Notes: a model not told the origin generated them from the sequence alone. A stretch of DNA of 64,000 nt from Fusobacterium varium (GCA_002356455.1 AP017968.1:1488001-1552000), one strand, 5' to 3'. Positions 1 through 64,000 are shown, numbered from the stretch's first letter. Numbers and translations: made by a program.

Positions 1-973
1 GAAATAAAGGTTTTATAACTTTCATTATATTTTCTTCAGACGTATAATGAGCACCTAATTCTCTTCTCTTTTTTTGATCCATTACTCCTTGAAACATAGC
101 TCCAAATATCGCAGGACTAATTCTACTCCAGTCAAATTCGCAACATTCTATTAATAACTCTCTCATTTTTTTATCGAATATAGCTGGTGGTAATTGCTCT
201 GTAAACAAATTTCCATTAATGTATCTGAATCTATTTAATTCTGTTGATAAGTTTTTCATTCTTTTTTCTACTGGAGTGTCAAGAATATTGAATAACATCA
301 TAATTCTCATTGCTAAATCACTACCATCTTCTGCAGATGTTCTTACATAATCCTCAAAACTATCTTTCTCAAAAATACCTGTATCATCAGCAAAAAGACA
401 AAATAAAATTCTAACTAAATATACCTCTAAAGAATGTTCCTCATATCCATATTCTTTTAAAAGATCATGAAGTTTTGCCATTTTATATGAAGCTGTTGTA
501 TTTAATTCTATTTCGTTTTTTTCTTCAAATTTTTCTTGATATCCTGCCACAATTCCAAAAATTCGGATATGATTTTTTAACTGACTAACTTTAAATGATT
601 TATATTTTATGTCTTTTTTAAGATTATAAACTTCTATTTTATCAAAATCACTAACCATTACTAGTTCAGGCTTTTCTTCTGGCTTTAAAGCATGAACATA
701 ATCCATAGCTTGACTATATGCTTTTGCAAGTGATTTCCCTTTAGATTTCATCTCTATTAAAATTTTTGCAGGTATAAAATAATCAATATATCCAATACTT
801 CCATCATTTAAAATTATTTTATACTCATGTAATCCATCTCTAAAATCTACCCCAAAAACATTCATTAAATCTTTTTCAAATGTTTGAGCATCTTGTCTTT
901 CATCTCCATTATTTTTTCTCCAAGTATTTTGAAAAGCAATCGCTCTAGTTTCTATTTCTGACCAAGTTAACAT
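1..973 (-). CDS. MmeI-like type IIG restriction enzyme/methyltransferase, N-terminal part
   Basis: About 324 N-terminal residues are in the window and the rest lies beyond the left edge. Residues 60-80 hold a PD-(D/E)XK nuclease signature (D64, then E74-M-K76, followed by SKGKSL) inside the IDYFxPxxxxIExKSxGxSL block typical of MmeI-type enzymes. The last visible part, RRELGAHYTS, is the segment that precedes the SAM-binding motif of the methyltransferase domain. MmeI-type enzymes carry cleavage and methylation in one chain. The ATG at 973 follows an AGGGTG ribosome site. It lies 90 bp downstream of the XRE regulator gene in the same direction, so the regulator may control it. A BREX-type methyltransferase is less likely because of the N-terminal nuclease motif. 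Confidence 0.85.
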   Translation of the reverse strand, partial: MLTWSEIETRAIAFQNTWRKNNGDERQDAQTFEKDLMNVFGVDFRDGLHEYKIILNDGSIGYIDYFIPAKILIEMKSKGKSLAKAYSQAMDYVHALKPEEKPELVMVSDFDKIEVYNLKKDIKYKSFKVSQLKNHIRIFGIVAGYQEKFEEKNEIELNTTASYKMAKLHDLLKEYGYEEHSLEVYLVRILFCLFADDTGIFEKDSFEDYVRTSAEDGSDLAMRIMMLFNILDTPVEKRMKNLSTELNRFRYINGNLFTEQLPPAIFDKKMRELLIECCEFDWSRISPAIFGAMFQGVMDQKKRRELGAHYTSEENIMKVIKPLF

Positions 974-1062
974 CAAATCACCCTATTTTTAAATAATCGT
1001 TTGTTTTTATTAAATCACAATCTTTCAATGATAAATTTTACCTAATTAAAATATTACAGTAA

Positions 1063-1842
1063 TTAATCAACAAATGCTGTAACTGCAGCTTTTCTAACAA
1101 ATTTTGCTAATTTATATTCTCTTTTACTTCCATTTAATTCATTTCCATTTTCATCTTTTAATAATTCTTTAATTTCTTCATCTCCATAAACTCCTATATA
1201 TCTTTTAAGAAATTCCTTCCCCTTTTCATTTAATTTTAGTCCTTTTTTTTCAAATAATTCATCCACTGTTTCATCTGTATATTGAATCTGATATCTGCCT
1301 GATTCATTCCAATCTTGTCTTTTCATATATTCTTTCATATGTTGATCTATCTTATAATTTTTCTTCTCTTGTTTTTTCCATTTTTTAAATTCAATAAGAT
1401 CTTTATAACTTATGCTTAAATAATTTACATAATTTTCTAGTTCTTTAATACCCTTTTTAGAAATCTCCGACAAATCTATTATTTGTCTCCTTTTTCCTTT
1501 CCATATAATTAACATATTTTTTTCTTCTAATAATTCTTTAGGAGCCGGATAGACTACCTCAATGTTATCTGCTTCATCTATAAAACCAACCATTTTATAT
1601 AATATTTTATAATCAATCTCTAGAGTATTTGCTATATCTTTCAATAAAAAAGGATTTATTTTTTGAATTTTACCGTTTTCTAAATTAGAAATAACAGAGC
1701 TAGTTATCCCAACTATATCTGCTAGTTCATTAACGCCATATTTTTTAGAACATTTGTTAGTTCTCAAATCTTTTATATATTCTCCTAATTTTTCTCTTCT
1801 TTCTTTAGGAATAATGTATTTGCTATTGTTAGAATCACTCAT
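1063..1842 (-). CDS. XRE-family regulator with unknown C-terminal domain
   Basis: This 259-residue protein has an N-terminal helix-turn-helix of the XRE/cI type at about residues 18-75 (NELADIVGITSSVISNLENG is the recognition region). It is followed by some 170 charged residues that match no domain I recognise. It sits directly upstream of the MmeI-like gene in the same direction. Regulators in this position can delay or limit expression of restriction-modification genes, but a role as the element's own repressor is equally possible. The small HTH gene and integrase diverge from it across an intergenic region of about 190 bp. A good ribosome site (AGGGAGG) precedes the ATG at 1842. Confidence 0.7.
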   Translation of the reverse strand: MSDSNNSKYIIPKERREKLGEYIKDLRTNKCSKKYGVNELADIVGITSSVISNLENGKIQKINPFLLKDIANTLEIDYKILYKMVGFIDEADNIEVVYPAPKELLEEKNMLIIWKGKRRQIIDLSEISKKGIKELENYVNYLSISYKDLIEFKKWKKQEKKNYKIDQHMKEYMKRQDWNESGRYQIQYTDETVDELFEKKGLKLNEKGKEFLKRYIGVYGDEEIKELLKDENGNELNGSKREYKLAKFVRKAAVTAFVD

Positions 1843-1931
1843 AATAAATCCTCCCTACTTATTTTTATTTAAAAATACATCTTAAATAAAATATAACATA
1901 AAAAACAATTTTTTACTATAAAAAATAATAT

Positions 1932-1960
1932 TTGACACATTGGAAAAAAGATGATAGTAT
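1932..1960 (+). promoter_or_regulatory. Sigma-70-type promoter for the HTH-integrase pair
   Basis: TTGACA (1932-1937), a 17-bp spacer and TAGTAT (1955-1960) stand about 75 bp before the small HTH gene. Downstream, AGTAT-GCTT-ATACT (about 1980-1993) forms a short inverted repeat that could bind a regulator. Confidence 0.7.
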
Positions 1961-2032
1961 TCTCTTATAAGATAAAGTTAGTATGCTTATACTTATTTTT
2001 AATTGAAAATAAATATATAAGGAGGTTTGTAT

Positions 2033-2209
2033 ATGGCAAATAATATTCAATTTTTAACTGCAAAAGATGTCAGTGAAATACTAAGTATTTCAAAAAGTTC
2101 AGCATATAGGATTATTAAACAACTTAATATTGAATTAAAAAAACAAAATAAAATAATAATTTCTGGTAAAATAAGCAGACGTTATTTCGAAGAAAAAATG
2201 TATTTATAG
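2033..2209 (+). CDS. Small helix-turn-helix protein, excisionase-like
   Basis: A 58-residue protein with a helix-turn-helix near the N-terminus (LTAKDVSEILSISKSSAYRI). The ATG at 2033 has GGAGG seven bases upstream; an earlier TTG at 2027 overlaps that site and is unlikely. Its stop is eight bases before the integrase gene. The prophage has the same pair, a small HTH protein then an integrase, at 4729-3442, with similar sequence (AxxxKxxxAYxIxxxLNxEL). Small HTH proteins in this position usually act as excisionases or integrase regulators; that role is inferred from position. Confidence 0.7.
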   Translation: MANNIQFLTAKDVSEILSISKSSAYRIIKQLNIELKKQNKIIISGKISRRYFEEKMYL

Positions 2210-2217
2210 GAGGAAAT

Positions 2218-3273
2218 ATGGCTATTTCAAAAGATAAAAAAACTGGTAAATATTATACATCTTTTTATTATACTGACCATGATGGAACAAGAAAAAGAAA
2301 GAAAAAGGAAGGATTTATAAGAAAAAAAGATGCCGAAGAATATACAAAAAATTTTTTAGAAAAAAAGAAAACCAATAATATAATGAGTTTTTGTAATTTA
2401 TTAGAATTATATTTAGAAGATGCCCGTGCAAATGTGAGGTATTCAACATTAAAAAATAAGGAATATATTATAACAACTCATATACTTCCTTTTTTTAAAA
2501 ATTATAACATCTATGAAATTGATCCATTAGCAATTAGAAATTGGCAAAATAGTTTAAAAATCAAAAAATATAGCGATACTTATTTAAGAACTATTAATAA
2601 CCAACTTAATGCTATTTTAAATTATGGGGAACGTTTTTATAAACTAAATGATAATCCTATAAAAAAAGTTAGTAAAATGGGAAAAAAACATGCTAATACT
2701 ATGAATTTTTGGACTTTAGAAGAATTTGAGCTTTTTGAAAGTTTTATAAAGGATGACTATACTTTATACACTATAACAAATTTACTATTTTATACTGGTA
2801 TTAGAAAAGGAGAATTATTAGCTTTAACAGGCGAAAATATAGATTTTGACAAAAAATAAATGTATATAACTCATTCATACCAAAGAATTGATAAAAAAGA
2901 TATAATAACCTTACCTAAAACAGAAAAAAGTAAAAGAACTATAACTCTTCCAGACTTTTTATGTAATATTCTCAAAGAATATATAAGTAGGCTCTATGAT
3001 TATAAACCAAATTTAAGGCTATTTTATCTCGATAAATATACTTTATTTAGAAAAATAAATACAATTATCAATGAACATAATTTAAAAAAAATAAGAATTC
3101 ATGATTTTAGACACTCACACGTTGCTTTATTAATTTCAATGAATTTAAATATTCTCGAAATAGCAGAACGTTTAGGACATGATAACCCACAAACTACATT
3201 AAGAACATATGGACATCTATATCCAGATAAACAACATGAAATAGCAAGGCTTTTAAATGAAAAAAAGAAATGA
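2218..3273 (+). pseudogene. int: Tyrosine site-specific integrase interrupted by an in-frame stop
   Basis: Two same-frame reading frames, 2218-2859 and 2860-3273, together match the whole length of the intact integrase at 3442-4551. The TAA at 2857-2859 falls exactly where the intact protein has a lysine AAA codon, so a single A-to-T change explains it. The first part holds the N-terminal arm-binding and core-binding regions and the first catalytic Arg (YTGIRKGELLAL). The second part holds HDFRHSH, LGHDN and the tyrosine region TLRTYGHLY. The catalytic residues are therefore split between two peptides. An ATG directly after the stop has no good ribosome site. Function would need read-through or reconstitution; loss of function is more likely. 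Confidence 0.85.
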
Positions 3274-3274
3274 A

Positions 3275-3292
3275 ATGGTACAATTATGGTAC
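3275..3292 (+). repeat. Paired direct repeats, candidate integrase arm sites of the left element
   Basis: ATGGTAC occurs at 3275-3281 and 3286-3292, with starts 11 bp apart, between the broken integrase and the attachment core. The prophage has TGTTGCCA pairs with the same 11-bp spacing near both of its ends. Arm-site function is inferred from this parallel. Confidence 0.45.
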
Positions 3293-3308
3293 GTGAAAAT
3301 AAAAAGAA

Positions 3309-3344
3309 GGTGTGAAAGCCCTCTTATTTTGAAGGTTTCACACC
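3309..3344. terminator. Hairpin at the element boundary
   Basis: GGTGTGAAA and TTTCACACC form a nine-base-pair stem, extended by a further CC/GG beyond a one-base bulge, around a loop of about 13 bases. It lies between the broken integrase and the attachment core. The T tail is short on both sides, so terminator activity is likely but weak. Confidence 0.55.
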
Positions 3345-3352
3345 ATTTTAAA

Positions 3353-3366
3353 ACTTATTCCCATTC
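3353..3366. repeat. Attachment core, left copy (attL of the prophage)
   Basis: ACTTATTCCCATTC is identical to 46022-46035, which covers the stop codon and last codons of guaA read on the minus strand. The 3' end of guaA is a well-known integration site for genomic islands and phages. Two integrase genes of opposite orientation converge on this copy, so it is probably also the right attachment site of the element to its left. Confidence 0.88.
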
Positions 3367-3441
3367 GACAAATTAAACTTTTATACTGTGTTTATTGCCT
3401 TTTTTTATTTGTTTTTTGATTATGAAATTTTACTTTTTATA

Positions 3442-4551
3442 TCATTTTTTACCGTTTTTTTCTTCTTTTGTTGCCAAAATGTTGCCATGACTTTTATTAA
3501 GAACTCTTAGTAACTTGGAGCTTGCTTCTTCATATAAATGAGTATAAGTATTTAAAGTAGTTTCTATTTTTTCATGTCCTAATCTTTGAGAGATTGTTAA
3601 AGGATCAATTCCAGATTGAAAAAGAAAACTAGCATGTGAGTGCCTAAGGTCATGAACTCTTATTCTTTTTATTTCAGCTTTTTTAGAATATGTCTTTATA
3701 TCGTGTTCAAATATATACTTTGTATGATTAAATAATCTAGTTTCTGGAGTAGCATTATATAATTTGCTTATGTACTCTTTTATTATTATAGCTAAATTAT
3801 CAGTAATGTCAATTTTTCTTTTACTTTTTGGTGTTTTAGGCTCTGTTATAACATCTTTACCATTTATTCTCTGGTAAGATTTATTAATATTTATTTTTTT
3901 ATTTTCAAAATCTATGTCTTTGATTGAAAGTGCTAGTAGTTCTCCTATTCTTAAACCACACCAAAATAAAATATTGAAACCTGTATATTGTACTGGTTTA
4001 TGTTTCAGTTCATAAATAAATTTGTTAAATTCTTCAACTGTCCATATTTTCATTTCATCAGCATGCTTTTTTCCGATACTACCAGCTTTATGACAAGGAT
4101 TTTCTTTCATACTATGATATTTAACTGCATAGTTGAATATTGCAACAAGTTGATTATTAATTGATTTTATGTAAGTTTGTGAATAACTTTCTCCTGTCTT
4201 ATTTTTATATTCCAATAAACCATTTTGCCATTTTCTAATAGTAACAGGGGTTATTTTATCTAAAGTTAATTTTTGGAAAAAAGGAAGTATTTTTACTTCA
4301 ATTATATGCTTTTTACTTAATATTGTATTTTCTTTTAACCTGCTTCTCATATCTTCTATGTATAGTTCATAAAGGCTTTGAAATGTCATAGTATTATTAA
4401 AAGAACTTTTGGCCAAAAACTCTCTTTCATATTCCAGAGCTTCTCTTCTAGTTTTAAATCCTCTTTTTTGCCCTTGTTTTACATTTCCTTGATAATCTTT
4501 ATAACGAAAAAGGCACCTCCAAGTGCCTCTTTCTTCTTTATACACTGACAT
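3442..4551 (-). CDS. int: Prophage tyrosine integrase
   Basis: An intact 369-residue phage-type tyrosine recombinase. It has an N-terminal arm-binding AP2-like region (residues 1-50), a SAM-like core-binding region (about 55-160) and a catalytic domain with R (FWCGLRIGELLAL), H-x2-R (HDLRHSHASFL), the LGH motif and the nucleophile region TLNTYTHLY. It would recombine the guaA 3' end with the phage attachment site. Its 3' end lies about 75 bp from the left attachment core. Its start overlaps the upstream small HTH gene by 14 bases, so the two are co-translated at the end of the leftward early operon. The arm-type repeats at 3469-3487 lie inside the last codons of this gene. Confidence 0.95.
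   Translation of the reverse strand: MSVYKEERGTWRCLFRYKDYQGNVKQGQKRGFKTRREALEYEREFLAKSSFNNTMTFQSLYELYIEDMRSRLKENTILSKKHIIEVKILPFFQKLTLDKITPVTIRKWQNGLLEYKNKTGESYSQTYIKSINNQLVAIFNYAVKYHSMKENPCHKAGSIGKKHADEMKIWTVEEFNKFIYELKHKPVQYTGFNILFWCGLRIGELLALSIKDIDFENKKININKSYQRINGKDVITEPKTPKSKRKIDITDNLAIIIKEYISKLYNATPETRLFNHTKYIFEHDIKTYSKKAEIKRIRVHDLRHSHASFLFQSGIDPLTISQRLGHEKIETTLNTYTHLYEEASSKLLRVLNKSHGNILATKEEKNGKK
3469..3487 (+). repeat. Paired TGTTGCCA repeats, candidate left integrase arm sites
   Basis: TGTTGCCA at 3469-3476 and 3480-3487, starts 11 bp apart. The same pair with the same spacing occurs at 45945-45963, just inside the other end. Matched pairs near both attachment cores are what arm-type sites of tyrosine integrases look like. 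Confidence 0.65.
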
Positions 4552-4729
4552 TGTTTCCTCCTTCTATACCTAATCTTTTAAGAAGATAACTTTTATTTAT
4601 TCTTCCTCTCATAGTGATATATCCTTTTTCTTCTAGTTCATTGTTTAGTTCTCTCATTATTTTATAAGCTTTTCCAGTTTTAACTTTACATAATTGTGCT
4701 ACTTCTTCAACAGTAATTATTTCATTCAT
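4538..4729 (-). CDS. Small helix-turn-helix protein, excisionase-like
   Basis: A 63-residue protein with an N-terminal helix-turn-helix (VEEVAQLCKVKTGKAYKIMR). It precedes and overlaps the integrase gene and has a GGGAGG ribosome site. It is related to the 58-residue HTH protein beside the other integrase at 2033. Excisionase or directionality factor is the most likely role. The assignment rests on size, fold and position only. Confidence 0.7.
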   Translation of the reverse strand: MNEIITVEEVAQLCKVKTGKAYKIMRELNNELEEKGYITMRGRINKSYLLKRLGIEGGNNVSV

Positions 4730-4742
4730 ATTCTTTACCTCC

Positions 4743-4862
4743 CTACTTCAAATATTTCTCTTTTCTTTTTTCAATTTTTGCTCTCCACCTAATTATATCT
4801 TCAATTACTATAGTTCCTTCTTCTATATAGATGGGATAAAAGAGAAATACCTGCTTGTACAT
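4743..4862 (-). CDS. Possible 39-residue protein, out of frame with its neighbour
   Basis: An open frame of 39 residues starts inside the 3' end of the gene at 4801-5079, in another frame. Its C-terminal half is rich in E, R and K, like other early proteins here. It has no good ribosome site of its own, so it would depend on coupling to the upstream gene. It fills the gap between that gene and the HTH gene. This is a weak call. Confidence 0.3.
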   Translation of the reverse strand: MYKQVFLFYPIYIEEGTIVIEDIIRWRAKIEKRKEKYLK

Positions 4863-5079
4863 TGTCTAAAGCTTCATCACATAGTTTTTTTCTTTGTTCT
4901 ATAATTAATTTAATTTCTTGATTAGAGGATAAAAGATATTTTTTTACCACTTCTTCAAGCTCGTTATTTTCTTCTTTTGTTTTTTCATAATGTTTTTCAA
5001 GTGAAACTGGTATTTTTCCAAAGTCAAAGGTAAATATCTGTAATAAAGCATTTTCTAGTATTTTTCTATCATTTTTCAT
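4801..5079 (-). CDS. Hypothetical early phage protein
   Basis: A 92-residue, mostly helical and charged protein with no recognised domain. The start at 5079 is chosen because AGAGG lies six bases upstream; a TTG two codons earlier is too close. It overlaps the end of the preceding gene by 11 bases, as is usual in this packed leftward operon. Residues 30-75 (rich in E, N and K) could form a short coiled coil. Function unknown. Confidence 0.6.
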   Translation of the reverse strand: MKNDRKILENALLQIFTFDFGKIPVSLEKHYEKTKEENNELEEVVKKYLLSSNQEIKLIIEQRKKLCDEALDNVQAGISLLSHLYRRRNYSN

Positions 5080-5401
5080 TTTCAACCTCTAATTCTTTCA
5101 TTATCTTTTTAAAAGCATTTTTATTGTATTCATAACAGGTTCCTTTTAATGCGCATTTAATATGTTCTTTTCTGATTTTATAATTTTCTTTAGCTTTCAT
5201 TAATTGTCGTTCTCTGCATTTTTTCCAACATTCCATATATAAGTATACATATTTTTCACGTTGCATTCTGATTAGAGTTCTTCCAAGAGAATGTTTTTTA
5301 ATTTTTTCACCACTGGAAAGTTTATATAGTGTTTTTGTTGTTTGAATTACTTCCACAATTTCAATTTTATATCTGCTAAAATCAAATCTTATTATTTTCA
5401 T
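5069..5401 (-). CDS. Hypothetical early phage protein, basic
   Basis: A 110-residue, strongly basic protein with several cysteines (C59, C63, C83 and C89 region). I see no paired CxxC motif that would indicate a zinc finger. The ATG at 5401 lies inside the 3' end of the 39-residue gene at 5382-5501, and the next gene overlaps its own end, so it is translationally linked on both sides. Function unknown; the charge would suit nucleic-acid binding. Confidence 0.6.
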   Translation of the reverse strand: MKIIRFDFSRYKIEIVEVIQTTKTLYKLSSGEKIKKHSLGRTLIRMQREKYVYLYMECWKKCRERQLMKAKENYKIRKEHIKCALKGTCYEYNKNAFKKIMKELEVENEK

Positions 5402-5501
5402 TTTTAAAGCTCCTTTTTATTTTTCTTTTCATCCATTCCCAAAAGCTTAATCTAATTCCTGAATAATTATTATAGATATTTCCATATTTTTTTATTTTCA
5501 T
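5382..5501 (-). CDS. Small hypothetical early phage protein (39 aa)
   Basis: The ATG at 5501 follows an AGGGG ribosome site at good spacing. The frame runs 39 codons and ends 20 bases inside the next gene. It fills the gap between the genes at 5511 and 5401. The product is basic and aromatic, with no recognised motif. Confidence 0.5.
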   Translation of the reverse strand: MKIKKYGNIYNNYSGIRLSFWEWMKRKIKRSFKNENNKI

Positions 5502-5510
5502 ATTCTACCC

Positions 5511-5744
5511 CTAAATTTCCCTTATTTTGATATCTTTAAATTTAATTTTAGTATTTTTTAAGTGCTTATAAAGAATGGCCCTTATAGTATCAGTATCGGT
5601 TTTATTACCAAAAGTTTTAGAAACATTATTTAAAATATTGTCTAATGTTGTTTTTTCTTTTTCTTTAGTTAGGAAAAAAGGATTATTATTTTTATCTAAA
5701 AGAGTTACATTGTATTCTTTATTACTTAATCTTAAAATAGGCAT
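5511..5744 (-). CDS. Hypothetical early phage protein
   Basis: A 77-residue product from the ATG at 5744, chosen because AAAGGAG lies six bases upstream. A longer frame from 5783 would begin inside the 25-bp palindrome at 5777-5801 and has no ribosome site. N-terminal residues suggest a short beta-hairpin (PILRLSNKEYNVTLLDKN), followed by a helical lysine-rich part. Function unknown. The start resembles small phage proteins that lie beside tail or early genes, but I cannot assign it. Confidence 0.55.
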   Translation of the reverse strand: MPILRLSNKEYNVTLLDKNNNPFFLTKEKEKTTLDNILNNVSKTFGNKTDTDTIRAILYKHLKNTKIKFKDIKIREI

Positions 5745-5776
5745 TGTATTCTCCTTTTCTAAATTAATTATTATTT

Positions 5777-5801
5777 TTCCCATTTTTAATAAAATTGGGA
5801 A
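5777..5801. repeat. Palindromic element, copy 1 of 4
   Basis: TTCCCATTTTT-AAT-AAAATTGGGAA, an 11+3+11 inverted repeat with one mismatch, between two early genes. Related copies are at 26462-26486, 43931-43955 and 45545-45568. Confidence 0.6.
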
Positions 5802-6019
5802 AGATTAAATAAAGATTCTTTACTATTTATTTTTCTTAGTTCATCAGCTTTGTTCTTAAAATTTCTATAAAATTCTGTTTTGGAAATACTAAGTTTTTTT
5901 ATTAGTGTATTATTGTCAATTCTCCAATCAATCCGACATAGCCTTTCCAGTTCAGCCATTTTCTTTATTCTTTTTCTGCTAGATTTTTTGTAGGTTATTC
6001 CTGTCTTTCTTTGTTTCAT
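5786..6019 (-). CDS. Hypothetical early protein with possible helix-turn-helix
   Basis: A 77-residue basic protein. The ATG at 6019 is preferred because AGAGAGG lies six bases upstream; a longer frame to 6067 lacks a ribosome site. Residues 40-62 (NNTLIKKLSISKTEFYRNFK) look like a helix-turn-helix, so DNA binding is plausible. It starts inside the 3' end of the 61-residue gene and is therefore co-translated with it. No specific function can be given. Confidence 0.55.
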   Translation of the reverse strand: MKQRKTGITYKKSSRKRIKKMAELERLCRIDWRIDNNTLIKKLSISKTEFYRNFKNKADELRKINSKESLFNLSQFY

Positions 6020-6164
6020 ATATAGCCTCTCTAAAAAGTCCATAATATCTATTTTTACCATTTGCATTCAAGCCATCCAGAATTTCTCTTGCTTCCTCTA
6101 TATTTTTTACAGTTCCAATTATTTCTTTATCTGCAAATCTTTTTATTTCAAGTTTAAATATCAT
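5979..6164 (-). CDS. Hypothetical early phage protein (61 aa)
   Basis: The ATG at 6164 follows AGGAGAATAAC. The 61-residue product has a beta-rich start (FKLEIKRFADKE) and a helix (IEEAREILDGL), a pattern common in tiny phage proteins. It overlaps the next gene by 41 bases. Function unknown. Confidence 0.55.
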   Translation of the reverse strand: MIFKLEIKRFADKEIIGTVKNIEEAREILDGLNANGKNRYYGLFREAIYETKKDRNNLQKI

Positions 6165-6178
6165 GTTATTCTCCTAGT

Positions 6179-6481
6179 TTATTTTTTATATTTTTGTAGA
6201 CAAGTAGGGAAATATTCACATTTTTGGCATTTTTCACTATTGGTATCAAATTTATGGTTATTATCTTTAGTATAAATTTCACTAACAATAATATTTTCAG
6301 CTTGGAATGTACTTTCTGCTACTCTTTCTCCAGTTAAAAAACTAAATAGATCAGCAGTCAAAATTTGACCGATTTTTTCAGCATTAGTTGGTAAAACTTT
6401 AAAATTAACTTCAGTTGCTAATTCTATTCCTTTATCAGTTAGTTCAAATTCGAATGTTGCTTTAAATTTTTTATTCTCCAT
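6179..6481 (-). CDS. Hypothetical early protein with C-terminal cysteine cluster
   Basis: A 100-residue protein. The first 80 residues look like an alpha/beta domain and the C-terminus holds CQKCEYFPTC, a C-x2-C-x5-C cluster that could bind zinc or an iron-sulphur cluster. It follows the 46-residue gene in the leftward operon. I do not recognise the family. Confidence 0.6.
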   Translation of the reverse strand: MENKKFKATFEFELTDKGIELATEVNFKVLPTNAEKIGQILTADLFSFLTGERVAESTFQAENIIVSEIYTKDNNHKFDTNSEKCQKCEYFPTCLQKYKK

Positions 6482-6485
6482 ATTT

Positions 6486-6626
6486 TTATTCTCCTTTTGT
6501 TATAAGTTTAAATTTTATTTTTCTTTCTGGTTTGTAATACTTTTTTATTCCCTCTAAGATTTTGTTTATTACCTCTTTGTTTTTAGCACTAACAATTGTT
6601 TCTGTTCCTTTTAAGATAGAGTGCAT
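6486..6626 (-). CDS. Small hypothetical early phage protein (46 aa)
   Basis: The ATG at 6626 has GGAGAG six bases upstream, and the frame of 46 codons ends just before the next gene, with its last codons (AAAGGAGAATAA) supplying the ribosome site for that gene. This tight arrangement supports it as real. The product is lysine-rich; no motif recognised. Confidence 0.55.
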   Translation of the reverse strand: MHSILKGTETIVSAKNKEVINKILEGIKKYYKPERKIKFKLITKGE

Positions 6627-6627
6627 A

Positions 6628-7197
6628 TTATCTCTCCAACATCTTTATTAAGATTTTTGTAAGTTCCCTAGTAGCTCTTATATCTGCTAATGCATCATGA
6701 GCATTCTCCAGTTTTATATCAAAATGATTACACCATGTTATCAGCTTATTATTTTCTAATATAGGTAATCTATCAACAAATTGTAGGGCCTGTATCACTG
6801 CTAGAGTGTCAAACATCAATTTGAAGTTAATCCAACTTCCTAGATATTTATTACCAAGTCTTACATAGAACTCATAAAGTTTTTGGAAGTCAAATTTTAT
6901 ATTTTGACCCACAAGGATAAATTTGTCATTTCTATCAAATCTATCACAGTATTTTTCAAATATGCTTTCGATTTCCTCAAATGCTTTTTTAGGCTCTTGA
7001 TAGCTATTTATAATATCCAATGTCATTCCTGTTACTTCTAAAGCTTTTTCGCTTATATCAGCGTTTTTATGTGGTTTACATCTAATATTAAATTCTTTTT
7101 TTACTTCTCCATCAATTTCTATAATTCCTGCGAACTGGATTACTGCCGAATTGGCAGTAGTTCCAGTTGTTTCTGTGTCTAAATATAGTATTTTCAT
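6628..7197 (-). CDS. DEDDh 3'-5' exonuclease (DnaQ/epsilon-like)
   Basis: A 189-residue protein with the exonuclease motifs in order: Exo I with D7-T-E9 (LDTETTG), Exo II in VGQNIKFDFQKL, and Exo III with HDALADIRAT, whose H and D complete the DEDDh set. This length fits a stand-alone proofreading-type exonuclease. It follows the ERF annealing gene directly (stop and start adjoin at 7197). It could supply the 3'-5' resection or trimming activity of the phage recombination module, or remove mismatched ends. That pairing is inferred from position. Confidence 0.88.
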   Translation of the reverse strand: MKILYLDTETTGTTANSAVIQFAGIIEIDGEVKKEFNIRCKPHKNADISEKALEVTGMTLDIINSYQEPKKAFEEIESIFEKYCDRFDRNDKFILVGQNIKFDFQKLYEFYVRLGNKYLGSWINFKLMFDTLAVIQALQFVDRLPILENNKLITWCNHFDIKLENAHDALADIRATRELTKILIKMLER

Positions 7198-8087
7198 TAT
7201 TTTAATTCTCCTTTTCCAGTATTTTGTTTATTTTCTTCTTGTTTTTTAGTTTCTTCTGCTTTAATTTCTGGTTTTTCTTCCTTATTTTCTTTATTTTCTT
7301 TTAAATCTTTTAATTCTTTATAAACCTTTTTACATTTTGTTAAAGAAATTTTTGGTAATGCTTTTATATTTTCTCTTTCCATTATATTTATAAGTTCCTC
7401 ATTCATTTCGAGAGCAGATATAGCTTTTAAAGCTTCCTCTTTTCTCTCAATAATATTTTGACAAATTTTTTTAATATTAGTTATTATGTCACTGGCTTGA
7501 GTTGTTGTTAATTCAGACATAGATTTAATATTGTAATCTTTAAATATGCTACATTCTAAATCAGTTTTGACAATATTCATTTCATTGGCAACAGAGAAAA
7601 TTTTACTTAGTTGATTTTGAGTAGCCAGTTTAGGTTCCTCTTTTTTTCCATTTCCATTTTGTTTTCTAGGATTGTTTAAAGGCTCGTTTTCTATACTATC
7701 TACAATATCACTTTCAGCGATTTCATAGGCTCCCATATACATGTATCTTCTCATATATGTATAAGTTGCCCCTAGCTCTTGTATTGGATTCATTCTCGCA
7801 CCTTTTCTAACCATTATGCATTCAGCACTTTTAGTTTTAAAGGTTACCGAGCTGCCATCTTCAACATCTATTATTTCTAAAACTGCGGTTTCATTGTCAT
7901 TTGTTAGGTTAAATAAAGAAACAAGCCCTATTTCAAAATTCACTTTGTTTATAGCTGGCATAAAGTCTGCTAATTCAAAGTATCTGTAATTGTCATAAGT
8001 ATTTGTTCCCGTCATTACAAGATTAGTTTCTTGTACTTTCATTCTGGCCATTGCCAGTTTTTTCCAAACTCCTTTAATCTCTCCCAT
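7197..8087 (-). CDS. ERF-family single-strand annealing protein
   Basis: A 296-residue protein. Residues 1-130 match the ERF recombinase domain: NTYDNYRYFELADFMPAI near the start and the signature ELGATYTYMRRYMYM with the following acidic AESD. ERF proteins bind single-stranded DNA and anneal complementary strands, circularising or recombining phage DNA. The C-terminal 150 residues are charged and low in complexity, ending in a K/E-rich tail, as often seen in annealing proteins. The ATG at 8087 is preferred over the TTG two codons earlier because AGGAGG is eight bases from it. The neighbouring exonuclease supports a recombination module. Confidence 0.9.
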   Translation of the reverse strand: MGEIKGVWKKLAMARMKVQETNLVMTGTNTYDNYRYFELADFMPAINKVNFEIGLVSLFNLTNDNETAVLEIIDVEDGSSVTFKTKSAECIMVRKGARMNPIQELGATYTYMRRYMYMGAYEIAESDIVDSIENEPLNNPRKQNGNGKKEEPKLATQNQLSKIFSVANEMNIVKTDLECSIFKDYNIKSMSELTTTQASDIITNIKKICQNIIERKEEALKAISALEMNEELINIMERENIKALPKISLTKCKKVYKELKDLKENKENKEEKPEIKAEETKKQEENKQNTGKGELK

Positions 8088-8102
8088 TTCCAATTCCTCC
8101 TA

Positions 8103-8420
8103 TTATGTATATAATTTTTTTAGCTCTATATGCATTTTTTTTAACAATTCTTTTTCTCTTGTATAATCTCTCAAGCAGTAATCATAATCATTTTCTAGTT
8201 TTTCTTCTTCTGTTACTTGCTTGTATTTATTTTTTAACCATTTATAACTATCTTTAGCTATTAAAGATACTATTTTCCTTTTAATTCCTTCAGGAAGAGT
8301 GGAATTTCTGACTTCTCCATTTCCCACATCCACACTTCCTGTTTTTCCAGAGTTATATTTTATTAGAATAGAAATTATATTTGTTGTGTAGTTTGCAGCA
8401 GATATATTTACTATTTCCAT
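8103..8420 (-). CDS. Hypothetical early phage protein
   Basis: A 105-residue protein with a beta-rich first half and a long charged helical second half (residues 50-105). It lies just upstream of the ERF gene. No recognised domain; a helper role in recombination is possible by position only. Confidence 0.55.
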   Translation of the reverse strand: MEIVNISAANYTTNIISILIKYNSGKTGSVDVGNGEVRNSTLPEGIKRKIVSLIAKDSYKWLKNKYKQVTEEEKLENDYDYCLRDYTREKELLKKMHIELKKLYT

Positions 8421-8432
8421 ACATCAAACCTC

Positions 8433-8564
8433 TTATTCTTCCCATTTTAATTGTCTTTCTACTTCTCTAAAAAATTCACCACAAAAAAGATCTTCTTCCT
8501 CGCTTGTGTCTATTTTTAAATCTTCTTCTTCTGGTGGCTGATAATAATTTCCAACTTCTCTCAT
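8433..8564 (-). CDS. Small acidic early phage protein (43 aa)
   Basis: The ATG at 8564 overlaps the TGA of the upstream gene in an ATGA arrangement, which implies translational coupling. The 43-residue product is strongly acidic (EEEDLKIDTSEEED), a feature of many DNA-mimic or inhibitor peptides, but that role is only a possibility. No motif recognised. Confidence 0.55.
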   Translation of the reverse strand: MREVGNYYQPPEEEDLKIDTSEEEDLFCGEFFREVERQLKWEE

Positions 8565-8905
8565 TGTGCATCACTTCCAATGTGTAATTTATTTGTATCT
8601 TTAAGCAAAGATATATTTTTAGGAACATATGGTTTTTTCTTCATTTTAGGTGGCAGAGTACTTTTTAAAACTGTTTCCACATCTGCATGTTTTAATTTTC
8701 TAGTAGTTTTAGTTTTATCTACCACAAGGCTAATTCTATTTTTTTCTTTATCAAACTGGATGTCGTTTATAAAGGCCGAGTGTTTCTCTTGTCTTTTTGT
8801 TATGTATAAGTTATCGACATCTAAGTCTCCATATTGTTCCTGCAACTCTGTTAAAAGAGCTATAAAGTCAGAAGTTTTTCTTATTATCTTCTTTTTTATT
8901 GCCAT
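8561..8905 (-). CDS. Hypothetical early phage protein
   Basis: A 114-residue basic protein with no recognised domain. The ribosome site AGGGAGG lies in the end of the preceding 24-residue gene. Its stop overlaps the start of the 43-residue gene. The region from residue 55 on (alternating charged and hydrophobic) suggests a small beta-sheet domain. Confidence 0.55.
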   Translation of the reverse strand: MAIKKKIIRKTSDFIALLTELQEQYGDLDVDNLYITKRQEKHSAFINDIQFDKEKNRISLVVDKTKTTRKLKHADVETVLKSTLPPKMKKKPYVPKNISLLKDTNKLHIGSDAQ

Positions 8906-8908
8906 TTT

Positions 8909-8983
8909 TTACCTCCCTGCTATCCATAAAACAAATATATATATCATGGCCCATGCTAGACCTAAAAAAACAAATCCTTCCAT
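8909..8983 (-). CDS. Tiny membrane peptide (24 aa)
   Basis: The ATG at 8983 overlaps the TAA of the upstream gene (TAATG). The 24-residue product is almost wholly one hydrophobic segment (FVFLGLAWAMIYIFVLWI). Its end contains the ribosome site of the next gene. Small single-span peptides are common in phage early regions and are missed by automated annotation. Confidence 0.45.
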   Translation of the reverse strand: MEGFVFLGLAWAMIYIFVLWIAGR

Positions 8984-9144
8984 TATATCAAGCCTGCCTT
9001 TCTTGCAGAGTTAGGCTCAATATTCAACAGTTTTCCTACTCTCTGAAAAGCCTCATTTAAAGATTTTGCTGTTATTGTTCTTAATACTCCGTTTTTATCT
9101 TTAAATATGCATACACACATTCCATTTATAAATTTAATTTTCAT
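8983..9144 (-). CDS. Small hypothetical early phage protein (53 aa)
   Basis: The ATG at 9144 has AAGGGGTGA upstream at good spacing. The 53-residue product (MKIKFINGMCVCIFKDKNG, then a helix NEAFQRVGKLLN) looks like a small mixed alpha/beta protein. It is coupled by TAATG to the 24-residue gene. The candidate promoter of RNA A at 9155-9184, on the other strand, lies just upstream of its start. Confidence 0.55.
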   Translation of the reverse strand: MKIKFINGMCVCIFKDKNGVLRTITAKSLNEAFQRVGKLLNIEPNSARKAGLI

Positions 9145-9154
9145 ATTTCACCCC

Positions 9155-9280
9155 TTGAAATTTTATATTTTTTTATGCTATACTTATTAAGTAGGAAGCG
9201 TTCACATCTTCCTTAGATGTAATATGTATTAAATAGACTTTTTTTCAGGCATTAACTCTCGTAAGAGAGTTTTTGCTTTT
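9155..9280 (+). ncRNA. Candidate small RNA A (first of three tandem units)
   Basis: The promoter is TTGAAA (9155-9160), 18 bp, TATACT (9179-9184). The predicted transcript runs from about 9191 to 9280. It holds a hairpin ACATC-N7-GATGT with loop TTCCTTA and ends in the terminator ACTCTC-GTAA-GAGAGT followed by a T-rich tail. No coding frame with a ribosome site is present. It would be antisense to any leftward early transcript crossing this region. Confidence 0.5.
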
Positions 9281-9370
9281 TTAACTTTTTATGTTATAAT
9301 ATGCTTGAAAATCCCTTAGGGGTATTTCAATAAGTTATAGAGCTGCCCTCACAAGAGGGCTTTTGTTTTA
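9273..9370 (+). ncRNA. Candidate small RNA B (second tandem unit)
   Basis: The promoter is TTGCTT (9273-9278), 16 bp, TATAAT (9295-9300). The predicted RNA of about 64 nt (9307-9370) starts with a hairpin, TTGAAA...TTTCAA closing TCCC/GGGG, and ends in the terminator GCCCTC-ACAA-GAGGGC plus TTTTGTTTTA. The first hairpin resembles the one at the start of unit C, so B and C look like duplicated copies of one unit. Confidence 0.55.
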
Positions 9371-9543
9371 TTGACTTTTTGTATATTTATGCTATAATAT
9401 ATTTGAAAGTCCCTTAAGGGCACTTGAGTTGATATAAAAAATGCTATGATATAGGCACTCTCTTGCAGGGTGCTTATTTCATGCTTACAAGTTATTAGCA
9501 TTTCTTGTAAGCAGTAGATATATCAACTCAAGGAGGTACTATT
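9371..9543 (+). promoter_or_regulatory. Promoter and structured leader of the 29-residue peptide gene
   Basis: The promoter is TTGACT (9371-9376), 16 bp, TATAAT (9393-9398), with transcription expected from about 9405. The leader contains a perfect 14-bp stem (CTTGAGTTGATATA at 9423-9436 with its complement at 9519-9532). Its 3' arm ends within the AAGGAGG ribosome site at 9530-9536. Inside it sit hairpins GCACTC/GGGTGC (9455-9473) and GCTTACAA/TTGTAAGC (9483-9512). ATGCTA near 9440 could also pair with TAGCAT in the second loop. Control of translation by RNA folding is the likely purpose. Confidence 0.6.
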
Positions 9544-9633
9544 ATGTACATTTATGTCAACACGCTTTCTATTAATGGAGGGATTGCAATTGCTTTCTTC
9601 ATTTTAGTTTGGTGGTGGTATAAAAACAGATAG
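9544..9633 (+). CDS. 29-residue hydrophobic peptide, type I toxin-like
   Basis: The ATG at 9544 follows AAGGAGG at eight bases. The product has a hydrophobic span (INGGIAIAFFILVWWWY) ending in the basic tail KNR, the layout of type I toxin peptides that insert in the membrane. A strong terminator (AGCCC-TTCG-GGGCT, T7) follows at 9641-9660. Own promoter, long structured leader and terminator make it an independent unit. It belongs to none of the toxin families whose sequence I can recall (Fst/Ldr, TxpA, Hok, AapA). A small phage membrane protein without toxic action is the alternative. Confidence 0.55.
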   Translation: MYIYVNTLSINGGIAIAFFILVWWWYKNR

Positions 9634-9640
9634 TAACCTC

Positions 9641-9660
9641 AGCCCTTCGGGGCTTTTTTT
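9641..9660 (+). terminator. Terminator of the peptide mRNA
   Basis: AGCCC-TTCG-GGGCT stem with a stable tetraloop, followed by seven T. It acts rightward only; the other strand lacks a T tail, so leftward early transcription can pass. Confidence 0.85.
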
Positions 9661-9862
9661 AGTCCTCCCAAACTGCTATTTCTTCTAAATTTTTACTGAG
9701 TTCTCCACATTCTGAACAAACAAAATGGTCAACGGCATAGTCTAAGCTATAATCATCTAATATACTTATAGAACCATCTTTATCAGGATATCCCCAACCA
9801 TTATCAATAGTTCCAGAAACATCACCAGTTATTTTGCTACCACACTTCTTACATATCTGCAT
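9659..9862 (-). CDS. Zinc-ribbon protein, first gene of the leftward early operon
   Basis: A 67-residue protein with two CxxC pairs, CKKC at residues 4-7 and CSEC near residue 51, the layout of a zinc ribbon. It lies directly downstream of the leftward promoter at 9974-10002, so it should be among the first proteins made on induction. A role in transcription or in host take-over is possible. The family is not one I can name. Confidence 0.6.
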   Translation of the reverse strand: MQICKKCGSKITGDVSGTIDNGWGYPDKDGSISILDDYSLDYAVDHFVCSECGELSKNLEEIAVWED

Positions 9863-9894
9863 ATTTTCCTCCTCTTTTTAATTTCTTAATAATT

Positions 9895-9908
9895 TTGCAA
9901 TAACGCAA
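9895..9908. promoter_or_regulatory. Repressor operator O1
   Basis: TTGC-AATAAC-GCAA, a perfect copy of the TTGC-N6-GCAA inverted repeat. It lies 33-46 bp upstream of the zinc-ribbon gene, downstream of the leftward promoter. Confidence 0.7.
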
Positions 9909-9973
9909 TAAATATTTTAAAAAAATAATAGTTTTAGAGGTGATTTATCTCTTAGAATTTTATTTTATAATTT

Positions 9974-10002
9974 ATTATAACATTTAAAATGCAATAACGC
10001 AA
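9974..10002 (-). promoter_or_regulatory. Leftward early promoter with operator O2
   Basis: On the minus strand TTGCGT (10002-9997), 17 bp and TATAAT (9979-9974). The operator TGC-AATAAC-GCAA (9989-10002) covers the -35 box, so a bound repressor would block RNA polymerase. This should drive the leftward early operon. The rightward promoter at 13450 has the same layout. Confidence 0.75.
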
Positions 10003-10011
10003 TAGTTTTTT

Positions 10012-10040
10012 TTGTGTTTTCGCAAATTTTGAAATATAAT
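10012..10040 (+). promoter_or_regulatory. Repressor promoter with operator O3
   Basis: TTGTGT (10012-10017), 17 bp, TATAAT (10035-10040). The -35 region overlaps TTGT-GTTTTC-GCAA (10012-10025), a variant of the operator with one changed half-site base. The weaker match suits autoregulation by repressor at high concentration. Confidence 0.6.
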
Positions 10041-10066
10041 TATGTATAATAATGAGGAGGAGTACT

Positions 10067-10528
10067 ATGAATGAAAAAAATAAAGAAATTGGGAATTTAT
10101 TGAAAACTAAGCGAAAAGAATTGGGGTATAGTTTAGAAGATATTCAATTGATTTTAAAAAAAGATTTTAATATAGAACTAGATAGTAGTAATATTTCAAG
10201 ATATGAAAATGGAACTGTAAAAAATATGAATGCTGCATATTTAAGAGCATTATGTAAAGCTAATAATATAAATTATGTTTCCGTTTTTAAAGAGTTAGGG
10301 TATATAGATCCAGATGACAAAAGAATTGATGGGCTTGATAAAAAAGGAATGACACAATATGAAAAAGCTATGAATGAAGCAGTTATGTTTTTCAATGATG
10401 AAAGGATAGAAGAAGAAGATAAACAAAAATTAATGTTGGCATTAAATGAAATATTTTTCAGAAGTAAAGAAATAAATAAAGAAAAATATAAAAAAAAGAA
10501 TAAAGAAGATTTGAAATCAAAAAATTAG
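10067..10528 (+). CDS. cI-like XRE repressor
   Basis: A 153-residue protein with an N-terminal XRE helix-turn-helix (residues 5-65, recognition part DSSNISRYENG) and a helical C-terminal tail. It lacks a LexA/cI-type self-cleaving peptidase domain. The ATG at 10067 is chosen because GAGGAGG is seven bases upstream; an ATG at 10052 lies within that site. It is followed 12 bases later by an ImmA-type metalloprotease, as in the ImmR/ImmA pair of ICEBs1 and related phages, where the protease inactivates the repressor on induction. Five operators of one type flank it on both sides. Confidence 0.85.
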   Translation: MNEKNKEIGNLLKTKRKELGYSLEDIQLILKKDFNIELDSSNISRYENGTVKNMNAAYLRALCKANNINYVSVFKELGYIDPDDKRIDGLDKKGMTQYEKAMNEAVMFFNDERIEEEDKQKLMLALNEIFFRSKEINKEKYKKKNKEDLKSKN

Positions 10529-10540
10529 CATGTGAGGCCT

Positions 10541-10957
10541 ATGAAAAATATAAAAAAGAGGGTAAAAAATTTAATAAAAAAATATGGAACGAGCAATCCA
10601 TATAAATTATGTAAATATTTGAATATAGAAATTTTTTATATGGATTTAGGAAATGTGAAAGGGATTTACAAAAAAACTTTAACAAATAAATTTATAATAA
10701 TAAATGAGAATTTAACCAAATTTTCTCAAACGATTGTTTTAGTTCATGAATTAGGACATGCAATTTTACATGATTCACGAGAAATGCAAGCATTAAAAGA
10801 TTATGATTTATTCCCCAAATATACAACTAAAATAGAGATTGAGGCTAATATATTTACTTCTGAGCTTATGTATGATGAGAATATAGAAGATTATGAATAT
10901 GATTTAGATATAGATATAAAAATTTTAGAGCAATTAAGAGAACTAAGAAATTTATAG
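10541..10957 (+). CDS. ImmA/IrrE-family metalloprotease (anti-repressor)
   Basis: A 138-residue protein with the zinc-protease motif HELGH at residues 69-73 within VLVHELGHAILH and a downstream glutamate-containing helix (KIEIEANIFTSELM) that supplies the third metal ligand. This is the ImmA/IrrE (DUF955) pattern. It is co-transcribed with the repressor and would cleave it to induce the prophage. The ATG at 10541 follows GTGAGG; an in-frame GTG at 10532 is possible. The C-terminus may be cut short by a frameshift: see the open frame that follows. Confidence 0.88.
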   Translation: MKNIKKRVKNLIKKYGTSNPYKLCKYLNIEIFYMDLGNVKGIYKKTLTNKFIIINENLTKFSQTIVLVHELGHAILHDSREMQALKDYDLFPKYTTKIEIEANIFTSELMYDENIEDYEYDLDIDIKILEQLRELRNL

Positions 10958-11082
10958 AGACTCAATTTACTGGAATATATAAGAAAGATTATGAAGGGGA
11001 TGAAATAACCAGAGAAACAGTTGAAAAAGACGGGAGTGTAAAAATTACAGTTTTTTTATACTGTAATGAAGATGGGCTATAA
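10936..11082 (+). pseudogene. Open frame after the metalloprotease, possible frameshifted tail
   Basis: A frame shifted by two relative to the protease gene runs through about 48 codons to the TAA at 11080-11082 without any ATG, GTG or TTG start near a ribosome site. It reads as ordinary protein (for example GIYKKDYEGDEITRETVEKD). It could be the original C-terminus of the protease, lost by a frameshift, or the end of a deleted gene. Confidence 0.35.
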
Positions 11083-11180
11083 ATCGTTTTTTATGATAAA
11101 AGAACAGCTATATTATATTGATTTTCTCCTGTAAGTGTGTTAGAATTCACACAACGGTTCTAAAGATTCTAGGAGGGAAA

Positions 11181-11834
11181 ATGAATAAGGAAAAATTAGA
11201 AAAAATAAAAAATATTTTAAAAACATACAGAAATACAAAAAAATATTCCAATGAAGAAATGGCAAAATATTTTGGAGTTAAAAGAAGTACAATGGTAGGT
11301 TATATTCAAAAAAATAGAGATATTTCAAAAGTATTTTTAAATAAATTTATCAAAGAAGAAGATGTTAGTAATGAAGATAAGAAAACGATTCTTAATTACT
11401 TGGGAATTCAAGCTGATAAGAATAAATTTAGCGATAATGTTGAGATTAAATTAAATGAAATCTTATCTTTATTATATAAAAAAGAACTTTCAAAAGAGGA
11501 TGATGTTACAAAAAAATGGGAAGTAACTATTGATTTAAGAGAAAAAAGAAAAGAATTGGAAGAATTAGAAAGAAAAATAAAACTAAAGCGATTTGAATAT
11601 GAAAAACTGGAAAGAACTTCTGGGGCAAGAAGTAAAATAACTTGGGCATGTATAGATATCCAAAAATTCAACAGCGAAAAAATAACAGAAATAATAAATA
11701 TTTTAGGAATAATAGATGTAGAAAGCAGAAAAAAGGCATATCCAGCTTTAAAACAGCTCCATATTCATCTGGAGTCTTTTTCTGAAAACATAAAAAAAGT
11801 TATAAAAGAATTAGAAATAATTTCTATAAAATAA
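11181..11834 (+). CDS. HTH-containing protein of the accessory island
   Basis: A 217-residue protein with an N-terminal helix-turn-helix (residues 18-50: NEEMAKYFGVKRSTMVGYI) and a coiled-coil region (about 100-145, rich in E, K and L). The ATG at 11181 follows AGGAGGG. Upstream at about 11134-11153, TGTG-N8-CACA forms an inverted repeat that may be its own operator. The next gene starts 17 bases after its stop. It lies between the repressor cassette and the toxin-antitoxin genes, where temperate phages carry genes expressed in the lysogen. Function unknown. Confidence 0.6.
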   Translation: MNKEKLEKIKNILKTYRNTKKYSNEEMAKYFGVKRSTMVGYIQKNRDISKVFLNKFIKEEDVSNEDKKTILNYLGIQADKNKFSDNVEIKLNEILSLLYKKELSKEDDVTKKWEVTIDLREKRKELEELERKIKLKRFEYEKLERTSGARSKITWACIDIQKFNSEKITEIINILGIIDVESRKKAYPALKQLHIHLESFSENIKKVIKELEIISIK

Positions 11835-11851
11835 AAAATGGAGGTTAATAT

Positions 11852-12619
11852 ATGGACATTTACAGCAAATACAATATAAGTATACCCAAAAGAAAGATAA
11901 CTGAATTAGATGTTGATGACCAAATAAAAGTATTGACATTTAGAACAGGTAAAATAGTTCCTAGGGTTCTTAAAGATTTGGATGAATATTTGAAAAAATT
12001 TGGAGGAAGAAAAGTTTCCTTGTTATACAAAGGGAAAAAAGATAAAAGGGAAAATTATAAAATGAGAGAATATGTTTCTGAGTATGGTGAATATTTTGAT
12101 GAAATAGAAGGGAACATAATAGAAGTTTTAGAAGATATTTTAGAACAAATTATTGATGACATGAATAAATATGACAAAAATTTAGATAGAAAGAACGATT
12201 TTTTTGATACCTTGGATAGTTTTATAGGAGGAAAATTTATATTTATAATTGGGATAATATCTTTAGGAGAGTTTTTAATAAAGAAGTATGGTTATATAAA
12301 AAATGGAAGATATTTGGGGGAAGTTTTAAAAGCTAAGGCTGACTTAAAAAATAAAATAACTGATGTTTTCAAAAAGATGAATCAAGGATATTATACAAAA
12401 GAGGAGGCTAACGAACTTTTCAAAGAAATGATAGAGAAAAAGGTGTATGAACAAACAAAGATAGATGCTGAATTATACGAAGAAATTAAAATTGAAGATG
12501 ATTTGAGCAGGATATGTGAAGACGATAGCATTGATATGCTTATTTTTGATATGGTAGACAAAGTAAGATTGAAAGCTACAAAACAAGAAAGATTCCCAGA
12601 AATGAAAGTGATTAAATAA
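11852..12619 (+). CDS. Unknown protein of the accessory island, one possible membrane span
   Basis: A 255-residue protein, mostly charged and helical, with one hydrophobic stretch near residues 123-140 (GGKFIFIIGIISLGEFLI) that could span or touch the membrane. It follows the HTH protein gene in a two-gene unit closed by the terminator at 12663-12690. The ribosome site is GGAGG. No domain recognised. A phage-exclusion or defence pair is a reasonable guess from position, not from sequence. Confidence 0.55.
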   Translation: MDIYSKYNISIPKRKITELDVDDQIKVLTFRTGKIVPRVLKDLDEYLKKFGGRKVSLLYKGKKDKRENYKMREYVSEYGEYFDEIEGNIIEVLEDILEQIIDDMNKYDKNLDRKNDFFDTLDSFIGGKFIFIIGIISLGEFLIKKYGYIKNGRYLGEVLKAKADLKNKITDVFKKMNQGYYTKEEANELFKEMIEKKVYEQTKIDAELYEEIKIEDDLSRICEDDSIDMLIFDMVDKVRLKATKQERFPEMKVIK

Positions 12620-12662
12620 AAATAGAGTCTTATCAAACTCAAAAATAATCCTTTACAAAATT

Positions 12663-12690
12663 TCACACTTTAACTGGTGTGATTTTTTTT
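12663..12690 (+). terminator. Terminator of the accessory gene pair
   Basis: TCACAC-N8-GTGTGA followed by eight T. Confidence 0.8.
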
Positions 12691-12692
12691 AT

Positions 12693-12723
12693 AAAAAAGA
12701 GATTTACTTTTTTAGTAAATCTC
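12693..12723 (-). terminator. Terminator of the toxin-antitoxin operon
   Basis: GAGATTTACT-N5-AGTAAATCTC, a 10-bp stem. On the minus strand a run of six T follows. It converges with the rightward terminator beside it. Confidence 0.8.
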
Positions 12724-13011
12724 TTATTTCAAATATTTTTTCAATTCTTGATAAAAGTTCTCTCTTGTACCAGCAAGGATAAAAATTATAACTTCACCAT
12801 CTTCTATTTTCAGTGTATAGGCGAGTTCATAGTTGGTTTTATTATAATATATATCATAACTGTATATACCAGCTAAATCTCCACTTTTTAGACTTCCCAC
12901 TGTATAATCTGAAACAATTAAATCAATAGCCATTTTATACCTTTCTTTTAACTGTTTATCTTTTATCTTTTTAAAATATTTTACTATTGCAGGAGAATAT
13001 TTTATATCCAC
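12724..13011 (-). CDS. RelE/ParE-superfamily toxin
   Basis: A 95-residue protein with the compact RelE-type layout: N-terminal helices (AIVKYFKKIKDKQLKERY), then beta strands (YELAYTLKIEDGEVIIFILAGTRENFY) and a short C-terminal helix. Toxins of this fold mostly cut mRNA on the ribosome. It is encoded one base after the antitoxin gene (overlap at 13011). The family call is firm; mRNA cleavage rather than gyrase poisoning is not proven by the sequence. Confidence 0.8.
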   Translation of the reverse strand: MDIKYSPAIVKYFKKIKDKQLKERYKMAIDLIVSDYTVGSLKSGDLAGIYSYDIYYNKTNYELAYTLKIEDGEVIIFILAGTRENFYQELKKYLK

Positions 13012-13349
13012 TAAAAATCATCTCCAAAAATATCTTTAGTAGTCACAGTATTTGTTTCAGCTTCTTTTATTATCTCTTTTAAAGCTGGTTTTATTTTAGC
13101 AGTTCTTAGTCTGAATTCTTTTAATAGTTCTTCTCCCTCATATCCTTCCATTATCAAATCTTCGAGCAATAAATCAGAAAAATTGAAGTTATCTTCCCTT
13201 AAAGGCGTGATAATCAAAGAGTTTCCATCAGTTCTGATTTTTGCTTCCTTTCCAAAACCTAAGAATTCCATCAGTTTATTTGGAATAGTTATTTGATTTT
13301 TAGATGAAATAGATATAGTCTTATTCATTTCTAAAATGTTAGTTGACAT
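13011..13349 (-). CDS. AbrB/MazE-type antitoxin
   Basis: A 112-residue protein with an N-terminal SpoVT/AbrB DNA-binding domain (ISSKNQITIPNKLMEFLGFG) and an acidic C-terminal part that should wrap the toxin. It precedes the RelE-like toxin, the common order for type II systems. A consensus promoter drives the pair, and TCTTGG direct repeats just downstream of it are candidate operators for autoregulation. An AbrB-type antitoxin with a RelE-type toxin is a less common pairing than AbrB with MazF. Confidence 0.85.
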   Translation of the reverse strand: MSTNILEMNKTISISSKNQITIPNKLMEFLGFGKEAKIRTDGNSLIITPLREDNFNFSDLLLEDLIMEGYEGEELLKEFRLRTAKIKPALKEIIKEAETNTVTTKDIFGDDF

Positions 13350-13374
13350 TTTAAAACCTCCTTTTATTTTTACT

Positions 13375-13421
13375 TCTTGGTTTCTTGGTTATATTATACA
13401 TTAATTTTTAGTTTATGTCAA
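13375..13421 (-). promoter_or_regulatory. Consensus promoter and operator repeats of the toxin-antitoxin operon
   Basis: On the minus strand TTGACA (13421-13416), 17 bp, TATAAT (13398-13393), a perfect sigma-70 match. TCTTGG occurs at 13375-13380 and 13383-13388, eight bases apart, at the expected transcription start; a bound antitoxin there would repress. Confidence 0.85.
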
Positions 13422-13449
13422 AAATAGTTAAATTTTTTATGTAAAAATA

Positions 13450-13478
13450 TTGCGTTATTGCAAATAAAGTGCTATCAT
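13450..13478 (+). promoter_or_regulatory. Rightward early promoter with operator O4
   Basis: TTGCGT (13450-13455), 17 bp, TATCAT (13473-13478). The operator TTGC-GTTATT-GCAA (13450-13463) is a perfect inverted repeat covering the -35 box, exactly as in the leftward promoter. It should control the replication region when the repressor is active. Confidence 0.75.
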
Positions 13479-13498
13479 AAATTAAAGGAGGTAATTCT

Positions 13499-13681
13499 AT
13501 GGTTAAAATAAAAATAAATTCATATAGCGATTTAAAAGCTATTGCAGCTTTAAAAGGAATAAAATTACAAACGGAATTGCCTGAAATGCTAGGTTATAAA
13601 AGCAGGTGGGGTTTAAAATTAGCAATGGAAAATCCTGTTAAAAAGAAAATTATTATAGAAAAGGCAAAAAAAATTTTATAA
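13499..13681 (+). CDS. Small basic protein, first gene of the rightward operon
   Basis: A 60-residue basic protein made from the operator-controlled rightward promoter. Its position is that of Cro in lambda-like phages. The region DLKAIAALKGIKLQTELPEMLGY could be a helix-turn-helix with the second helix around LPEMLGYKSRWGLK. AAAGGAGG precedes the ATG. A Cro-like or early regulator role is an inference from position and size. Confidence 0.6.
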   Translation: MVKIKINSYSDLKAIAALKGIKLQTELPEMLGYKSRWGLKLAMENPVKKKIIIEKAKKIL

Positions 13682-13704
13682 AGATAATTTTTTTGGCTTT
13701 TTCT

Positions 13705-13718
13705 TTGCAAAAACGCAA
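13705..13718. promoter_or_regulatory. Repressor operator O5
   Basis: TTGC-AAAAAC-GCAA, perfect half-sites, in the gap after the first rightward gene. I see no convincing promoter spacing around it. Confidence 0.6.
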
Positions 13719-13779
13719 TAAAACAAAAAATTGAAAATTATTAAAACTGTATACAAAAAGGGAGAAAGGAGGTGAGAGA

Positions 13780-13956
13780 GTGGAAAATTATGAAGAACAA
13801 ATGGAGAAACCATCAAAAGAAAAATTGAGGATTGCAGAAGAAAGTTTAGAAATTGCCAAACAATATAGGAAAAGTGTTCATATAAGCTTAGCAATTTCAA
13901 GTTTCTCGCTAGTTTTTGCAATTACTGTTTTAATATATAAGTTATTTTTTGAATAA
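13780..13956 (+). CDS. Small membrane protein with GTG start (58 aa)
   Basis: The GTG at 13780 follows AGGAGGTGA at good spacing. The product has a charged helical N-terminal half (EKLRIAEESLEIAKQYRK) and one membrane span near the C-terminus (ISSFSLVFAITVLIYKLFF). It lies between the operator O5 and the 164-residue gene. Function unknown. Confidence 0.55.
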   Translation: MENYEEQMEKPSKEKLRIAEESLEIAKQYRKSVHISLAISSFSLVFAITVLIYKLFFE

Positions 13957-13963
13957 GGCAATT

Positions 13964-14458
13964 ATGGCCACAAGTAAAGAAAAAAGGAGAGAAATGATAT
14001 CTAAAAGCCATATTTATAATCATGATGAAACTGCAAAGTTTATTGAGATACCTGAACATTTAGGGCTACTAACAGTAGATAGAAGTAGAAAAACTGGAAG
14101 GGTGCTTATAGATGATGAAATGGTAGAGATAATTAAAATACTATGGAATAAATATAGAATAGGAACTGTAGGATGTTGTAAAGGCTATAAGGAAAATAAG
14201 ACATTGAAAGATAATATAGCATGGATACAAATTGGTTCTAAGTGGAGTGAGAGAGAATATCCTAAATGGATGATAGAGGTTTTAATAAGAGAAACTATGA
14301 AAGCTGTAGACAAAGAAGCTAAATTTCCTATATTGCTATATGATCCTAGATGTGTGCCTTGTTACACTCCAAAAGGATACTTAACAGAAAAGCATTATGA
14401 GGAATTAGTAAGATCAGGATATGAAATTGATATTCCGATAGAAGTTATTAAATTTTAA
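13964..14458 (+). CDS. Hypothetical phage protein with GCC and CVPC cysteines
   Basis: A 164-residue soluble protein. The ATG at 13964 follows AAGG; a TTG at 13949 would overlap the previous gene. Cysteines occur in GTVGCCKGYKEN and in DPRCVPCYTP, the latter a CxxC-type pair, so metal binding or redox chemistry is possible. I do not recognise the family. It is the last rightward gene before a leftward three-gene island. A GGGAGAT-ATCTCCC hairpin follows at 14461-14477. Confidence 0.55.
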   Translation: MATSKEKRREMISKSHIYNHDETAKFIEIPEHLGLLTVDRSRKTGRVLIDDEMVEIIKILWNKYRIGTVGCCKGYKENKTLKDNIAWIQIGSKWSEREYPKWMIEVLIRETMKAVDKEAKFPILLYDPRCVPCYTPKGYLTEKHYEELVRSGYEIDIPIEVIKF

Positions 14459-14460
14459 AA

Positions 14461-14482
14461 GGGAGATATAATCTCCCCTTAC
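14461..14482. terminator. Hairpin between convergent genes
   Basis: GGGAGAT-ATA-ATCTCCC (14461-14477), perfect stem with only short T runs on either side. It lies between the rightward 164-residue gene and the leftward 66-residue gene. Confidence 0.45.
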
Positions 14483-14490
14483 TTGAAGTG

Positions 14491-14691
14491 TTACTTTGTG
14501 TGAGATTGGTTACAACAATAATAGCAACCATCAGCATTTGAATATCCGTTTCTCTTAGCATAACTTATTGCAGTTGAAGGATAATCGAAGTCTCCTAAAT
14601 AAACTATATTAGGATATTTAGTAGGATTAGCATAATCGCAAGATGATTTATGCACTTCATGAGTTTCTTTATTAATATAGAATATAGACAT
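14491..14691 (-). CDS. Small H-x4-C / CxxC protein, paralogue C
   Basis: A 66-residue protein with THEVHKSSC near residue 15 and GCYYCC near the end, a pattern (H-x3/4-C ... C-x2-C) typical of small zinc-binding folds like those at the ends of some Ada-type and nuclease proteins. AGGTGTG precedes the ATG at 14691; a longer frame to 14772 lacks a site. Two paralogues lie at 42761-42979 and 42993-43193 in the same prophage. It shares with the latter THE-x-H-x-S, KY-x-NI, LG, GYS-x-A and YCCN. It lies in a leftward island with a small RNA and a second small gene, against rightward neighbours. Confidence 0.6.
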   Translation of the reverse strand: MSIFYINKETHEVHKSSCDYANPTKYPNIVYLGDFDYPSTAISYAKRNGYSNADGCYYCCNQSHTK

Positions 14692-15021
14692 GAATACACA
14701 CCTCCTTTCTTTTATAAATTGTAGTAGCAAACATATTATAACTTTTCGGAGAAATAAAATCAAGTTAAACATAGAAATAGTGGTTATTTTGACTAAGTAA
14801 AGGTATTTATAATATGAGATTAATAATTAGATAGAATAAATAAAAAAAGCCCGAGTGGGCTTAACTAAGTGATTTTCAGAAATGTCCGTCTCTGAAAAAT
14901 GAGTAAAAACTAATGAACATCGAGGGAACGAAGTTCAATCTTATTTTATCAAAATATACAAAATATGTCAACAATATACTTGAAATATATTTTTTATTTG
15001 GAAATTACTGAATATAGGCAA
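14692..15021. other. Non-coding gap holding a leftward small RNA
   Basis: Beyond the small RNA and its promoter (14842-14971) the gap is plain AT-rich sequence, with no open frame that has a ribosome site. Confidence 0.6.
14842..14936 (-). ncRNA. Candidate small RNA, leftward, with near-consensus promoter
   Basis: On the minus strand TTGACA (14971-14966), 17 bp and TAAAAT (14948-14943) form a near-perfect promoter. The ~95-nt transcript starts near 14936 and ends at the terminator AAGCCC-ACTC-GGGCTT with seven T. It holds the hairpin TTTCAGA-N9-TCTGAAA and a small GAAC/GTTC hairpin near its 5' end. No frame with a ribosome site is seen. Its terminator and a TTTTTACT motif are shared with the small RNA at 42625-42688. 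Confidence 0.75.
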
Positions 15022-15255
15022 TTATCTAATTATTTTTTCATATCTAAAACAAATAATTTTTTTATATGAAATAAACATTTGAATTTTAGGTAAGTCAAAA
15101 AATATTCCCTTGTCTGCTAATGTAAAATATTTTTCATTAGGCTTTAGTACTAAATTGATATTACAGTAAGGTTCATGAGAATTTTTTAAGAAGAAATTGT
15201 AGCTAACTTCAATGTTAAAACCATCTTTTAATTTTTTTTCAAAAGTTTTTTTCAT
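15022..15255 (-). CDS. Small 'DKGI' protein, paralogue of the genes at 41648 and 42144
   Basis: A 77-residue protein starting at 15255, where AAGGAG lies six bases upstream; the longer frame to 15363 has only hydrophobic filler before this. By eye it aligns over its whole length with the products at 42144-42374 and 41648-41881: MKK start, K-L near residue 9, D-(K/E)-GI in the middle and F-I-x-Y-x-x-I near the end. Likely a small beta-rich domain. It is the first gene of a leftward island with a small RNA and the H-x4-C/CxxC gene. Function unknown. Confidence 0.55.
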   Translation of the reverse strand: MKKTFEKKLKDGFNIEVSYNFFLKNSHEPYCNINLVLKPNEKYFTLADKGIFFDLPKIQMFISYKKIICFRYEKIIR

Positions 15256-15369
15256 AAAATGCTCCTTAGTATAAATAAATTTTATGATTAAATAACAAAA
15301 TTTGTAATTATTAATAATATTATAACATAAAAAAATGATTTTTATTTTATATCTGTTCATCATAACAAA

Positions 15370-15444
15370 GCCGATAGATCTTAGTTATGGTGGACAGATA
15401 CAAAGTAAAAATAGAGAGGATCTATCGGCAGTGGTCCTCTTCTG
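15370..15444 (+). promoter_or_regulatory. Nested inverted repeats before the replication gene
   Basis: GCCGATAGATC (15370-15380) pairs perfectly with GATCTATCGGC (15419-15429). CATAAC/GTTATG (15361-15388) and GAGGA/TCCTC (15416-15438) form alternative stems that compete with it. The ribosome site AAAGGAGG follows at 15446. The arrangement fits a structured leader that controls the replication gene, or part of a replication origin. Confidence 0.5.
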
Positions 15445-15456
15445 AAAGGAGGAATA

Positions 15457-16461
15457 ATGAGGGATTTAAGAGAAAAGGATTGGTTTTGGTTGGACAATGC
15501 TCTAATAGACAGAACTGATTTGAATTTATATGAAAAAATGCTGTATGCTTGTTTAGCAAGGCATACAGGAAAAAAAGAATATGCTTATCCAGCATTAGAA
15601 ACTTTAGCCAGAGAACTAGGGATAAAGGATACTAGAACAATAGTAAAATATACAAAATCTTTAGCTGATAAAGGTTTAGTTGTAATAGAAAAATTAAAAG
15701 GTAAATCTAATAGATATTATTTAAAAAATGTAGAAAAAGTACCTACACTGGATGTACCTAGTAATAAAGAAGTAGATACATCAGAAGTACCTACATTTGA
15801 TGTACCTACTACATCAGATGCATCTACACTACCTACATCCCATGTACCTAGTGGTACCTACATGGGATGTATCTCGAAGAAAACTAATATTAAGAATACT
15901 AATAAAGAAACTACTACTAAGTTAGATAATATAAATAAGATAGACCCTAGTAGTAGTTCTTTAGAAATTTTAGAAAAAGATAAAATAAAGCAAATAAAAT
16001 CTGCTTTACAAATGCACGGAATAAGTGTAGGCACTTGTAAAAATATAATGGAGCTTGTTTATTCTGGAGATATAAACTTAGAAAGAATTAAGGCAGTATT
16101 AACCATGGCTCCCTTAAAAAAATGGAAAGAAGGAGCTATATACCAAGCTTTAAAAGAAAATTGGAGTGTAGAAATAAAGTCCTATAATATTGAAAAGCCA
16201 AAAACTATTTTAGAAGAAAAAGCAAGAAAAGTCATAAATCAGACCTTAGAAGCTAAGGAAAAAAGAGATAGAACTGTTGAAAAGTTGAAGCAAATATTCG
16301 AAACTTTACCAGAACATAAAAAGAAATATTTGGAAGAAAAAGCTGAAAGAATGGCAAAAGAAAAATATCCAGATAACATTTACAAAATAATGGCAAGGAC
16401 AGAAAGTATATACAAAGTCATTAAAGAATATTTGGAAGAAAAAGAGGTGGAAGATGATTAA
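15457..16461 (+). CDS. Phage replication initiator with winged-helix N-terminus
   Basis: A 334-residue protein. Residues 1-90 form a winged helix-turn-helix (YPALETLARELGIKDTRTIVKYTKSLADKGLVVIEK, quoted in part: TLARELGIKDTRTIVKYTK) like those of phage and plasmid initiators. Residues 95-165 are a low-complexity linker rich in P, T and S encoded by iterated DNA repeats. The C-terminal part is charged and helical. Initiators with origin repeats inside their own gene are known from lambda O. I see no helicase or loader gene beside it, so host helicase recruitment is likely. The ATG follows AAAGGAGGAATA. Confidence 0.7.
   Translation: MRDLREKDWFWLDNALIDRTDLNLYEKMLYACLARHTGKKEYAYPALETLARELGIKDTRTIVKYTKSLADKGLVVIEKLKGKSNRYYLKNVEKVPTLDVPSNKEVDTSEVPTFDVPTTSDASTLPTSHVPSGTYMGCISKKTNIKNTNKETTTKLDNINKIDPSSSSLEILEKDKIKQIKSALQMHGISVGTCKNIMELVYSGDINLERIKAVLTMAPLKKWKEGAIYQALKENWSVEIKSYNIEKPKTILEEKARKVINQTLEAKEKRDRTVEKLKQIFETLPEHKKKYLEEKAERMAKEKYPDNIYKIMARTESIYKVIKEYLEEKEVEDD
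15739..15875 (+). repeat. Iterons inside the replication gene, candidate phage origin
   Basis: GTACCTA(C/G) occurs at 15739, 15754, 15787, 15802, 15844 and 15854, several preceded by GAT or CAT, with degenerate copies (GCATCTAC, ACTACCTACA) between. The block contains an inverted repeat, CCCATGTA (15839-15846) with TACATGGG (15858-15865). An AT-rich stretch follows. Clustered initiator-binding repeats within an initiator gene are the hallmark of lambda-type origins. Confidence 0.55.
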
Positions 16462-16687
16462 ATTATTTAAATATTTGTATTTAATGCCATGTGTTTTTTT
16501 ATGGATATATATCCTTGCTTATCCACTAATTAAGAAAATTTTTAAACTTAATCTTAAAAGCGAATATGCAAGAAAAGAGTATTTTAAAATGCTTATTACA
16601 AGTATAACGCCATTTATAAATATATTAGCACTATATTTAGCAATTGAGGAAGATATAGAAGCATTTAAGGAGAGGAGTAAAAAATGA
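16454..16687 (+). CDS. Small membrane protein
   Basis: A 77-residue protein with two hydrophobic segments (residues 4-30 and 45-65), overlapping the replication gene by eight bases and the next gene by four. GAGGTGG precedes the ATG. No recognised family. Coupling places it in the rightward early operon. Confidence 0.6.
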   Translation: MIKLFKYLYLMPCVFLWIYILAYPLIKKIFKLNLKSEYARKEYFKMLITSITPFINILALYLAIEEDIEAFKERSKK

Positions 16688-16914
16688 TGGAACAAAAAAC
16701 ATTAATGCCACAAGAGAGAAAAAGAAAGTTTTATAGTGAAACAGATTTTTTAAGAGTAGAAGTGAGAAAATTAGCGGCAGAATTAAAAATTGAAATAAAA
16801 AATAGTGGAAGATTAACAAAAGCAGAATGCAGGGAAATATTGGAGAAGCTCAATAGAACTAAATTCAATAGAGAAAAAGGGCTTTTAAGAAAATTATTTT
16901 CATATTTTTATTAA
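16684..16914 (+). CDS. Small protein sharing an N-terminal domain with the next gene
   Basis: A 76-residue basic protein. Residues 12-57 (KRKFYSETDFLRVEVRKLAAE and on) align with residues 4-50 of the next protein (KRDKFYGEVDFLRHQLRELAAE), sharing FY-x-E-x-DFLR, LAAE and a C-x-E-like helix. The domain is not one I know. It starts four bases before the end of the membrane protein gene. Confidence 0.6.
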   Translation: MMEQKTLMPQERKRKFYSETDFLRVEVRKLAAELKIEIKNSGRLTKAECREILEKLNRTKFNREKGLLRKLFSYFY

Positions 16915-16959
16915 TCAATAAACTGGATATAATGCATAAAATATAAAGGAGGAAATAAA

Positions 16960-17568
16960 ATGGCAAAGAAAAGAGACAAATTTTATGGCGAGGTAGATTT
17001 TTTAAGACATCAGTTAAGAGAATTAGCAGCGGAAACAGGAACAGTGATAAAAGATACAAATTTCATGAAAAAAGAAGAATGTAAAGGAAAAATTAAAGAA
17101 CTTTACAAAAGAGAATTAAAAAAAGAAATAGATCAAGAAACAAAAGAAACTATTGAAAAACTTAAAAAAGAACTAGCAGATAGAAATAATCAGATTACAA
17201 CATTACAAAAAGAGAAAGTAGAGTTGGAAAATGCAAAGAATGACTATCTAAAAGAAATAATTGCTAAAACAGAATTGATTAAAACTCATGAAAAAGAAAT
17301 AAAAGGTCTGCAAGAAATAAATCATGCAAATGATAAAACAATAAAGAATAATATAGAAAAATTAGAGGCAAATGAAAAGGAACTGCAAGAAAAAAAAAGA
17401 GAAATAGCAGAACTTCAATCAGAAATAAAGGCAGTGGAATTATCTTTGAAAAAACTTGAAGAAATAAATAAAAATAAAACTGAAATAATAGAAAGCATTA
17501 AAAAAGAATTGGAGCAATTAAAAAATAGAAAATGGTATCATTATCTTTTTAATTTCTTTAAAATATAG
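16960..17568 (+). CDS. Coiled-coil protein with the shared FYxExDFLR domain
   Basis: A 202-residue protein. Residues 1-50 carry the domain shared with the preceding gene. Residues 60-190 are an almost unbroken coiled coil rich in E, K and L. The C-terminus (WYHYLFNFFKI) is aromatic and could touch a membrane; the preceding protein ends in a similar way (LFSYFY). Together they look like a short and a long version of one protein. A scaffold or membrane-anchored replication role is a guess. Confidence 0.6.
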   Translation: MAKKRDKFYGEVDFLRHQLRELAAETGTVIKDTNFMKKEECKGKIKELYKRELKKEIDQETKETIEKLKKELADRNNQITTLQKEKVELENAKNDYLKEIIAKTELIKTHEKEIKGLQEINHANDKTIKNNIEKLEANEKELQEKKREIAELQSEIKAVELSLKKLEEINKNKTEIIESIKKELEQLKNRKWYHYLFNFFKI

Positions 17569-17574
17569 GTTTTT

Positions 17575-17602
17575 AGGACATTCATTTTTTAATGAGTGTC
17601 TT
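17575..17602 (+). terminator. Weak hairpin after the coiled-coil gene
   Basis: GACATTCATT and AATGAGTGTC form a ten-base stem with one mismatch, followed by TTATAA rather than a T run. Possibly an RNA-processing hairpin. Confidence 0.35.
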
Positions 17603-17632
17603 ATAAAACTTATAAAAAGGAGAAGTGATTAA

Positions 17633-17980
17633 ATGGGATTAGAAACACAAATTCAAACAGCAATTATATATTTGTTGTCATTTTATGAAAATCAAGGGAA
17701 ATTATTTTTTAATAGAATGAATAATATACCTACTCCGATAAAAGATAGAGTAACAGGGAAAACAGTTGGGTATAGAAAATTATCTACAGGAGCAAAAAAG
17801 GGAATTCCTGATATATGGGTAATAAAAGATGGTAAAACAATAGGGTTAGAAGTAAAAGCACCTAAGGGAACACAGCAAAAGGAACAAAAGGATATTGAGG
17901 AAAGATTTAAAAGAAATGGGGCTGAATATTATATAGTAAAATCAGTAGAGGATGTTAAAAAAGTATTGAATTTGAAGTAA
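17633..17980 (+). CDS. VRR-NUC nuclease
   Basis: A 115-residue protein matching stand-alone phage VRR-NUC enzymes: E4-x-x-IQ at the start, GIPDIWVI with the catalytic Asp, then GLEVKAPKG with the E-x-K pair, and Q(K)EQ after it. These are PD-(D/E)XK nucleases often found near phage replication or packaging genes, where they act on branched DNA. The ribosome site is AAAGGAGAAG. The family call is firm; the substrate is inferred. Confidence 0.92.
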   Translation: MGLETQIQTAIIYLLSFYENQGKLFFNRMNNIPTPIKDRVTGKTVGYRKLSTGAKKGIPDIWVIKDGKTIGLEVKAPKGTQQKEQKDIEERFKRNGAEYYIVKSVEDVKKVLNLK

Positions 17981-17996
17981 GTATAGAGGTGAAAAT

Positions 17997-18137
17997 ATGA
18001 CAAACGAGGATAAATTAGATATATTAGTTGAGAAAATAAAAAAAAGAGAAATAGAAAAAGGCTTTGTTAAGATAAAAATAAATAGAAATGGAGAGGTAGG
18101 AAATATAACAATAGAAAAAGATTTTGAAGGAATGTGA
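17997..18137 (+). CDS. Small hypothetical protein (46 aa)
   Basis: The ATG at 17997 follows GAGGTGAAA. The 46-residue product has a helix (DKLDILVEKIKKREIEK) and a beta-hairpin-like end (VKIKINRNGEVGNITIEKD). It lies between the nuclease gene and an exported-protein gene. No family recognised. Confidence 0.5.
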   Translation: MTNEDKLDILVEKIKKREIEKGFVKIKINRNGEVGNITIEKDFEGM

Positions 18138-18142
18138 GAATA

Positions 18143-18171
18143 TTGAAAAATGAAAAAAGTTATAATATAAT
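18143..18171 (+). promoter_or_regulatory. Promoter of the first exported-protein gene
   Basis: TTGAAA (18143-18148), 17 bp, TATAAT (18166-18171), 36 bp before the ATG. It makes the gene an independent unit, as expected of a moron. Confidence 0.7.
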
Positions 18172-18206
18172 AAAATCATATTAATAATGTTTTGGAGGAT
18201 GACTTT

Positions 18207-18653
18207 ATGAAAAAATTTTTATGCCTTTTATTTATTTTATTTAGTGGGAATATATTTGCATGGGAAGTTAAAGAAATTGTAGATGAATTTAGAGAACCTA
18301 CTGGCAAGATTAGAATACTCCAATTTGATAATAAAAAAACTTCTTACTTATTCGTAGAAAAAGATAAAGAGGATTTAATTATGGGGTTTATAACGGGATA
18401 TATTGGTGGAAAGGGAGAAAATGGGACATCTAATATAAAAATTAAAATTGATAATAACGCTCCTGTTTCAAGTATAGGAAAAGTGTCAAAACAAGGAAAT
18501 AGAGTAGTAGATTTTTTGACTCCAAAGCTTTTAGAGCAAATGAAAAAAGGAAGGGTAATGAAAGTGGTTATAGAAAAATATAATGATGACACTATATTTC
18601 TAATATTTGAACTAAATGGTTTTTCAGAAGCATTGGAAAAATTATATAACTAA
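18207..18653 (+). CDS. Exported protein, first of two related promoter-driven genes
   Basis: A 148-residue protein with a signal peptide (MKKFLCLLFILFSGNIFA, then W). The ATG at 18207 follows GGAGG. The mature part is beta-rich and contains LLEQMKKGRVMKVVIEK, which aligns with LIEQMKKGKTLKIIIHK of the protein at 29060. This kind of sequence also occurs in small periplasmic proteins of other bacteria (IalB-like). It has its own promoter and lies between the early and late regions. Such genes usually serve the lysogen, for example in exclusion of other phages or in host fitness; neither is proven here. Confidence 0.65.
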   Translation: MKKFLCLLFILFSGNIFAWEVKEIVDEFREPTGKIRILQFDNKKTSYLFVEKDKEDLIMGFITGYIGGKGENGTSNIKIKIDNNAPVSSIGKVSKQGNRVVDFLTPKLLEQMKKGRVMKVVIEKYNDDTIFLIFELNGFSEALEKLYN

Positions 18654-18740
18654 AATAAATCCTTTTTTAAACTAGAAGAGAATGGAAGATTAATAGTTGC
18701 AGAAGAAGATTAAATATAGTAGAATATAAAAAAATAAATA

Positions 18741-18821
18741 ATAACCAGTTTGGCGACCGTAATGGGTGGATTGGATTAATTACAGATGAAAGTCTGTAGT
18801 TTTTCTAGTCCACCTTTTTTT
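18741..18821 (+). ncRNA. Structured element with terminator before terS
   Basis: GGTGGA (18765-18770) pairs with TCCACC (18809-18814), enclosing the hairpin ACAGA/TCTGT (18782-18797), and seven T follow. The upstream part, AACCAGTTTGGCGACCGTAA, is GC-rich for this phage. It can be a terminator, the body of a small RNA, or, given its position just before terS, part of the DNA packaging (cos/pac) region. I cannot choose between these. Confidence 0.4.
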
Positions 18822-18832
18822 ACTTGACTGAT

Positions 18833-18896
18833 AAAAATAAAAAGAGCCTTTGTAGGCTCAAAAACTGTATCAAAACATCATTTCTGGGGAAAGATG
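18833..18896 (-). ncRNA. Candidate small RNA, leftward, C-rich loop
   Basis: The promoter is an extended -10 TGTTATAAT (minus strand, TATAAT at 18908-18903). The ~64-nt RNA holds ACATC-N13-GATGT with TTTCCCC in the loop, and ends in the terminator GAGCC-N6-GGCTC followed by TTTTTATTTTT. The ATCTTTCCCC block recurs in the RNA at 44041-44116. C-rich loops of this kind often pair with ribosome sites of target mRNAs. Confidence 0.55.
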
Positions 18897-18957
18897 TAAT
18901 TAATTATAACATAAATAAGTAAAAAAACATAGAGAAATATAATAAAGAGGTGGTGAT

Positions 18958-19704
18958 GTGGCAAGGATAAGAGACCCAGCAAGAGATAAAGCTAAAGAGC
19001 TATATCTAAATAATAAAGATATTACAAATAGAGAGATAGCAAATATCTTAAAAATAGATGAAAAGAAGGTAGCAACTTGGAAATATAGAGATAAATGGGA
19101 ATGTAATACAGAAGAAAAAAAGAATGTAGTACAACAAAATAAAAAGTGTAGTACTACAAAACCAAAAGAAGAAAAAAAAGCTTTAATTTCTAGCGAAGAT
19201 AAAGACTATGAATGGGTAGATGAAGAGGACGGATTGACTGATAAACAGAGACTTTTCTGTCATTATTATATGCAATCTTTGAACGCTTTTCAAGCAGCTA
19301 TAAAGGCAGAATATAGTCCAAGCTATGCAAGAGTTGATGTATATCGTCTCCTAGAAAATCCTAGCATAAAAAAATATTTAGAGAAATTAAAAGAGCAGCA
19401 AAGACAAAAATTTCTAATTTCACAAGAAAGAATATTAAATAGACATATTCAGGTGGCTTTGAGCGATATAAATGAGTATTTCAATGAAGATGGTAGCCCT
19501 AAACCTATAACTCATACAGATGGAACTTTAATCAAAAAAATGAAGATAGTAGAGAATGATAAGGGGAAAAGTGTAGAAATAGAATTAATAGAAAAATGTA
19601 AATCTTTAGATTTTCTTACACGATATTTAGGATTAGAAAGTGAAGATAAAGACAATAAAATCGTTACTTTTATTAATGAGGTGAGAAAAAAGAATGGATT
19701 GTAA
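18958..19704 (+). CDS. terS: Terminase small subunit
   Basis: A 248-residue protein. Residues 1-50 form a helix-turn-helix that should bind the packaging site (DITNREIANILKIDEKKVATWK). From about residue 95 it matches the Terminase_2 family (LTDKQRLFCHYYMQSLNAFQAA, quoted in part: LTDKQRLFCHYYM, then YARVDVYRLLENPSIKKYL). It recognises phage DNA and guides the large subunit. The start is GTG with GAGGTGGTGAT upstream. It overlaps the large-subunit gene by 11 bases, the usual order at the start of the late operon. Confidence 0.92.
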   Translation: MARIRDPARDKAKELYLNNKDITNREIANILKIDEKKVATWKYRDKWECNTEEKKNVVQQNKKCSTTKPKEEKKALISSEDKDYEWVDEEDGLTDKQRLFCHYYMQSLNAFQAAIKAEYSPSYARVDVYRLLENPSIKKYLEKLKEQQRQKFLISQERILNRHIQVALSDINEYFNEDGSPKPITHTDGTLIKKMKIVENDKGKSVEIELIEKCKSLDFLTRYLGLESEDKDNKIVTFINEVRKKNGL

Positions 19705-21385
19705 AGGCTATATAGAAGAGAGGAAGAGACTCTGGAATAAAACAAATGACATAGAAGTGGACCAAGAATGGAGAAAAGCTTCTTGGTATGAACTTATAGA
19801 TAACAAAGAAACCTTTAAAGAGTTATTAGAAAATCCATGGTATTTAATGGAAATGCACTTTTGTGTTATAGATAAAGAGTTCAATGAGGTTCCTTTTTTT
19901 CTTAATGAAGTGCAAAATGACTTCTTAAACAATATTTTATTACCATTAGTATACAAACAAAATAAAAAAGAGATAGAGCAAATAAAAATTAAGATTCTAA
20001 AAGGTAGACAACAAGGATTTACAACCTTGATAACTGCTTTTCAAGAGTGCCTAATGCTTACGCAAGAAGGATTTAGGGGCTTTACTATGGCACATGATAA
20101 TGATGCAACCAATTCTATATTTTCTGACATAGCAAAAGGATTCTTTGATGGACTAATAGATGAAATAAAAGAAAAACCAAAGCGTTCTAATGCAAGAGAA
20201 CTCATATTTGCAGGAAATAACAGTGCATGGAGAGTAGCAACAGCAGGGAGTAAAGGAGCAGGAAGAGGAAAGAAATTAAAAATGCTTCATAACTCTGAAA
20301 AGGCATTCTGGAAAGACATGAGAAAAAATGCTGCTGCAATATCCCAAGCATTGACTAAATACTCTATTGAAATTGATGAGACCACAGCCAATGGCTACAA
20401 TGAATTCAAAGATGATTGGGATTCTATCAAAGAGGGGAAAAGTAAATGGATAGGAGTTTTCTATGAATGGTATAGAACATTTGAATATAGGAAGTCTTTC
20501 AAGGGTGTTGAGTATACAGAAGAAGAGTTCAAAGCAGCAATAGAAAAAGAAGAGAGATTCAAGGGAGTAGACACAAAATTTATGAAACTTCTAAAATCCC
20601 TCATGAATGAAACTAAGTTAGATATAAAACAAATACATTGGTATTTTGATAAACGCCTTGAATTAAAAGAAGATGTATATCAAGAATATCCTTGTACAGA
20701 TGAAATGGCGTTTTTACATTCTGGAAGGCCTTATTTTGATATAGAGCTATTAGATATTCTTATTAATCAAAATAAAAATATTGAGTTTATAAGCAAGTAT
20801 AATGGTGAAATAGAAATTTTTGAAGAGCCACAAAAGAATGTAGAGTATATAATTGGCTCTGACGTAGCTGAGGGTTTAGAACTTGGGGATAGCTCCACAT
20901 TCTTCATACTAAGGGCTGATACAATGACAGAGGTTGCAAATGGAGAATATAAAGTAAAGCCTGATGAACATGGGTTGTTGTTGGAGCACTGGGGCAAAAA
21001 ATACAACAATGCTTTTATAGGAGTAGAAAGAAACAATCATGGACATTCCACATTAAATACTTTAATTAATACTTGCAAATATCCATATATCTATATAGAG
21101 AAAACGCTAGATAAAAGATATAACAAAGAAACAGAGAAGCCGGGATGGAGTACAAATCCTACATCAAAGTACATTATGCTTGATGATTTAGATACAGCTA
21201 TAAGGAATGAAGAGATAACTATAAAATCAGTTAGGACTTTAAAGCAGATGCGGGAAATTCAAAAAGAAGATGGAAAAGTCAACACAAATGGGAAGGATAG
21301 AGTAATAGCAGTAGCTATAGCTTACCAAATGCACAAATTAAAACCTAAAGCCCCTATTGTAATGAAAAAGCCAAAAGGATTCTAG
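19694..21385 (+). CDS. terL: Terminase large subunit
   Basis: A 563-residue packaging motor. Near residues 95-110 the Walker A-like motif KILKGRQQGFTT is seen, with the adenine-binding region before it. The C-terminal nuclease domain shows IIGSDVAEGLELGDSSTF with the metal-binding aspartates and a later D in the region GKDRVIAVAIAYQ. It pumps DNA into the prohead and cuts it. Length and order (after terS, before portal) are normal. GAGGTGAG precedes the ATG. Confidence 0.95.
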   Translation: MDCKGYIEERKRLWNKTNDIEVDQEWRKASWYELIDNKETFKELLENPWYLMEMHFCVIDKEFNEVPFFLNEVQNDFLNNILLPLVYKQNKKEIEQIKIKILKGRQQGFTTLITAFQECLMLTQEGFRGFTMAHDNDATNSIFSDIAKGFFDGLIDEIKEKPKRSNARELIFAGNNSAWRVATAGSKGAGRGKKLKMLHNSEKAFWKDMRKNAAAISQALTKYSIEIDETTANGYNEFKDDWDSIKEGKSKWIGVFYEWYRTFEYRKSFKGVEYTEEEFKAAIEKEERFKGVDTKFMKLLKSLMNETKLDIKQIHWYFDKRLELKEDVYQEYPCTDEMAFLHSGRPYFDIELLDILINQNKNIEFISKYNGEIEIFEEPQKNVEYIIGSDVAEGLELGDSSTFFILRADTMTEVANGEYKVKPDEHGLLLEHWGKKYNNAFIGVERNNHGHSTLNTLINTCKYPYIYIEKTLDKRYNKETEKPGWSTNPTSKYIMLDDLDTAIRNEEITIKSVRTLKQMREIQKEDGKVNTNGKDRVIAVAIAYQMHKLKPKAPIVMKKPKGF

Positions 21386-21388
21386 GAG

Positions 21389-22822
21389 GTGATAAAAATT
21401 TTAATTCATGAAGAAATTATGAAAAATATAGATGAATATATTTTGCAACATCAAGAAAAGATAAAAAATGTGGCTAAATACAGAAAGTTCTTTAAAAATC
21501 AAGTTGGAAAGCATTATAAAAAAAGAATTATAAAAAATTTGAGACTAAAAGATGAAGTAGCAAGATGGCTGAATCCTGATGGAACAATAACAATAGGAGG
21601 AGTAATAACTGATGAGATAACAATAGATGACATCATAGTGGAAAGCACTTTGCCAAAGGCAGCAGTAAATACTTTAAAAACATATAGTGTGGGAGAAGCT
21701 CCATATATTGATATTGATGTTACAAATACAAAAAAAGACTGGAAAAAAGATTTTGAAATAAGAGAAAACATTCGTGGAAAGACTAAACAGCTTGTGGAAG
21801 AAGCACTTGTTACTGGAAACGCCTTTGTTAAAGTGGAAAAGGGAGATAATAACAAAGCAGAAGTAATAGTTTTACCAGTGGAGAATGTAATAATCATTCC
21901 AGATCCTAATAATATATCAAAAGTAGCAGGCTACATATATTTTTGTGAATTGGAAAAAGAAACATCTGATGGCAAAAATACAAAATATAAATATATAGAA
22001 ATTTATCAATTAGATGGTAAAGTTTTTGTTTATAACGGAATAGATGATAAAGAGCCTACAGAAGTTGACCCAACAACTAACGAAATAAATCTGCACCATG
22101 TGAGTGGAATTGAAAGGGAAGGTTTGTATGGGAAATCTATTTTTGAAGGGTTAGAAACAACTTTTTTGGAAATTGTAATAAGGCTTACATCCAATAGCTA
22201 TTTATTTAATAAGATAAATAATCCTAATATGGTGGGCTCTGGTGGGATGGCAGCATTAAATAGAGAAACAGGAGAAAAAGAGGTGAAAAGTGGGACATAT
22301 ACTGATTTTGAAATGCCAGAACAAGCAAATTCAGTACGATATGTGGAGCCTCCAACTTCTCATGTTACGGCTATTTATGAACACTTAAAAATCAATATGC
22401 AGAATGCTTACTCTCAATTAGGAGTTAATGAAATAGCATTAGGGCTAAGTAGAGAAGGAAATACAGCAAGTGGAGAAGCTTTTAAAAAGGCTATAACCTC
22501 AACATTAAATAAATGCAGAGATATTACAACTAATCTCTATGCTCCTTTATATAACATATATAAACAAGCTTATTTAATAGAGGAAAAAGCAACTTTAAGC
22601 CTTGATATTATTTTTAAAGATGGAATTAGCCTTTCAGAAAAAGAAGAATTAGAAAATGAAGCTATACAAGTTACAAATAAATTATTGTCTAGAAAATCTA
22701 TTCTTCTCAAAAGAGGCTTTACAGAAAAAGAAGCAGAAAAAGAACTGGAAAGAATAATGGAAGAGGAAGAAAAGCTTTTTGGTACAATTAGTGAAACTTT
22801 AGAAGAAAAGGACCTAGACTAA
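21389..22822 (+). CDS. Portal protein
   Basis: A 477-residue protein of the phage portal type (SPP1 Gp6-like): mixed N-terminal part, the central region with VEEALVTGNAFVKVEKG and VIIIPDPNN, and a helical C-terminus with an acidic tail. It forms the DNA entry ring and sits between terL and the minor head gene. The start is unclear. AGGAGG (21384-21389) overlaps the GTG at 21389. An ATT at 21398 lies at ideal spacing, and the first ATG is at 21419. The true start is probably 21398 or 21419. Confidence 0.88.
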   Translation: MIKILIHEEIMKNIDEYILQHQEKIKNVAKYRKFFKNQVGKHYKKRIIKNLRLKDEVARWLNPDGTITIGGVITDEITIDDIIVESTLPKAAVNTLKTYSVGEAPYIDIDVTNTKKDWKKDFEIRENIRGKTKQLVEEALVTGNAFVKVEKGDNNKAEVIVLPVENVIIIPDPNNISKVAGYIYFCELEKETSDGKNTKYKYIEIYQLDGKVFVYNGIDDKEPTEVDPTTNEINLHHVSGIEREGLYGKSIFEGLETTFLEIVIRLTSNSYLFNKINNPNMVGSGGMAALNRETGEKEVKSGTYTDFEMPEQANSVRYVEPPTSHVTAIYEHLKINMQNAYSQLGVNEIALGLSREGNTASGEAFKKAITSTLNKCRDITTNLYAPLYNIYKQAYLIEEKATLSLDIIFKDGISLSEKEELENEAIQVTNKLLSRKSILLKRGFTEKEAEKELERIMEEEEKLFGTISETLEEKDLD

Positions 22823-22823
22823 T

Positions 22824-23927
22824 ATGGCTAAAAAGAATGAAAGAAACCATTTAATAAAACTGTATGAGGAAGCATTAAAAAACCTTATATATAAATTTGA
22901 AAAACTTTTAAAAGAAGGGAGAAAAGTTGATTATGAAACTTATCTGTTAAAAGAATTAAAAAAATCTTTTGAGGAAATTAAGGAACAGAAAAAAATCATA
23001 CAAATGACTTTGAATGATGAATATTTGAATAGAAAAATAGCTGAAATAGAAAAAGCTATAAGAATTGCAAATGTAGATATGAAATACAACTATAAACAGT
23101 TTACCAAGATAGATACTGAAAATATTATAGAATTGTATGGAGTTTTTAATGAAAGGACTAATAGGGCAGCAAAGGGAATAGGTAAACAGATACAAAAGTT
23201 CTTTACAGAAGAGCAGCAAAAGGCAACAAGTGAATTAAATAGTTTTGTTAGAGATGAACTTGTTTCAAGGGAGCTGGGAAAAAGTAAAAAAGAAGCAATA
23301 GCAAGTTTGACTGAAAAACTAAGAGATAATTTATATTTTATTTTGAGAACAGATACAGGAAAGCTATTGAAAATGTCTTTACCAGCTTATGCAAAAATGA
23401 ACTTGAATACAATGTTTCAACAAGCCAAAAACGCAGCAACAATACAAGCAGTTAAGGAAACAAAAAGTAATCTTGTAAGATTTTCTCGGCATTACTGGAC
23501 TTGTGAAACATGTGCCAAGTATGCAGAAGGGCGGATTTATAGCTTAGATAGAAGAATAAAAAAATATCCATATTTATATGATATTCCGGGCTTTAATATG
23601 GGCTATAAAAGTATCCATCCTAACTGTAAACATCTTTTATCTGGTTATTATGAAGAAGGCCATAATCAAAAAGAGATAGAAGAGAATAAAAAGCTATCAA
23701 ATAATCAATCAGACACTAGAAGTTCAGAAATGATTAAAAAATATGAAATGAAACAAGAAATAAACAGACTTGAAAGAGTTAAAAACAGTATAAATGCCAA
23801 GCTACAGACTTTACGGGGTGTAAATCTCACGGAGGAAGAAAGAGGCATGATATCTGTTTTAAATAGAAGAAAAAAAGAGATAATAAAAAAAATCAATTCT
23901 TTGAGAGATAATTTTAGGGGATTGTAG
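22824..23927 (+). CDS. Minor capsid/head morphogenesis protein
   Basis: A 367-residue protein directly after the portal gene. The N-terminal 250 residues are helical, and the region with HYWTCETCAKYAEGRIYSL and HPNCKHLLSG has the H/C pattern of phage minor head proteins of the SPP1 gp7/Mu F group (phage_min_cap2). It is incorporated in few copies near the portal and may aid DNA ejection. The C-terminus is a charged coiled coil. The call is firm at family level. Confidence 0.85.
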   Translation: MAKKNERNHLIKLYEEALKNLIYKFEKLLKEGRKVDYETYLLKELKKSFEEIKEQKKIIQMTLNDEYLNRKIAEIEKAIRIANVDMKYNYKQFTKIDTENIIELYGVFNERTNRAAKGIGKQIQKFFTEEQQKATSELNSFVRDELVSRELGKSKKEAIASLTEKLRDNLYFILRTDTGKLLKMSLPAYAKMNLNTMFQQAKNAATIQAVKETKSNLVRFSRHYWTCETCAKYAEGRIYSLDRRIKKYPYLYDIPGFNMGYKSIHPNCKHLLSGYYEEGHNQKEIEENKKLSNNQSDTRSSEMIKKYEMKQEINRLERVKNSINAKLQTLRGVNLTEEERGMISVLNRRKKEIIKKINSLRDNFRGL

Positions 23928-23936
23928 GAGGAAAAA

Positions 23937-24593
23937 ATGACAATACAAGAAATACTAGCATTAATAGGACAAAACAAAGATAATCCAGAGCTTATAACAG
24001 GCCTTGTAGCATTAAATTTAGTAGCAACTAAAGAGACAATAAAGGAGGTAGAAGCAAAATATACAGATGATGGGGTAATGGAATATTTATCAAAAACACA
24101 ATCTTTATCAGATAAGATTTTCAATGAGAATGTCAAAAAGTTTTTATCAAAAAAATTAGGAAAAGACATAAAAGAGATTAAAGATGAAGATCTGGGACTA
24201 GAACTTATTCCAAAATCTAGTTTAACAGAACAAACAGGAAAATATCAAGGAAAGATTAAAGAATATGAAATATCAAAAGCTTTAGGAGATAAAGCAGACC
24301 TTTTGAAACCACACCTAGACATGAATAAAATCACAATAGGTGATGATTTTACTGTAAAAGGGGTAGATGAACAAGTAACAGCTTTGAAAACAAAATTCCC
24401 TATGCTCTTTGAAGTTAAGGAAGATAAAAAAGAAGATAAGCCGGGAGGAACAGGACAAAAAGGTGGAGGAATATTGACACTACAAGAACAGTTAAAGGCA
24501 GCAGAAAAGAAGGCTTTAGAAACAGGAAGTGCAAAAGATAGAGCAGCATATCAAGATTTAAAAATGAAGATAGAAAATGGAGGAGATGAATAA
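23937..24593 (+). CDS. Scaffolding protein
   Basis: A 218-residue, charged and helical protein immediately before the major capsid gene. Its C-terminal part is low in complexity (EDKKEDKPGGTGQKGGG) and ends in a basic-acidic helix, the usual form of phage scaffolds (Gp20-like). It would direct prohead assembly. Its stop overlaps the capsid start. Assigned by composition and position rather than by motif. Confidence 0.75.
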   Translation: MTIQEILALIGQNKDNPELITGLVALNLVATKETIKEVEAKYTDDGVMEYLSKTQSLSDKIFNENVKKFLSKKLGKDIKEIKDEDLGLELIPKSSLTEQTGKYQGKIKEYEISKALGDKADLLKPHLDMNKITIGDDFTVKGVDEQVTALKTKFPMLFEVKEDKKEDKPGGTGQKGGGILTLQEQLKAAEKKALETGSAKDRAAYQDLKMKIENGGDE

Positions 24594-25771
24594 TGAAAAC
24601 AATGAGATCATTAAGAAAAAAATACAAATTTATGGGAATACAAGTATTTGCAGGTGGAGGAACTACTAATCAAATAAATACACCAAATCAACTAATTTCA
24701 GCAGATATTTCAGATGAATTAAATTTGATAAATGCCAGTGTTTCCCCAATAGTATCACATATTTTGAGAGGTGGAAGAAAAACACCAACAACATCAACAA
24801 CAATAGAATGGATAGATTCTTATATTAGAAAAACAGATACTGTATTAAGTGCAAACATAGGAGATAGTGATACTACTTTGACTGTGGCACATGAAGAAGT
24901 TCTAGTAAAAGATTCTTTACTGGCAATAGAAGAAGAAGTTGTATATGTAACAGCAGTTTCAGGAGCTACTGCAACAGTAACAAGAGGATATGGATCAACA
25001 ACAAAAGTAGCACATAATAAAGGAGTAGAAATCAAAAATATGGGAATCTTTATGGAAGAAGGGGGAGAACTTAAACCTTCAACTGTAAAATTACCAGTAA
25101 ACATAGAAAATAAGACTGGGATTATATATGAACAGTTTGAAGTGACAGAATCGGCAAAACATACATATATTCAAGGACAAAACGGGCTTTCAGCATATCA
25201 AATGGAAAGTATGAAAAAGAAAGAAGAACTATTGAGCATAATTGAAAATAAAATATTAAATTCTGTTAAGTTTGTATCAGGAATGTCAAGAAATAATGAT
25301 GGGGTAAAAGCATTAATCAGACAACATGGAATAGTAGTTGATGCAGAAGGAGCAGAGCTTACAAAAGCATTTATTGATAAGGTTGTAAAACAAATTATAG
25401 ATGCAGGTGGAGGTAATGACCTTGCAGCAGGAAAATATTTTATTGTAGCAGCATATGACCAAGTTAATAGAATAGATAATTTTAACAAGGATACTATAAG
25501 AACATCACAAGATGAGAAAGTAACAGGAACGAAAATCACTCAAATTGTTACTACTGGAGGAACTTTAAATGTTTTCCATGCAAATTCTTTAAATAGGGAT
25601 GAAGCTTTGATAATGAACTTAGAAGAATTAGAAATGAAAGAGTTATATCCTCTTAAAGAAGAGATAGGAGCAAAAACAAAGTTAGCAGATAATTATTTTA
25701 TCCATGGAGAATTTTCTGTAAAACTAGGAAAATGCCCTTGTCAAATGTGGGTTAAAAATTTAAAGGCATAA
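24593..25771 (+). CDS. Major capsid protein, SU10/DUF5309 type
   Basis: A 392-residue protein of the SU10-like major capsid family (DUF5309): start with NQINTPNQLISADISDELN, an inserted beta domain (about 85-150: GDSDTTLTVAHEEV, VTRGYGSTTKVAHNKG), and a C-terminal HK97-type core. It builds the icosahedral shell. It is the most abundant virion protein, in line with the strong ribosome site GGAGGAGATGA. The family is typical of some siphoviruses and podoviruses. Confidence 0.88.
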   Translation: MKTMRSLRKKYKFMGIQVFAGGGTTNQINTPNQLISADISDELNLINASVSPIVSHILRGGRKTPTTSTTIEWIDSYIRKTDTVLSANIGDSDTTLTVAHEEVLVKDSLLAIEEEVVYVTAVSGATATVTRGYGSTTKVAHNKGVEIKNMGIFMEEGGELKPSTVKLPVNIENKTGIIYEQFEVTESAKHTYIQGQNGLSAYQMESMKKKEELLSIIENKILNSVKFVSGMSRNNDGVKALIRQHGIVVDAEGAELTKAFIDKVVKQIIDAGGGNDLAAGKYFIVAAYDQVNRIDNFNKDTIRTSQDEKVTGTKITQIVTTGGTLNVFHANSLNRDEALIMNLEELEMKELYPLKEEIGAKTKLADNYFIHGEFSVKLGKCPCQMWVKNLKA

Positions 25772-25787
25772 TTTTTGGAGGTACTGA

Positions 25788-26009
25788 ATGAGTAATGTTT
25801 TAGAAGAATTGAAAGAGAAAAGCAAAGAAGAGACAAAAGAGGAAGTTATAGAAGAAAAGAGAGAAGGTTTTATATTCAAATCTAAAGTTCCTAATTTGTA
25901 TCTTTATGTTATGGATATAAGATTTAGAAAAGGGGAATATGTGACAACAGATGAAAAAGAAGCAAAAGCTTTAAGGAAGATAGCAGGAATAGAAGAGGTT
26001 AAAAAATGA
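25788..26009 (+). CDS. Hypothetical structural-region protein
   Basis: A 73-residue protein between capsid and connector genes. The first 25 residues are a charged helix (ELKEKSKEETKEEV). The rest looks like a small beta domain (FIFKSKVPNLYLYVMDIRFRKGEYVTT is its core, part FRKGEYVTTDEKEA). Products here are often head-decoration or connector-adjacent proteins. It overlaps the next gene by four bases. Confidence 0.6.
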   Translation: MSNVLEELKEKSKEETKEEVIEEKREGFIFKSKVPNLYLYVMDIRFRKGEYVTTDEKEAKALRKIAGIEEVKK

Positions 26010-26461
26010 TACTAGTAAAAGGAATAAATTCTTATATTACAGTAGAGGAAGCAGAGGAATTATTGAAGCTTGAAAAACCAGAAGAGGCAGAAAAGTTTAG
26101 AAACCTTGATACTAAAGTTAAGGAATATAACTTAATAAAGGCAACTTCTAAAATAGAAAGCCTAAATATTCCAAGAGAAGAGAGGGAAGAAGGATTAATA
26201 TTCCCTCTTCCTTATCAAAAAGGAGTAATTCCACTTGAAGTAAAGCTTTGTTGTATATTAGAGGCCTTGTATATGGCAACAAATCAAATAACAATAGAAT
26301 TAGAAAAATTCAAGTCTGGAATAATTGCACAAAGCGAGAAAACAGCTTCTGTGACATTTGATATAAGTATGATAAATAAATACAAAGAGATTCCTTTTGT
26401 AAATCTTGAAGCTTATAAACTTATTGAAAACTATGTGAGTAAATCATATAGAATAAGATAA
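26006..26461 (+). CDS. Head-tail connector (adaptor) protein
   Basis: A 151-residue, largely helical protein with the layout of gp6/gp15-type adaptors: SYITVEEAEELL at the start, a central RNLDTKVKEYNLIKATSKIE helix, then VKLCCILEALYMA. It should bind under the portal. The position between capsid and head-closure genes supports this. Confidence 0.75.
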   Translation: MILVKGINSYITVEEAEELLKLEKPEEAEKFRNLDTKVKEYNLIKATSKIESLNIPREEREEGLIFPLPYQKGVIPLEVKLCCILEALYMATNQITIELEKFKSGIIAQSEKTASVTFDISMINKYKEIPFVNLEAYKLIENYVSKSYRIR

Positions 26462-26486
26462 TTCCCATTTTTAATAAAAATGGGAA
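26462..26486. repeat. Palindromic element, copy 2 of 4 (perfect)
   Basis: TTCCCATTTTT-AAT-AAAAATGGGAA, a perfect 11-bp stem with a three-base loop, in the gap between the connector and head-closure genes. The following AAAGGAGG is the ribosome site of the next gene, so the stem could also affect translation or serve as an RNA cleavage site. Confidence 0.7.
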
Positions 26487-26500
26487 AGGAGGCAATCTAA

Positions 26501-26848
26501 ATGAGTTTAAGAAGAATGTTAGGTTATAACATTGATAAAATAACAGTTTGGGAAGAAATAGAGGGCTTAAAAGATGAAGATGGAATACCAACAAAGATAT
26601 GGAAAAAGAATATATTTAATGGAAGGTGGGAAAATTCTATAAAAATTATAAGAAATATGGCAGGTGACAGTATATCTTCTACAGCAAATGTAATAATTCC
26701 TATTCTTCTTGATGTAAAGAAAAATATTCTTATAGAAAATGGAGAAAGCAAGGAAGAAAAACCAAGCATAGAGGCAAGAAAAATAATGACTATGGAAGAA
26801 ATAACAAGGATAGGTAAACCATCATTGGAGTGGATTTATTATGTCTAA
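26501..26848 (+). CDS. Head-closure / minor head-tail protein
   Basis: A 115-residue beta-rich protein in the place of head-completion proteins (SPP1 gp16-like). It has KITVWEEIEGLKDEDGIPTK near the start, typical of minor structural proteins of this size (phage_head_tail_2 group). Call by position and general look. Confidence 0.65.
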   Translation: MSLRRMLGYNIDKITVWEEIEGLKDEDGIPTKIWKKNIFNGRWENSIKIIRNMAGDSISSTANVIIPILLDVKKNILIENGESKEEKPSIEARKIMTMEEITRIGKPSLEWIYYV

Positions 26849-27167
26849 TATAAAAAGTAAAATAGATGCAGCAGTAGCAAGAGGTTTGAATAAATTTGGA
26901 GAACATTTAAAGAGTGAAATTTTAGATATCACTCCACTAGATACAGGAGAACTGAGAAGAAGTATATATGTAAAAAAAGCTACTGAAGGAAATCTAGCTG
27001 TAGAAATTGGAAGTAGTGGAGCAATAGCCTCTTACAATGTTTATGTACATGAAATCCCATTCACAAATTATACAACAGCAGGAACAGGCTATAAGTTCAT
27101 AGAAAGACCTTTTGAAAAAGAAAAACATAAAATAAAAGACTTTATCAAAGCAGAGGTTAGAAAATGA
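26841..27167 (+). CDS. HK97 gp10-like tail-completion protein
   Basis: A 108-residue protein with the gp10 family features: an N-terminal helix, then DITPLDTGELRRSIYVK and later YNVYVHEIPF and KFIERPFEKEK. These proteins help join head and tail. It overlaps the genes on both sides by a few bases. Confidence 0.85.
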   Translation: MSNIKSKIDAAVARGLNKFGEHLKSEILDITPLDTGELRRSIYVKKATEGNLAVEIGSSGAIASYNVYVHEIPFTNYTTAGTGYKFIERPFEKEKHKIKDFIKAEVRK

Positions 27168-27490
27168 AAATAAGAGAAATAGTAAGGGCAATAAATAGTT
27201 TAGAATTAGGAATAACAGCTATATACGGATATTCTGATACTAAAGAAAATGGCATATACGTAATAGATACTTTGGTAAAAGATATTACAAAGCACAATAA
27301 AGAAGAAAGGATTCAAATTCTTATTTGTATGACAAAAGTTGAAAATTCTTATTTGAAAATAAGAGAACTAGCCGAAAAAATCAAAAAGAAGCTAGATGAA
27401 ATGGGGTGTTATGGTATTTCAATGCATTATGTAGGGGAATATCAGAATAAACACAATTATTCTATTAATTTAAGTATAGGAGGAATATAA
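27164..27490 (+). CDS. Tail terminator-like protein
   Basis: A 108-residue mixed alpha/beta protein between gp10-like and tail-tube genes, the standard place of tail terminators (gpU/gp17-like). The layout helix-strand-strand-helix fits. No clear signature motif. Confidence 0.65.
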   Translation: MKIREIVRAINSLELGITAIYGYSDTKENGIYVIDTLVKDITKHNKEERIQILICMTKVENSYLKIRELAEKIKKKLDEMGCYGISMHYVGEYQNKHNYSINLSIGGI

Positions 27491-27491
27491 A

Positions 27492-28292
27492 ATGGTAAAC
27501 ATAAAAGAAGTAGTTCATAACAGTAAGGAAAGATTTTTAGAAGTACAGCCTAATGGGGCAGGACTTTATATTGGAATGCAGGCATATAAAGCCATAAAAG
27601 ATGAAAGTGAGTATACTGATTCAATGAAAGTAATAATTCCTAAGATGGAATTATTGGAAGGAAGTATATCTGGGACAACTTTTACAATTACAACAGGAAC
27701 AGCAGAAGTAATATCAGCTCCTAAAAATATTGTAGTAGCTCTGTTTGATAAATCTGAGTTAGACACATTAGCGACTGCTGAAAATTTTAGAGGAATGGCA
27801 AATCCTAATTTAGTTGAAATTGTAAAAGTAACTGCTACAACAGCAAGTACAATAACATTAGCAAATGAGCCAAGAAATACATCATTTACAAGTGCAATTT
27901 TACTAGAAAATGATGGATATATTGATGTAGCACAGATAACAGACTTTACATCAACAGAGCAGCAAGCAGAAATAAATACTAATAATAAGCATTCAAATGG
28001 GTATGAAAGTGCAATAGGGGGGCTTAAAACTTCCAGTATAGATGGAATACAAGGGTATTATCACCCAGATTTTCCATCAGTAGCAACTTTGAACTTTGCC
28101 TTTGATGGAGAATATACTGTAAAGGCTAGACATGGAGCTTTAAAACAGAAAAATACTCCGTATATAGAGGGAGTGTATAAAGTAACAGAATTTACACATT
28201 CAGGAACTCTTGATGGAGGAAGTGCTTTAAGTTATACAGCAAGTTTAAAGCTTCAATCAGGAATGATAGAAAAGAAAGTTTTTACAAAATAA
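27492..28292 (+). CDS. Major tail tube protein
   Basis: A 266-residue beta-rich protein with an inner Ig-like insertion region (about 50-110, rich in T, V and A: TFTITTGTAEVISAPKN). Late tail genes around it and a strong hairpin after it support the role of main tail-tube subunit. Length is normal for siphovirus tubes. Confidence 0.8.
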   Translation: MVNIKEVVHNSKERFLEVQPNGAGLYIGMQAYKAIKDESEYTDSMKVIIPKMELLEGSISGTTFTITTGTAEVISAPKNIVVALFDKSELDTLATAENFRGMANPNLVEIVKVTATTASTITLANEPRNTSFTSAILLENDGYIDVAQITDFTSTEQQAEINTNNKHSNGYESAIGGLKTSSIDGIQGYYHPDFPSVATLNFAFDGEYTVKARHGALKQKNTPYIEGVYKVTEFTHSGTLDGGSALSYTASLKLQSGMIEKKVFTK

Positions 28293-28296
28293 GAGC

Positions 28297-28318
28297 AAAG
28301 GGGAGTAATCCCCTTTAT
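28297..28318 (+). terminator. Partial terminator after the tube gene
   Basis: AAAGGGGA-GTAA-TCCCCTTT, an eight-base stem with a short T run. It probably lowers transcription of the downstream genes relative to the abundant tube protein. Confidence 0.6.
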
Positions 28319-28373
28319 CCTTATTCCTTTAAATGAGAATAATTTTTGATTTAAGAGAATAAGAGGAGGAAAT

Positions 28374-28973
28374 ATGAAATTAAAAATAAATGAAATAGAA
28401 TATAAATTAAAACTAAATTTAAGAGCAAGGATGAAGCTTATAAAATATTATCCAGATGAAACGGGAATGTTTGAAAAAGCAATTCAGGGAGATATAGAGG
28501 CAATAACAAGAATAATATATTCTTCTTTACAAGAATATAGTTTTTCTTATGAGGACTTTTTAAAGAGTTATCCAGATATAAAAGAGAGCTATGAGGCATT
28601 ATATAAAATGCTTCAGAAATTAATAGATGAGGCAGGAAACCCATTTGAGCTGTCTAGTAATAGAAATACTCATGAAGAAAAAAGAGAGCCTGTTAAAACA
28701 GATTTTAGAGAATTAATAATAACTTTAATGAGTAAAGGTTATAAACAGGAAGAAGTTCTGGATATGACTTATTGGGATATCAATCTAGTATTTGAGGCAG
28801 ATTATAAAAAGCTTGAAAGAGAAGTTTTTCATACAAACGCTTTAATAAATACAATGGCTGGCATAATGGGAAGTAAGGAAACAATAGATATTCTAGGAAG
28901 AAAAAAGAAAGAAGAATATAGAGATTATTCTATGTTTGATAAAGTAAGTGAATTGCTAAACAAAAAGAAATAA
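28374..28973 (+). CDS. Tail assembly chaperone (Gp15-like)
   Basis: A 199-residue protein directly before the tape measure region. N-terminal residues (LKINEIEYKLKLNLRARMKL) match Gp15-type chaperone proteins, and the second half is helical. These coat the tape measure before tube assembly. I looked for a -1 slip site that would make a longer product and found only a short extension, so a gpG/gpGT frameshift is not supported. Confidence 0.75.
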   Translation: MKLKINEIEYKLKLNLRARMKLIKYYPDETGMFEKAIQGDIEAITRIIYSSLQEYSFSYEDFLKSYPDIKESYEALYKMLQKLIDEAGNPFELSSNRNTHEEKREPVKTDFRELIITLMSKGYKQEEVLDMTYWDINLVFEADYKKLEREVFHTNALINTMAGIMGSKETIDILGRKKKEEYRDYSMFDKVSELLNKKK

Positions 28974-29010
28974 ATAAAAAAGGAACATTGGAAAATAAAT
29001 ATATCTGAGG

Positions 29011-29039
29011 TTGCTAATCTTTTTTTTATAAGGTATACT
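29011..29039 (+). promoter_or_regulatory. Promoter of the second exported-protein gene
   Basis: TTGCTA (29011-29016), 17 bp, TATACT (29034-29039), 20 bp before the ATG. With the terminator at 29847 it isolates the gene from the late operon. Confidence 0.7.
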
Positions 29040-29059
29040 AAAAAGAAAAAGGTGATTAG

Positions 29060-29821
29060 ATGAAGAAAATATTATTATTGTTTATCATTATTTCAAGCTT
29101 TGCTTTTGGAGAATGGAAAACCTATGAAATAGGAGAGTTTAGAACTATTGAATTTGAAGAAAATTTCAGAATAACTTATTATAAAAATGAAATTATAGGA
29201 TCAAGTATCGTTGTTGAAGATAAAAAAGAATTTGAAAGAATATCACATACTTTTAATGAAGATTATGGGCCAGCGAATAATTTACCTTTTATTGCAAATG
29301 TATATGTTGAATTTAAAATAGATGATAATGAAGAACTGCTATTTAAGACTTATCCAAAAGGAAAGTATGATAATAGGTTAATAAACTTAGATTTATATTA
29401 TAAAAAGAATATGAAGCTGGAAGAAACAGAGAAAATTCAACTTTTAATAGAACAAATGAAAAAAGGGAAAACATTAAAAATAATTATCCATAAAGGAAAA
29501 AATAAAATAGAAAAAAAATATGAATTGGAAGTAGTGAATAATAAAAATATGAAAGTTAATTCAACCTATAATGATATTAAAAAGGAAAAACTAGAAAAAG
29601 ATATCAAAAGATTAGAAGAAGAAGAAATCGTTTTAGGTAGAAAAAACAAGGGTTTTGGAGTACAAGAAATAGTAACAATTAAGGAATTAGAAGCTAATCC
29701 TAGTGGGAATGAAATGCAAAAACTTAAAGATAAAGGCCTTCAATGTGTTGGCTTAACACAAAGTAAAATAATGGAATTAAGTAAGATGAGAAATCAACTT
29801 AAAAAAATGGAAGAATTATAG
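29060..29821 (+). CDS. Exported protein with a tape-measure-derived C-terminus
   Basis: A 253-residue protein with a signal peptide (MKKILLLFIIISSFAFG). Residues 18-165 resemble the exported protein at 18207 (both have L-x-EQMKKG-x-x-x-K). Residues 174-253 align with residues about 545-626 of the adjacent tape measure protein: KRLE-x-EEIVLGRKNKGFG is shared, and about 42 of 65 positions are identical by hand alignment. It has its own promoter and terminator inside the late operon, the definition of a moron. A protein that carries a piece of tape measure in the periplasm could block DNA entry of related phages, as the Ltp protein of phage TP-J34 acts on tape measure protein. This is an inference. 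Confidence 0.75.
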   Translation: MKKILLLFIIISSFAFGEWKTYEIGEFRTIEFEENFRITYYKNEIIGSSIVVEDKKEFERISHTFNEDYGPANNLPFIANVYVEFKIDDNEELLFKTYPKGKYDNRLINLDLYYKKNMKLEETEKIQLLIEQMKKGKTLKIIIHKGKNKIEKKYELEVVNNKNMKVNSTYNDIKKEKLEKDIKRLEEEEIVLGRKNKGFGVQEIVTIKELEANPSGNEMQKLKDKGLQCVGLTQSKIMELSKMRNQLKKMEEL

Positions 29822-29846
29822 GAAAAATTAAAAAGGCATAAAATTA

Positions 29847-29880
29847 CCTCAGATAATATTGATCTGGGGTTTTTTATTTA
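29847..29880 (+). terminator. Terminator of the exported-protein gene
   Basis: CCTCAGAT (29847-29854) pairs with ATCTGGGG (29862-29869), followed by seven bases of T in a T-rich tail. It ends the moron transcript before the tape measure gene. Confidence 0.75.
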
Positions 29881-29901
29881 CAAAAAATAAGGAGTTGAAA
29901 A

Positions 29902-32900
29902 ATGCAGGAAGATATAAAAATTATAGTAACAGCAGATACTGCACAAGCAGAAAAACAAATAGATAAGATGGATGGCAAAGAAGTTGAAGTAAAGGCAAAG
30001 CTTAAAGTACCTAAAAATCATTTGCAAGAAGTAAAAAATGAAGTAGATCTTTTAGGAAAAAAAGTTGCTGATATAAAAATGAATAAAAAAGCCTTTTCTC
30101 CAGAAGATATTAAAATTTTAAAGGCAGAAATAGAAGCAGCAGCTCTAAAAGCAAAGGCCATTTATTTTGGAGAGGGTAGCAGAAGTGCCAAAGAAATGGT
30201 AGATAGATTAAAAGAGATGCATAAGGCTTTAGCAGAAGGAAAGAAACAGGTAAAAGAAACAAATCAAATTTTTGGAAGTATGGATGTAATGATTGGAAGC
30301 CTAAAAGCTAAAATTATTGCAAGTATAGTAAATACACTTAAACAAGGAGTAGCAGAAGGAGCAAAACTTACAGGGCAGTTAGAATATGCAACAGAAAAAA
30401 CCAGAACTATTTCAACAGCAAACAGAGGGATAATAAACAGTGAAGTAGATAGAATAGGAAAAAAGTTTGGCACTGATTATAGGGAAGTATCAGAAGGGCT
30501 TTATCAGGTAGTAAGTGCAATAGGAGACGTTCATAAAAAGTATGCTTTATTGGAAACATCAAATAAGCTAGCAATAACAGGATTTTCATCTGTAAATGAA
30601 TCTGTAGATGGACTGACAACTGTTTTAAATGCTTATAATTTAGAAATAGAAGAAGCAGACAGAATAGCAAATATATTTGTAAGAACGCAGAAAGTAGGAA
30701 AACTTACAGTACAGGAATTTCAGCAGCAATTATATAGAACTGTTCCAGTAGCAAAGGAATTAGGAATAAGTGTGGATGAAATAGGGGCATCTATTGCATT
30801 ACTTACAGCAAAAGGAAGCAAGGCCGAAGTAGCACAAACACAGATGGCAAGCTTTATGTATGAGCTGTTAGATACTGCAAGTGATGTAAACAAGCTTTTT
30901 ACTAGATTAGCAGGGCAAAGCATAGATACATATATGAAAAATGGAGGAAATCTTGAAGGAATTTTAAGGACCTTAAAAGAATACTCTAATCAATCTGGCT
31001 TTAAAGTAGAAAGCTTATTTGGAAGAAAAGAGGCCAAAAGTTATTGGTTAAGTATAGGAAATGACATAAAAGGATATTTAGAAAAGTTAAATGCAATAAA
31101 TGATCCTTTTAATGAATTAGAAAGAAATGTAGATAATCTAATGGCTACAATGGAGAAAAGAATAGAAAGAGGAGCTAGATATTGGGATGACTTCAAAATG
31201 GCTATTGGAGCAGGAGCACTTGAAATAGTGGCTTCTATTGGAGATATAGCAACAGGCCATGATAAAGAAACAGTGGCCAGAAAAAAAGCAAATATAGAAA
31301 TGGAAAATAATATAAAAATATTGGAAGAACTTGGAAGAAAAAGTGATAAAACAAAAGAAGAACAAGAAAAACTGAATGAAGCTTTAAAAGTATTAGAAGT
31401 ATTAGCCCCAGAGATAGCAGAAGCTTATAAAAGATGGACTAAAGAAGGTGGAAACTATGCAGAAGTACTTTCTTTGATAAAACAAAGACAAACAGAGGTT
31501 AATAATTCATTTAAGGAAATAAGCTATAAAGAAGCTAAAAAAGAAAAAGAAGATTTAGAAAAACAAATAAAGAGATTGGAAAATGAAGAAATAGTTTTAG
31601 GTAGAAAAAATAAAGGATTTGGAGTAATTGAAGCAGTGACTGTAAAAGAACTAGAAAAAAATCCTGATGGGCTTGAAATGAAAAAACTCCAAGAAAAAGG
31701 CTTTGAATATGCATCAGAGGCACAAAGTAAACTGATATTATTAAAAAAATTAAAAGAACAACAAAAAGAGGCGGAAAAAACATTAGCAGAAAAAGAAAAA
31801 GAGATAGTAAATTTTGGAAAGAGTGGAGAAGGTAAGAAAACTCCAGAAGAAAATAAAATAAAAAAAGAGACAGCAAAGTTATTAGAAAGCAATAAAAAAA
31901 TATATGAAGAAAACTTAAAAAAATTATCAGAAAATGATAGTAAATCTCGTGAAATGTTGAATAAGGCATACCTTAATAATGAGGAAAGAATAAAAAAACA
32001 AGGCCAAATAAAAGAATATGAGCAAGAAAGAATAGAACTTGAAATTAGTCTTGGTAACGGAGATACAAACAAAGAAGAAATAGAAAATAAAATCAAAGAA
32101 ATTGATTTGAAAATAGATGAATTAAGAAAAAATATAAATATTGGAGAGTTTAAAACTAAACAACAAATTGAGAATGATACTTCAAGAGAACTTATAAAGG
32201 CACAAAAAAGGTATTCTGAAAAGTTAAATAAATTATCTAATACAGATTTTGTAGGAAAAGAAAGGCTAGATAATTTATATAAAAATGAAACTGAAAAGAT
32301 AAAAAAACAAGGAGAATTAGAGAAATACAGATTAGAAAAAAGTGATTTGGAAAAGAGCATAGCTAATGAAATGGATATTGGGAAAATAACAGAAGCTAAA
32401 AGTGAAATAGATAAAATTTCTTTGAAAATACAAGACCTTGAAGGAGAAATCGGAATAGCTGATGCAGAAAATAGAATAGATAATGCTAAAAAATCAGAAG
32501 ATGAAAGAAAAAAAGCAGAAGAAAAAGCGAAAAAAGAGATAGAAAAAAAGAATAAATCAGAACAACTTAAAATTGATACTGAATATAATAAAAAAATGCT
32601 TGAAGCAACTGAAAAATATAATAAAAATATGGCAGCTCTTAAAGAAAAAGGAACTAAAGAAGAAATAGAAGCAGTAAAGAAGGCTTATGAAAAGGCTAAA
32701 AGAGATATAGAGACAGAAAAGAAGATAAAAACTTTAGAAAATAAAAAAGAAAATACTTTTTATTCTACTGACACAGAAAAAAAGGTAAATGCTGAAGCTA
32801 TAACATCTGAAATAGCTTTAACAATGGCAAATGCAGAAAAAGAAGAAGCGGACCAAGAGGCAAAGGAAGCACAAGAAAAAAATACCAAAGCTCTTGAAAA

Positions 32901-34287
32901 TATGAGTAATAATTTGAAAAATTTAGCTAATATGTTTCAAGTTATTGGAGATAATACAAGCAGTCAATCATTGAAAAATATTTCTAATATAGCAAATATA
33001 GGAAGCACTATTTTTGATACTTTAAAGGGAACGGAACAAGGAGCCAACCTTTTAACAAAAGTTTTTGGAAGTGGAGCAATTCCGGGCTTTAAGGATTTTA
33101 GTATGGGAGCAGGTATAGGTAGTGCTATTTCTGGAGCCTTAGGAGGCGGAGCGGAGGGAAATATTGGAAGTATGATAGGAAGTGGAATAGGAACAGCAGT
33201 AGGCGGACCAGTAGGAAGCATAGTGGGTGGAGCTATTGGAAGCGTTGGAGGTAGCCTGTTTGGAAGAAAGAGCAAAAAGAAGAAAAAGAGAGAAGAGAAA
33301 AGGAGAAAAGAAGCACAGGAAAGATTAAAAAAAGGACTTATATCAGGCCAATACAAATGGGCTGATGTGGTAGAGGCATATAATGAAGATTTAGCTAGAT
33401 TAGGTGCAGGGAGCTATATTAATTTATATGATAGAGTACAGGCAAATACTAATTATGACACTAACCTTTCTACTTTAGAAGCTGCTAAAGTGGGACATGA
33501 TGGTGTAAGTATGACTACTCTAAAACAATTAATGCCACAATATAGTGAACAACAAATAATAGACTGGTTTAAATCAATAACAGGTGGAGCAGTTTTAAAT
33601 GGAGATACACTAAGCACAGGAGAGGGAAAATATGGTGCAATAGATATAACAGCTCTTGCACAGCAAGTAACAAATGTAAATAGAGAAGTTGAAAAATCTT
33701 TAAAAGAGACTATAAAAGGAATTATAGATTTTTCAGCAGACAGTTTGGCACAGGTTGTTAAAAATGGATTCTTTGATGGATTAGATGACCTTGGAAATAA
33801 TCTTGAAAAAATGTTGGCCAACAGTTTAAAAAATGCCTTTATCAATACAGAGATATCAAAAGCTTTATTCAATGGAATGTCTGACAAGGTATCTGAAATA
33901 GTAAAGGATATGTTTAGAAAGGATGCTAATCTTGGTATTCAACTTGAAACAGGAAATTTAGAAAATTTAACACTTACACAATATATAGAGCTTATTAAAA
34001 AATATATGGAAGCTTCAAATGAGAAATTAGAAGATCTATTCAAGGAATTAGGAATGAATTTGGATAACTTAACAAATAGTGTGGATAGCTTAAATAAGAA
34101 TATGAGTAAGAATACAGTTCAAGGAATGGCAACAAATTTATGGAAGTATAATGCAGGCCAAAAAGTAACAACAGAATTTAATGGAACTTTTGAGATTCCA
34201 ATAATGCTTGATGGACAAGTATTGGACAAGAGAATTATCAAAGTAACAAGTGATAGTATGAGAAAGGCAAGGAGGAATAAATTTTAA
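29902..34287 (+). CDS. Tape measure protein
   Basis: A 1461-residue protein. Residues 1-120 are helical; about 150-340 form the TP901-type tape measure core (ATEKTRTISTANRG, FGTDYREVSEGLYQVVSAIG). A coiled coil rich in E and K spans about 420-1010, and a glycine-rich hydrophobic stretch lies near 1070-1125 (GAGIGSAISGALGGG, GSGIGTAVGGPVGSIVGG), the likely membrane-inserting part. Residues 545-626 are duplicated in the exported protein encoded just upstream. It sets tail length and helps DNA enter the cell. Confidence 0.95.
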   Translation: MQEDIKIIVTADTAQAEKQIDKMDGKEVEVKAKLKVPKNHLQEVKNEVDLLGKKVADIKMNKKAFSPEDIKILKAEIEAAALKAKAIYFGEGSRSAKEMVDRLKEMHKALAEGKKQVKETNQIFGSMDVMIGSLKAKIIASIVNTLKQGVAEGAKLTGQLEYATEKTRTISTANRGIINSEVDRIGKKFGTDYREVSEGLYQVVSAIGDVHKKYALLETSNKLAITGFSSVNESVDGLTTVLNAYNLEIEEADRIANIFVRTQKVGKLTVQEFQQQLYRTVPVAKELGISVDEIGASIALLTAKGSKAEVAQTQMASFMYELLDTASDVNKLFTRLAGQSIDTYMKNGGNLEGILRTLKEYSNQSGFKVESLFGRKEAKSYWLSIGNDIKGYLEKLNAINDPFNELERNVDNLMATMEKRIERGARYWDDFKMAIGAGALEIVASIGDIATGHDKETVARKKANIEMENNIKILEELGRKSDKTKEEQEKLNEALKVLEVLAPEIAEAYKRWTKEGGNYAEVLSLIKQRQTEVNNSFKEISYKEAKKEKEDLEKQIKRLENEEIVLGRKNKGFGVIEAVTVKELEKNPDGLEMKKLQEKGFEYASEAQSKLILLKKLKEQQKEAEKTLAEKEKEIVNFGKSGEGKKTPEENKIKKETAKLLESNKKIYEENLKKLSENDSKSREMLNKAYLNNEERIKKQGQIKEYEQERIELEISLGNGDTNKEEIENKIKEIDLKIDELRKNINIGEFKTKQQIENDTSRELIKAQKRYSEKLNKLSNTDFVGKERLDNLYKNETEKIKKQGELEKYRLEKSDLEKSIANEMDIGKITEAKSEIDKISLKIQDLEGEIGIADAENRIDNAKKSEDERKKAEEKAKKEIEKKNKSEQLKIDTEYNKKMLEATEKYNKNMAALKEKGTKEEIEAVKKAYEKAKRDIETEKKIKTLENKKENTFYSTDTEKKVNAEAITSEIALTMANAEKEEADQEAKEAQEKNTKALENMSNNLKNLANMFQVIGDNTSSQSLKNISNIANIGSTIFDTLKGTEQGANLLTKVFGSGAIPGFKDFSMGAGIGSAISGALGGGAEGNIGSMIGSGIGTAVGGPVGSIVGGAIGSVGGSLFGRKSKKKKKREEKRRKEAQERLKKGLISGQYKWADVVEAYNEDLARLGAGSYINLYDRVQANTNYDTNLSTLEAAKVGHDGVSMTTLKQLMPQYSEQQIIDWFKSITGGAVLNGDTLSTGEGKYGAIDITALAQQVTNVNREVEKSLKETIKGIIDFSADSLAQVVKNGFFDGLDDLGNNLEKMLANSLKNAFINTEISKALFNGMSDKVSEIVKDMFRKDANLGIQLETGNLENLTLTQYIELIKKYMEASNEKLEDLFKELGMNLDNLTNSVDSLNKNMSKNTVQGMATNLWKYNAGQKVTTEFNGTFEIPIMLDGQVLDKRIIKVTSDSMRKARRNKF

Positions 34288-35003
34288 TGAGAACTGAAAT
34301 TATACAGGCAGACAACAGCGACCATACAATAACAATAATAAAAGAAAATGAAAATATAACAATAAAATTTGACTTTAATCTCAGTCCTTCCCTTGCTCCA
34401 AGATTTACCCTTCCTTTATGGGCTATGGGAAGAGAAGAGGAATATGAATTTCAGGGCGGTTTTGAATTAAAACCAGATGATACAGGAACAAGAGATGTAG
34501 TATATAATCTTTTAGCAAGAATAAGAGGATATAGAGAACTTATATTTGTTTGTAAAACAGCAGATAAATATAAAGGACAATTTGAATATATTTCACAGGC
34601 TTTAAAAGACACTGGAATAATTATGAATGGAATAAGACTGAATTGTATAGCAAATATAGGAAATACAAACTTTGTCACTATGATGGATGCAGTAAGAAAC
34701 CATCAAGGAGATTTAATTGTTTCAACTACTTTTGATACTAAAAGAAAAAGAACTTTTAATTTAACAACTGTTCCTTTGACAGATATTGAATATAGATTAT
34801 ATCCAGATGTTTATTGTAATACAATAGAAGAATTTGAAAAAGTTCTCTATAAAGATATAGGAGGATATAAAACACTCACAGTAAGAGGAAGAGACTATGT
34901 GGTTATTCTAAAAGATGAAGTAAGCGAAAGTTCTCAAGTAGCAGTGATTGATGGAAAAGTAAGAGATTGCAAAGTGTATTCTTTCAGTTTAGAGGAGGTA
35001 TAA
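34287..35003 (+). CDS. Distal tail protein-like
   Basis: A 238-residue protein between tape measure and tail hub genes, the place of Dit-type proteins. It is beta-rich with a start resembling distal tail domains. Its ATG overlaps the tape measure stop. The call rests on position; sequence signals are weak. Confidence 0.6.
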   Translation: MRTEIIQADNSDHTITIIKENENITIKFDFNLSPSLAPRFTLPLWAMGREEEYEFQGGFELKPDDTGTRDVVYNLLARIRGYRELIFVCKTADKYKGQFEYISQALKDTGIIMNGIRLNCIANIGNTNFVTMMDAVRNHQGDLIVSTTFDTKRKRTFNLTTVPLTDIEYRLYPDVYCNTIEEFEKVLYKDIGGYKTLTVRGRDYVVILKDEVSESSQVAVIDGKVRDCKVYSFSLEEV

Positions 35004-35004
35004 G

Positions 35005-36741
35005 GTGAGAAGATTTTTACTTAAATATGAACTCTTGAATAATGAAGGACTATGGCAAGAATTTACAGAGCAGGTAGTAGGAACTACAACTATAAACCTT
35101 GGAAATATTGCAGAGGTAGGAAGTGAAGATTTTGGAATAGACAGTTTAAAAAAATTTGCTAATCTTACTATTCATAATGCTAAAAATAAAAAACTTACAA
35201 CAGGGCCTATTTTATCAACTAATCAATTTCAGCTAGGTAGGAGGGTAAGAATAAAAGTAAGAACAGCAAAATCTACAAATCATTACAATTTAAGTCAAAC
35301 TGGAGAAGATAAAGCTTATATTCTTTTAAAAAATATAAAAAGAGTGGAAGAAATAGAACTTACAAGCATATATGATGGAGTAACTGCCCTTACTCCATCA
35401 GAAGCAAATTTGAATATAGAGAATACCTCACAAATGGCAAGTGGATTATATGTGTATTTTAATAGAGTAGTAAAGCCATATGAAAAAGTAGGTTTTTTAG
35501 TAATCACAACAGCAAGTGACTTGGATGCAGACAGAGTAGAATTTGAAGGAACAGGGGCAAGAGAATATTTTATACCAAATGTTGATCCAGATGTTGTAGA
35601 GCTTTTAGGATATTATAAATACTCGTATTTACCATGGGCTATTGGATATTTTTCAAGAAATTATTTTTCCGATACTTATGGGGTAGAATATTTATATTTT
35701 GCTAAAGAGGATGATCCAGAAAATTTTCCATATTATATAGAAAGCGTTACTAGGGAAAATGGCGGAATAAGAATTAGATTAAATACAGAATTTCCAGTAA
35801 ATCAAAGAATGGTAGTAGGGTTATTCTTTAATGCTGCTGAAGACATAATCATATTTGATGGAAAAATAAAAAGATATGAAGGGATAGGATATCATAATGT
35901 ATCACTTGAATGTCAAGACTTCTCATATGATCTTGATGTTATGGCAATAAATAAGACATATTCTAAAGGGATTACATTTGAAGCAACAATAGAACAGATA
36001 CTTAAAGATAATAACAGAGCAGATATAGAATTTCTATATGACCCTACTAATACAGCTACGCTTACAGAAGATTATATAGTTGAAGATGTAACTATATGGG
36101 ATTCTATACAGAAATTAGCTTTAACAAAAGGTTGGAGCCTGTATTTTAGATATGACAGAACTAAAAATAAACAAGTATTAATATTTGAAGATACTATATC
36201 AGCAAGTTATATAACCTATCAACTTCTAAAAGGTGAAGTAATTGGAGAGTTTACCTATACGGGAGACTTAACAAGAGTTAGAAATATTGTAACAGTAATA
36301 TATAAAGATCATAATGATGGTAACAAAGTAAAAACAATAGAAATAAAAGATGATGATTCAATACTTAGATATAGAGAAAATAGATTGACTTTGGGCCTTG
36401 ATGTAACTGAAAAGGTTATAACTACAAATGATATGGCCATGAGAATGGCTACTCAAGCTTTAAAAGATTTAAAAGACCCAGTAGTCAATTATACAATAGA
36501 AACCACTTTAATGCCTAAATTAAAGCTTAATGACGAATTGTGGTATATTCATGAGAATTTAACAGAAAGGCCTTTATTTTTAAGAGCTTATTCTATTGAA
36601 CATGCAATTTCTGTAGATGATGCAGGCGAATTACAATGCACTACCACAATAACAGGTGGAGGAAAAATTCAATATAAACTTAATGAGTGGCTATATAATG
36701 ATAGCAAAGTCCAAGAAGATAAAGAAATAATAATAGTTTAA
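35005..36741 (+). CDS. Tail tip hub protein (Tal-like)
   Basis: A 578-residue protein with a GTG start and GAGGAGGTATAAG upstream. Beta-rich blocks and the region EATIEQILKDNNRADIEFLYD, then VEDVTIWDSIQKLALTKGWSLYF, match the hub fold of phage tail-tip (gp27/Tal-like, prophage endopeptidase tail) proteins. It caps the tail tube and joins it to fibres. Confidence 0.75.
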   Translation: MRRFLLKYELLNNEGLWQEFTEQVVGTTTINLGNIAEVGSEDFGIDSLKKFANLTIHNAKNKKLTTGPILSTNQFQLGRRVRIKVRTAKSTNHYNLSQTGEDKAYILLKNIKRVEEIELTSIYDGVTALTPSEANLNIENTSQMASGLYVYFNRVVKPYEKVGFLVITTASDLDADRVEFEGTGAREYFIPNVDPDVVELLGYYKYSYLPWAIGYFSRNYFSDTYGVEYLYFAKEDDPENFPYYIESVTRENGGIRIRLNTEFPVNQRMVVGLFFNAAEDIIIFDGKIKRYEGIGYHNVSLECQDFSYDLDVMAINKTYSKGITFEATIEQILKDNNRADIEFLYDPTNTATLTEDYIVEDVTIWDSIQKLALTKGWSLYFRYDRTKNKQVLIFEDTISASYITYQLLKGEVIGEFTYTGDLTRVRNIVTVIYKDHNDGNKVKTIEIKDDDSILRYRENRLTLGLDVTEKVITTNDMAMRMATQALKDLKDPVVNYTIETTLMPKLKLNDELWYIHENLTERPLFLRAYSIEHAISVDDAGELQCTTTITGGGKIQYKLNEWLYNDSKVQEDKEIIIV

Positions 36742-36750
36742 GGAGGAAAA

Positions 36751-37476
36751 ATGGCACTTGATAAGAGCAGATTAGATGAAATAGCAACAGTGATAGCATT
36801 GATGTATGACCCAGAGGTTTACTCAAAATTAAGAACAGAAATAAATAAACCTATGGCAGATGTACCAGCAGGGCATGCTTTAAATATTAACTGGGATAAT
36901 ATAGTGAATTCTTATAAGATAATAAAAGATTTTTTAAAAGAGACTCTATATAAAGAGGATATGTCAATGGAGAATGTAGGAAATAAGGTTGTACAGAGGG
37001 GAGCAAGTGGAGGTATTAAAGTAGGAGATATCTATACAACAACTACTTTCAATAGTGGTGCTATTCCTACAAATTGTGGTATAGCTTATAAGGATTCTGA
37101 CGGAATGATTAAGTATACTAATAATTTTGCAGAATTTAGAAAATTAACAAATACAATATCAAGAGATGAAATGAATGTTGTTGAAAAAGTAGATACTAAT
37201 GGAAGTTTTCAAATGAGAGGCGGAACAAGAACAATAACTTTAAATGAAAAAGCTAAAAAATATAGAGTATTAATGATAAAAGCTGGAGGCTCTACAATGG
37301 ATATTCATTTTATGCTTTTATTAGCAAATCAAACAATAAAAGCCAGAGACCATGACAGAAATGGTGGAGGAGAAATTCACATAACATGGGATGGGGGTAC
37401 AAATGTAAGAGTAACACATCTTACACATAGAGACGGATTAACAGGACAAGTAGATGGAGTTTGGGGGGTGTTATAA
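36751..37476 (+). CDS. Tail tip / fibre-associated protein
   Basis: A 241-residue protein between the hub and the fibre gene. The N-terminal part is helical (KSRLDEIATVIALMYDPEVY). The C-terminal part is rich in G, T, N and H (HDRNGGGEIHITWDGGTNVRV) like fibre or receptor-binding tips. Exact role unknown. Confidence 0.6.
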   Translation: MALDKSRLDEIATVIALMYDPEVYSKLRTEINKPMADVPAGHALNINWDNIVNSYKIIKDFLKETLYKEDMSMENVGNKVVQRGASGGIKVGDIYTTTTFNSGAIPTNCGIAYKDSDGMIKYTNNFAEFRKLTNTISRDEMNVVEKVDTNGSFQMRGGTRTITLNEKAKKYRVLMIKAGGSTMDIHFMLLLANQTIKARDHDRNGGGEIHITWDGGTNVRVTHLTHRDGLTGQVDGVWGVL

Positions 37477-39293
37477 TGAAAAAAGGGAATATAGCTTTAG
37501 AAATAAATGCAGGAGTAATAGAAGGGCCAAGGGGCCTTTCTATAAAAGAAATAAGATATAAAGAAACTCTGACAAATGGGAATAATATATATCAGGTAAT
37601 TTTAGAAAATAATGTGGTAATTGGAGAAATAGAATGTAAAAAAGGGGATAAAGGAGATAAAGGGGAAAAGGGAGATACAGGAAAAGGAATTTTAGCAGTA
37701 GTAAAAACGCAAAAAATAGGACTTATGAATTACTTTGAAATTCAATATACAGATGGTAGCACTTGGGAGTTTGCCATAGAGGATGGAGAAAGTGCATATG
37801 ATTTAGCAGTAAAAAAAGGTTTTGAAGGAACAGAAGAAGAATGGCTGTTATCTCTTATAGGACCAAGAGGAAAATCGTTGGAATTTCACTGGAATGGTAC
37901 TCAACTTGGGATAAGAGTAGAGGGAGAAACTACCTATACTTATACAGAATTAAAAGGAGAAAAGGGAGATAAAGGAGATACAGGAAAGGCCTTTTATATA
38001 GCAAAGACATATTCTAGTGTAGGGGAAATGCAGGCAGATTTTAATAATAATACTGTTAAAACTGGGGAATATGTAATTATTTCCAGTACAGATGGAGATA
38101 ATGGAAAAATATTTGAGAAGAAAGAGAGCAACTTTGAATTTATAGTTCAAATGGGAAGTTCTGGAGGTGAAAGCAAATATTTATTTGTAGATGAAAAAAA
38201 TAATAAAATTGCTATATCTAATATGGATAAATCAAAGTTTGAGGCTTTAGGAAGAGCAGAAAATATTATAGGAATAAATGCAGGAGGAGGAACAGGAGGG
38301 TATAATGCTGTATTAGGATCTGAAATCTTAAAAAGAAATGTAACAGGAAGAGGGAATGTAGGAATAGGATATGGAGTAATGCAGGAAAATACTGAAGGTT
38401 CTTACAATGTGGGAATAGGGTATGGAGTATTAAACGGGAGTATAGCAAGCTCATATAATATAGGAATTGGAATGTATGCAGGCAATAGTATTATATCAGG
38501 AAGATATAATATAGCAATTGGATATAGAGCTTTGTGTAAAAATACAGGACAAGGAAATTACGGAAGTATAGCAATAGGGAAAAGTGCCTTAGATGAGAAT
38601 ACAACAGGATACCAGAATGTTGCTATAGGTGAGAGTGCTTTAGAATATAATAAAACAGGAACAAGCAATGTAGCTATTGGAACAAATGCCTTACGCTATG
38701 GGGATTATGGAAACACAATTGGAATTGGCTACGATGTAGCAGTAACAGGAAATAGTCAAGCTCAAATTGGAAATTCCAGTGTAACTGTTTATTGTTATGG
38801 GGCAGTGCAAAACAGATCTGACCAAAGGGATAAGACAGATATACAAGATACAAAATTAGGGTTAGATTTTATATTAAAGTTAAGGCCACGTGAATTCAGA
38901 TGGGATTATAGAGAAGACTATATCAATCAAAAAGCAAAAGAGAAAGAACTTGGAGATATTGAAAATCTTAAAATAACTGAAAAAGAAAAGAAAAAAAAGA
39001 GAGATGAAATATTAAAAAAATATTCTTTGGAAAATGTAGTAAAAGATGGCAAACAAAAAGGATGGAGGCTCCATCAAGGTTTTATAGCACAGGAAGTATT
39101 CCAAGTTATGAGAGAACTTGGGGTAGATTTTGGAGGATACCAAGATCATTCTATTAATGGAGGAAGAGATGTATTAAGTTTGGGATATGAAGAATTTATA
39201 TCTGTAATAGTAAAGGGAATACAAGAGCAACAAAAACAGATAGAAGAATTAAAAAGTAAAATAGAAAAATTGGAGGGAAAAATAAATGTATAA
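37476..39293 (+). CDS. Tail fibre with collagen-like, YadA-like and S74 chaperone domains
   Basis: A 605-residue fibre. Near residues 53-70 and 168-180 there are collagen-like G-x-y repeats (GDKGDKGEKGDTGKG). Residues about 280-430 hold repeated N-x-A/G-IG motifs (NVGIGYG, YNIAIGYRAL, NVAIGESAL) typical of YadA-like head repeats. The C-terminus has the S74 intramolecular chaperone (NRSDQRDKTDI with the cleaving Ser/Asp region), which folds the trimer and cuts itself off, followed by a coiled coil. The ATG at 37476 overlaps the previous stop. It should bind the host surface. Confidence 0.88.
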   Translation: MKKGNIALEINAGVIEGPRGLSIKEIRYKETLTNGNNIYQVILENNVVIGEIECKKGDKGDKGEKGDTGKGILAVVKTQKIGLMNYFEIQYTDGSTWEFAIEDGESAYDLAVKKGFEGTEEEWLLSLIGPRGKSLEFHWNGTQLGIRVEGETTYTYTELKGEKGDKGDTGKAFYIAKTYSSVGEMQADFNNNTVKTGEYVIISSTDGDNGKIFEKKESNFEFIVQMGSSGGESKYLFVDEKNNKIAISNMDKSKFEALGRAENIIGINAGGGTGGYNAVLGSEILKRNVTGRGNVGIGYGVMQENTEGSYNVGIGYGVLNGSIASSYNIGIGMYAGNSIISGRYNIAIGYRALCKNTGQGNYGSIAIGKSALDENTTGYQNVAIGESALEYNKTGTSNVAIGTNALRYGDYGNTIGIGYDVAVTGNSQAQIGNSSVTVYCYGAVQNRSDQRDKTDIQDTKLGLDFILKLRPREFRWDYREDYINQKAKEKELGDIENLKITEKEKKKKRDEILKKYSLENVVKDGKQKGWRLHQGFIAQEVFQVMRELGVDFGGYQDHSINGGRDVLSLGYEEFISVIVKGIQEQQKQIEELKSKIEKLEGKINV

Positions 39294-39654
39294 ATTTAGT
39301 AAAAGAAGTTTAGATAACTTAAAAGGAGTAGATGAAAGACTTGTTAAACTCATGAAAGAAGTATTATCTATTTCTCCATATGACTTTGGGATAACTGAAG
39401 GACTAAGGACAATAGAAAAACAAAAAGAATATGTAAGAACAGGAAAATCCCAGACCATGAATAGTTACCATCTTAAAGGCAAAGCTGTAGATATAGTTGT
39501 TTATAAAGATAGAGAAGTCACTTGGAAACTCGATTATTATAAAGAAATAGCTGACCTTGTAAAGAAAATAGCTGAACATGATGGATTAAAAATAACTTGG
39601 GGTGGAGACTGGAAAACTTTAGTAGATGGTCCTCATTTTCAACTTGAAAATTAA
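39286..39654 (+). CDS. Endolysin, M15 peptidase
   Basis: A 122-residue peptidase of the M15 (T5 endolysin-like) type with zinc ligands H62 and D69 in SYHLKGKAVDIV and H117 in DGPHFQL. It would cleave the L-Ala-D-Glu peptide link of the cell wall. It overlaps the fibre gene by eight bases and is followed by two small membrane proteins, the usual lysis cassette. No signal peptide, so a holin is needed. Confidence 0.9.
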   Translation: MYKFSKRSLDNLKGVDERLVKLMKEVLSISPYDFGITEGLRTIEKQKEYVRTGKSQTMNSYHLKGKAVDIVVYKDREVTWKLDYYKEIADLVKKIAEHDGLKITWGGDWKTLVDGPHFQLEN

Positions 39655-39669
39655 GGAGGGTGGAAAAGA

Positions 39670-40047
39670 ATGAGAGTAATAACAAGTGGTATAATAGCAA
39701 AAGTTATTGATGTAGCTGGAAATATTCTTGATCCAACTAAAAAGAATCAATTAGAAGTAGCTTTAAAAGAAAAGGAAATTGAATTGCAAAAAATAATAAT
39801 TGAAAATGATAAAGAGACAGAAGTAGCAAGGCAAAAATCTTTATCAGTTTTATTCGAAAAAGGAGGATTTCCAGTTTTGATGTGGATATTTGGAATATAT
39901 CTTATAGTTGATATATTTTTACAATTATCAGGAAAAAAGCCAATCATAGTAAATGAAGAATTAGTAAGTTTTTTAAAAATAGCATTTACAGGAGTTATGG
40001 CAAAACAAGGATATGTAAAAATAAATCAAATAAAGCAGGAGAAATAA
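39670..40047 (+). CDS. Holin-like protein
   Basis: A 125-residue protein: amphipathic N-terminal helix with a charged central region, a hydrophobic segment (FPVLMWIFGIYLIVDIFLQL) and a second weaker one near the C-terminus (FLKIAFTGVMAKQG). The layout fits 3TM-type phage holins. Position after the endolysin supports this. AGGAGGGTGG precedes the ATG. Confidence 0.7.
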   Translation: MRVITSGIIAKVIDVAGNILDPTKKNQLEVALKEKEIELQKIIIENDKETEVARQKSLSVLFEKGGFPVLMWIFGIYLIVDIFLQLSGKKPIIVNEELVSFLKIAFTGVMAKQGYVKINQIKQEK

Positions 40048-40048
40048 A

Positions 40049-40276
40049 ATGGAATGGATAGAATACTTTAAAATAGCAGTAACAGTTGGAGGAATTCTTA
40101 TGGGATATCACAAGTTCATTATGACCCACATGGAAAAGAAAGTTGATAAAACTATGCATGATATGCAATTTAAATTCTTAGAACAGCAAAGAAAAGAAGA
40201 TAATAAAGCTTTATATGAGGATATAAAGGAAATAAAAACAGAATTGAGAAAAATGACAGAATATTTGATAAAATAA
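40049..40276 (+). CDS. Second lysis-cassette membrane protein
   Basis: A 75-residue protein with one N-terminal hydrophobic segment (FKIAVTVGGILMGYHKFIM) and a charged coiled-coil tail (EDNKALYEDIKEIKTELRKM). It could be a second holin component or a spanin-like protein for the outer membrane step. It is the last gene of the late operon. Confidence 0.6.
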   Translation: MEWIEYFKIAVTVGGILMGYHKFIMTHMEKKVDKTMHDMQFKFLEQQRKEDNKALYEDIKEIKTELRKMTEYLIK

Positions 40277-40318
40277 TATATATTTTAGCTGGCATTAAGA
40301 TTAGTATAATAAGAATTA

Positions 40319-40355
40319 AAAAAGCAGAAAATTTCTATTTTTTTCTGCTTTTTTA
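40319..40355. terminator. Bidirectional terminator at the end of the late operon
   Basis: GCAGAAAA (40324-40331) with TTTTCTGC (40341-40348), T runs on both strands. It ends the late operon and the leftward SPFH transcript. Confidence 0.85.
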
Positions 40356-40384
40356 CATCAATATTTGAATATTATTATATCAGA

Positions 40385-41311
40385 TTATTCATTTTTTTCT
40401 TTGAATTCTCCAAATAAAGTACTGAACGTAGTTAAATTTTGAAGCTCTGAAGGAATAATTATTTTAGTAGCTTGACCATCAGCAACTTTACTAAATGTAT
40501 CCATAGCTTTTAACATTAAAACTTCCTTATTTGCACCAGCTTCTTTTAATAATTTAATTGCTTCAGCTTCTGCCTTTTGTACAGAGAGGATAGCTTCAGC
40601 TTCTCCCTGAGCTTCTTTTATAGTAACTTCTTTTTGTCCTTCGGCCCTTAAAATAGCAGATTGTTTTTCAGCCTCTGCTTTTAATATTTCTGATTCTTTT
40701 TCTCCTTCAGCTACAAGAATAGCAGACTGTTTTTGTCCTTCGGCTCTCAAAATAGCTTCTCTTTTTTCTCTTTCAGCTTTCATCTGTTTTTCCATAGCAT
40801 CCTGTATTTCTCTAGGTGGCAAAATATTTTTTAATTCAACTCTGTTTATTTTCATTCCCCATGGATCAGTTGCTTCATCAAGAATTTTTCTCATCTGGAA
40901 GTTGATTGTATCTCTGGATGTTAAAGTAGTATCCAATTCCATATCACCTATTATATTTCTAAGAGTTGTAGCAGTGAGATTTTCTATAGCACTTATGGGA
41001 TTTTCTACTCCATATGTATATAATTTGGGATCTGTAATTTGAAAATATATTACGGAATCTATCTGCATTGTTACATTATCTTTAGTAATAACAGGTTGAG
41101 GCTTAAAATCTATTACCTGTTCTTTTAAAGAAATCTTTTTTGCTAATTTATCAATAAAAGGGACCAGAAAGTTTATTCCAGCATTCCAAGTTTCTTTGTA
41201 AGCACCAAGCCTTTCTATTACAAAAGCTCTTGATTGTGGAACAATTTTAATGTGAAGAGTAATAAGTATTATAACAAATATAAATAATAAGAATATAATA
41301 ATTAAGTTCAA
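40385..41311 (-). CDS. SPFH/Band 7 membrane protein (QmcA/stomatin-like)
   Basis: A 308-residue protein: N-terminal membrane segment (IIIFLLFIFVIILITLHI), SPFH domain with VPQSRAFVIERLGAYKETW and the PREIQDAMEKQMKAEREKR stretch, then a coiled coil of EGQKQSAIL repeats. These proteins form large membrane cages that guard or organise proteases and lipids. This is an ordinary chromosomal gene family, here as cargo in the prophage's right arm and without its usual NfeD partner. Related SPFH proteins occur near defence genes in some bacteria. It ends a leftward series of small genes. Confidence 0.92.
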   Translation of the reverse strand: MNLIIIFLLFIFVIILITLHIKIVPQSRAFVIERLGAYKETWNAGINFLVPFIDKLAKKISLKEQVIDFKPQPVITKDNVTMQIDSVIYFQITDPKLYTYGVENPISAIENLTATTLRNIIGDMELDTTLTSRDTINFQMRKILDEATDPWGMKINRVELKNILPPREIQDAMEKQMKAEREKREAILRAEGQKQSAILVAEGEKESEILKAEAEKQSAILRAEGQKEVTIKEAQGEAEAILSVQKAEAEAIKLLKEAGANKEVLMLKAMDTFSKVADGQATKIIIPSELQNLTTFSTLFGEFKEKNE

Positions 41312-41341
41312 ATTTTCCTCCTTAAGTAACAGTAATGTTTG

Positions 41342-41608
41342 CTATTGAAGAATATTGACAGTGACTTGTACAGGGTTTTGAGATTTGTTGAGTTCAATTA
41401 TGACATACCATATTCCAGAGCTAGGAACAACGAAATAAACTGGTGAAGAATAATATATTCCTCCTACAAAAGAAAAAGATTTTTGAAAACGGTATTTTGA
41501 AAAATTATTAGCATCTAGAAGTATTATATTATTTTGAGTATCCTGAAAAGATATTTCTACAATACTTCCTTCTATTAAATATTTTAAATTAAAATATTTG
41601 AATTTCAA
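41342..41608 (-). CDS. DUF1883-like small protein
   Basis: An 88-residue protein that follows the DUF1883 pattern: start with F-x-YFNL-x-YL, G-x-x-VEI, I-x-LLD-x-x-NF-x-x-Y, then FVGG, SPV-x-F-x-VP-SSG-x-WYV-I-EL. In other bacteria the domain is also found joined to TIR domains. Here it stands alone, 31 bp upstream of the SPFH gene, so the two are probably one operon. Biochemical function of the family is unknown to me. Confidence 0.75.
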   Translation of the reverse strand: MKFKYFNLKYLIEGSIVEISFQDTQNNIILLDANNFSKYRFQKSFSFVGGIYYSSPVYFVVPSSGIWYVIIELNKSQNPVQVTVNILQ

Positions 41609-41647
41609 TCCTCCCTCCTTTTTCTATATAATACATAAAATTTTATT

Positions 41648-41881
41648 TTATATTTTTTTAATCATTCTAAGTTTTAAAATATGAGTATATGGAATAAATT
41701 CTAGAGAATTATCAATATAAAGATAAGAAATTCCAAGTGTATTTAAAGTATATTTTTCTGGTGAAGAAGGAAAAAGAAATAAACAAGACATCATATCATT
41801 AACTGCGAGAGTTCCATAATATAAAACTAGAGTAAATCCAAGATTTAAATTTTTTTCAATTACATTTTTCATATTTTTCAT
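41648..41881 (-). CDS. Small 'LEFIPY' protein, paralogue B
   Basis: A 77-residue protein. By eye it aligns with the product of 42144-42374: N-L-N-x-x-(F/Y)-T/I-V-LYY near the start, GI-x-x-LY in the middle and LEFIPY-x-x-IL-x-x-(R/K)-I at the end. A third member is at 15022-15255. GGAGG lies four bases before the ATG. Probably a small beta-sheet protein; function unknown. Confidence 0.55.
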   Translation of the reverse strand: MKNMKNVIEKNLNLGFTLVLYYGTLAVNDMMSCLFLFPSSPEKYTLNTLGISYLYIDNSLEFIPYTHILKLRMIKKI

Positions 41882-42143
41882 AATACCTCCTTAGTTATTA
41901 ATTAAAGATAAGTTACAACAGAAATAAATTCTATAAGGTAAAATATTTAATAATGTGGATAAAGATTATAGCAGTAATCAAAGATAGTGAAATTATGATA
42001 ATTTATGAAAATATAATATCACCTTTTAGAAAATTAAATACTTTATATTTAATTATTTATGGATGTTTTGAAAATTTTTATAAGAAAGATTAATTGGAGA
42101 AATCAGGAGAATAGTTTATAGATTTATTAGATTATTAAAGTTT
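41882..42143. other. Gap between the two LEFIPY genes
   Basis: I see no convincing gene, promoter or hairpin here; the sequence is plain AT-rich DNA. Confidence 0.5.
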
Positions 42144-42374
42144 TTAATTTTGAAGCTTTCTGGTAATTTTAAACCTCAATATTTGGTTGTATGGAATAAA
42201 TTCTAAAGGGTCTTTATTATAAAGACAGATAATACCTTCATCCTCAAAAATAAAATTATTTTTAGAATCTTGAGATAAGAATAATTTAAAAATTTTATTT
42301 TTAGTATTAAGGATATAGTAGTATAAAATAACAATATAATTCTGGTTTAATTTTTGTTGAATAAACTTTTTCAT
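42144..42374 (-). CDS. Small 'LEFIPY' protein, paralogue A
   Basis: A 76-residue protein with GGAGG upstream. It shares EGIICLY and LEFIPYNQILRFKI with the 41648 product, and the MKK start and D-(E/K)-GI with the 15022 product. Lies in a leftward row of cargo genes, downstream of the small RNA at 42625-42688. Function unknown. Confidence 0.55.
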   Translation of the reverse strand: MKKFIQQKLNQNYIVILYYYILNTKNKIFKLFLSQDSKNNFIFEDEGIICLYNKDPLEFIPYNQILRFKITRKLQN

Positions 42375-42760
42375 AATAACCTCCTAATATAACATAACTT
42401 AGTAATATGTGAAGTAAAACAAAAATTTGGAACTATTTTGCTCTTCTAATAATTATACCATGAAATACAAATAAAAAAACAAAACTAATTATTAAGTTTG
42501 ATTGTTTCGATTAGAAGTAGAAGTTATAAATAATTTAAAAATATATTAAAAATTTTATAGATTTATAAATAAGTTTGTTAATAATTAATAACTTTATATT
42601 TTTATATAAAAAATCAATATAAAACAAAAAGCCCATGTGGGCTTAAATCATTAAAATAGCTTTTGAACAGTAAAAAGAGATCCATGACAAATTAATTATA
42701 CTATATTAGTTTGTACTTTAAAAGTGTAGATTATATTGAAAAAATACTTTAATAAAAAAA
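42375..42760. other. Gap holding a leftward small RNA
   Basis: Apart from the small RNA at 42625-42688 and its promoter there is no coding frame with a ribosome site in this 386-bp stretch. Confidence 0.6.
42625..42688 (-). ncRNA. Candidate small RNA, leftward, sister of the one at 14842
   Basis: TATAAT on the minus strand (42700-42695) with a weak -35. The ~64-nt RNA contains CTCTTTTTACTGTTC and ends in the terminator AAGCCCA-C/AT-TGGGCTT with a T tail, nearly the same as the RNA at 14842-14936. Both RNAs lie beside an H-x4-C/CxxC gene and a DKGI/LEFIPY-type gene. Confidence 0.6.
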
Positions 42761-42979
42761 TTAATTTTTAAATGGACCTATTGGAGTTTCATTTGTACAA
42801 GAAAGACATGCAGCAGGAAGATATTCAATAGATTTTGCATATTGATAAGCTTCAATATAGTTATTAAAGTAGCCTAGATTTACAGTATCCTTTTGGCTAA
42901 ATTTTAAATTACAGTTACGAGTATGAATTACATTATAACCTAATTTATTTTTGATTTTTTTTATGATATAAAAATACAT
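42761..42979 (-). CDS. Small H-x4-C / CxxC protein, paralogue B
   Basis: A 72-residue protein from the ATG at 42979 (GGAG nine bases upstream; earlier ATGs overlap this site). It has VIHTRNC near residue 20 and AACLSC near residue 60, the same metal-binding-like pattern as its paralogues, with LGYFNNYIEAYQYA between them. It follows the paralogue at 42993 with a 13-base gap. Confidence 0.6.
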   Translation of the reverse strand: MYFYIIKKIKNKLGYNVIHTRNCNLKFSQKDTVNLGYFNNYIEAYQYAKSIEYLPAACLSCTNETPIGPFKN

Positions 42980-42992
42980 AATCTTCATCTCC

Positions 42993-43193
42993 TTAGACAT
43001 TAGGATAATTTTTATTACAGCAGTAGATACAACTTTTTGCCTTAGAATAGCCTTTTTTTATAGCTATTTGAATGGCAAATTTTGAAGAAGGATAATTTCC
43101 TAAATTGATAATATTTAGATATTTTATTGGATCAGCAAGAGCGCATAAACTATTATGAATCTCATGTGTAAGTATATTTATATAAAATTTCAT
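42993..43193 (-). CDS. Small H-x4-C / CxxC protein, paralogue A
   Basis: A 66-residue protein (AAAAGGAGATG upstream) with THEIHNSLC near residue 12 and SCIYCCN near the end. It matches the product of 14491-14691 over its whole length (THE-x-H, KY-x-NI, LG, GYS-x-A, YCCN). The conserved H and three C suggest zinc binding. It is the first gene of a leftward cargo row that leads to the LEFIPY, DUF1883 and SPFH genes. Confidence 0.6.
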   Translation of the reverse strand: MKFYINILTHEIHNSLCALADPIKYLNIINLGNYPSSKFAIQIAIKKGYSKAKSCIYCCNKNYPNV

Positions 43194-43532
43194 GGATATA
43201 TCATCTCCTTTTAAAGTTTGAGAATAAAATAAATGATAATTGAGTGGAAGAATGGTTAAAAAAATAATTATTTTATAAAAGAATGAAAGATATATTTTCT
43301 ATCTACAGCGTATCACAAAAAAATGGAAAGCACAATTTATACTTTTGAAAAATAGAATTATTAAAAATATTTGTTAATGATTTATTTTTTTAGAGTAAAA
43401 GAATAAATAGCTTTTTATTTAATCTATAAAAGGGTAATGTAAAGAATAAGAATGCCTGTTTTAAGATTCTATGTAGCATTTCTTATAAAGAGTATATAAA
43501 TAAGTAAGAGATAAAGAATCTTAAATAAAGAT

Positions 43533-43610
43533 AAAAAAGACCTTTTACATATTAAAGGTCCTTTTTTCTAAAACAGTAAAAATATCTCTTGGAGGAAAGA
43601 TTTTTTTATG
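43533..43610 (-). ncRNA. Candidate small RNA, leftward
   Basis: On the minus strand the order is ATCTTTCCTCCAAGAGAT (a small hairpin with C-rich loop), TTTTTACTGTTTTAG, then the terminator GACCTTT-N-AAAGGTC with six T. The parts are those of the other RNAs here, but I find no convincing promoter at the expected place, so the 5' end is uncertain. Confidence 0.4.
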
Positions 43611-43732
43611 GATATTTAGGTATTCGTTAAAATATTTCATTTCCTTTTATTTGAGAAAATAAATATAATTAGTGTATTGTATTTTTTATGATTATTAATT
43701 AAAGTACTAAATTTTATAATCCAGTACAGTAA

Positions 43733-43806
43733 AAAGAGAGGAAGCCCCTCTCTTTTTATTTTAGTAAAGGATAATAAAGAAAAAAAGAGGTATTTCCCTC
43801 TTTTTT
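43733..43806 (+). terminator. Two adjacent terminator-like hairpins
   Basis: AAAGAGAGG/CCTCTCTTT (43733-43755) with a T tail, and AAAAAAGAGG/CCTCTTTTTT (43781-43806), which can work in both directions. The minus-strand sequence beside the first, CTCTTTTTACTGTAC, repeats the motif of the RNA at 42625. Confidence 0.6.
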
Positions 43807-43930
43807 ATAAGTCGGATTTCTTTATACTTATGACTATGCACGTACATAAAAAATTTACCAATCTTATTAAAAGTTGTCAATATTTTTTATATATAGTATT
43901 AAAGAATATTATATAAATTATCCAGTACAT

Positions 43931-43955
43931 TTCCCAGTTTTAATAAAAATGAGAA
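43931..43955. repeat. Palindromic element, copy 3 of 4
   Basis: TTCCCAGTTTT-AAT-AAAAATGAGAA, imperfect, same spacing and centre as the perfect copy at 26462. Confidence 0.55.
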
Positions 43956-44005
43956 AAATTAAAATCAGTATTAAAACAGTATATAAGATAATTAAAAGAT
44001 AATTT

Positions 44006-44116
44006 TTGTATTCACAAAAATAAGCTTATATGATATCATACTTGTATATAAAAATCTTTCCCCAAGATGTTTTATAGTATAGACTAACCTCTTATGTAAT
44101 ATAAGAGGTTTTTATA
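44006..44116 (+). ncRNA. Candidate small RNA, rightward, C-rich loop
   Basis: Promoter TTGTAT (44006-44011), 17 bp, TATGAT (44029-44034). The ~76-nt RNA from about 44041 holds ATCTT-TCCCC-AAGAT, a hairpin with TCCCC as loop, and ends in the terminator AACCTCTTAT-N5-ATAAGAGGTT plus a T-rich tail. The ATCTTTCCCC block is shared with the RNA at 18833-18896. Confidence 0.6.
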
Positions 44117-44197
44117 TTTTATAAAATAAAAAAAGGAAAAATAATAAAATTTATGAATAATATATTACAAAACAACAAATAAAATAGGAGGAAAGTT

Positions 44198-44479
44198 ATG
44201 AGCATTGAAAAAAATCTTAAGTACATTTTGGAAGAGCATGAAGTAGAAAAAGCAAAATTGGAAAGATTAAATAATTTTATTCACAGTGAGGAATTTAAAT
44301 TAAAAACTGATGAAACACAAAAAGAATTAATAATCAAAAAATTTGAATTATTAAAGAGTTATATTGAAGTATTAGAAGAGCAAATAAAATATGATAAAGA
44401 ACTTCTTGAAAATGAAGCATGTTACATATCAAAAGATGGTGGAAGTTACGAAGAATTAGAAAAGAAATGTATAAAATAG
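44198..44479 (+). CDS. Hypothetical helical phage protein
   Basis: A 93-residue, wholly helical and charged protein with AGGAGG upstream. The pattern SIEKNLKYILEEHEVEKAKLERL suggests a helical hairpin or coiled-coil dimer, as in small phage proteins of unknown use. It is the only rightward gene in the right arm. Function unknown. Confidence 0.6.
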   Translation: MSIEKNLKYILEEHEVEKAKLERLNNFIHSEEFKLKTDETQKELIIKKFELLKSYIEVLEEQIKYDKELLENEACYISKDGGSYEELEKKCIK

Positions 44480-44794
44480 ATTTTAGTTTTGTATAAAACC
44501 TTTTTTAAAATAAAATATATAAAAAATGATTAAAATACAAAATAGAGGTCATAAAAGTATAAGCGATTAACAACAATAATTTTTTCTTCCTGAAAATAAA
44601 ATTATAGGCTATATTTATATACTTTTTCCTAAAAGATGTATTGCATACAAAAACCTCTCAAGTGAGAGGTTTTTGTTAATATTATATATATTTAAAAATA
44701 AAAATTTTTTAATAAGAATATATTATATGATATAAAATAAATAGGATTTAACTTACCAAAAAAGGCTTTATTAAATAAAATCTTTTTTGAAATA
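44480..44794. other. Gap after the helical protein gene
   Basis: It contains the weak small RNA candidate at 44622-44676 and otherwise plain AT-rich DNA. Confidence 0.5.
44622..44676 (+). ncRNA. Possible small RNA, rightward
   Basis: CTTTT-TCCT-AAAAG forms a small hairpin and the terminator ACCTCTC-AAGT-GAGAGGT with TTTTGTT follows (44653-44675). A poor promoter (TTCCTG, 17 bp, TATATT) precedes it. It shows the same order of parts as the RNA at 44041. Confidence 0.4.
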
Positions 44795-45388
44795 TTAGAC
44801 TTGTTCATATTCCAAGATAAATTTTTTTATTTTTGTTTTTATTCTATGCATACTATTATCTACAGATTTCAAATCTCTTTTAGTTTTTTTTGAAATTTCA
44901 ATATATGTTAACCCTAATAGCATATATTCAAATATTTGTTTTTCCATTGGACTCAAATGAGATTTTAAATACTTATTTAAAAATTTAATTTTTTCTTTAC
45001 TCAAATAAATTTCTTCAGGGTTATAGAAATTAAATGATCTATTTTCATATGTGATTTTTGAATCATCTTCAATTTCAGAAGAATTTAAGATAGCCATATT
45101 CAAAATTCGGTTTTTTCCAGAACTCGAAGTTTTTAACATGGTTATTAAATGACGTTTAATACACAATAAAGCAAAATTAGAAAAAGAAGTTTTTTTGTTT
45201 TCATCGTAAGCTTTGATAGCTTTTAAAAGACCTATCCTTGCTTCTTGGATTACATCTTCTCGATCTCCATCTTGAAAAAAATAGTTTTTAGTTTTGTAAA
45301 GAATGAGCTGCCTAAGAGTTTGGAATATTAATTGTATAGCATCTTCATCTCCATTTTGAGCAGCACGAATAGTTTGAACACTTAACAT
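44795..45388 (-). CDS. Sigma-70-family sigma factor (SigH-like) in the prophage
   Basis: A 197-residue protein from the ATG at 45388 (AAGGAGGAG upstream). Region 2 is visible (AQNGDEDAIQLIF, then GDREDVIQEARIGLLKAIKAYDENKKTSFSNFA, quoted in part: DREDVIQEARIGLLKAIKA), and region 4 holds the helix-turn-helix LSPMEKQIFEYMLLGLTYIEI and KTKRDLKSVDNSMHRIK. The layout is that of SigH/ComX-type factors. It lies within the attachment repeats, so it is phage-borne. It may activate phage or cargo promoters, or alter host expression. Target promoters cannot be told from the sequence. Confidence 0.85.
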   Translation of the reverse strand: MLSVQTIRAAQNGDEDAIQLIFQTLRQLILYKTKNYFFQDGDREDVIQEARIGLLKAIKAYDENKKTSFSNFALLCIKRHLITMLKTSSSGKNRILNMAILNSSEIEDDSKITYENRSFNFYNPEEIYLSKEKIKFLNKYLKSHLSPMEKQIFEYMLLGLTYIEISKKTKRDLKSVDNSMHRIKTKIKKFILEYEQV

Positions 45389-45544
45389 AACTCCTCCTTG
45401 ATAACTATTTTTTATAAAAATGAAAAACAAATAGAAAAAGTTTTCATTTTTAATCTTTTTAGAAGAAAAAAGATTTCATTATAATTATACTGGTATAAAT
45501 TTTATTTCCTTTAAAATATTACATAATATACATTAAAAGGCATC

Positions 45545-45568
45545 TTCTCATTTTTATTAAAAATGGAA
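45545..45568. repeat. Palindromic element, copy 4 of 4
   Basis: TTCTCATTTTT-ATT-AAAAATGGAAA, imperfect, upstream of the sigma-factor gene. Confidence 0.5.
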
Positions 45569-45902
45569 AAAGTTATGCATATAAAAAAATTAAATAAATT
45601 ACAAGTATTTGTCTTTTTTTATTTTTAAAATACTTTTTCATTATCTATTAAATTTATATTTTATTATTAAAAAAATATTAACATTATTTTTTTGTACCTC
45701 TTTATCTATATGCTGAAGCTTTTAAATTTCGGGATTTTTTTACTAAATGATGTCTTTTTCTAAAGAGATAAGAACAAGAAATAGGGGAAAAAACTAATAT
45801 AAATAAAATGATATAGAATATTTTCAGAGAAAAGATAACTTCTAGAGACATGGAAGATATGAAAAAGAAAGCAATAAATTTTTATATAGAGAAAAATCAA
45901 AA

Positions 45903-45930
45903 AAAGAGAAGATAAATTCATCTTCTCTTT
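45903..45930. terminator. Terminator at the prophage right end
   Basis: AAAGAGAAGAT and ATCTTCTCTTT form an 11-bp perfect stem with T or A runs on both sides. It should stop transcription from guaA into the prophage. Confidence 0.75.
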
Positions 45931-45944
45931 AATTATTTTAAAAT

Positions 45945-45963
45945 TGTTGCCATTTTGTTGCCA
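45945..45963 (+). repeat. Paired TGTTGCCA repeats, candidate right integrase arm sites
   Basis: TGTTGCCA at 45945-45952 and 45956-45963, starts 11 bp apart, about 60 bp from the right attachment core. The same pair is at 3469-3487. Confidence 0.65.
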
Positions 45964-46021
45964 GTGGATTATTTTATATATGTAAAACATTCTTAAAAAG
46001 AAGCTATTTTAACTTTTATAG

Positions 46022-46035
46022 ACTTATTCCCATTC
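46022..46035. repeat. Attachment core, right copy, in the guaA 3' end
   Basis: ACTTATTCCCATTC, identical to 3353-3366. On the minus strand it spells the last codons and stop of guaA (GAATGGGAATAA). Confidence 0.9.
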
Positions 46036-47562
46036 TATAGTTGCAGGTGGTTTTGATGAAATATCATAAGTCAATCTATTAATTCCCTTAACCTCATTTA
46101 AGATTCTGTTAGAAACTCTTTCTAAGAACTCAAATGGAAGGTGTGACCAAGTAGCAGTCATGAAGTCGATAGTATTAGCAGATCTCAATACAGCAGTATA
46201 TTCATAAGTTCTTTCATCTCCCATAACTCCAACAGATTTAACTGGAAGAAGAACAACAAATGCCTGGCTTACTTTAGTATAAAGGTCAGCAGCTCTTAAT
46301 TCTTCAATAAATATATCATCAGCTTCTCTTAAAATATCAGCTTTCTCTTTATCTACTTCACCAAGGATTCTGATTCCAAGTCCTGGACCTGGGAATGGAT
46401 GTCTGTCAACCATGTGATCAGGAATTCCAAGCTCTCTTCCTACTTTTCTTACTTCATCTTTGAAAAGTTCTCTTAAAGGCTCAAGAAGTTTAAATTTCAT
46501 ATCCTCTGGAAGTCCTCCAACATTGTGGTGAGATTTAATAGTCATTGAAGGTCCTTTTACTGACATAGATTCAATAACATCTGGATATATAGTTCCTTGA
46601 GCAAGGAATTCTACATCTTCAATCTTTTTAGCTTCTTCATCAAATACTTCAATAAATTCTTTTCCAATTATTTTTCTCTTAGTTTCAGGATCAGATACAC
46701 CAACTAATTTTGTAAGGAATCTATCTTCTGCATCAACACATTTAATATTCATATGGAAATTTTTTCCATATACTTCCATTACTTTTTTAGCTTCATCTTT
46801 TCTTAATAGTCCAGTGTCAACAAAAATACAAGTAAGCTGATCTCCAATAGCTTTGTGAATAAGAGTAGCAGCAACTGATGAGTCTACTCCTCCTGAAAGA
46901 CCAAGAAGAACTTTCTTATCTCCAACAGTTTCTTTGATGCTTTTTATAGTTTCTTCAATATAGTTACCCATAGACCAGTTTTGTTCACATTTAGCAACAT
47001 TGAAAACAAAGTTTTTAAGGATTTGTGTTCCATATTCTGAGTGAGTAACTTCAGCATGGAACTGGATACAGTAACTATTAACTTCAGGCAGATGCACAGC
47101 AGCTACACATGAGTCAGTGTGACCAATTTGAACAAATCCAGGAGCCATTTTAGTAACATGGTCATTATGGCTCATCCATACTTTAGAATTGTTAGGAATA
47201 CCTTGGAAAAGCGGACTGTCAGCAGAATCAATTAAAAGTTCAGCTTTACCAAATTCTTGTTTATCAGCTCTAGCAACTTCTCCTCCCATTAAGTGAGTAG
47301 TAAGCTGCATACCATAACAGATACCTAATACAGGAATACCTTTATAGAATAATTCTTTGTCTATAGTTGGAGCTCCTTCTGCATATACAGAGGAAGGTCC
47401 TCCAGAAAGGATTATTCCTTTAGGCTTTCTAGCAAGTATTTTTTCTAAAGGTTCAAAATATGGAACAACTTCAGCATAAACACCCATTTCTCTGACTCTT
47501 CTGGCAATCAGTTGATTGTATTGAGAACCAAAGTCCAGTATTACAATACTATTTTCTTTCAT
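46024..47562 (-). CDS. guaA: GMP synthase (glutamine-hydrolysing)
   Basis: A 512-residue enzyme that converts XMP to GMP with glutamine and ATP. The class I glutamine amidotransferase domain (residues 5-190) has the catalytic Cys82 in GICYGMQ and the later H-A-E triad part ([12 protein letters not shown]). The ATP pyrophosphatase domain starts with [12 protein letters not shown], and the dimerisation domain ends in the conserved KPPATIEWE. The ATG at 47562 follows TTTGGAGG; a longer frame has no support. The 3' end is the prophage attachment site and the product is complete. Confidence 0.98.
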
Positions 47563-47585
47563 AAAAACCTCCAAATTTAAAATAA

Positions 47586-47604
47586 AAGGAGCGAAATGCT
47601 CCTT
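47586..47604 (-). terminator. Hairpin in the guaA leader
   Basis: AAGGAGC-N5-GCTCCTT with a T-rich stretch downstream on the minus strand, about 25 bp before guaA. It may attenuate or process the guaA transcript. I see none of the conserved parts of a purine riboswitch. Confidence 0.5.
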
Positions 47605-47660
47605 GTTAAACAACTTGAAAACAAATATCAATCTTTATATGATATTTATTTGATTATAGA

Positions 47661-47689
47661 ATTCTATCATAAAATCGAAATCGTGTCAA
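47661..47689 (-). promoter_or_regulatory. guaA promoter
   Basis: On the minus strand TTGACA (47689-47684), 17 bp, TAGAAT (47666-47661). It starts at the end of the upstream HAD gene, giving guaA its own transcript with a leader of about 90 nt. Confidence 0.8.
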
Positions 47690-48480
47690 AAGAAAAATTT
47701 CTTTAGAAATTTGGCTACACCATTATTATCGTTCGTATCAGTGACATAATTAACTCTTGATTTTACTTCATGGGGAGCATTACCCATGGCAACACCATAT
47801 TTTACTGTTGTGAGCATTTCAATATCATTAATAGCATCACCAAAAGCTGCACACTCCTCAGGAGATATACCATAAGTTTTAAGAGTTCTTTCAAGCACCA
47901 GTCCTTTATTTACTTCTCTGTTTAAAACTTCATATAGAGTATCCATAGATTTAGCTTTGTATACTTTATTGCCTAGTATTTTTTCCACTTCCCTATTTAC
48001 TTCATCAAGAATGTCAGGAGTACCCATAAATACAGTTTTAGTCATTTCGTAATTGACAAAGCTGTAAAAGTCTTTTTCAATAGGAATAAGATCTCTTTCT
48101 CTGGCATATTCTAGAACCTCTTTTCTGCTGGAATCTTCTACATACCATTTATTATCCTGATAAAGGTTAAGAGGAACCCCCATTTTTCTGGCTATTCTTA
48201 TGACCTCTTTAACATATTCTTCTTGTAAAGGCAGTTCAAAGACAACTCTGTCATTTTGGTATTCAACAACTTTGGCTCCATTGTATGATATTACGACACC
48301 TCCAAGATTCAGATATTCTGCATATGGTTTGGCAGCATGATAAGTTCTGCCTGTAACTATAAATATTTTTACGCCTTGCTGTTCTAAGTCTTTAAGAACA
48401 TCTCTATTAATGTCCGAAATTTTTTTATCAGTTGTTAAAAGTGTTCCATCTAAGTCTAAAGCAACTGCTTTTATTTTCAT
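47686..48480 (-). CDS. Cof-type HAD-IIB phosphatase
   Basis: A 264-residue HAD hydrolase: motif I LDLDGTLL (Asp nucleophile), motif II IVTGRTYH, motif III with K (NREVNKGLVLERT), and motif IV AAFGDAINDIEML. The large cap domain (about 85-185) makes it the Cof/IIB type that dephosphorylates small sugar phosphates, FMN or similar. The substrate cannot be told. It lies upstream of guaA in the same direction. Confidence 0.92.
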   Translation of the reverse strand: MKIKAVALDLDGTLLTTDKKISDINRDVLKDLEQQGVKIFIVTGRTYHAAKPYAEYLNLGGVVISYNGAKVVEYQNDRVVFELPLQEEYVKEVIRIARKMGVPLNLYQDNKWYVEDSSRKEVLEYARERDLIPIEKDFYSFVNYEMTKTVFMGTPDILDEVNREVEKILGNKVYKAKSMDTLYEVLNREVNKGLVLERTLKTYGISPEECAAFGDAINDIEMLTTVKYGVAMGNAPHEVKSRVNYVTDTNDNNGVAKFLKKFFF

Positions 48481-48577
48481 TTTATCACCTCAATTGAATA
48501 AAAATATTGCTAAACTAATATGCATAGATTATAATACAGATTAAGAAAAATATCAAATTTAAAAAAAGAGGTGTAGG

Positions 48578-49183
48578 ATGATAAAAAATATTATATTTGA
48601 CTTAGGGAATGTACTTATTAAATACATTCCAGAAAATTTTTTAGAAAAAAATGTGGAAAAAAAGAGACATAAAAAGTTTATAGAAACTATTTTTAAAAGT
48701 GAAGAATGGTTGGAATTGGATAAAGGAACTTTATCATATGAAAATGCAATAGAAAAATTTGCAGAAATAATTCCAGAAGATAGAGAAAATATAGAGAAAC
48801 TTTTTAAAAATAATATAATGGACTGTTTAATGCCGATAGAAGAAAATATTCAAATATTAAAGAAACTGAAAGAGAAAGGATACAATTTATTTATTCTTTC
48901 TAATTTTCACAGACCTGCATTTGAACAGGTACAAAATGAGTGGGAATTTTTTAATGAGTTTGATGGAGGGGTTATATCATGCTATTGCCATTTGTTAAAG
49001 CCAAATCAAAGAATATATGAGCTATTATTAGCTAAATATGGGCTTATTCCTGAAGAAACATTATTTATAGATGATGCAAAAATTAATGTAGAAGGAGCAG
49101 AAAAAATAGGAATAACAGGAATTCATCTTGATTTACCAGAAATGTTAGAGAAACTATTAAAAGATAAAGGGATAGAGCTATAA
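48578..49183 (+). CDS. HAD-IA family phosphatase (YihX-like)
   Basis: A 201-residue HAD hydrolase with motif I FDLGNVLI (the nucleophile Asp, then N instead of the usual D), motif II ILSNFH, K in HLLKPNQRIYE and motif IV LFIDDAKINVEGAE. The small helical cap and FDLGNVL start are those of the YihX/epoxide-hydrolase-like group, which dephosphorylates sugar 1-phosphates in E. coli. Transcribed opposite to the other HAD gene. Confidence 0.88.
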   Translation: MIKNIIFDLGNVLIKYIPENFLEKNVEKKRHKKFIETIFKSEEWLELDKGTLSYENAIEKFAEIIPEDRENIEKLFKNNIMDCLMPIEENIQILKKLKEKGYNLFILSNFHRPAFEQVQNEWEFFNEFDGGVISCYCHLLKPNQRIYELLLAKYGLIPEETLFIDDAKINVEGAEKIGITGIHLDLPEMLEKLLKDKGIEL

Positions 49184-49542
49184 AATTAATAAACACTGTT
49201 AACTAAAAAGAAAGTGATTACCATCTTGAAGATTATTAAAAAAAAGATTGAATCTTAAAAATACTGAGAAAGGTATATAAATAAAGAAAAATTAGATAAA
49301 ATAATTTAAAATATGTTATTATGAATTAATTAAATACTTTTTTTAATTACTTAAATATCTTTTGGTGATGTTATTATTGGAGAGACTTAAAAATTTTTTT
49401 AAAAAAATGAAATTTTCGATACACAAATAAGAAAATTTGTAGTATAATACGAGAAAGTCATAGTGTGTATTTAAAAACCAGGAATAAAGTTGGTTTTTTA
49501 ATATATATTTTATAACCAAAACAGACAAAGGGGGAAAAGAAA
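49184..49542 (+). promoter_or_regulatory. Upstream region of the TPR regulator, with leader hairpin
   Basis: A -10-like TATAAT (49444-49449 area) precedes AAAACCA-N10-TGGTTTT (49474-49497) with six T following, a terminator-like hairpin in the leader of the next gene. It may attenuate transcription. The rest of the stretch shows nothing I can support. Confidence 0.45.
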
Positions 49543-50772
49543 ATGTTTTTGTCACCAGAAGAAAAATTGTTAGCCTTTAGAAAAAAGCATAAAATAACTC
49601 AAGGAGAATTAGTGGGGGATGATATTACTAGAGTTTTTTTAGGTATGATTGAAATAGGTAAAAGGTCACTGACAGAAAAAACAGCTAAATTGCTTTGTAA
49701 AAATTTTACTAAGATATTAGGTGAAAGAGGGATAAAAGATTCTATAAAGTTAAGTGATCTTATGAAAACAAAGGAAGAACAGGCTTTAGAATATTTAGAA
49801 AATGTAACTAAGGATGTAAATTCAGATCTTAAGGAAAATATTTGGGAAATAGAAGAAGCTCTTTTTGAATTAAATGACAATGATAGAAGTGAATATTGCA
49901 TGAAACTTTTTGTAAGATTTGCAAATGAAAAGAATTATTTAAATGCAAGAGATTATATTTTAAAATCTCTTCATGGTATTAGAAAAATAGTTGATCTAAA
50001 AGAAAAGTTATTAGAAATTATGAAACTTAATAAAATACTAGGAGATTACAAAAATAGTGTATTTACTTATAGAAAATTTGAAGACAGACTTTTAAAAGAA
50101 AAATGGAGCAGAGAATATGAAATGCTTCAATATAAATATGCAGAAGCTTTAGTAGAGACAGAGGGATATACAGAAGCTTTAAATATATTGAAACTTCTAT
50201 TTAAAAAGTCTAAAAATGAAGATTTCTTATTTGAAGTAAGAAAAATGATAGCTAAAACTTATAAAAATATGAGTGATTATGAAGAAGCGTCTAAAGAATA
50301 TGTATCTTTAGCTAAAGGAAGAAGTTCTGAGGAAAAAGCAGAAGCATATAGTAAACTTATTGAGATAGGAATAATTACTGGAGATAAGGTATTCTTGAAA
50401 AAATTCTATGAAAAGTGTAAAGATAATTATGAGATAAATGGAATAAAAGAAGAATGTGATAACTTTGATGTACTTGTTCTGTTAGCAAAAGGTGCAAAAG
50501 AATTAGGAAAAACAAAGGATAGCAGATCATTTTATATGGAAGCATTAATGGTAGGAAAAAATTCTGGATGTGAAGTAGAAGAAAGAATGGAAATAATAAC
50601 TGAGCTATTCCAAATGTTTGAAAAAAGTGATTTCTATTCTGTACAGAGTATAGAAAATGAATATATAAGTTTATTGGAACTAAAAAAAGATTATAAACCA
50701 GCTATAAAAATACTTGAATATTATCAAAAAAATATGCCTAGTGAAGTTTTAAAAAAGTTTGAAATATTTTAA
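49543..50772 (+). CDS. HTH/TPR regulator
   Basis: A 409-residue protein. Residues 5-65 form an atypical XRE helix-turn-helix (LLAFRKKHKITQGELVGDDI, EIGKRSLTEKTAKLL). Residues 90-400 are helical pairs like TPR repeats (for example EYEMLQYKYAEALVETEGYTEAL in part: YKYAEALVETEGYTEAL). This is the layout of RRNPP/Rap-like regulators that may bind peptides, but a purely protein-binding role is possible. AAAGGGGGAAAAG precedes the ATG; terminator at 50780-50812. Confidence 0.75.
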   Translation: MFLSPEEKLLAFRKKHKITQGELVGDDITRVFLGMIEIGKRSLTEKTAKLLCKNFTKILGERGIKDSIKLSDLMKTKEEQALEYLENVTKDVNSDLKENIWEIEEALFELNDNDRSEYCMKLFVRFANEKNYLNARDYILKSLHGIRKIVDLKEKLLEIMKLNKILGDYKNSVFTYRKFEDRLLKEKWSREYEMLQYKYAEALVETEGYTEALNILKLLFKKSKNEDFLFEVRKMIAKTYKNMSDYEEASKEYVSLAKGRSSEEKAEAYSKLIEIGIITGDKVFLKKFYEKCKDNYEINGIKEECDNFDVLVLLAKGAKELGKTKDSRSFYMEALMVGKNSGCEVEERMEIITELFQMFEKSDFYSVQSIENEYISLLELKKDYKPAIKILEYYQKNMPSEVLKKFEIF

Positions 50773-50779
50773 AATAGTA

Positions 50780-50812
50780 ACTCTCTCCTTTAATATGGAG
50801 AGAGTTTTTTTA
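50780..50812 (+). terminator. Terminator of the HTH/TPR gene
   Basis: ACTCTCTCC (50780-50788) with GGAGAGAGT (50797-50805), followed by a run of T. Confidence 0.9.
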
Positions 50813-50813
50813 T

Positions 50814-50843
50814 ATAAAAAAACCACCGCTTTAAGGCAGTGGT
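50814..50843 (-). terminator. Terminator of crr
   Basis: On the minus strand CCACTGC and GCGGTGG form a stem with one mismatch, followed by seven T. Confidence 0.75.
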
Positions 50844-50849
50844 CAAGAA

Positions 50850-51350
50850 TTAATTATTTTTTAATTGAACTCTCATTAAAAGATCTCCAACTTTAACATC
50901 TTTACCTTTAGATACAACATCAATTTTTTCTATCATATCCATATTATTTATAATAACAGGAGTTTTTACTGAAGGTACCTTACTTTTAATAAATTCAAGA
51001 TCATATTCAACCAGCTTATCTCCAACTTTAACTTGATTTCCAGCAGCTACCCTTTTAAATCCTTCACCTTTTAAAGTAACAGTATCTATTCCAAAGTGGA
51101 CTATCATTTCAAGTCCGTTTGGAGTTTCAAAACTTACTGCATGGTTAGTTTCAAAAATATCTATTTCACCATCAACTGGAGCACAAACTACTCCTTCAGC
51201 AGGATCAATAGCACATCCATCTCCTACCATTTTTTGAGCAAAAGCTTCATCAGGAACTTCTGATAAATCTATAACTTTTCCATTAAGCGGAGAATATATA
51301 TCAAACCATTCCTCTTCTTTCTTTTTCTTAAACATGTCAAATAATCCCAT
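50850..51350 (-). CDS. crr: PTS glucose-type IIA component
   Basis: A 166-residue EIIA(Glc). It carries the phospho-His motif in MIVHFGIDTV and the second active-site His in the upstream NHAVSFE strand, with the usual beta-sandwich ending in DLLMRVQL. It passes phosphate from HPr to sugar-specific permeases and in many bacteria regulates carbon use. As a stand-alone protein it matches Crr. It is transcribed alone, with its own terminator. Confidence 0.93.
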   Translation of the reverse strand: MGLFDMFKKKKEEEWFDIYSPLNGKVIDLSEVPDEAFAQKMVGDGCAIDPAEGVVCAPVDGEIDIFETNHAVSFETPNGLEMIVHFGIDTVTLKGEGFKRVAAGNQVKVGDKLVEYDLEFIKSKVPSVKTPVIINNMDMIEKIDVVSKGKDVKVGDLLMRVQLKNN

Positions 51351-51734
51351 ATTTTCCTCCCTATTTTTTAAGATTTAGAAATTATAAACAATGTATATAA
51401 GATATTATTTCACACTTTTCAAAATAAATCAAATTATTATTTGAGAAATTTTAAACCATAAACAGTAATGTTTCTAAACTACAATATTAATAATAAGTAA
51501 TAGATAAATAAAGAGGAAAAATTTTAAGAGAGAGTATAATATAATATATAAAGAAAAACAATTTTTAAACTGAGTAATAAAATATAAAATATATGTAACG
51601 AAAAAAGAATAAAAAAAAATATTGTTTTAAAATAGTTGACAAAATAAAAAAAGTGTTCTATAATCAAAATATAGAAAATAATTATTGTTATGAATTAGTT
51701 AATAATATATAAGATAATGAAGGAGGTTGGTTAT
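51351..51734. other. Divergent intergenic region of crr and clpB
   Basis: It carries the clpB promoter (51636-51664). No CIRCE-type repeat (TTAGCACTC/GAGTGCTAA) is present. The crr side has a TATAAT but no clear -35. Confidence 0.6.
51636..51664 (+). promoter_or_regulatory. clpB promoter
   Basis: TTGACA (51636-51641), 17 bp, TATAAT (51659-51664): a full consensus sigma-70 promoter, 70 bp before the ATG. Confidence 0.88.
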
Positions 51735-54311
51735 ATGAATCCAAACAAATTTACAGAGAATTCATTACTTGCTTTAAATGAAGCTCAAGCTCTTACTATG
51801 AGAGCTAAACAGCAAACAATAAAACCTGAATTTTTGGCATTGGCACTTTTAAAAAATCCAGAAGGACTTATTCCAAGAATTATAGAAAAGCTTGAATTGA
51901 ATCTCAATTATATTATTGGGCAGATAGAAAATGAAGTGAATAAATTCCCTAGAATAGAAGGAAGCAGTTTGGGAGATGTCACTTTAGATCAATCTACTCA
52001 TAGGGTTTTAATAGAAGCAGAGAATATAATGGAAAAGATGGGAGATTCTTACGTTAGTGTAGAACATATCTTTTGGGCCTTAATAAAGGAAATGCCTCTA
52101 CTGAAAAAAATAGGAATAGATGAAAAAAAATATGAAACAGCAGTAAAAGAAGTAAGAGGTAATCAAAAGGTAGACTCTCAAAATCCAGAAGCAACATATG
52201 AAGTACTTGAAAAATATGCAAGAGATCTTGTTGAATTAGCAAGACAGGGTAAAATAGATCCAATTATAGGAAGAGATAGTGAAATAAGAAGAACTATACA
52301 AATAATCTCAAGAAGAACAAAAAATAATCCTATACTAATAGGGGAACCTGGAGTAGGTAAAACTGCTATAGCCGAAGGTCTTGCTCAGAGAATACTTAAT
52401 GGTGATGTTCCGGAATCATTAAAAGGAAAGAAACTTTACTCATTAGATATGGGTGCTTTGATAGCTGGAGCAAAATTCAGAGGAGAATTTGAAGAAAGAC
52501 TTAAAGGTGTATTAAAAGAAGTAGAAAGTTCAAATGGAAATATAATATTGTTTATAGATGAAATACACACTATAGTTGGTGCTGGAAAAACTGATGGAGC
52601 AATGGATGCTGGAAATATTTTAAAACCTATGCTTGCCAGAGGAGAGGTAAGAGTAATAGGAGCTACTACTATAGATGAATATAGAAAGTATATTGAAAAA
52701 GATGCTGCTCTTGAAAGAAGATTCCAGATAGTAATGGTTGATGAACCTACTGTTGAAGACACTATATCTATTTTAAGAGGGCTTAAAGAAAAGTTTGAAA
52801 TGTATCATGGAGTAAGAATATCTGACTCAGCAATAGTTTCAGCAGCTACTTTGAGTAATAGATATATAGCAGATAGACAGCTTCCAGATAAAGCTATTGA
52901 CCTTATAGATGAAGCAGCAGCCATGATAAGAACAGAAATTGACTCTATGCCAGCAGAACTAGATGAATTGACTAGAAAAAGTATGCAGTTGGAAATAGAA
53001 AAGGAAGCTTTGAAAAAAGAAACAGATCAAGGATCAAAAGATAGATTGGAAATACTTGAAAAAGAACTTGCAGAAATGAATGCTAAAAAATCTTTGCTAA
53101 AATCACAATGGGAATTGGAAAAAAGAGATATAACTAAGGTTAAACAGCTTAAAGAAGAAGCAGAAAAAGTAAAACTTGAAATGGAACAAGCTGAAAGAAA
53201 TTATGATTTGAGCAGATTGTCAGAATTAAAATATGGAAAATTAGCAGGTATTGAAAAAGAAATACAGGAGCAGCAGGAAAAATTAGATGCAACTTATGGA
53301 AACAGTGGATTATTAAAACAAGAAGTTACTGCTGATGAAATAGCAGATATTGTTTCTAAATGGACAGGTATTCCAGTATCTAAATTAGCTGAAACTGAAA
53401 AAGAAAAAATACTTAATTTAGAAAATACTTTAAAAAATAGAGTAAAAGGACAAGATGAAGCTGTAAAAGCAGTAGCAGATACTATGATAAGGTCAAGAGC
53501 TGGATTAAAAGATAAAAATAGGCCTATGGGTTCATTTATATTCTTAGGACCAACAGGAGTTGGAAAAACTTATCTTGCTAAATCTTTAGCTTATAACTTA
53601 TTTGATAATGAAGACAATGTTATAAGAATAGATATGAGTGAATATATGGATAAATTCTCTACTACTAGATTGATAGGAGCACCTCCAGGATATGTAGGTT
53701 ATGAAGAGGGAGGACAGCTGACAGAAGCTGTAAGAACAAAACCTTATTCAGTAATCTTATTCGATGAAATAGAAAAAGCTCATCCAGATGTATTTAATAT
53801 TCTTCTTCAAGTTCTTGATGATGGTAGACTTACAGATGGTCAAGGTAGAATGATAGACTTTAAAAATACATTGATAATTATGACATCTAATATAGGAAGT
53901 CATTTAATACTTGAAGATATTAATTTAAAAGAAGAAACAAAAGAGAGAGTACTTGATCAATTAAAAGCTAATTTCAGACCTGAGTTCTTAAACAGGGTAG
54001 ATGAAATTATTATATTTAAAGCACTGGATTTAGCTTCAATAAAAGATATTGTAAGACTATCATTAGAATCAGTGCAAGAAAAAGTAAAAGATAGATATAT
54101 TGAGCTGCATTTTACAGAACCAGTTATTGAATATTTGGCAACTAATGCATATGATCCTCAATATGGAGCTAGACCACTTAGACGTTATATTCAAAAACAA
54201 CTTGAAACATCACTTGCAAAAATGATACTTTCTAACAGAATTAAAGAAAGAGATAAAGTGGATGTAGAACTTGTAAATGGACAGATAGAATTTAAAGTAA
54301 GAGAGAAATAA
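51735..54311 (+). CDS. clpB: ClpB disaggregase
   Basis: An 858-residue AAA+ chaperone that pulls proteins out of aggregates with DnaK. Order: N-terminal repeat domain (1-145), AAA1 with Walker [15 protein letters not shown] and Walker B LFIDEIHT, the middle coiled-coil domain (about 400-520) that distinguishes ClpB from ClpC/ClpA, and AAA2 with [14 protein letters not shown] and [13 protein letters not shown]. The pore loops [12 protein letters not shown] (near AAA1) and GYVGYEEGG (AAA2) are present. No IGL/F loop for ClpP is visible. The ATG at 51735 follows GAAGGAGG. Confidence 0.97.
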
Positions 54312-54319
54312 TAAAAAAA

Positions 54320-54351
54320 GGGAATAACCAAAATTTGGTTATTCCCTTTTT
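54320..54351. terminator. Bidirectional terminator between clpB and the flavoprotein gene
   Basis: GGGAATAACCAAA and TTTGGTTATTCCC, a 13-bp perfect stem, with runs of A before and T after. Confidence 0.92.
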
Positions 54352-54362
54352 AATATATATAA

Positions 54363-56072
54363 TTATTTAGAATTTTTAACAAAATCAGCAGCAGTTTCAC
54401 CAGCTATTTTACCAAAAACTGTGATATCAGTTACTGCATTTCCACCAATTCTGTTCCCACCATGTACTCCACCAGTAATTTCACCAGCAGCATATAGTCC
54501 AGGGATAACTTTTCCTTCTGGAGTAAGAACCTGAGTATTAGTATTGATACGAACTCCTCCCATAGTATGGTGAATAGCAGGAGATACTTCAATAGCATAG
54601 AATGGAGCTTTTACAAGTTCTCTAGGAAGTCCTTTTTTACCAAAGTCTTTATCTTCACCAGCTTTAACATATCCATTATAAGTATTAATAGTTTCAACAA
54701 AAGTTTTTGATTCTATTCCCACTTTTTTAGCTAATTCTTCTAAAGTAGGAGCTTCTACTGCAAATCCTTGTTTAACATATCCATTTATAGCAGAAAGATT
54801 TTCTCTTGTACCTTGATCAAATACTAGGAAAGCACTTGCACCTTTTTGAGCAAGTTCAGCTTTAGAAACAACATCTCTAGTTTCAAGTTCATTGATAAAT
54901 CTTTTACCATCTCTATTGATTAAAATTGCTCCTTCTCCTCTTACACTTTCAGTAATCATAGCAGTATTGTTATGAACAACAGTAGGATGAGTTTGAATTT
55001 CAGGCATATCAACAAGGTCAGCTCCAGCAGCTTTAACCATTTTGATACCTTCACCAGTAATAGCAGGACTGTTAGTAGAACCAAATCCTTTAAGAGCAGG
55101 ATTGTATTCCTCTATCATAGCAGGATTAGCTCCAAATCCACCTGTAGCCATAATTACAGCTTTAGCGGAAATAACATAAGTTTTTCCTTTATGTTTAACC
55201 TCTACACCAGTAACTTTGTCTCCAGTTTTTATTAGTTTAGTAACTTCACTTTCAGTTCTGATTTCAATACCTAATTTATCAGCAGTATCACTAAGAGCAG
55301 CTACTACAACAGGGCCCACAGCCTTTCCGCCAGTTGGTCTGTGAATCCTTTTTACACTTTGACCACCAGAAAAAGAAACTTCTGTAAGGTCAGTTCCTTT
55401 TGAAATAAGCCAATCAATAATATGTTTAGATTCTTCAGTCATTTTTTTAAGAAGTTCAGGATTATTTTTATTTTTTCCACCTTTCATAGTATCATTATAG
55501 AAAAGTTCTTCTGAATCTTCAATACCTAATTTTTTTTGAAGAGAGGTATTAGCAGCGTTTATACCACCAGTTGCATAGTTAGTATTTCCACCTAACATAG
55601 CCATTTTTTCTAAAAGAATAACATTAGCTCCTTTTTCTTTTGCAGCAATAGCAGCAGTAAGTCCGGCACCTCCGCCACCAACTACAACAATATCAGTAGA
55701 TATGTCAGTAAGAACTACATCAGCTTTTTTAGCAGGTGTTTTACTTACTAATTTGATACCAGCTTGAGCCACAGCAGAACCTACAGCTTCTTTTATTCCC
55801 TCAGAAGTATAAGTAGCTCCAGCAACATTATCGACTTCAATGCTCTGGTTTTCTACAATTTCTTTAGTGACCTGTTCCATAGCTTTTTTAGTAAAAGCAG
55901 TTTCTTCATGTTTTAGTATTTCTACCCCTTTGATTTCATTTCCCTCATAAGTAACATTAACTTTGATGTCTCCTTTATAACCTGCTCCAACACCTTCAAT
56001 AGTTTTAGCATCAGCTACAGAAAATGTCATAATAGTTAAAGCAGACAATAAACATAACAGTTTTTTTCTCAT
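54363..56072 (-). CDS. Exported flavoprotein reductase with FMN-binding and FAD domains
   Basis: A 569-residue protein. Signal peptide (MRKKLLCLLSALTIMTFSVADA). Residues 25-105 are an FMN-binding domain with the flavinylation motif in NVAGATYTSEG (FMN joined to the Thr by ApbE). Residues 125-569 are a fumarate-reductase-type FAD domain (VVVGGGGAGLTAAIAAKEKG, LLEKMAMLGGNT, ETRDVVS, HHTMGGVRI, GGVHGGNRIGGNA). It would reduce fumarate, urocanate or a similar acceptor in the periplasm, taking electrons from the bound FMN. The exact acceptor cannot be told. A paralogue without the FMN domain is encoded upstream. Confidence 0.92.
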   Translation of the reverse strand: MRKKLLCLLSALTIMTFSVADAKTIEGVGAGYKGDIKVNVTYEGNEIKGVEILKHEETAFTKKAMEQVTKEIVENQSIEVDNVAGATYTSEGIKEAVGSAVAQAGIKLVSKTPAKKADVVLTDISTDIVVVGGGGAGLTAAIAAKEKGANVILLEKMAMLGGNTNYATGGINAANTSLQKKLGIEDSEELFYNDTMKGGKNKNNPELLKKMTEESKHIIDWLISKGTDLTEVSFSGGQSVKRIHRPTGGKAVGPVVVAALSDTADKLGIEIRTESEVTKLIKTGDKVTGVEVKHKGKTYVISAKAVIMATGGFGANPAMIEEYNPALKGFGSTNSPAITGEGIKMVKAAGADLVDMPEIQTHPTVVHNNTAMITESVRGEGAILINRDGKRFINELETRDVVSKAELAQKGASAFLVFDQGTRENLSAINGYVKQGFAVEAPTLEELAKKVGIESKTFVETINTYNGYVKAGEDKDFGKKGLPRELVKAPFYAIEVSPAIHHTMGGVRINTNTQVLTPEGKVIPGLYAAGEITGGVHGGNRIGGNAVTDITVFGKIAGETAADFVKNSK

Positions 56073-56108
56073 TTTTCACCCCTTATTAAAATATATAGTG
56101 TTTTTTTT

Positions 56109-56170
56109 ATGCATAAAATGATGCATACCATTACTATTATATTATATATTATATATAAAAAGAATGTCAA
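56109..56170 (-). promoter_or_regulatory. Promoter and ATGCAT repeats of the FMN flavoprotein gene
   Basis: Minus strand TTGACA (56170-56165), 18 bp, TATAAT (56146-56141). Downstream, ATGCAT occurs at 56121-56126 and 56109-56114, an inverted repeat that could be an operator or a leader hairpin. Confidence 0.7.
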
Positions 56171-56213
56171 ATATTTATTTTAAAAATCTATTTTTTAGTT
56201 TTGAAGATAATAA

Positions 56214-56237
56214 AAGAGTGACTAAAAAGTCACTCTT
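56214..56237 (-). terminator. Terminator of the second flavoprotein gene
   Basis: AAGAGTGACT-AAAA-AGTCACTCTT, 10-bp perfect stem, T run on the minus strand. Confidence 0.88.
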
Positions 56238-56261
56238 AAATTTAATATAAATTATTTAAAG

Positions 56262-57668
56262 TTATTTAGAAGTTTTAGCAAAATCAGCAGCATTTTCACC
56301 AGCAATTTTTCCATAAACTGTAATATCTGTTACAGCATTTCCACCAATTCTATTAGCACCATGTACACCGCCAGTAATTTCACCAGCAGCATATAAACCA
56401 GGTATAATATTTCCATCAGCAGTTAATACTTGAGCTTCAGTATTGATGCGAACACCACCCATAGTATGATGGACAGCAGGAGATACTTCAATGGCATAGA
56501 ATGGAGCTTTTACAAGTTTTCTGGGAAGAACAGTTTTTCCAAAATCTTTATCAATTCCAGCTTTAACATATCCATTATAAGTTGTCATAGTTTTTGTTAA
56601 AGTGTTTCCATCTATTCCAACTTTTTTAGCTAATTCTTCAAGAGTAGCTCCTTCTACAGCCAGTCCTCTTCTAACATATCCATTGATAGCTCCAAGATTT
56701 TCTCTAATAGATTGATCAAATATTAAGAAAGCACTTTTACCAGTTTGTTCTAATTCAGCTTTAGAAACAACATCTCTAGTTTCTAATTCACTGATAAATC
56801 TTTTTCCTTCTCTGTTTACCAGAATAGCTCCTTCTCCTCTAACTGCTTCAGTAATCATAGTAGTATTATTATGAACAACAGTAGGATGAGTTTGAATTTC
56901 AGTCATATCAACAAGGGCTCCTCCAACAGAATTTACCATTTTAATACCTTCTCCAGTAATAGCAGGGCTGTTAGTAGAGCCAAATCCTTTAAGTTTAGGA
57001 TTATATTCAGCAACCATGGCAGCATTTGCACCAAATCCACCAGTAGCCATGACTACCGCTTTTGCATTTATTATGTATGTTTCACCTTTATGTTTAACTT
57101 TTACTCCAGTAATTTTATTTCCAGTTTTAATAATTTTTACAACTTCACTTTCAGTTCTTACATCAATTCCATCCTTTTCAGCAGTTTCAGCAAGAGCATC
57201 CACAATAACAGGACCTACTGCTTGTCCGCCAGCAGGTCTGTGAGTTCTTTTTGCACTTTGTCCGCCAGTAAATACTACTTCAGAAAGATCAGCTCCTCTT
57301 TCAGTAAGCCAATTGATAATATTACTGGAATCAGCAGTAAGTTTTTTTACTAATTCTGGATTATTTTTATTTTTTCCGCCTTTCATAGTATCATTATAAA
57401 AAAGTTCAGCTGAGTCTTCTATTCCTAATTTTTTTTGAAGATCAGTATTGGCAGCATTGATACCAGCTGTAGCATAGTTAGTATTTCCACCTAACATAAG
57501 CATTTTTTCAAGAAGAATAACATTAACTCCTTTTTCTTTTGCAGCAATAGCAGCAGAAAGTCCAGCACCTCCACCTCCAACAATGACAACATCAGTAGTA
57601 ACATCAGTACTGTAAGCAGTAAAACTCATGACAGCAGCACTAAGTAAACATAACAGTTTTCTTTTCAT
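56262..57668 (-). CDS. Exported FAD reductase without FMN domain
   Basis: A 468-residue paralogue of the preceding gene's product, very similar through the FAD domain (VIVGGGGAGLSAAIAAKEKG, MLGGNTNYAT, HRPAGGQAVG, HHTMGGVRI). Its signal peptide joins the FAD domain directly; the FMN domain is missing. Without it electrons must come from a separate FMN protein or another donor. It has its own promoter and terminator. A recent duplication with loss, or gain, of the FMN domain explains the pair. Confidence 0.9.
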   Translation of the reverse strand: MKRKLLCLLSAAVMSFTAYSTDVTTDVVIVGGGGAGLSAAIAAKEKGVNVILLEKMLMLGGNTNYATAGINAANTDLQKKLGIEDSAELFYNDTMKGGKNKNNPELVKKLTADSSNIINWLTERGADLSEVVFTGGQSAKRTHRPAGGQAVGPVIVDALAETAEKDGIDVRTESEVVKIIKTGNKITGVKVKHKGETYIINAKAVVMATGGFGANAAMVAEYNPKLKGFGSTNSPAITGEGIKMVNSVGGALVDMTEIQTHPTVVHNNTTMITEAVRGEGAILVNREGKRFISELETRDVVSKAELEQTGKSAFLIFDQSIRENLGAINGYVRRGLAVEGATLEELAKKVGIDGNTLTKTMTTYNGYVKAGIDKDFGKTVLPRKLVKAPFYAIEVSPAVHHTMGGVRINTEAQVLTADGNIIPGLYAAGEITGGVHGANRIGGNAVTDITVYGKIAGENAADFAKTSK

Positions 57669-57738
57669 TCTACACCCCTCATAATTAATATATAATGGTT
57701 ATTTTATGTTCAATATGAATGTATAAACTAACAAATTT

Positions 57739-57768
57739 ATTATATCTTATTAAAAGAAAAAAAGTCAA
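57739..57768 (-). promoter_or_regulatory. Promoter of the FMN-less flavoprotein gene
   Basis: Minus strand TTGACT (57768-57763), 18 bp, TATAAT (57744-57739). Confidence 0.72.
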
Positions 57769-57787
57769 TTATTTTCTAAAAAACTAA

Positions 57788-57823
57788 ATAAAAAACCTGA
57801 GATATGTAAAAACTTATCTCAGG
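57788..57823 (-). terminator. Terminator of hcp
   Basis: CCTGAGATA (57796-57804) with TATCTCAGG (57815-57823); T6 follows on the minus strand. Confidence 0.9.
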
Positions 57824-57836
57824 CTTTATTAAATTT

Positions 57837-59516
57837 TTATTTAAGACCAAATTTTACTAAATCATTTTCTACATCAGATATTCCTGCAAGGCCAAATGTA
57901 TTTACTAATACATTTAGAACATTAGGAGAAAGGAATGCTGGGAGAGTTGGACCAATATGAATATTTTTTACTCCAAGAGATAATAATGCAAGAAGTACAA
58001 TTACAGCTTTTTGTTCATACCATGCAATATTATAAACTATTGGAAGTTTATTAATATCATCAAGTCCAAAGATTTCTTTTAATTTTAAAGCTATAACAGC
58101 TAATGAGTAAGAGTCATTACATTGTCCAGCATCAAGCACTCTAGGAATACCATTTATATCTCCAAGAGGTAATTTATTGTATTTATATTTTGCACATCCA
58201 GCAGTAAGAATAACTGTATCTTTAGGAAGAGCTTTTGCAAAATCAGTATAGTAATTTCTGTTAGGCATTCTTCCATCACATCCACCCATAACTATAAATT
58301 TTTTAATAGCTCCAGATTTTACAGCTTCTACTACTTTATCAGCAAGAGCAAATACTTGATTATGTGCAAAACCACCAATGATTTCACCTTTTTCTATTTC
58401 AGTAGGCGCTTTGCATTTTTTAGCAAGTGCTATTACTTCAGAAAAATCTTTTTTACCATCTTTTCCAACAGGAATTCTTTTCCATCCTGGGAATCCAGCA
58501 GCATTTGTAGTGAATATTCTATCATTATAGGTAGCTTTTTCTAATGGGGGAACAATACAGTTAGTAGTGAAAACAACAGGTCCATTAAAAGTTTCAAATT
58601 CTTCTTTTTGCTTCCACCATGCATTTCCATAGTTACCAAAGAAATGAGAATACTTTTTTAATTTTGGGTAGTAATGTCCTGGAAGCATTTCAGAATGAGA
58701 ATAAATATCTACTCCACTGTCTTTACTTTGCTCAAGCAATTGTTCTAAGTCATTAAGATCATGTCCACTTATTAATATACCAGGTCTATTGCCTACTCCT
58801 ATATTTACTTTTGTTATTTCAGGATTTCCAAATGCTGAAGTATTAGCTTCATCAAGAAGTGCCATTGTTTTAACTCCAAATGATCCACATTCAAGAACTA
58901 AAGCAGTTAATTCATCTCCAGAAATAGTATCATCTAAAGTTGCTAAAAGAGCATTTTCCATGAAAATAAATATTTCCTCATTAGTTTTATTAAGATTCAT
59001 TGCATGTTCTGCATATGCAGCCATACCTTTTAATCCATAAGTTAATAATTCTCTTAGTGATCTGACATCTTCATTTTCAGTTCTTAAAACTCCAATATCG
59101 TGATGCTTAGAAAATTCCATTAATTGGTCATCTGATATATAAGACCAAGTAGTAAGTTGAATATTTTCAAATTTTGGATTTAAAACAGTACCATTTTTTA
59201 TAAGAATATTTTTAACATCATTTCTTAACTTTAATCCGTGTTTAATTTCATCAATAATAGCTTCATTATCAAAATTTGCATTTGTAATAGTCATGAATAA
59301 AGAATTTATAAGATATTTGTCTGTAATTTTTAATATTTCATTTGTACTGGCAGTTTTTCTTAATTGAGAGCTGTAAGCAGCCACCCCTTTAGCAGTATAA
59401 ACAAGTAAATCCTGTAAAGAAGCAGTAGTAGGTTGTTTACCACATACACCAGCAATTGTACATCCAGTTCCTTTCATTGTTTCCTGGCATTGAAAACAAA
59501 ACATTTTATTGCACAT
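57837..59516 (-). CDS. hcp: Hydroxylamine reductase (hybrid cluster protein)
   Basis: A 559-residue Hcp. The N-terminal cluster has CFQC, then C eight residues on and C five further ([20 protein letters not shown]). C-terminal ligands of the hybrid cluster are visible in [23 protein letters not shown] and [10 protein letters not shown]. Hcp reduces hydroxylamine and, in E. coli, nitric oxide, and helps anaerobes cope with nitrosative stress. AAGGAGGAATTAAA precedes the ATG. The palindrome GTAAC-ATAT-GTTAC upstream suggests control by a CRP/FNR-type regulator such as HcpR. Confidence 0.96.
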
Positions 59517-59590
59517 TTTAATTCCTCCTTTTTTTAAAGTAAATCATTTTTGTCATAGGTTAATAATACAATATTTTTTACAGAGAAACA

Positions 59591-59604
59591 GTAACATATG
59601 TTAC
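59591..59604. promoter_or_regulatory. Palindromic operator upstream of hcp
   Basis: GTAAC-ATAT-GTTAC, perfect 14-bp palindrome 75 bp before the hcp start. Such sites bind CRP/FNR-family proteins; hcp genes in many anaerobes are controlled by HcpR, a member of that family. The regulator itself is not in the window. Confidence 0.65.
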
Positions 59605-59681
59605 ACTTTAAAAATTTTTCTCTTATATTATTTTACAAGAGGAAAAGATATTTCTTTTTTTCTTTAAATGAAAATTTTTAT

Positions 59682-59712
59682 AAAAAAACTGACCCAATTA
59701 CAAGATCAGTTT
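59682..59712 (-). terminator. Terminator of the flavodoxin/ferredoxin gene
   Basis: AAACTGA and TCAGTTT pair around a 13-base loop; seven T follow on the minus strand. Confidence 0.75.
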
Positions 59713-59724
59713 TAAGTTATAAAT

Positions 59725-60501
59725 TTAGATAAATATTTCAGGTTCTTTTCTTTCACTGCATTTTGTTTCAAGAAATCCAATGATGTCTTTTAAAGGGTTG
59801 CCAGGAATTTCTCTTCCATTAAATGTACAAACTTTAACACAAGCATAGCAATGAATACATTTTTCAACATCTACTAATTCAGGATCTTTTTTATCTATTG
59901 CTCCAACTGGACAAACTAAATAGCATTTTCTGCAGTAAATGCAATTTTTGTTTGCCATAGGAGAAAATACTCTTACAGGCATATCTTCTCTATAAGGAAA
60001 ATTGCCTTTGACTTTAATATTTTTTGTATAAGTATCAGTATCTACTTTTTCTCTAATTTCTTTACCAAAAGCTATAGCTTTTGCAATATCCTCATCATCA
60101 GGTCTTCTAGTGCCTACTTTTTTTGTATAAGAATGTTCTCCAATAAATGCTCCAGCTGCAATGACTGAAAATCCATTTTCTGAAAGAATATCTTTAAGTT
60201 CAAGTAAAGCATCATCATAATCTCTATTTCCATAAACTGCTATAGTCACAGCTAAACTATCATTTCCATGTATCTTTTTTAGCATATTCCTTGTGATAAC
60301 AGGAGTTCTCCCACCATAAACAGGAATTCCTATAATGGCAATCTCATCTTTTTGAAGAAAAAATTCTTTCTCACTCTCAAATGAAAAAGTAAGATCATGC
60401 TCTATAAAACCAGTACCTAAACCTTCAGCAATAGCTTTTACAGTTTTTTTAGTAGTATAAGTAGGACTGAAATAAAATAGATGAACATTTTTAATAATCA
60501 T
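59725..60501 (-). CDS. EFR1-type flavodoxin/ferredoxin fusion
   Basis: A 258-residue electron carrier. Residues 1-150 are flavodoxin-like (FYFSPTYTTKKTVKAIAEG near the FMN phosphate site; GIPVYGGRTP). The C-terminal part holds two 4Fe-4S motifs: C-x2-C-x2-C-x3-C in NCIYCRKCYLVCPVGAI and in KCIHCYACVKVCTF. It carries electrons between low-potential donors and flavin enzymes. The second ATG (60501) is preferred since GGAGG lies eight bases upstream. Neighbouring redox genes (hcp, flavoproteins) could be clients, by location only. Confidence 0.9.
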   Translation of the reverse strand: MIIKNVHLFYFSPTYTTKKTVKAIAEGLGTGFIEHDLTFSFESEKEFFLQKDEIAIIGIPVYGGRTPVITRNMLKKIHGNDSLAVTIAVYGNRDYDDALLELKDILSENGFSVIAAGAFIGEHSYTKKVGTRRPDDEDIAKAIAFGKEIREKVDTDTYTKNIKVKGNFPYREDMPVRVFSPMANKNCIYCRKCYLVCPVGAIDKKDPELVDVEKCIHCYACVKVCTFNGREIPGNPLKDIIGFLETKCSERKEPEIFI

Positions 60502-60527
60502 AAGCATTTCCTCCTAAATTATGTATT

Positions 60528-61607
60528 TTATATTATAAATCCACTTCCTAGTACTTTATGATCTTTGTCATAAAAAACTACTCCTTGTCCTGGAGTAACA
60601 GCTCTTACTTGATTTTCTATAAAATTTACTTTAATATTTCCATTAGAGAGAACTTCAAGTCTGCATTTATGAAGTTGATCTCTTGAACGTGTTTTTGCCC
60701 AACACTCTATGTTATTTAGCTCTTCTATGCTGTTAAGAGATATGAGGTTGATATTATCAGCAACAAGGCTGTTTTTAAAAAGCATTTCATTTGGACCTAC
60801 TATTATACAATTTTTTTTGCTGTCCAATTCAATGACATAAAGAGGATTTTCTTGGGCTATTCCCAAGCCTTTTCTTTGACCAATTGTATAAAAAGAGAGC
60901 CCCTTGTGTTTACCAAGTACTTTTCCATTTGTATCAACTATATCTCCTGGTTTTCCAGCTTTTCCATTGCTCATTTCCATAAGAAATTCTTTAAGTTTTC
61001 CATCTTCAACAAAGCATATTTCTTGAGAGTCTTTTTTAGCATATACTCTTACTCCGAGAAGCTGAGCCAACTCTCTGACTTTTGGTTTTTCAAGATTTCC
61101 AATAGGGAATTTAAGATATTTTAAATTATCTTTTTTCATTTGAGAAAGGAAATATACTTGATCCTTACCAGCATCATCACCCATAGAAAGAATACCATCT
61201 TTCATCTGAGTATAATGACCAGTTGCCATAAAATCAGCACCTTTAGAACGTACAAAATCTATAAGTAATCCTAATTTTATATGTTTATTACACACCATAC
61301 ATGGATTTGGAGTTTTACCTTTAAGGTATTCATCTACAAAATAATTCATCACGTTTTCTTTAAATTCTTTTGTTACATCTAAAAGATAATGGGGAATTCC
61401 TAAATCTTCACATACTTTTTTAGCATCGGAATCTTCAGGTTTACAAGTCTTCATTGTAACTCCAAAGACATTATAACCTTGTTTTTTTAATAGATAAGCA
61501 ACAGTGGAACTGTCAACTCCTCCACTCATAGCTACTGCTATTGTTGTACTTTTGTTGTTTTCATCATATTGAAGGTATTTTGAAAACTCATTGTTTATTG
61601 TATTCAT
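60528..61607 (-). CDS. mnmA: tRNA-specific 2-thiouridylase
   Basis: A 359-residue enzyme that adds sulphur at U34 of Lys, Glu and Gln tRNAs. The PP-loop AMSGGVDSSTVA activates the tRNA with ATP. The catalytic cysteines are in NPCMVCNK and in SQEICFV. GKHKGLSFYTIGQRKGLGI (in the central domain) and TPGQGVVFYD (C-terminal beta barrel) are typical. The ATG at 61607 follows GGTGG; the GTG three codons before overlaps this site. Confidence 0.96.
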   Translation of the reverse strand: MNTINNEFSKYLQYDENNKSTTIAVAMSGGVDSSTVAYLLKKQGYNVFGVTMKTCKPEDSDAKKVCEDLGIPHYLLDVTKEFKENVMNYFVDEYLKGKTPNPCMVCNKHIKLGLLIDFVRSKGADFMATGHYTQMKDGILSMGDDAGKDQVYFLSQMKKDNLKYLKFPIGNLEKPKVRELAQLLGVRVYAKKDSQEICFVEDGKLKEFLMEMSNGKAGKPGDIVDTNGKVLGKHKGLSFYTIGQRKGLGIAQENPLYVIELDSKKNCIIVGPNEMLFKNSLVADNINLISLNSIEELNNIECWAKTRSRDQLHKCRLEVLSNGNIKVNFIENQVRAVTPGQGVVFYDKDHKVLGSGFII

Positions 61608-61638
61608 AAAAACCACCTTTATTTTGTAAAATTAATGT

Positions 61639-62262
61639 TTAAAAGAAAATTTTGTTAAAAGAATGGAATAAGGTAATTATTCCAAATATAAATATAAGAC
61701 CACCTGATATTCTTGATATCTTAATCAGATTTTCTTCAGTAATAGTTCTTCTCCAGTGAGAAAGGAGAAAAGTAGTAAAAAACCATTCAGCAGCTCCTCC
61801 TAAAAATATACCACAGGCAACTTGAAAAGGAACAGCATGTCCTTCAGATTCAAATATCCTCAAAGTAGTGAAGATAACCATTATAGTGAAGATACTTGAA
61901 ACATTTGCTAAAGCAACAGCAAATGTAGTAAAGTAATTTTGGATAATTCCAACAGGACCAAGTTCTATTTTTTTTACTTTCATTTTTCTGCTCATTTTTT
62001 TTAAACCAACAACAAGTAGAAAAACACTAATACCAATTTCAAGAAAACATTCATATTTTATAATGAAATCATCTATTTTATTGATAAACAGAAGGGCTGT
62101 TAAACCATAAATAACATCTACAGTGACCATTCCAAGGGAAGATACATAACCTTCCTTTTGCCCCTCTACTAAAGTTTTTTCCATACAATAAATCCCTACA
62201 GGACCAAAAGGAAGTGATAAAATAAGTCCAGTAATCATTCCTTTGAAAAATGTTAAATCCAA
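61639..62262 (-). CDS. LysE-family exporter
   Basis: A 207-residue membrane protein with about six hydrophobic segments and the LysE/RhtB signature at the start (GLILSLPFGPVGIYCMEKTL, which is the family's GxxxxxxPGP-like loop) and a second GPVGIIQNYF repeat half. These transporters export amino acids. The substrate cannot be told. Same direction as mnmA, 31 bp upstream of it. Confidence 0.88.
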   Translation of the reverse strand: MDLTFFKGMITGLILSLPFGPVGIYCMEKTLVEGQKEGYVSSLGMVTVDVIYGLTALLFINKIDDFIIKYECFLEIGISVFLLVVGLKKMSRKMKVKKIELGPVGIIQNYFTTFAVALANVSSIFTIMVIFTTLRIFESEGHAVPFQVACGIFLGGAAEWFFTTFLLSHWRRTITEENLIKISRISGGLIFIFGIITLFHSFNKIFF

Positions 62263-62286
62263 AATAGTACCTCCAATAAATCAATA

Positions 62287-62640
62287 TTAAAGTTCTTTGC
62301 CACAGTTAGGGCAGCAAGAAGGTGTTTGTCTGTAAGGTGTATCGCAATACGGACATATTCCTCTTTCTATTAAAATAGATTCAATGTCATCATAAGTAGC
62401 AGCTTTTCTTCTATAAACTTTTATTGCAGAATCATTTTTTATTTCATAAACACTGTTACATTTTTGGCAGTGAATTACATGATCTACCTTATATTTATAA
62501 ATAGGAAAAGAGAAAAAAAGAAAGATGTTTTGCAGTCTATGAAATCTGACTTTTTTACTGGTGCAACCTACACATTCAAATTGTATTTCACCTAGTTTAT
62601 AATCAGCACTTTTGACTCCAAAATTTTTAAAAAAGTTCAT
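62287..62640 (-). CDS. Zinc-ribbon protein
   Basis: A 117-residue protein with three CxxC groups: CVGC near residue 23, CQKC near 58 with partner sites, and CPYC...CPNC at the end (GICPYCDTPYRQTPSCCPNCGKEL, in part CPYCDTPYRQTPSCCPNC). A hydrophobic stretch (IFLFFSFPIYKY) between the first two may touch the membrane. Zinc-ribbon proteins of this kind are common in low-GC bacteria. Function unknown. Confidence 0.75.
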   Translation of the reverse strand: MNFFKNFGVKSADYKLGEIQFECVGCTSKKVRFHRLQNIFLFFSFPIYKYKVDHVIHCQKCNSVYEIKNDSAIKVYRRKAATYDDIESILIERGICPYCDTPYRQTPSCCPNCGKEL

Positions 62641-62893
62641 TATAACTCCTTTATTTTGATTATTTATATCCTAGTAATTCGTATACTAATGAAAAAATCT
62701 TTTTTTATTTATAAAAAAGTTTTCACAGATATACAAGTTTTCCTTATTGATTATATCATATATCCCATTGAATTTCTATTTATAAAACAAAATAATTTTC
62801 TATATTAAATATTTCAAAGTTGCGCAATATGGGGTATAATATATAATATACTAAAAATTAAGAAAAATCAGACATGAATGAAGGGAGAAACTA

Positions 62894-63040
62894 TTGAAAA
62901 AAGTCTTAACTGAGAAAGAAATAGAAATTCAAATGGAAAAAGCTTTGAATAAGATACCATTTGAAATAAAAAAAATAAAGTTTGCTCTTGGAGTAATAAA
63001 GAGAATAAAAAAAATAAAAATGGTCTTAAAATTTAAATAG
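62894..63040 (+). CDS. Small basic hypothetical protein, TTG start (48 aa)
   Basis: The TTG at 62894 follows GGGAG at good spacing. The 48-residue product is rich in K and I (KIPFEIKKIKFALGVIKRIK), an amphipathic basic helix. Its stop is eight bases before the next gene, whose ribosome site follows it. The pair probably forms a small operon. Confidence 0.5.
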   Translation: MKKVLTEKEIEIQMEKALNKIPFEIKKIKFALGVIKRIKKIKMVLKFK

Positions 63041-63048
63041 GGGGAATA

Positions 63049-63333
63049 ATGATATCAGAAAAATTAGCAAAGAGAATTGGAACTATATCAAAAGAATTTG
63101 AGAAATTAGGATATAATTTGGAGGAAGATTTATTGGAATTGGTAGAATTGAGAGAAGACATAGCTGAAAGATTGGAAAATACTAAATATAAAAAAATAGA
63201 ATTTTATGAAGATAAAGAGTTGCATTCTGTGGGAATGACTTTAGAAGATGTTCAAATAGAATTTTTTATAACTGAAGGAGAGGATGAAAAAGGACCTTGG
63301 TATGAAGCTGAAGCTGAAATAATATTTTTTTAA
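63049..63333 (+). CDS. Hypothetical acidic protein
   Basis: A 94-residue acidic protein: helical first half (LAKRIGTISKEFEKLGYNLEEDL), beta-rich second half (VQIEFFITEGEDEKGPWYEAEAEII). GGGGG precedes the ATG. Common small conserved protein type; function unknown. The dipeptidase gene follows 31 bp later. Confidence 0.65.
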   Translation: MISEKLAKRIGTISKEFEKLGYNLEEDLLELVELREDIAERLENTKYKKIEFYEDKELHSVGMTLEDVQIEFFITEGEDEKGPWYEAEAEIIFF

Positions 63334-63364
63334 AAGTAAAATTAAAAACAAGGGGGACTAAGAA

Positions 63365-64000
63365 ATGAAAATATTTGATGGGCATGCAGATATATGGTTT
63401 GATGTTTCTGCAAAAAGAAAAAATGAAGAAGAACACATTGTAAAAAAATATCATCTTGACAGATTCAAAGCTGGAAATATTATGGGTGGAATATTTATAG
63501 CTTACCTTGATGAAAATGCAGTTGATGAAGAAAAAGAAATGATGTGGATGATAAATTCAACTATACATGAAATCAAAAAAAATGAAGAACTTTATAATAT
63601 AATAAAAAATTCAGGAGATTTCAACAGAGGAATAATAAATGAAAAATTAAATGTTCTTATGGGAATAGAAGGACTTAGAGCAATAAAGAAAAATTTAGAT
63701 TGGCTGGATACTTTTTATCAATTAGGTTTTAGACATGCATCTCTTACATGGAATGAAGAAAATGATCTTGGAACAGGGGCCAAAGGAGATGAAAATAGAG
63801 GGATAACAGAAACTGGTAAAGCAGCAATAGAAAAAATGAATGAATTAGGAATGATTGTGGATGTATCTCATTCAAATGAAAAAACTTTCTGGGGTATTTA
63901 TGAAACAAGTAATAAGCCTATAATTGCTTCTCATTCAAATGCCAGAAGTCTTTGTGATCATGTAAGAAATTTAACTGATGATCAAATTAAAGCAGTGGCA
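63365..64000 (+). CDS. Membrane dipeptidase (peptidase M19), N-terminal part
   Basis: About 212 residues are in the window; the gene continues past the right edge. The start FDGHADIW holds the first metal ligands (H and D), then GIEGLRAI with the bridging Glu, LTWNEENDLGTGA and IVDVSHSNEKTFW with a further His, and PIIASHSNARSL with the next. These are the marks of M19 zinc dipeptidases, which cleave dipeptides. AGGGGGACTAAGA precedes the ATG. No signal peptide, so cytoplasmic. Confidence 0.93.
   Translation, partial: MKIFDGHADIWFDVSAKRKNEEEHIVKKYHLDRFKAGNIMGGIFIAYLDENAVDEEKEMMWMINSTIHEIKKNEELYNIIKNSGDFNRGIINEKLNVLMGIEGLRAIKKNLDWLDTFYQLGFRHASLTWNEENDLGTGAKGDENRGITETGKAAIEKMNELGMIVDVSHSNEKTFWGIYETSNKPIIASHSNARSLCDHVRNLTDDQIKAVA

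Follow-up and report, generated by a model that had tools for sequence, protein, structure and literature searches.

A modular antiterminator of the lock-and-key type is probably at work in mobile elements of the Fusobacteriota and perhaps in some phages of the Bacillota type: a short RNA arm, tethered to a conserved box, would pair only with the terminator or terminators of its own gene cassette. Transcripts of the late operon would pass such a cassette and transcripts from the cargo promoter would stop, a one-way gate that we consider likely from sequence comparisons. What the sequences themselves show is the box, the arm, the covariation of arm and terminator, the position of the promoter, and the changing cargo. 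The cassette is both the best-evidenced and the widest-reaching of our results; the idea that one cargo protein excludes other phages by mimicking their tape measure protein (TMP) comes from a single instance.

A cargo gene lies within the late operon of a prophage

We analyzed a 64,000-nucleotide stretch of Fusobacterium varium DNA (the window; all of its features given below are on the plus strand). The prophage in the window is of the siphovirus type. A sequence-only reading had singled out the gene at 29060–29821 as encoding an exported-type protein and as having its own promoter and terminator inside the late operon. All of these features are present: an ORF for a 253-aa protein, the promoter TTGCTA-17-TATACT (29011–29039), and a hairpin with a T run (ACCTCAGAT-loop-ATCTGGGGT, 29846–29878). 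Promoter hexamers are not above chance in the window (80 found, 89 expected). The gene is flanked by a tail chaperone-type gene (28374–28973), the last late-operon gene ahead of the cassette, and by the gene for the 1461-aa TMP (29902–34287), which matches PHROG tape measure families (E 7e-28) and Pfam PhageMin_Tail.

The cargo protein is probably exported and periplasmic. Judged by eye, its first 17 residues (29060–29110) form a putative signal peptide with a basic start, a hydrophobic core, and FAFG before E, and cleavage would fall between MKKILLLFIIISSFAFG and EW. The signal region, MKKILLLFIIISSFAFGEW, contains no Cys and thus neither the lipobox nor the lipid anchor of an Ltp-type exclusion lipoprotein.

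The closest relative, viral contig L037, was found by a TMP search and has the same gene order and a TMP that is 81% identical in the best segment. Its slot holds a 162-aa exported protein (6914–7402) that lacks a TMP piece and is homologous over its complete length to residues 1–162 of the window protein (36% identity, E 1e-16), including the N-terminal domain (29111–29554). Window and L037 agree at 93% of positions over the 89-nt promoter region and at 74.5% over the N-terminal coding part of the cargo gene; the terminator is also conserved. Peptide-pattern searches for further relatives of the cargo protein gave L037 alone, and profile matches in other genomes were weak and mostly confined to the signal-peptide end.

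The order of the chaperone gene and the slot is conserved in L037, L038, and L039, and the occupants vary. In L039, a locus with a short TMP, the slot is empty and the chaperone and TMP genes are about 20 nt apart. L038 and L093 carry a YefM/YoeB pair plus other genes, and L043 carries HicB-type genes. A different siphophage, L073, reached through the terminator pattern, has a HicAB slot after its TMP gene, followed by the same terminator. The window gene is therefore an extra gene between genes that are adjacent in a relative and, with what appear to be its own promoter and terminator, resembles a moron. These comparisons suggest a fast-evolving moron to which a TMP-derived tail, known from one case, was added. 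Our tentative best guess is that it serves in superinfection exclusion or in some other lysogenic function.

The N-terminal part had also been thought akin to a second small exported protein encoded at 18207–18653. This similarity is weak, 30% with an E value of 7e-5 when one pair was compared, and the Pfam IalB match of the 18207 protein is not found in the 29060 protein. The 18207 gene lies outside any box and arm cassette. We dropped the IalB-like protein as a candidate phage exclusion family; the loci of two relatives that we inspected sit among apparently non-phage genes.

A conserved box and a terminator-matched arm precede the cargo promoter

On comparison, the slots share an upstream element, GRACATTGGMAANNNAATA, and behind it stands ATCTGAGG, which reads as the reverse complement of the cargo terminator's 5′ arm. 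In the window, the box GAACATTGGAAAATAAATA occupies 28983–29001, its sole exact match there, and the arm TATCTGAGGT, 10 nt complementary to the terminator 5′ arm, occupies 29002–29011. Box and arm, which the sequence-only reading had overlooked, probably allow the late operon to be transcribed past the cargo terminator. Rfam gave no match over 28700–30100. As the arm ends at 29011, upstream of the –10 hexamer of the cargo promoter (29034–29039), only read-through transcripts from upstream carry it.

We propose that the gene at 29060–29821 is phage cargo in an insulated cassette consisting of box, arm, promoter, cargo, and terminator. A lysogen would make a short mRNA from the cargo promoter; this RNA would begin past the arm and end at the terminator, leaving the tail genes unexpressed. 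In the lytic cycle, box and arm would be part of the late transcript, which comes from upstream. On emerging, the terminator 5′ arm would pair with the cassette arm, no hairpin would form, and transcription would proceed into the TMP gene. The box may keep the arm near the RNA polymerase exit channel or recruit a factor. With an arm that matches none but its own terminator or terminators, each cassette would be self-contained and swappable. Given such a gate, it would be understandable that a moron with a terminator and with expression of its own can lie amid an essential late operon. That the pairing prevents termination in vivo is what we infer from the sequences.

Folding predictions for the window are consistent with this proposal: the probability that the arm is paired to the terminator 5′ arm is 0.98 for the late transcript, and that of hairpin formation is 0.95 for the cargo transcript. 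When 22 cassettes were folded, the hairpin prevailed in 22 of 22 cargo transcripts and the arm in 14 late transcripts; equilibrium folding favored the hairpin in the other 8 of 22, L037 among them. In silico, then, the arm can form an alternative pairing that excludes the terminator hairpin, as in an attenuator. The two partners do not share a local leader, as those of attenuators do, and are 0.5–3.6 kb apart with whole genes between. Sequence alone does not explain how an arm at this distance would win kinetically.

Arms covary with the terminators of their own cassettes

In about 19 of 30 genomic box matches (near-identical copies included), a terminator lying 0.5–3.6 kb farther downstream complements the sequence straight after the box. 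The arm comes in many versions, among them, besides that of the window, AATACTGAGGATT, CTTACAGAC, CAGACTA, AAAAAGTGTC, AACTAAGGGA, ATAGGTGTGATT, TTTGAGGGGT, and TTTAATCGATAA. The predicted arm:terminator duplex is –9 kcal/mol or stronger in 29 cassettes. Complementarity in control windows upstream was mostly 3–6 nt, compared to a median of 9.5 for the real arms.

With one representative per arm family (n = 10), duplexes with the cassette's own terminator averaged –18.1 kcal/mol and cross duplexes –6.0 kcal/mol, and the own terminator was the best partner in 10 of 10 families (permutation p 5e-6). Shuffled-arm tests at 24 loci gave a combined p of 4e-21, which is overstated since the loci are related. 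Matches to the promoter consensus across cassettes showed a moderate excess, 9.8 of 12 positions versus 8.5 in shuffled sequence.

Box cassettes occur in phages and conjugation-type operons

A box-only pattern, GNACATTGGMAANNNAATA, gave 30 matches in 19 of 98 Fusobacteriota genomes, compared to one for the reversed control pattern. A stricter box pattern was present in 8 Fusobacteriota genomes and in none of 291 genomes outside that class. The box occurs across Fusobacteriota in phages and in conjugation-type operons; two of the latter, L137 and L138, are T4SS-type operons that share the cassette layout (neighboring proteins were read by eye, and the one tested had no profile match). Viral contigs contained additional cassettes, including two, L180 and L203, that are apparently non-Fusobacterial and have GGTGGTTGG-type arms. 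L203 also contains a gene for a YonO-like RNA polymerase. The cargo of box cassettes includes exported proteins, YefM/YoeB, HicAB, BRO/Rha, and a MORN protein.

About 11 of the 30 genomic matches lack a matching terminator; some are chance coding matches or emptied slots and some are unexplained. A pattern that included CTGAGG was circular with respect to the arm and was replaced by the box-only pattern, with arms tested afterwards. The 26 viral-contig matches of the CTGAGG-biased pattern were mostly unrelated or due to chance, without a matching terminator. The box matches in L160 and L161 apparently fall inside coding sequence.

The cargo protein of the window has a TMP-derived tail

The C-terminal homology of the cargo protein to the adjacent TMP, the starting point of the sequence-only reading, is borne out by BLASTP: residues 156–251 align with TMP residues 523–625, with 52 of 103 positions identical (50%, E 1e-21). 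The homologous stretch comprises the last ~85 residues of the cargo protein (tail, residues ~169–251, 29564–29812) and TMP residues ~540–625 (31519–31776). In a model of TMP residues 430–698, this segment is a helix, a β-hairpin, and a helix (mean pLDDT 74). The model of the whole cargo protein is poor (pLDDT 47) and unusable for a fold search.

Over 85 codons, tail and TMP are 60% identical in amino acids and 71% in nucleotides. Within a 52-codon core, the tail retains 36 of 39 residues common to the TMPs of window and L037. Tail-specific changes in the core are 3 nonsynonymous and 3 synonymous; those at the ends are 12 and 1. The tail is thus old but its core constrained; neutral drift would give about 4.7 nonsynonymous changes per synonymous change, although the numbers are small. 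Of the nucleotide sites that the tail shares with one TMP exclusively, 31 point to the L037 TMP and 21 to that of its own phage. By this measure, the tail is no closer to the TMP of its own phage than to that of L037 and not a recent copy of the neighboring gene. The TMP-derived tail is thus real and apparently selectively maintained. Since the L037 homologue in the same slot lacks it, the tail is, on this comparison, dispensable for the usual function of this cargo.

What the tail does, if anything, can be read in two ways. It may well be, though we would not put this at an even chance, a tolerated fragment without a role, added when illegitimate recombination joined two segments of the late operon. 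There is only one case of the fusion: no second was found in 98 Fusobacteriota genomes, in IMG/VR pattern scans, or among 50,697 phage records. Phages are mosaic, and the junction lies between the ancestral C terminus of the cargo protein and the terminator. Against a passive fusion, a tail that has diverged to ~60% identity nevertheless keeps an open frame and a conserved core, and the 3:3 ratio of changes in that core departs from neutral drift.

The second reading, put forward in the sequence-only reading and in our view possible but doubtful, is that the tail acts in the periplasm against related phages on their way in, binding or displacing their TMP and thereby preventing the entry of their DNA. 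Export would separate the mimic from the phage's own tail assembly in the cytoplasm, the core is as constrained as in TMPs, and the TMP of another phage has slightly more sites in common with the tail than that of its own phage has. The TMP is also an established target of exclusion and defense, as for Ltp (PMC3952083), SNIPE (PMC13190303), and Tab (PMC10884400). However, the fusion is a single instance, the same cargo occurs without the tail in L037, the protein model is too poor to help, and PADLOC defense profiles did not match the 253-aa protein, the 18207 protein, or the L037 homologue. That the tail is a constrained add-on which might bind incoming TMP is correspondingly a tentative view. 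Exclusion of this kind would concern the role of the cargo only and is compatible with the cassette gate.

Discussion

Late operons of prophages hold toxin-antitoxin, exclusion, and lysogenic-conversion genes, and how these stay on without expression of the tail genes or a block to late transcription is rarely explained. A matched pair of arm and terminator is a compact answer; it also makes the box search a finder of cargo genes and supplies an orthogonal switch of simple design. Whether phages make exclusion proteins from their own injection machinery is a question for which the exported protein and its TMP piece are well suited.

Two other explanations of the box and arm are less probable than the matched-arm gate. 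It is rather improbable that the box is a put/nut-like element that gives RNA polymerase general resistance to terminators, with arm complementarity being secondary. The box is much more conserved than the arm, and cis-acting RNA has precedents in put, EAR, and canT (PMC9378689, PMC11658703). But general antitermination would not select matched arms in ten sequence versions, and the preference of every arm family for its own terminator argues against sequence-independent action on most terminators. Least probable of all is that box, arm, and terminator are a DNA-level inverted repeat for cassette movement: although cassettes have clearly been exchanged between phages and arm and terminator do flank the cargo as an inverted repeat, the extra internal terminators of multi-gene cassettes, unneeded for end repeats, also match the same arm over at least 6 nt (9 of 14, compared to 3 of 31 terminators beyond the cassette), 26 of 29 terminator stems contain a G·U pair, which is natural for RNA, whereas most arms match perfectly, the cassettes listed include no transposase, and an emptied slot (L142, the L073 slot without cargo or terminator) has lost the arm and retained the box.

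As to the cargo, the lipoprotein Ltp of phage TP-J34 contacts TMP through its repeat domains (PMC3952083). Ltp and the window protein are both exported phage proteins, and exclusion through TMP is proposed for the latter; unlike Ltp, the window protein lacks a lipobox and itself carries TMP sequence. SNIPE is a membrane-bound nuclease that targets TMP, and some of its homologues have regions at the N terminus that are related to the tail needle of P22 (PMC13190303). It resembles the proposed function in being envelope-located and TMP-directed, and it is not known to carry a TMP fragment. None of Ltp, SNIPE, and Tab is known to be built from TMP sequence.

Lambdoid morons, such as HK97 gp15, a predicted inner-membrane protein (PMC10883804), likewise are cargo with promoter and terminator among structural genes and are probably expressed in the lysogen. 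Lambda N/nut and Q likewise carry early or late phage operons across terminators. N/nut and Q use protein factors, act generally, and are not known to have a matched arm; we also know of no matched antiterminator arm for lambdoid morons, nor of any described lock-and-key antiterminator that acts over kilobases. Our literature search, which covered mostly freely accessible papers, returned only general processive systems and no long-range or matched-arm antiterminator, nor did it yield a useful paper on tailocins of Fusobacterium.

Among those systems, HK022 put RNA, B. subtilis EAR, Tn916 canT, and pLS20 conAn are also cis-acting operon RNAs that let polymerase pass distant downstream terminators, and the box, like put, EAR, and canT, is a conserved element upstream of the terminators that it would affect. 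For put, EAR, conAn, and canT, resistance of polymerase to most terminators is known or suspected (PMC11658703), whereas the short arm described here fits the terminator or terminators of a specific cassette and varies with them.

The use of an alternative pairing of the terminator 5′ arm is shared with attenuators and riboswitches. Those are local and are controlled by a ligand or a ribosome; in the cassette gate, the pairing elements are 0.5–3.6 kb apart, the outcome would be set by where the transcript starts, and the arm is tied to a conserved box.

Box/arm cassettes in further elements

A second phage element in genome G000 (locus L154; G000:C1:2290800-2296900) carries a box/arm cassette whose arm, AATACTGAGGATT, matches its terminator over 13 nt. 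The cargo comprises AbrB-like and BRO/Rha-type genes, and a large serine recombinase gene adjoins the cassette. Two cassettes lie in tandem at another locus (L156; G034:C17:18700-24800), with one box per cassette; their arms differ, and each has a matching terminator of its own.

The cassette also occurs in operons with T4SS/conjugation-type genes (L137, on G002:C13, and L138, on G004:C54), one of which includes a YoeB-type toxin. The same box, followed by a GGTGGTTGG-type arm that matches the cargo terminator, is present on two contigs that look non-Fusobacterial (L180 and L203); L203 additionally encodes a YonO-like RNA polymerase.

At L154 and two further loci (L152 and L159), where the arm is of the AATACTGAGG subtype, a second conserved stretch lies directly 3′ of the arm. 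It consists of a hairpin (CCTAAA..TTTGGG) and then a TAGAGTAYAATAAAA motif, and may be part of the box/arm element.

Other genes of the window

A tyrosine-integrase reading frame (2218-3273) contains an in-frame stop at 2857-2859 and adjoins an intact integrase gene on the opposite strand (3442-4551). Small RelE-like and AbrB-like genes on the minus strand (12724-13349) probably form a toxin-antitoxin pair. The late region opens with a plus-strand gene (18207-18653) that has a promoter of its own and encodes an IalB-like exported protein; at the two Fusobacterial loci inspected, relatives of this protein lie among apparently non-phage genes.

A tail gene cluster without head genes

The short-TMP locus L039 contains a tail gene cluster (L039:8884-16750; G000:C1, ~154.9-162.8 kb) encoding the tube, the chaperone, a short 893-aa TMP and distal tail proteins, with no head genes in this interval. 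The tail genes lie immediately 3′ of a LexA/CI-type repressor gene and the chromosomal pgk/GNAT genes. Related clusters occur at locus L041, at G027 C1:3188724 and at G025 C1:1240846. The cluster appears to be an F-type Fusobacterium tailocin, conserved and of siphovirus origin.
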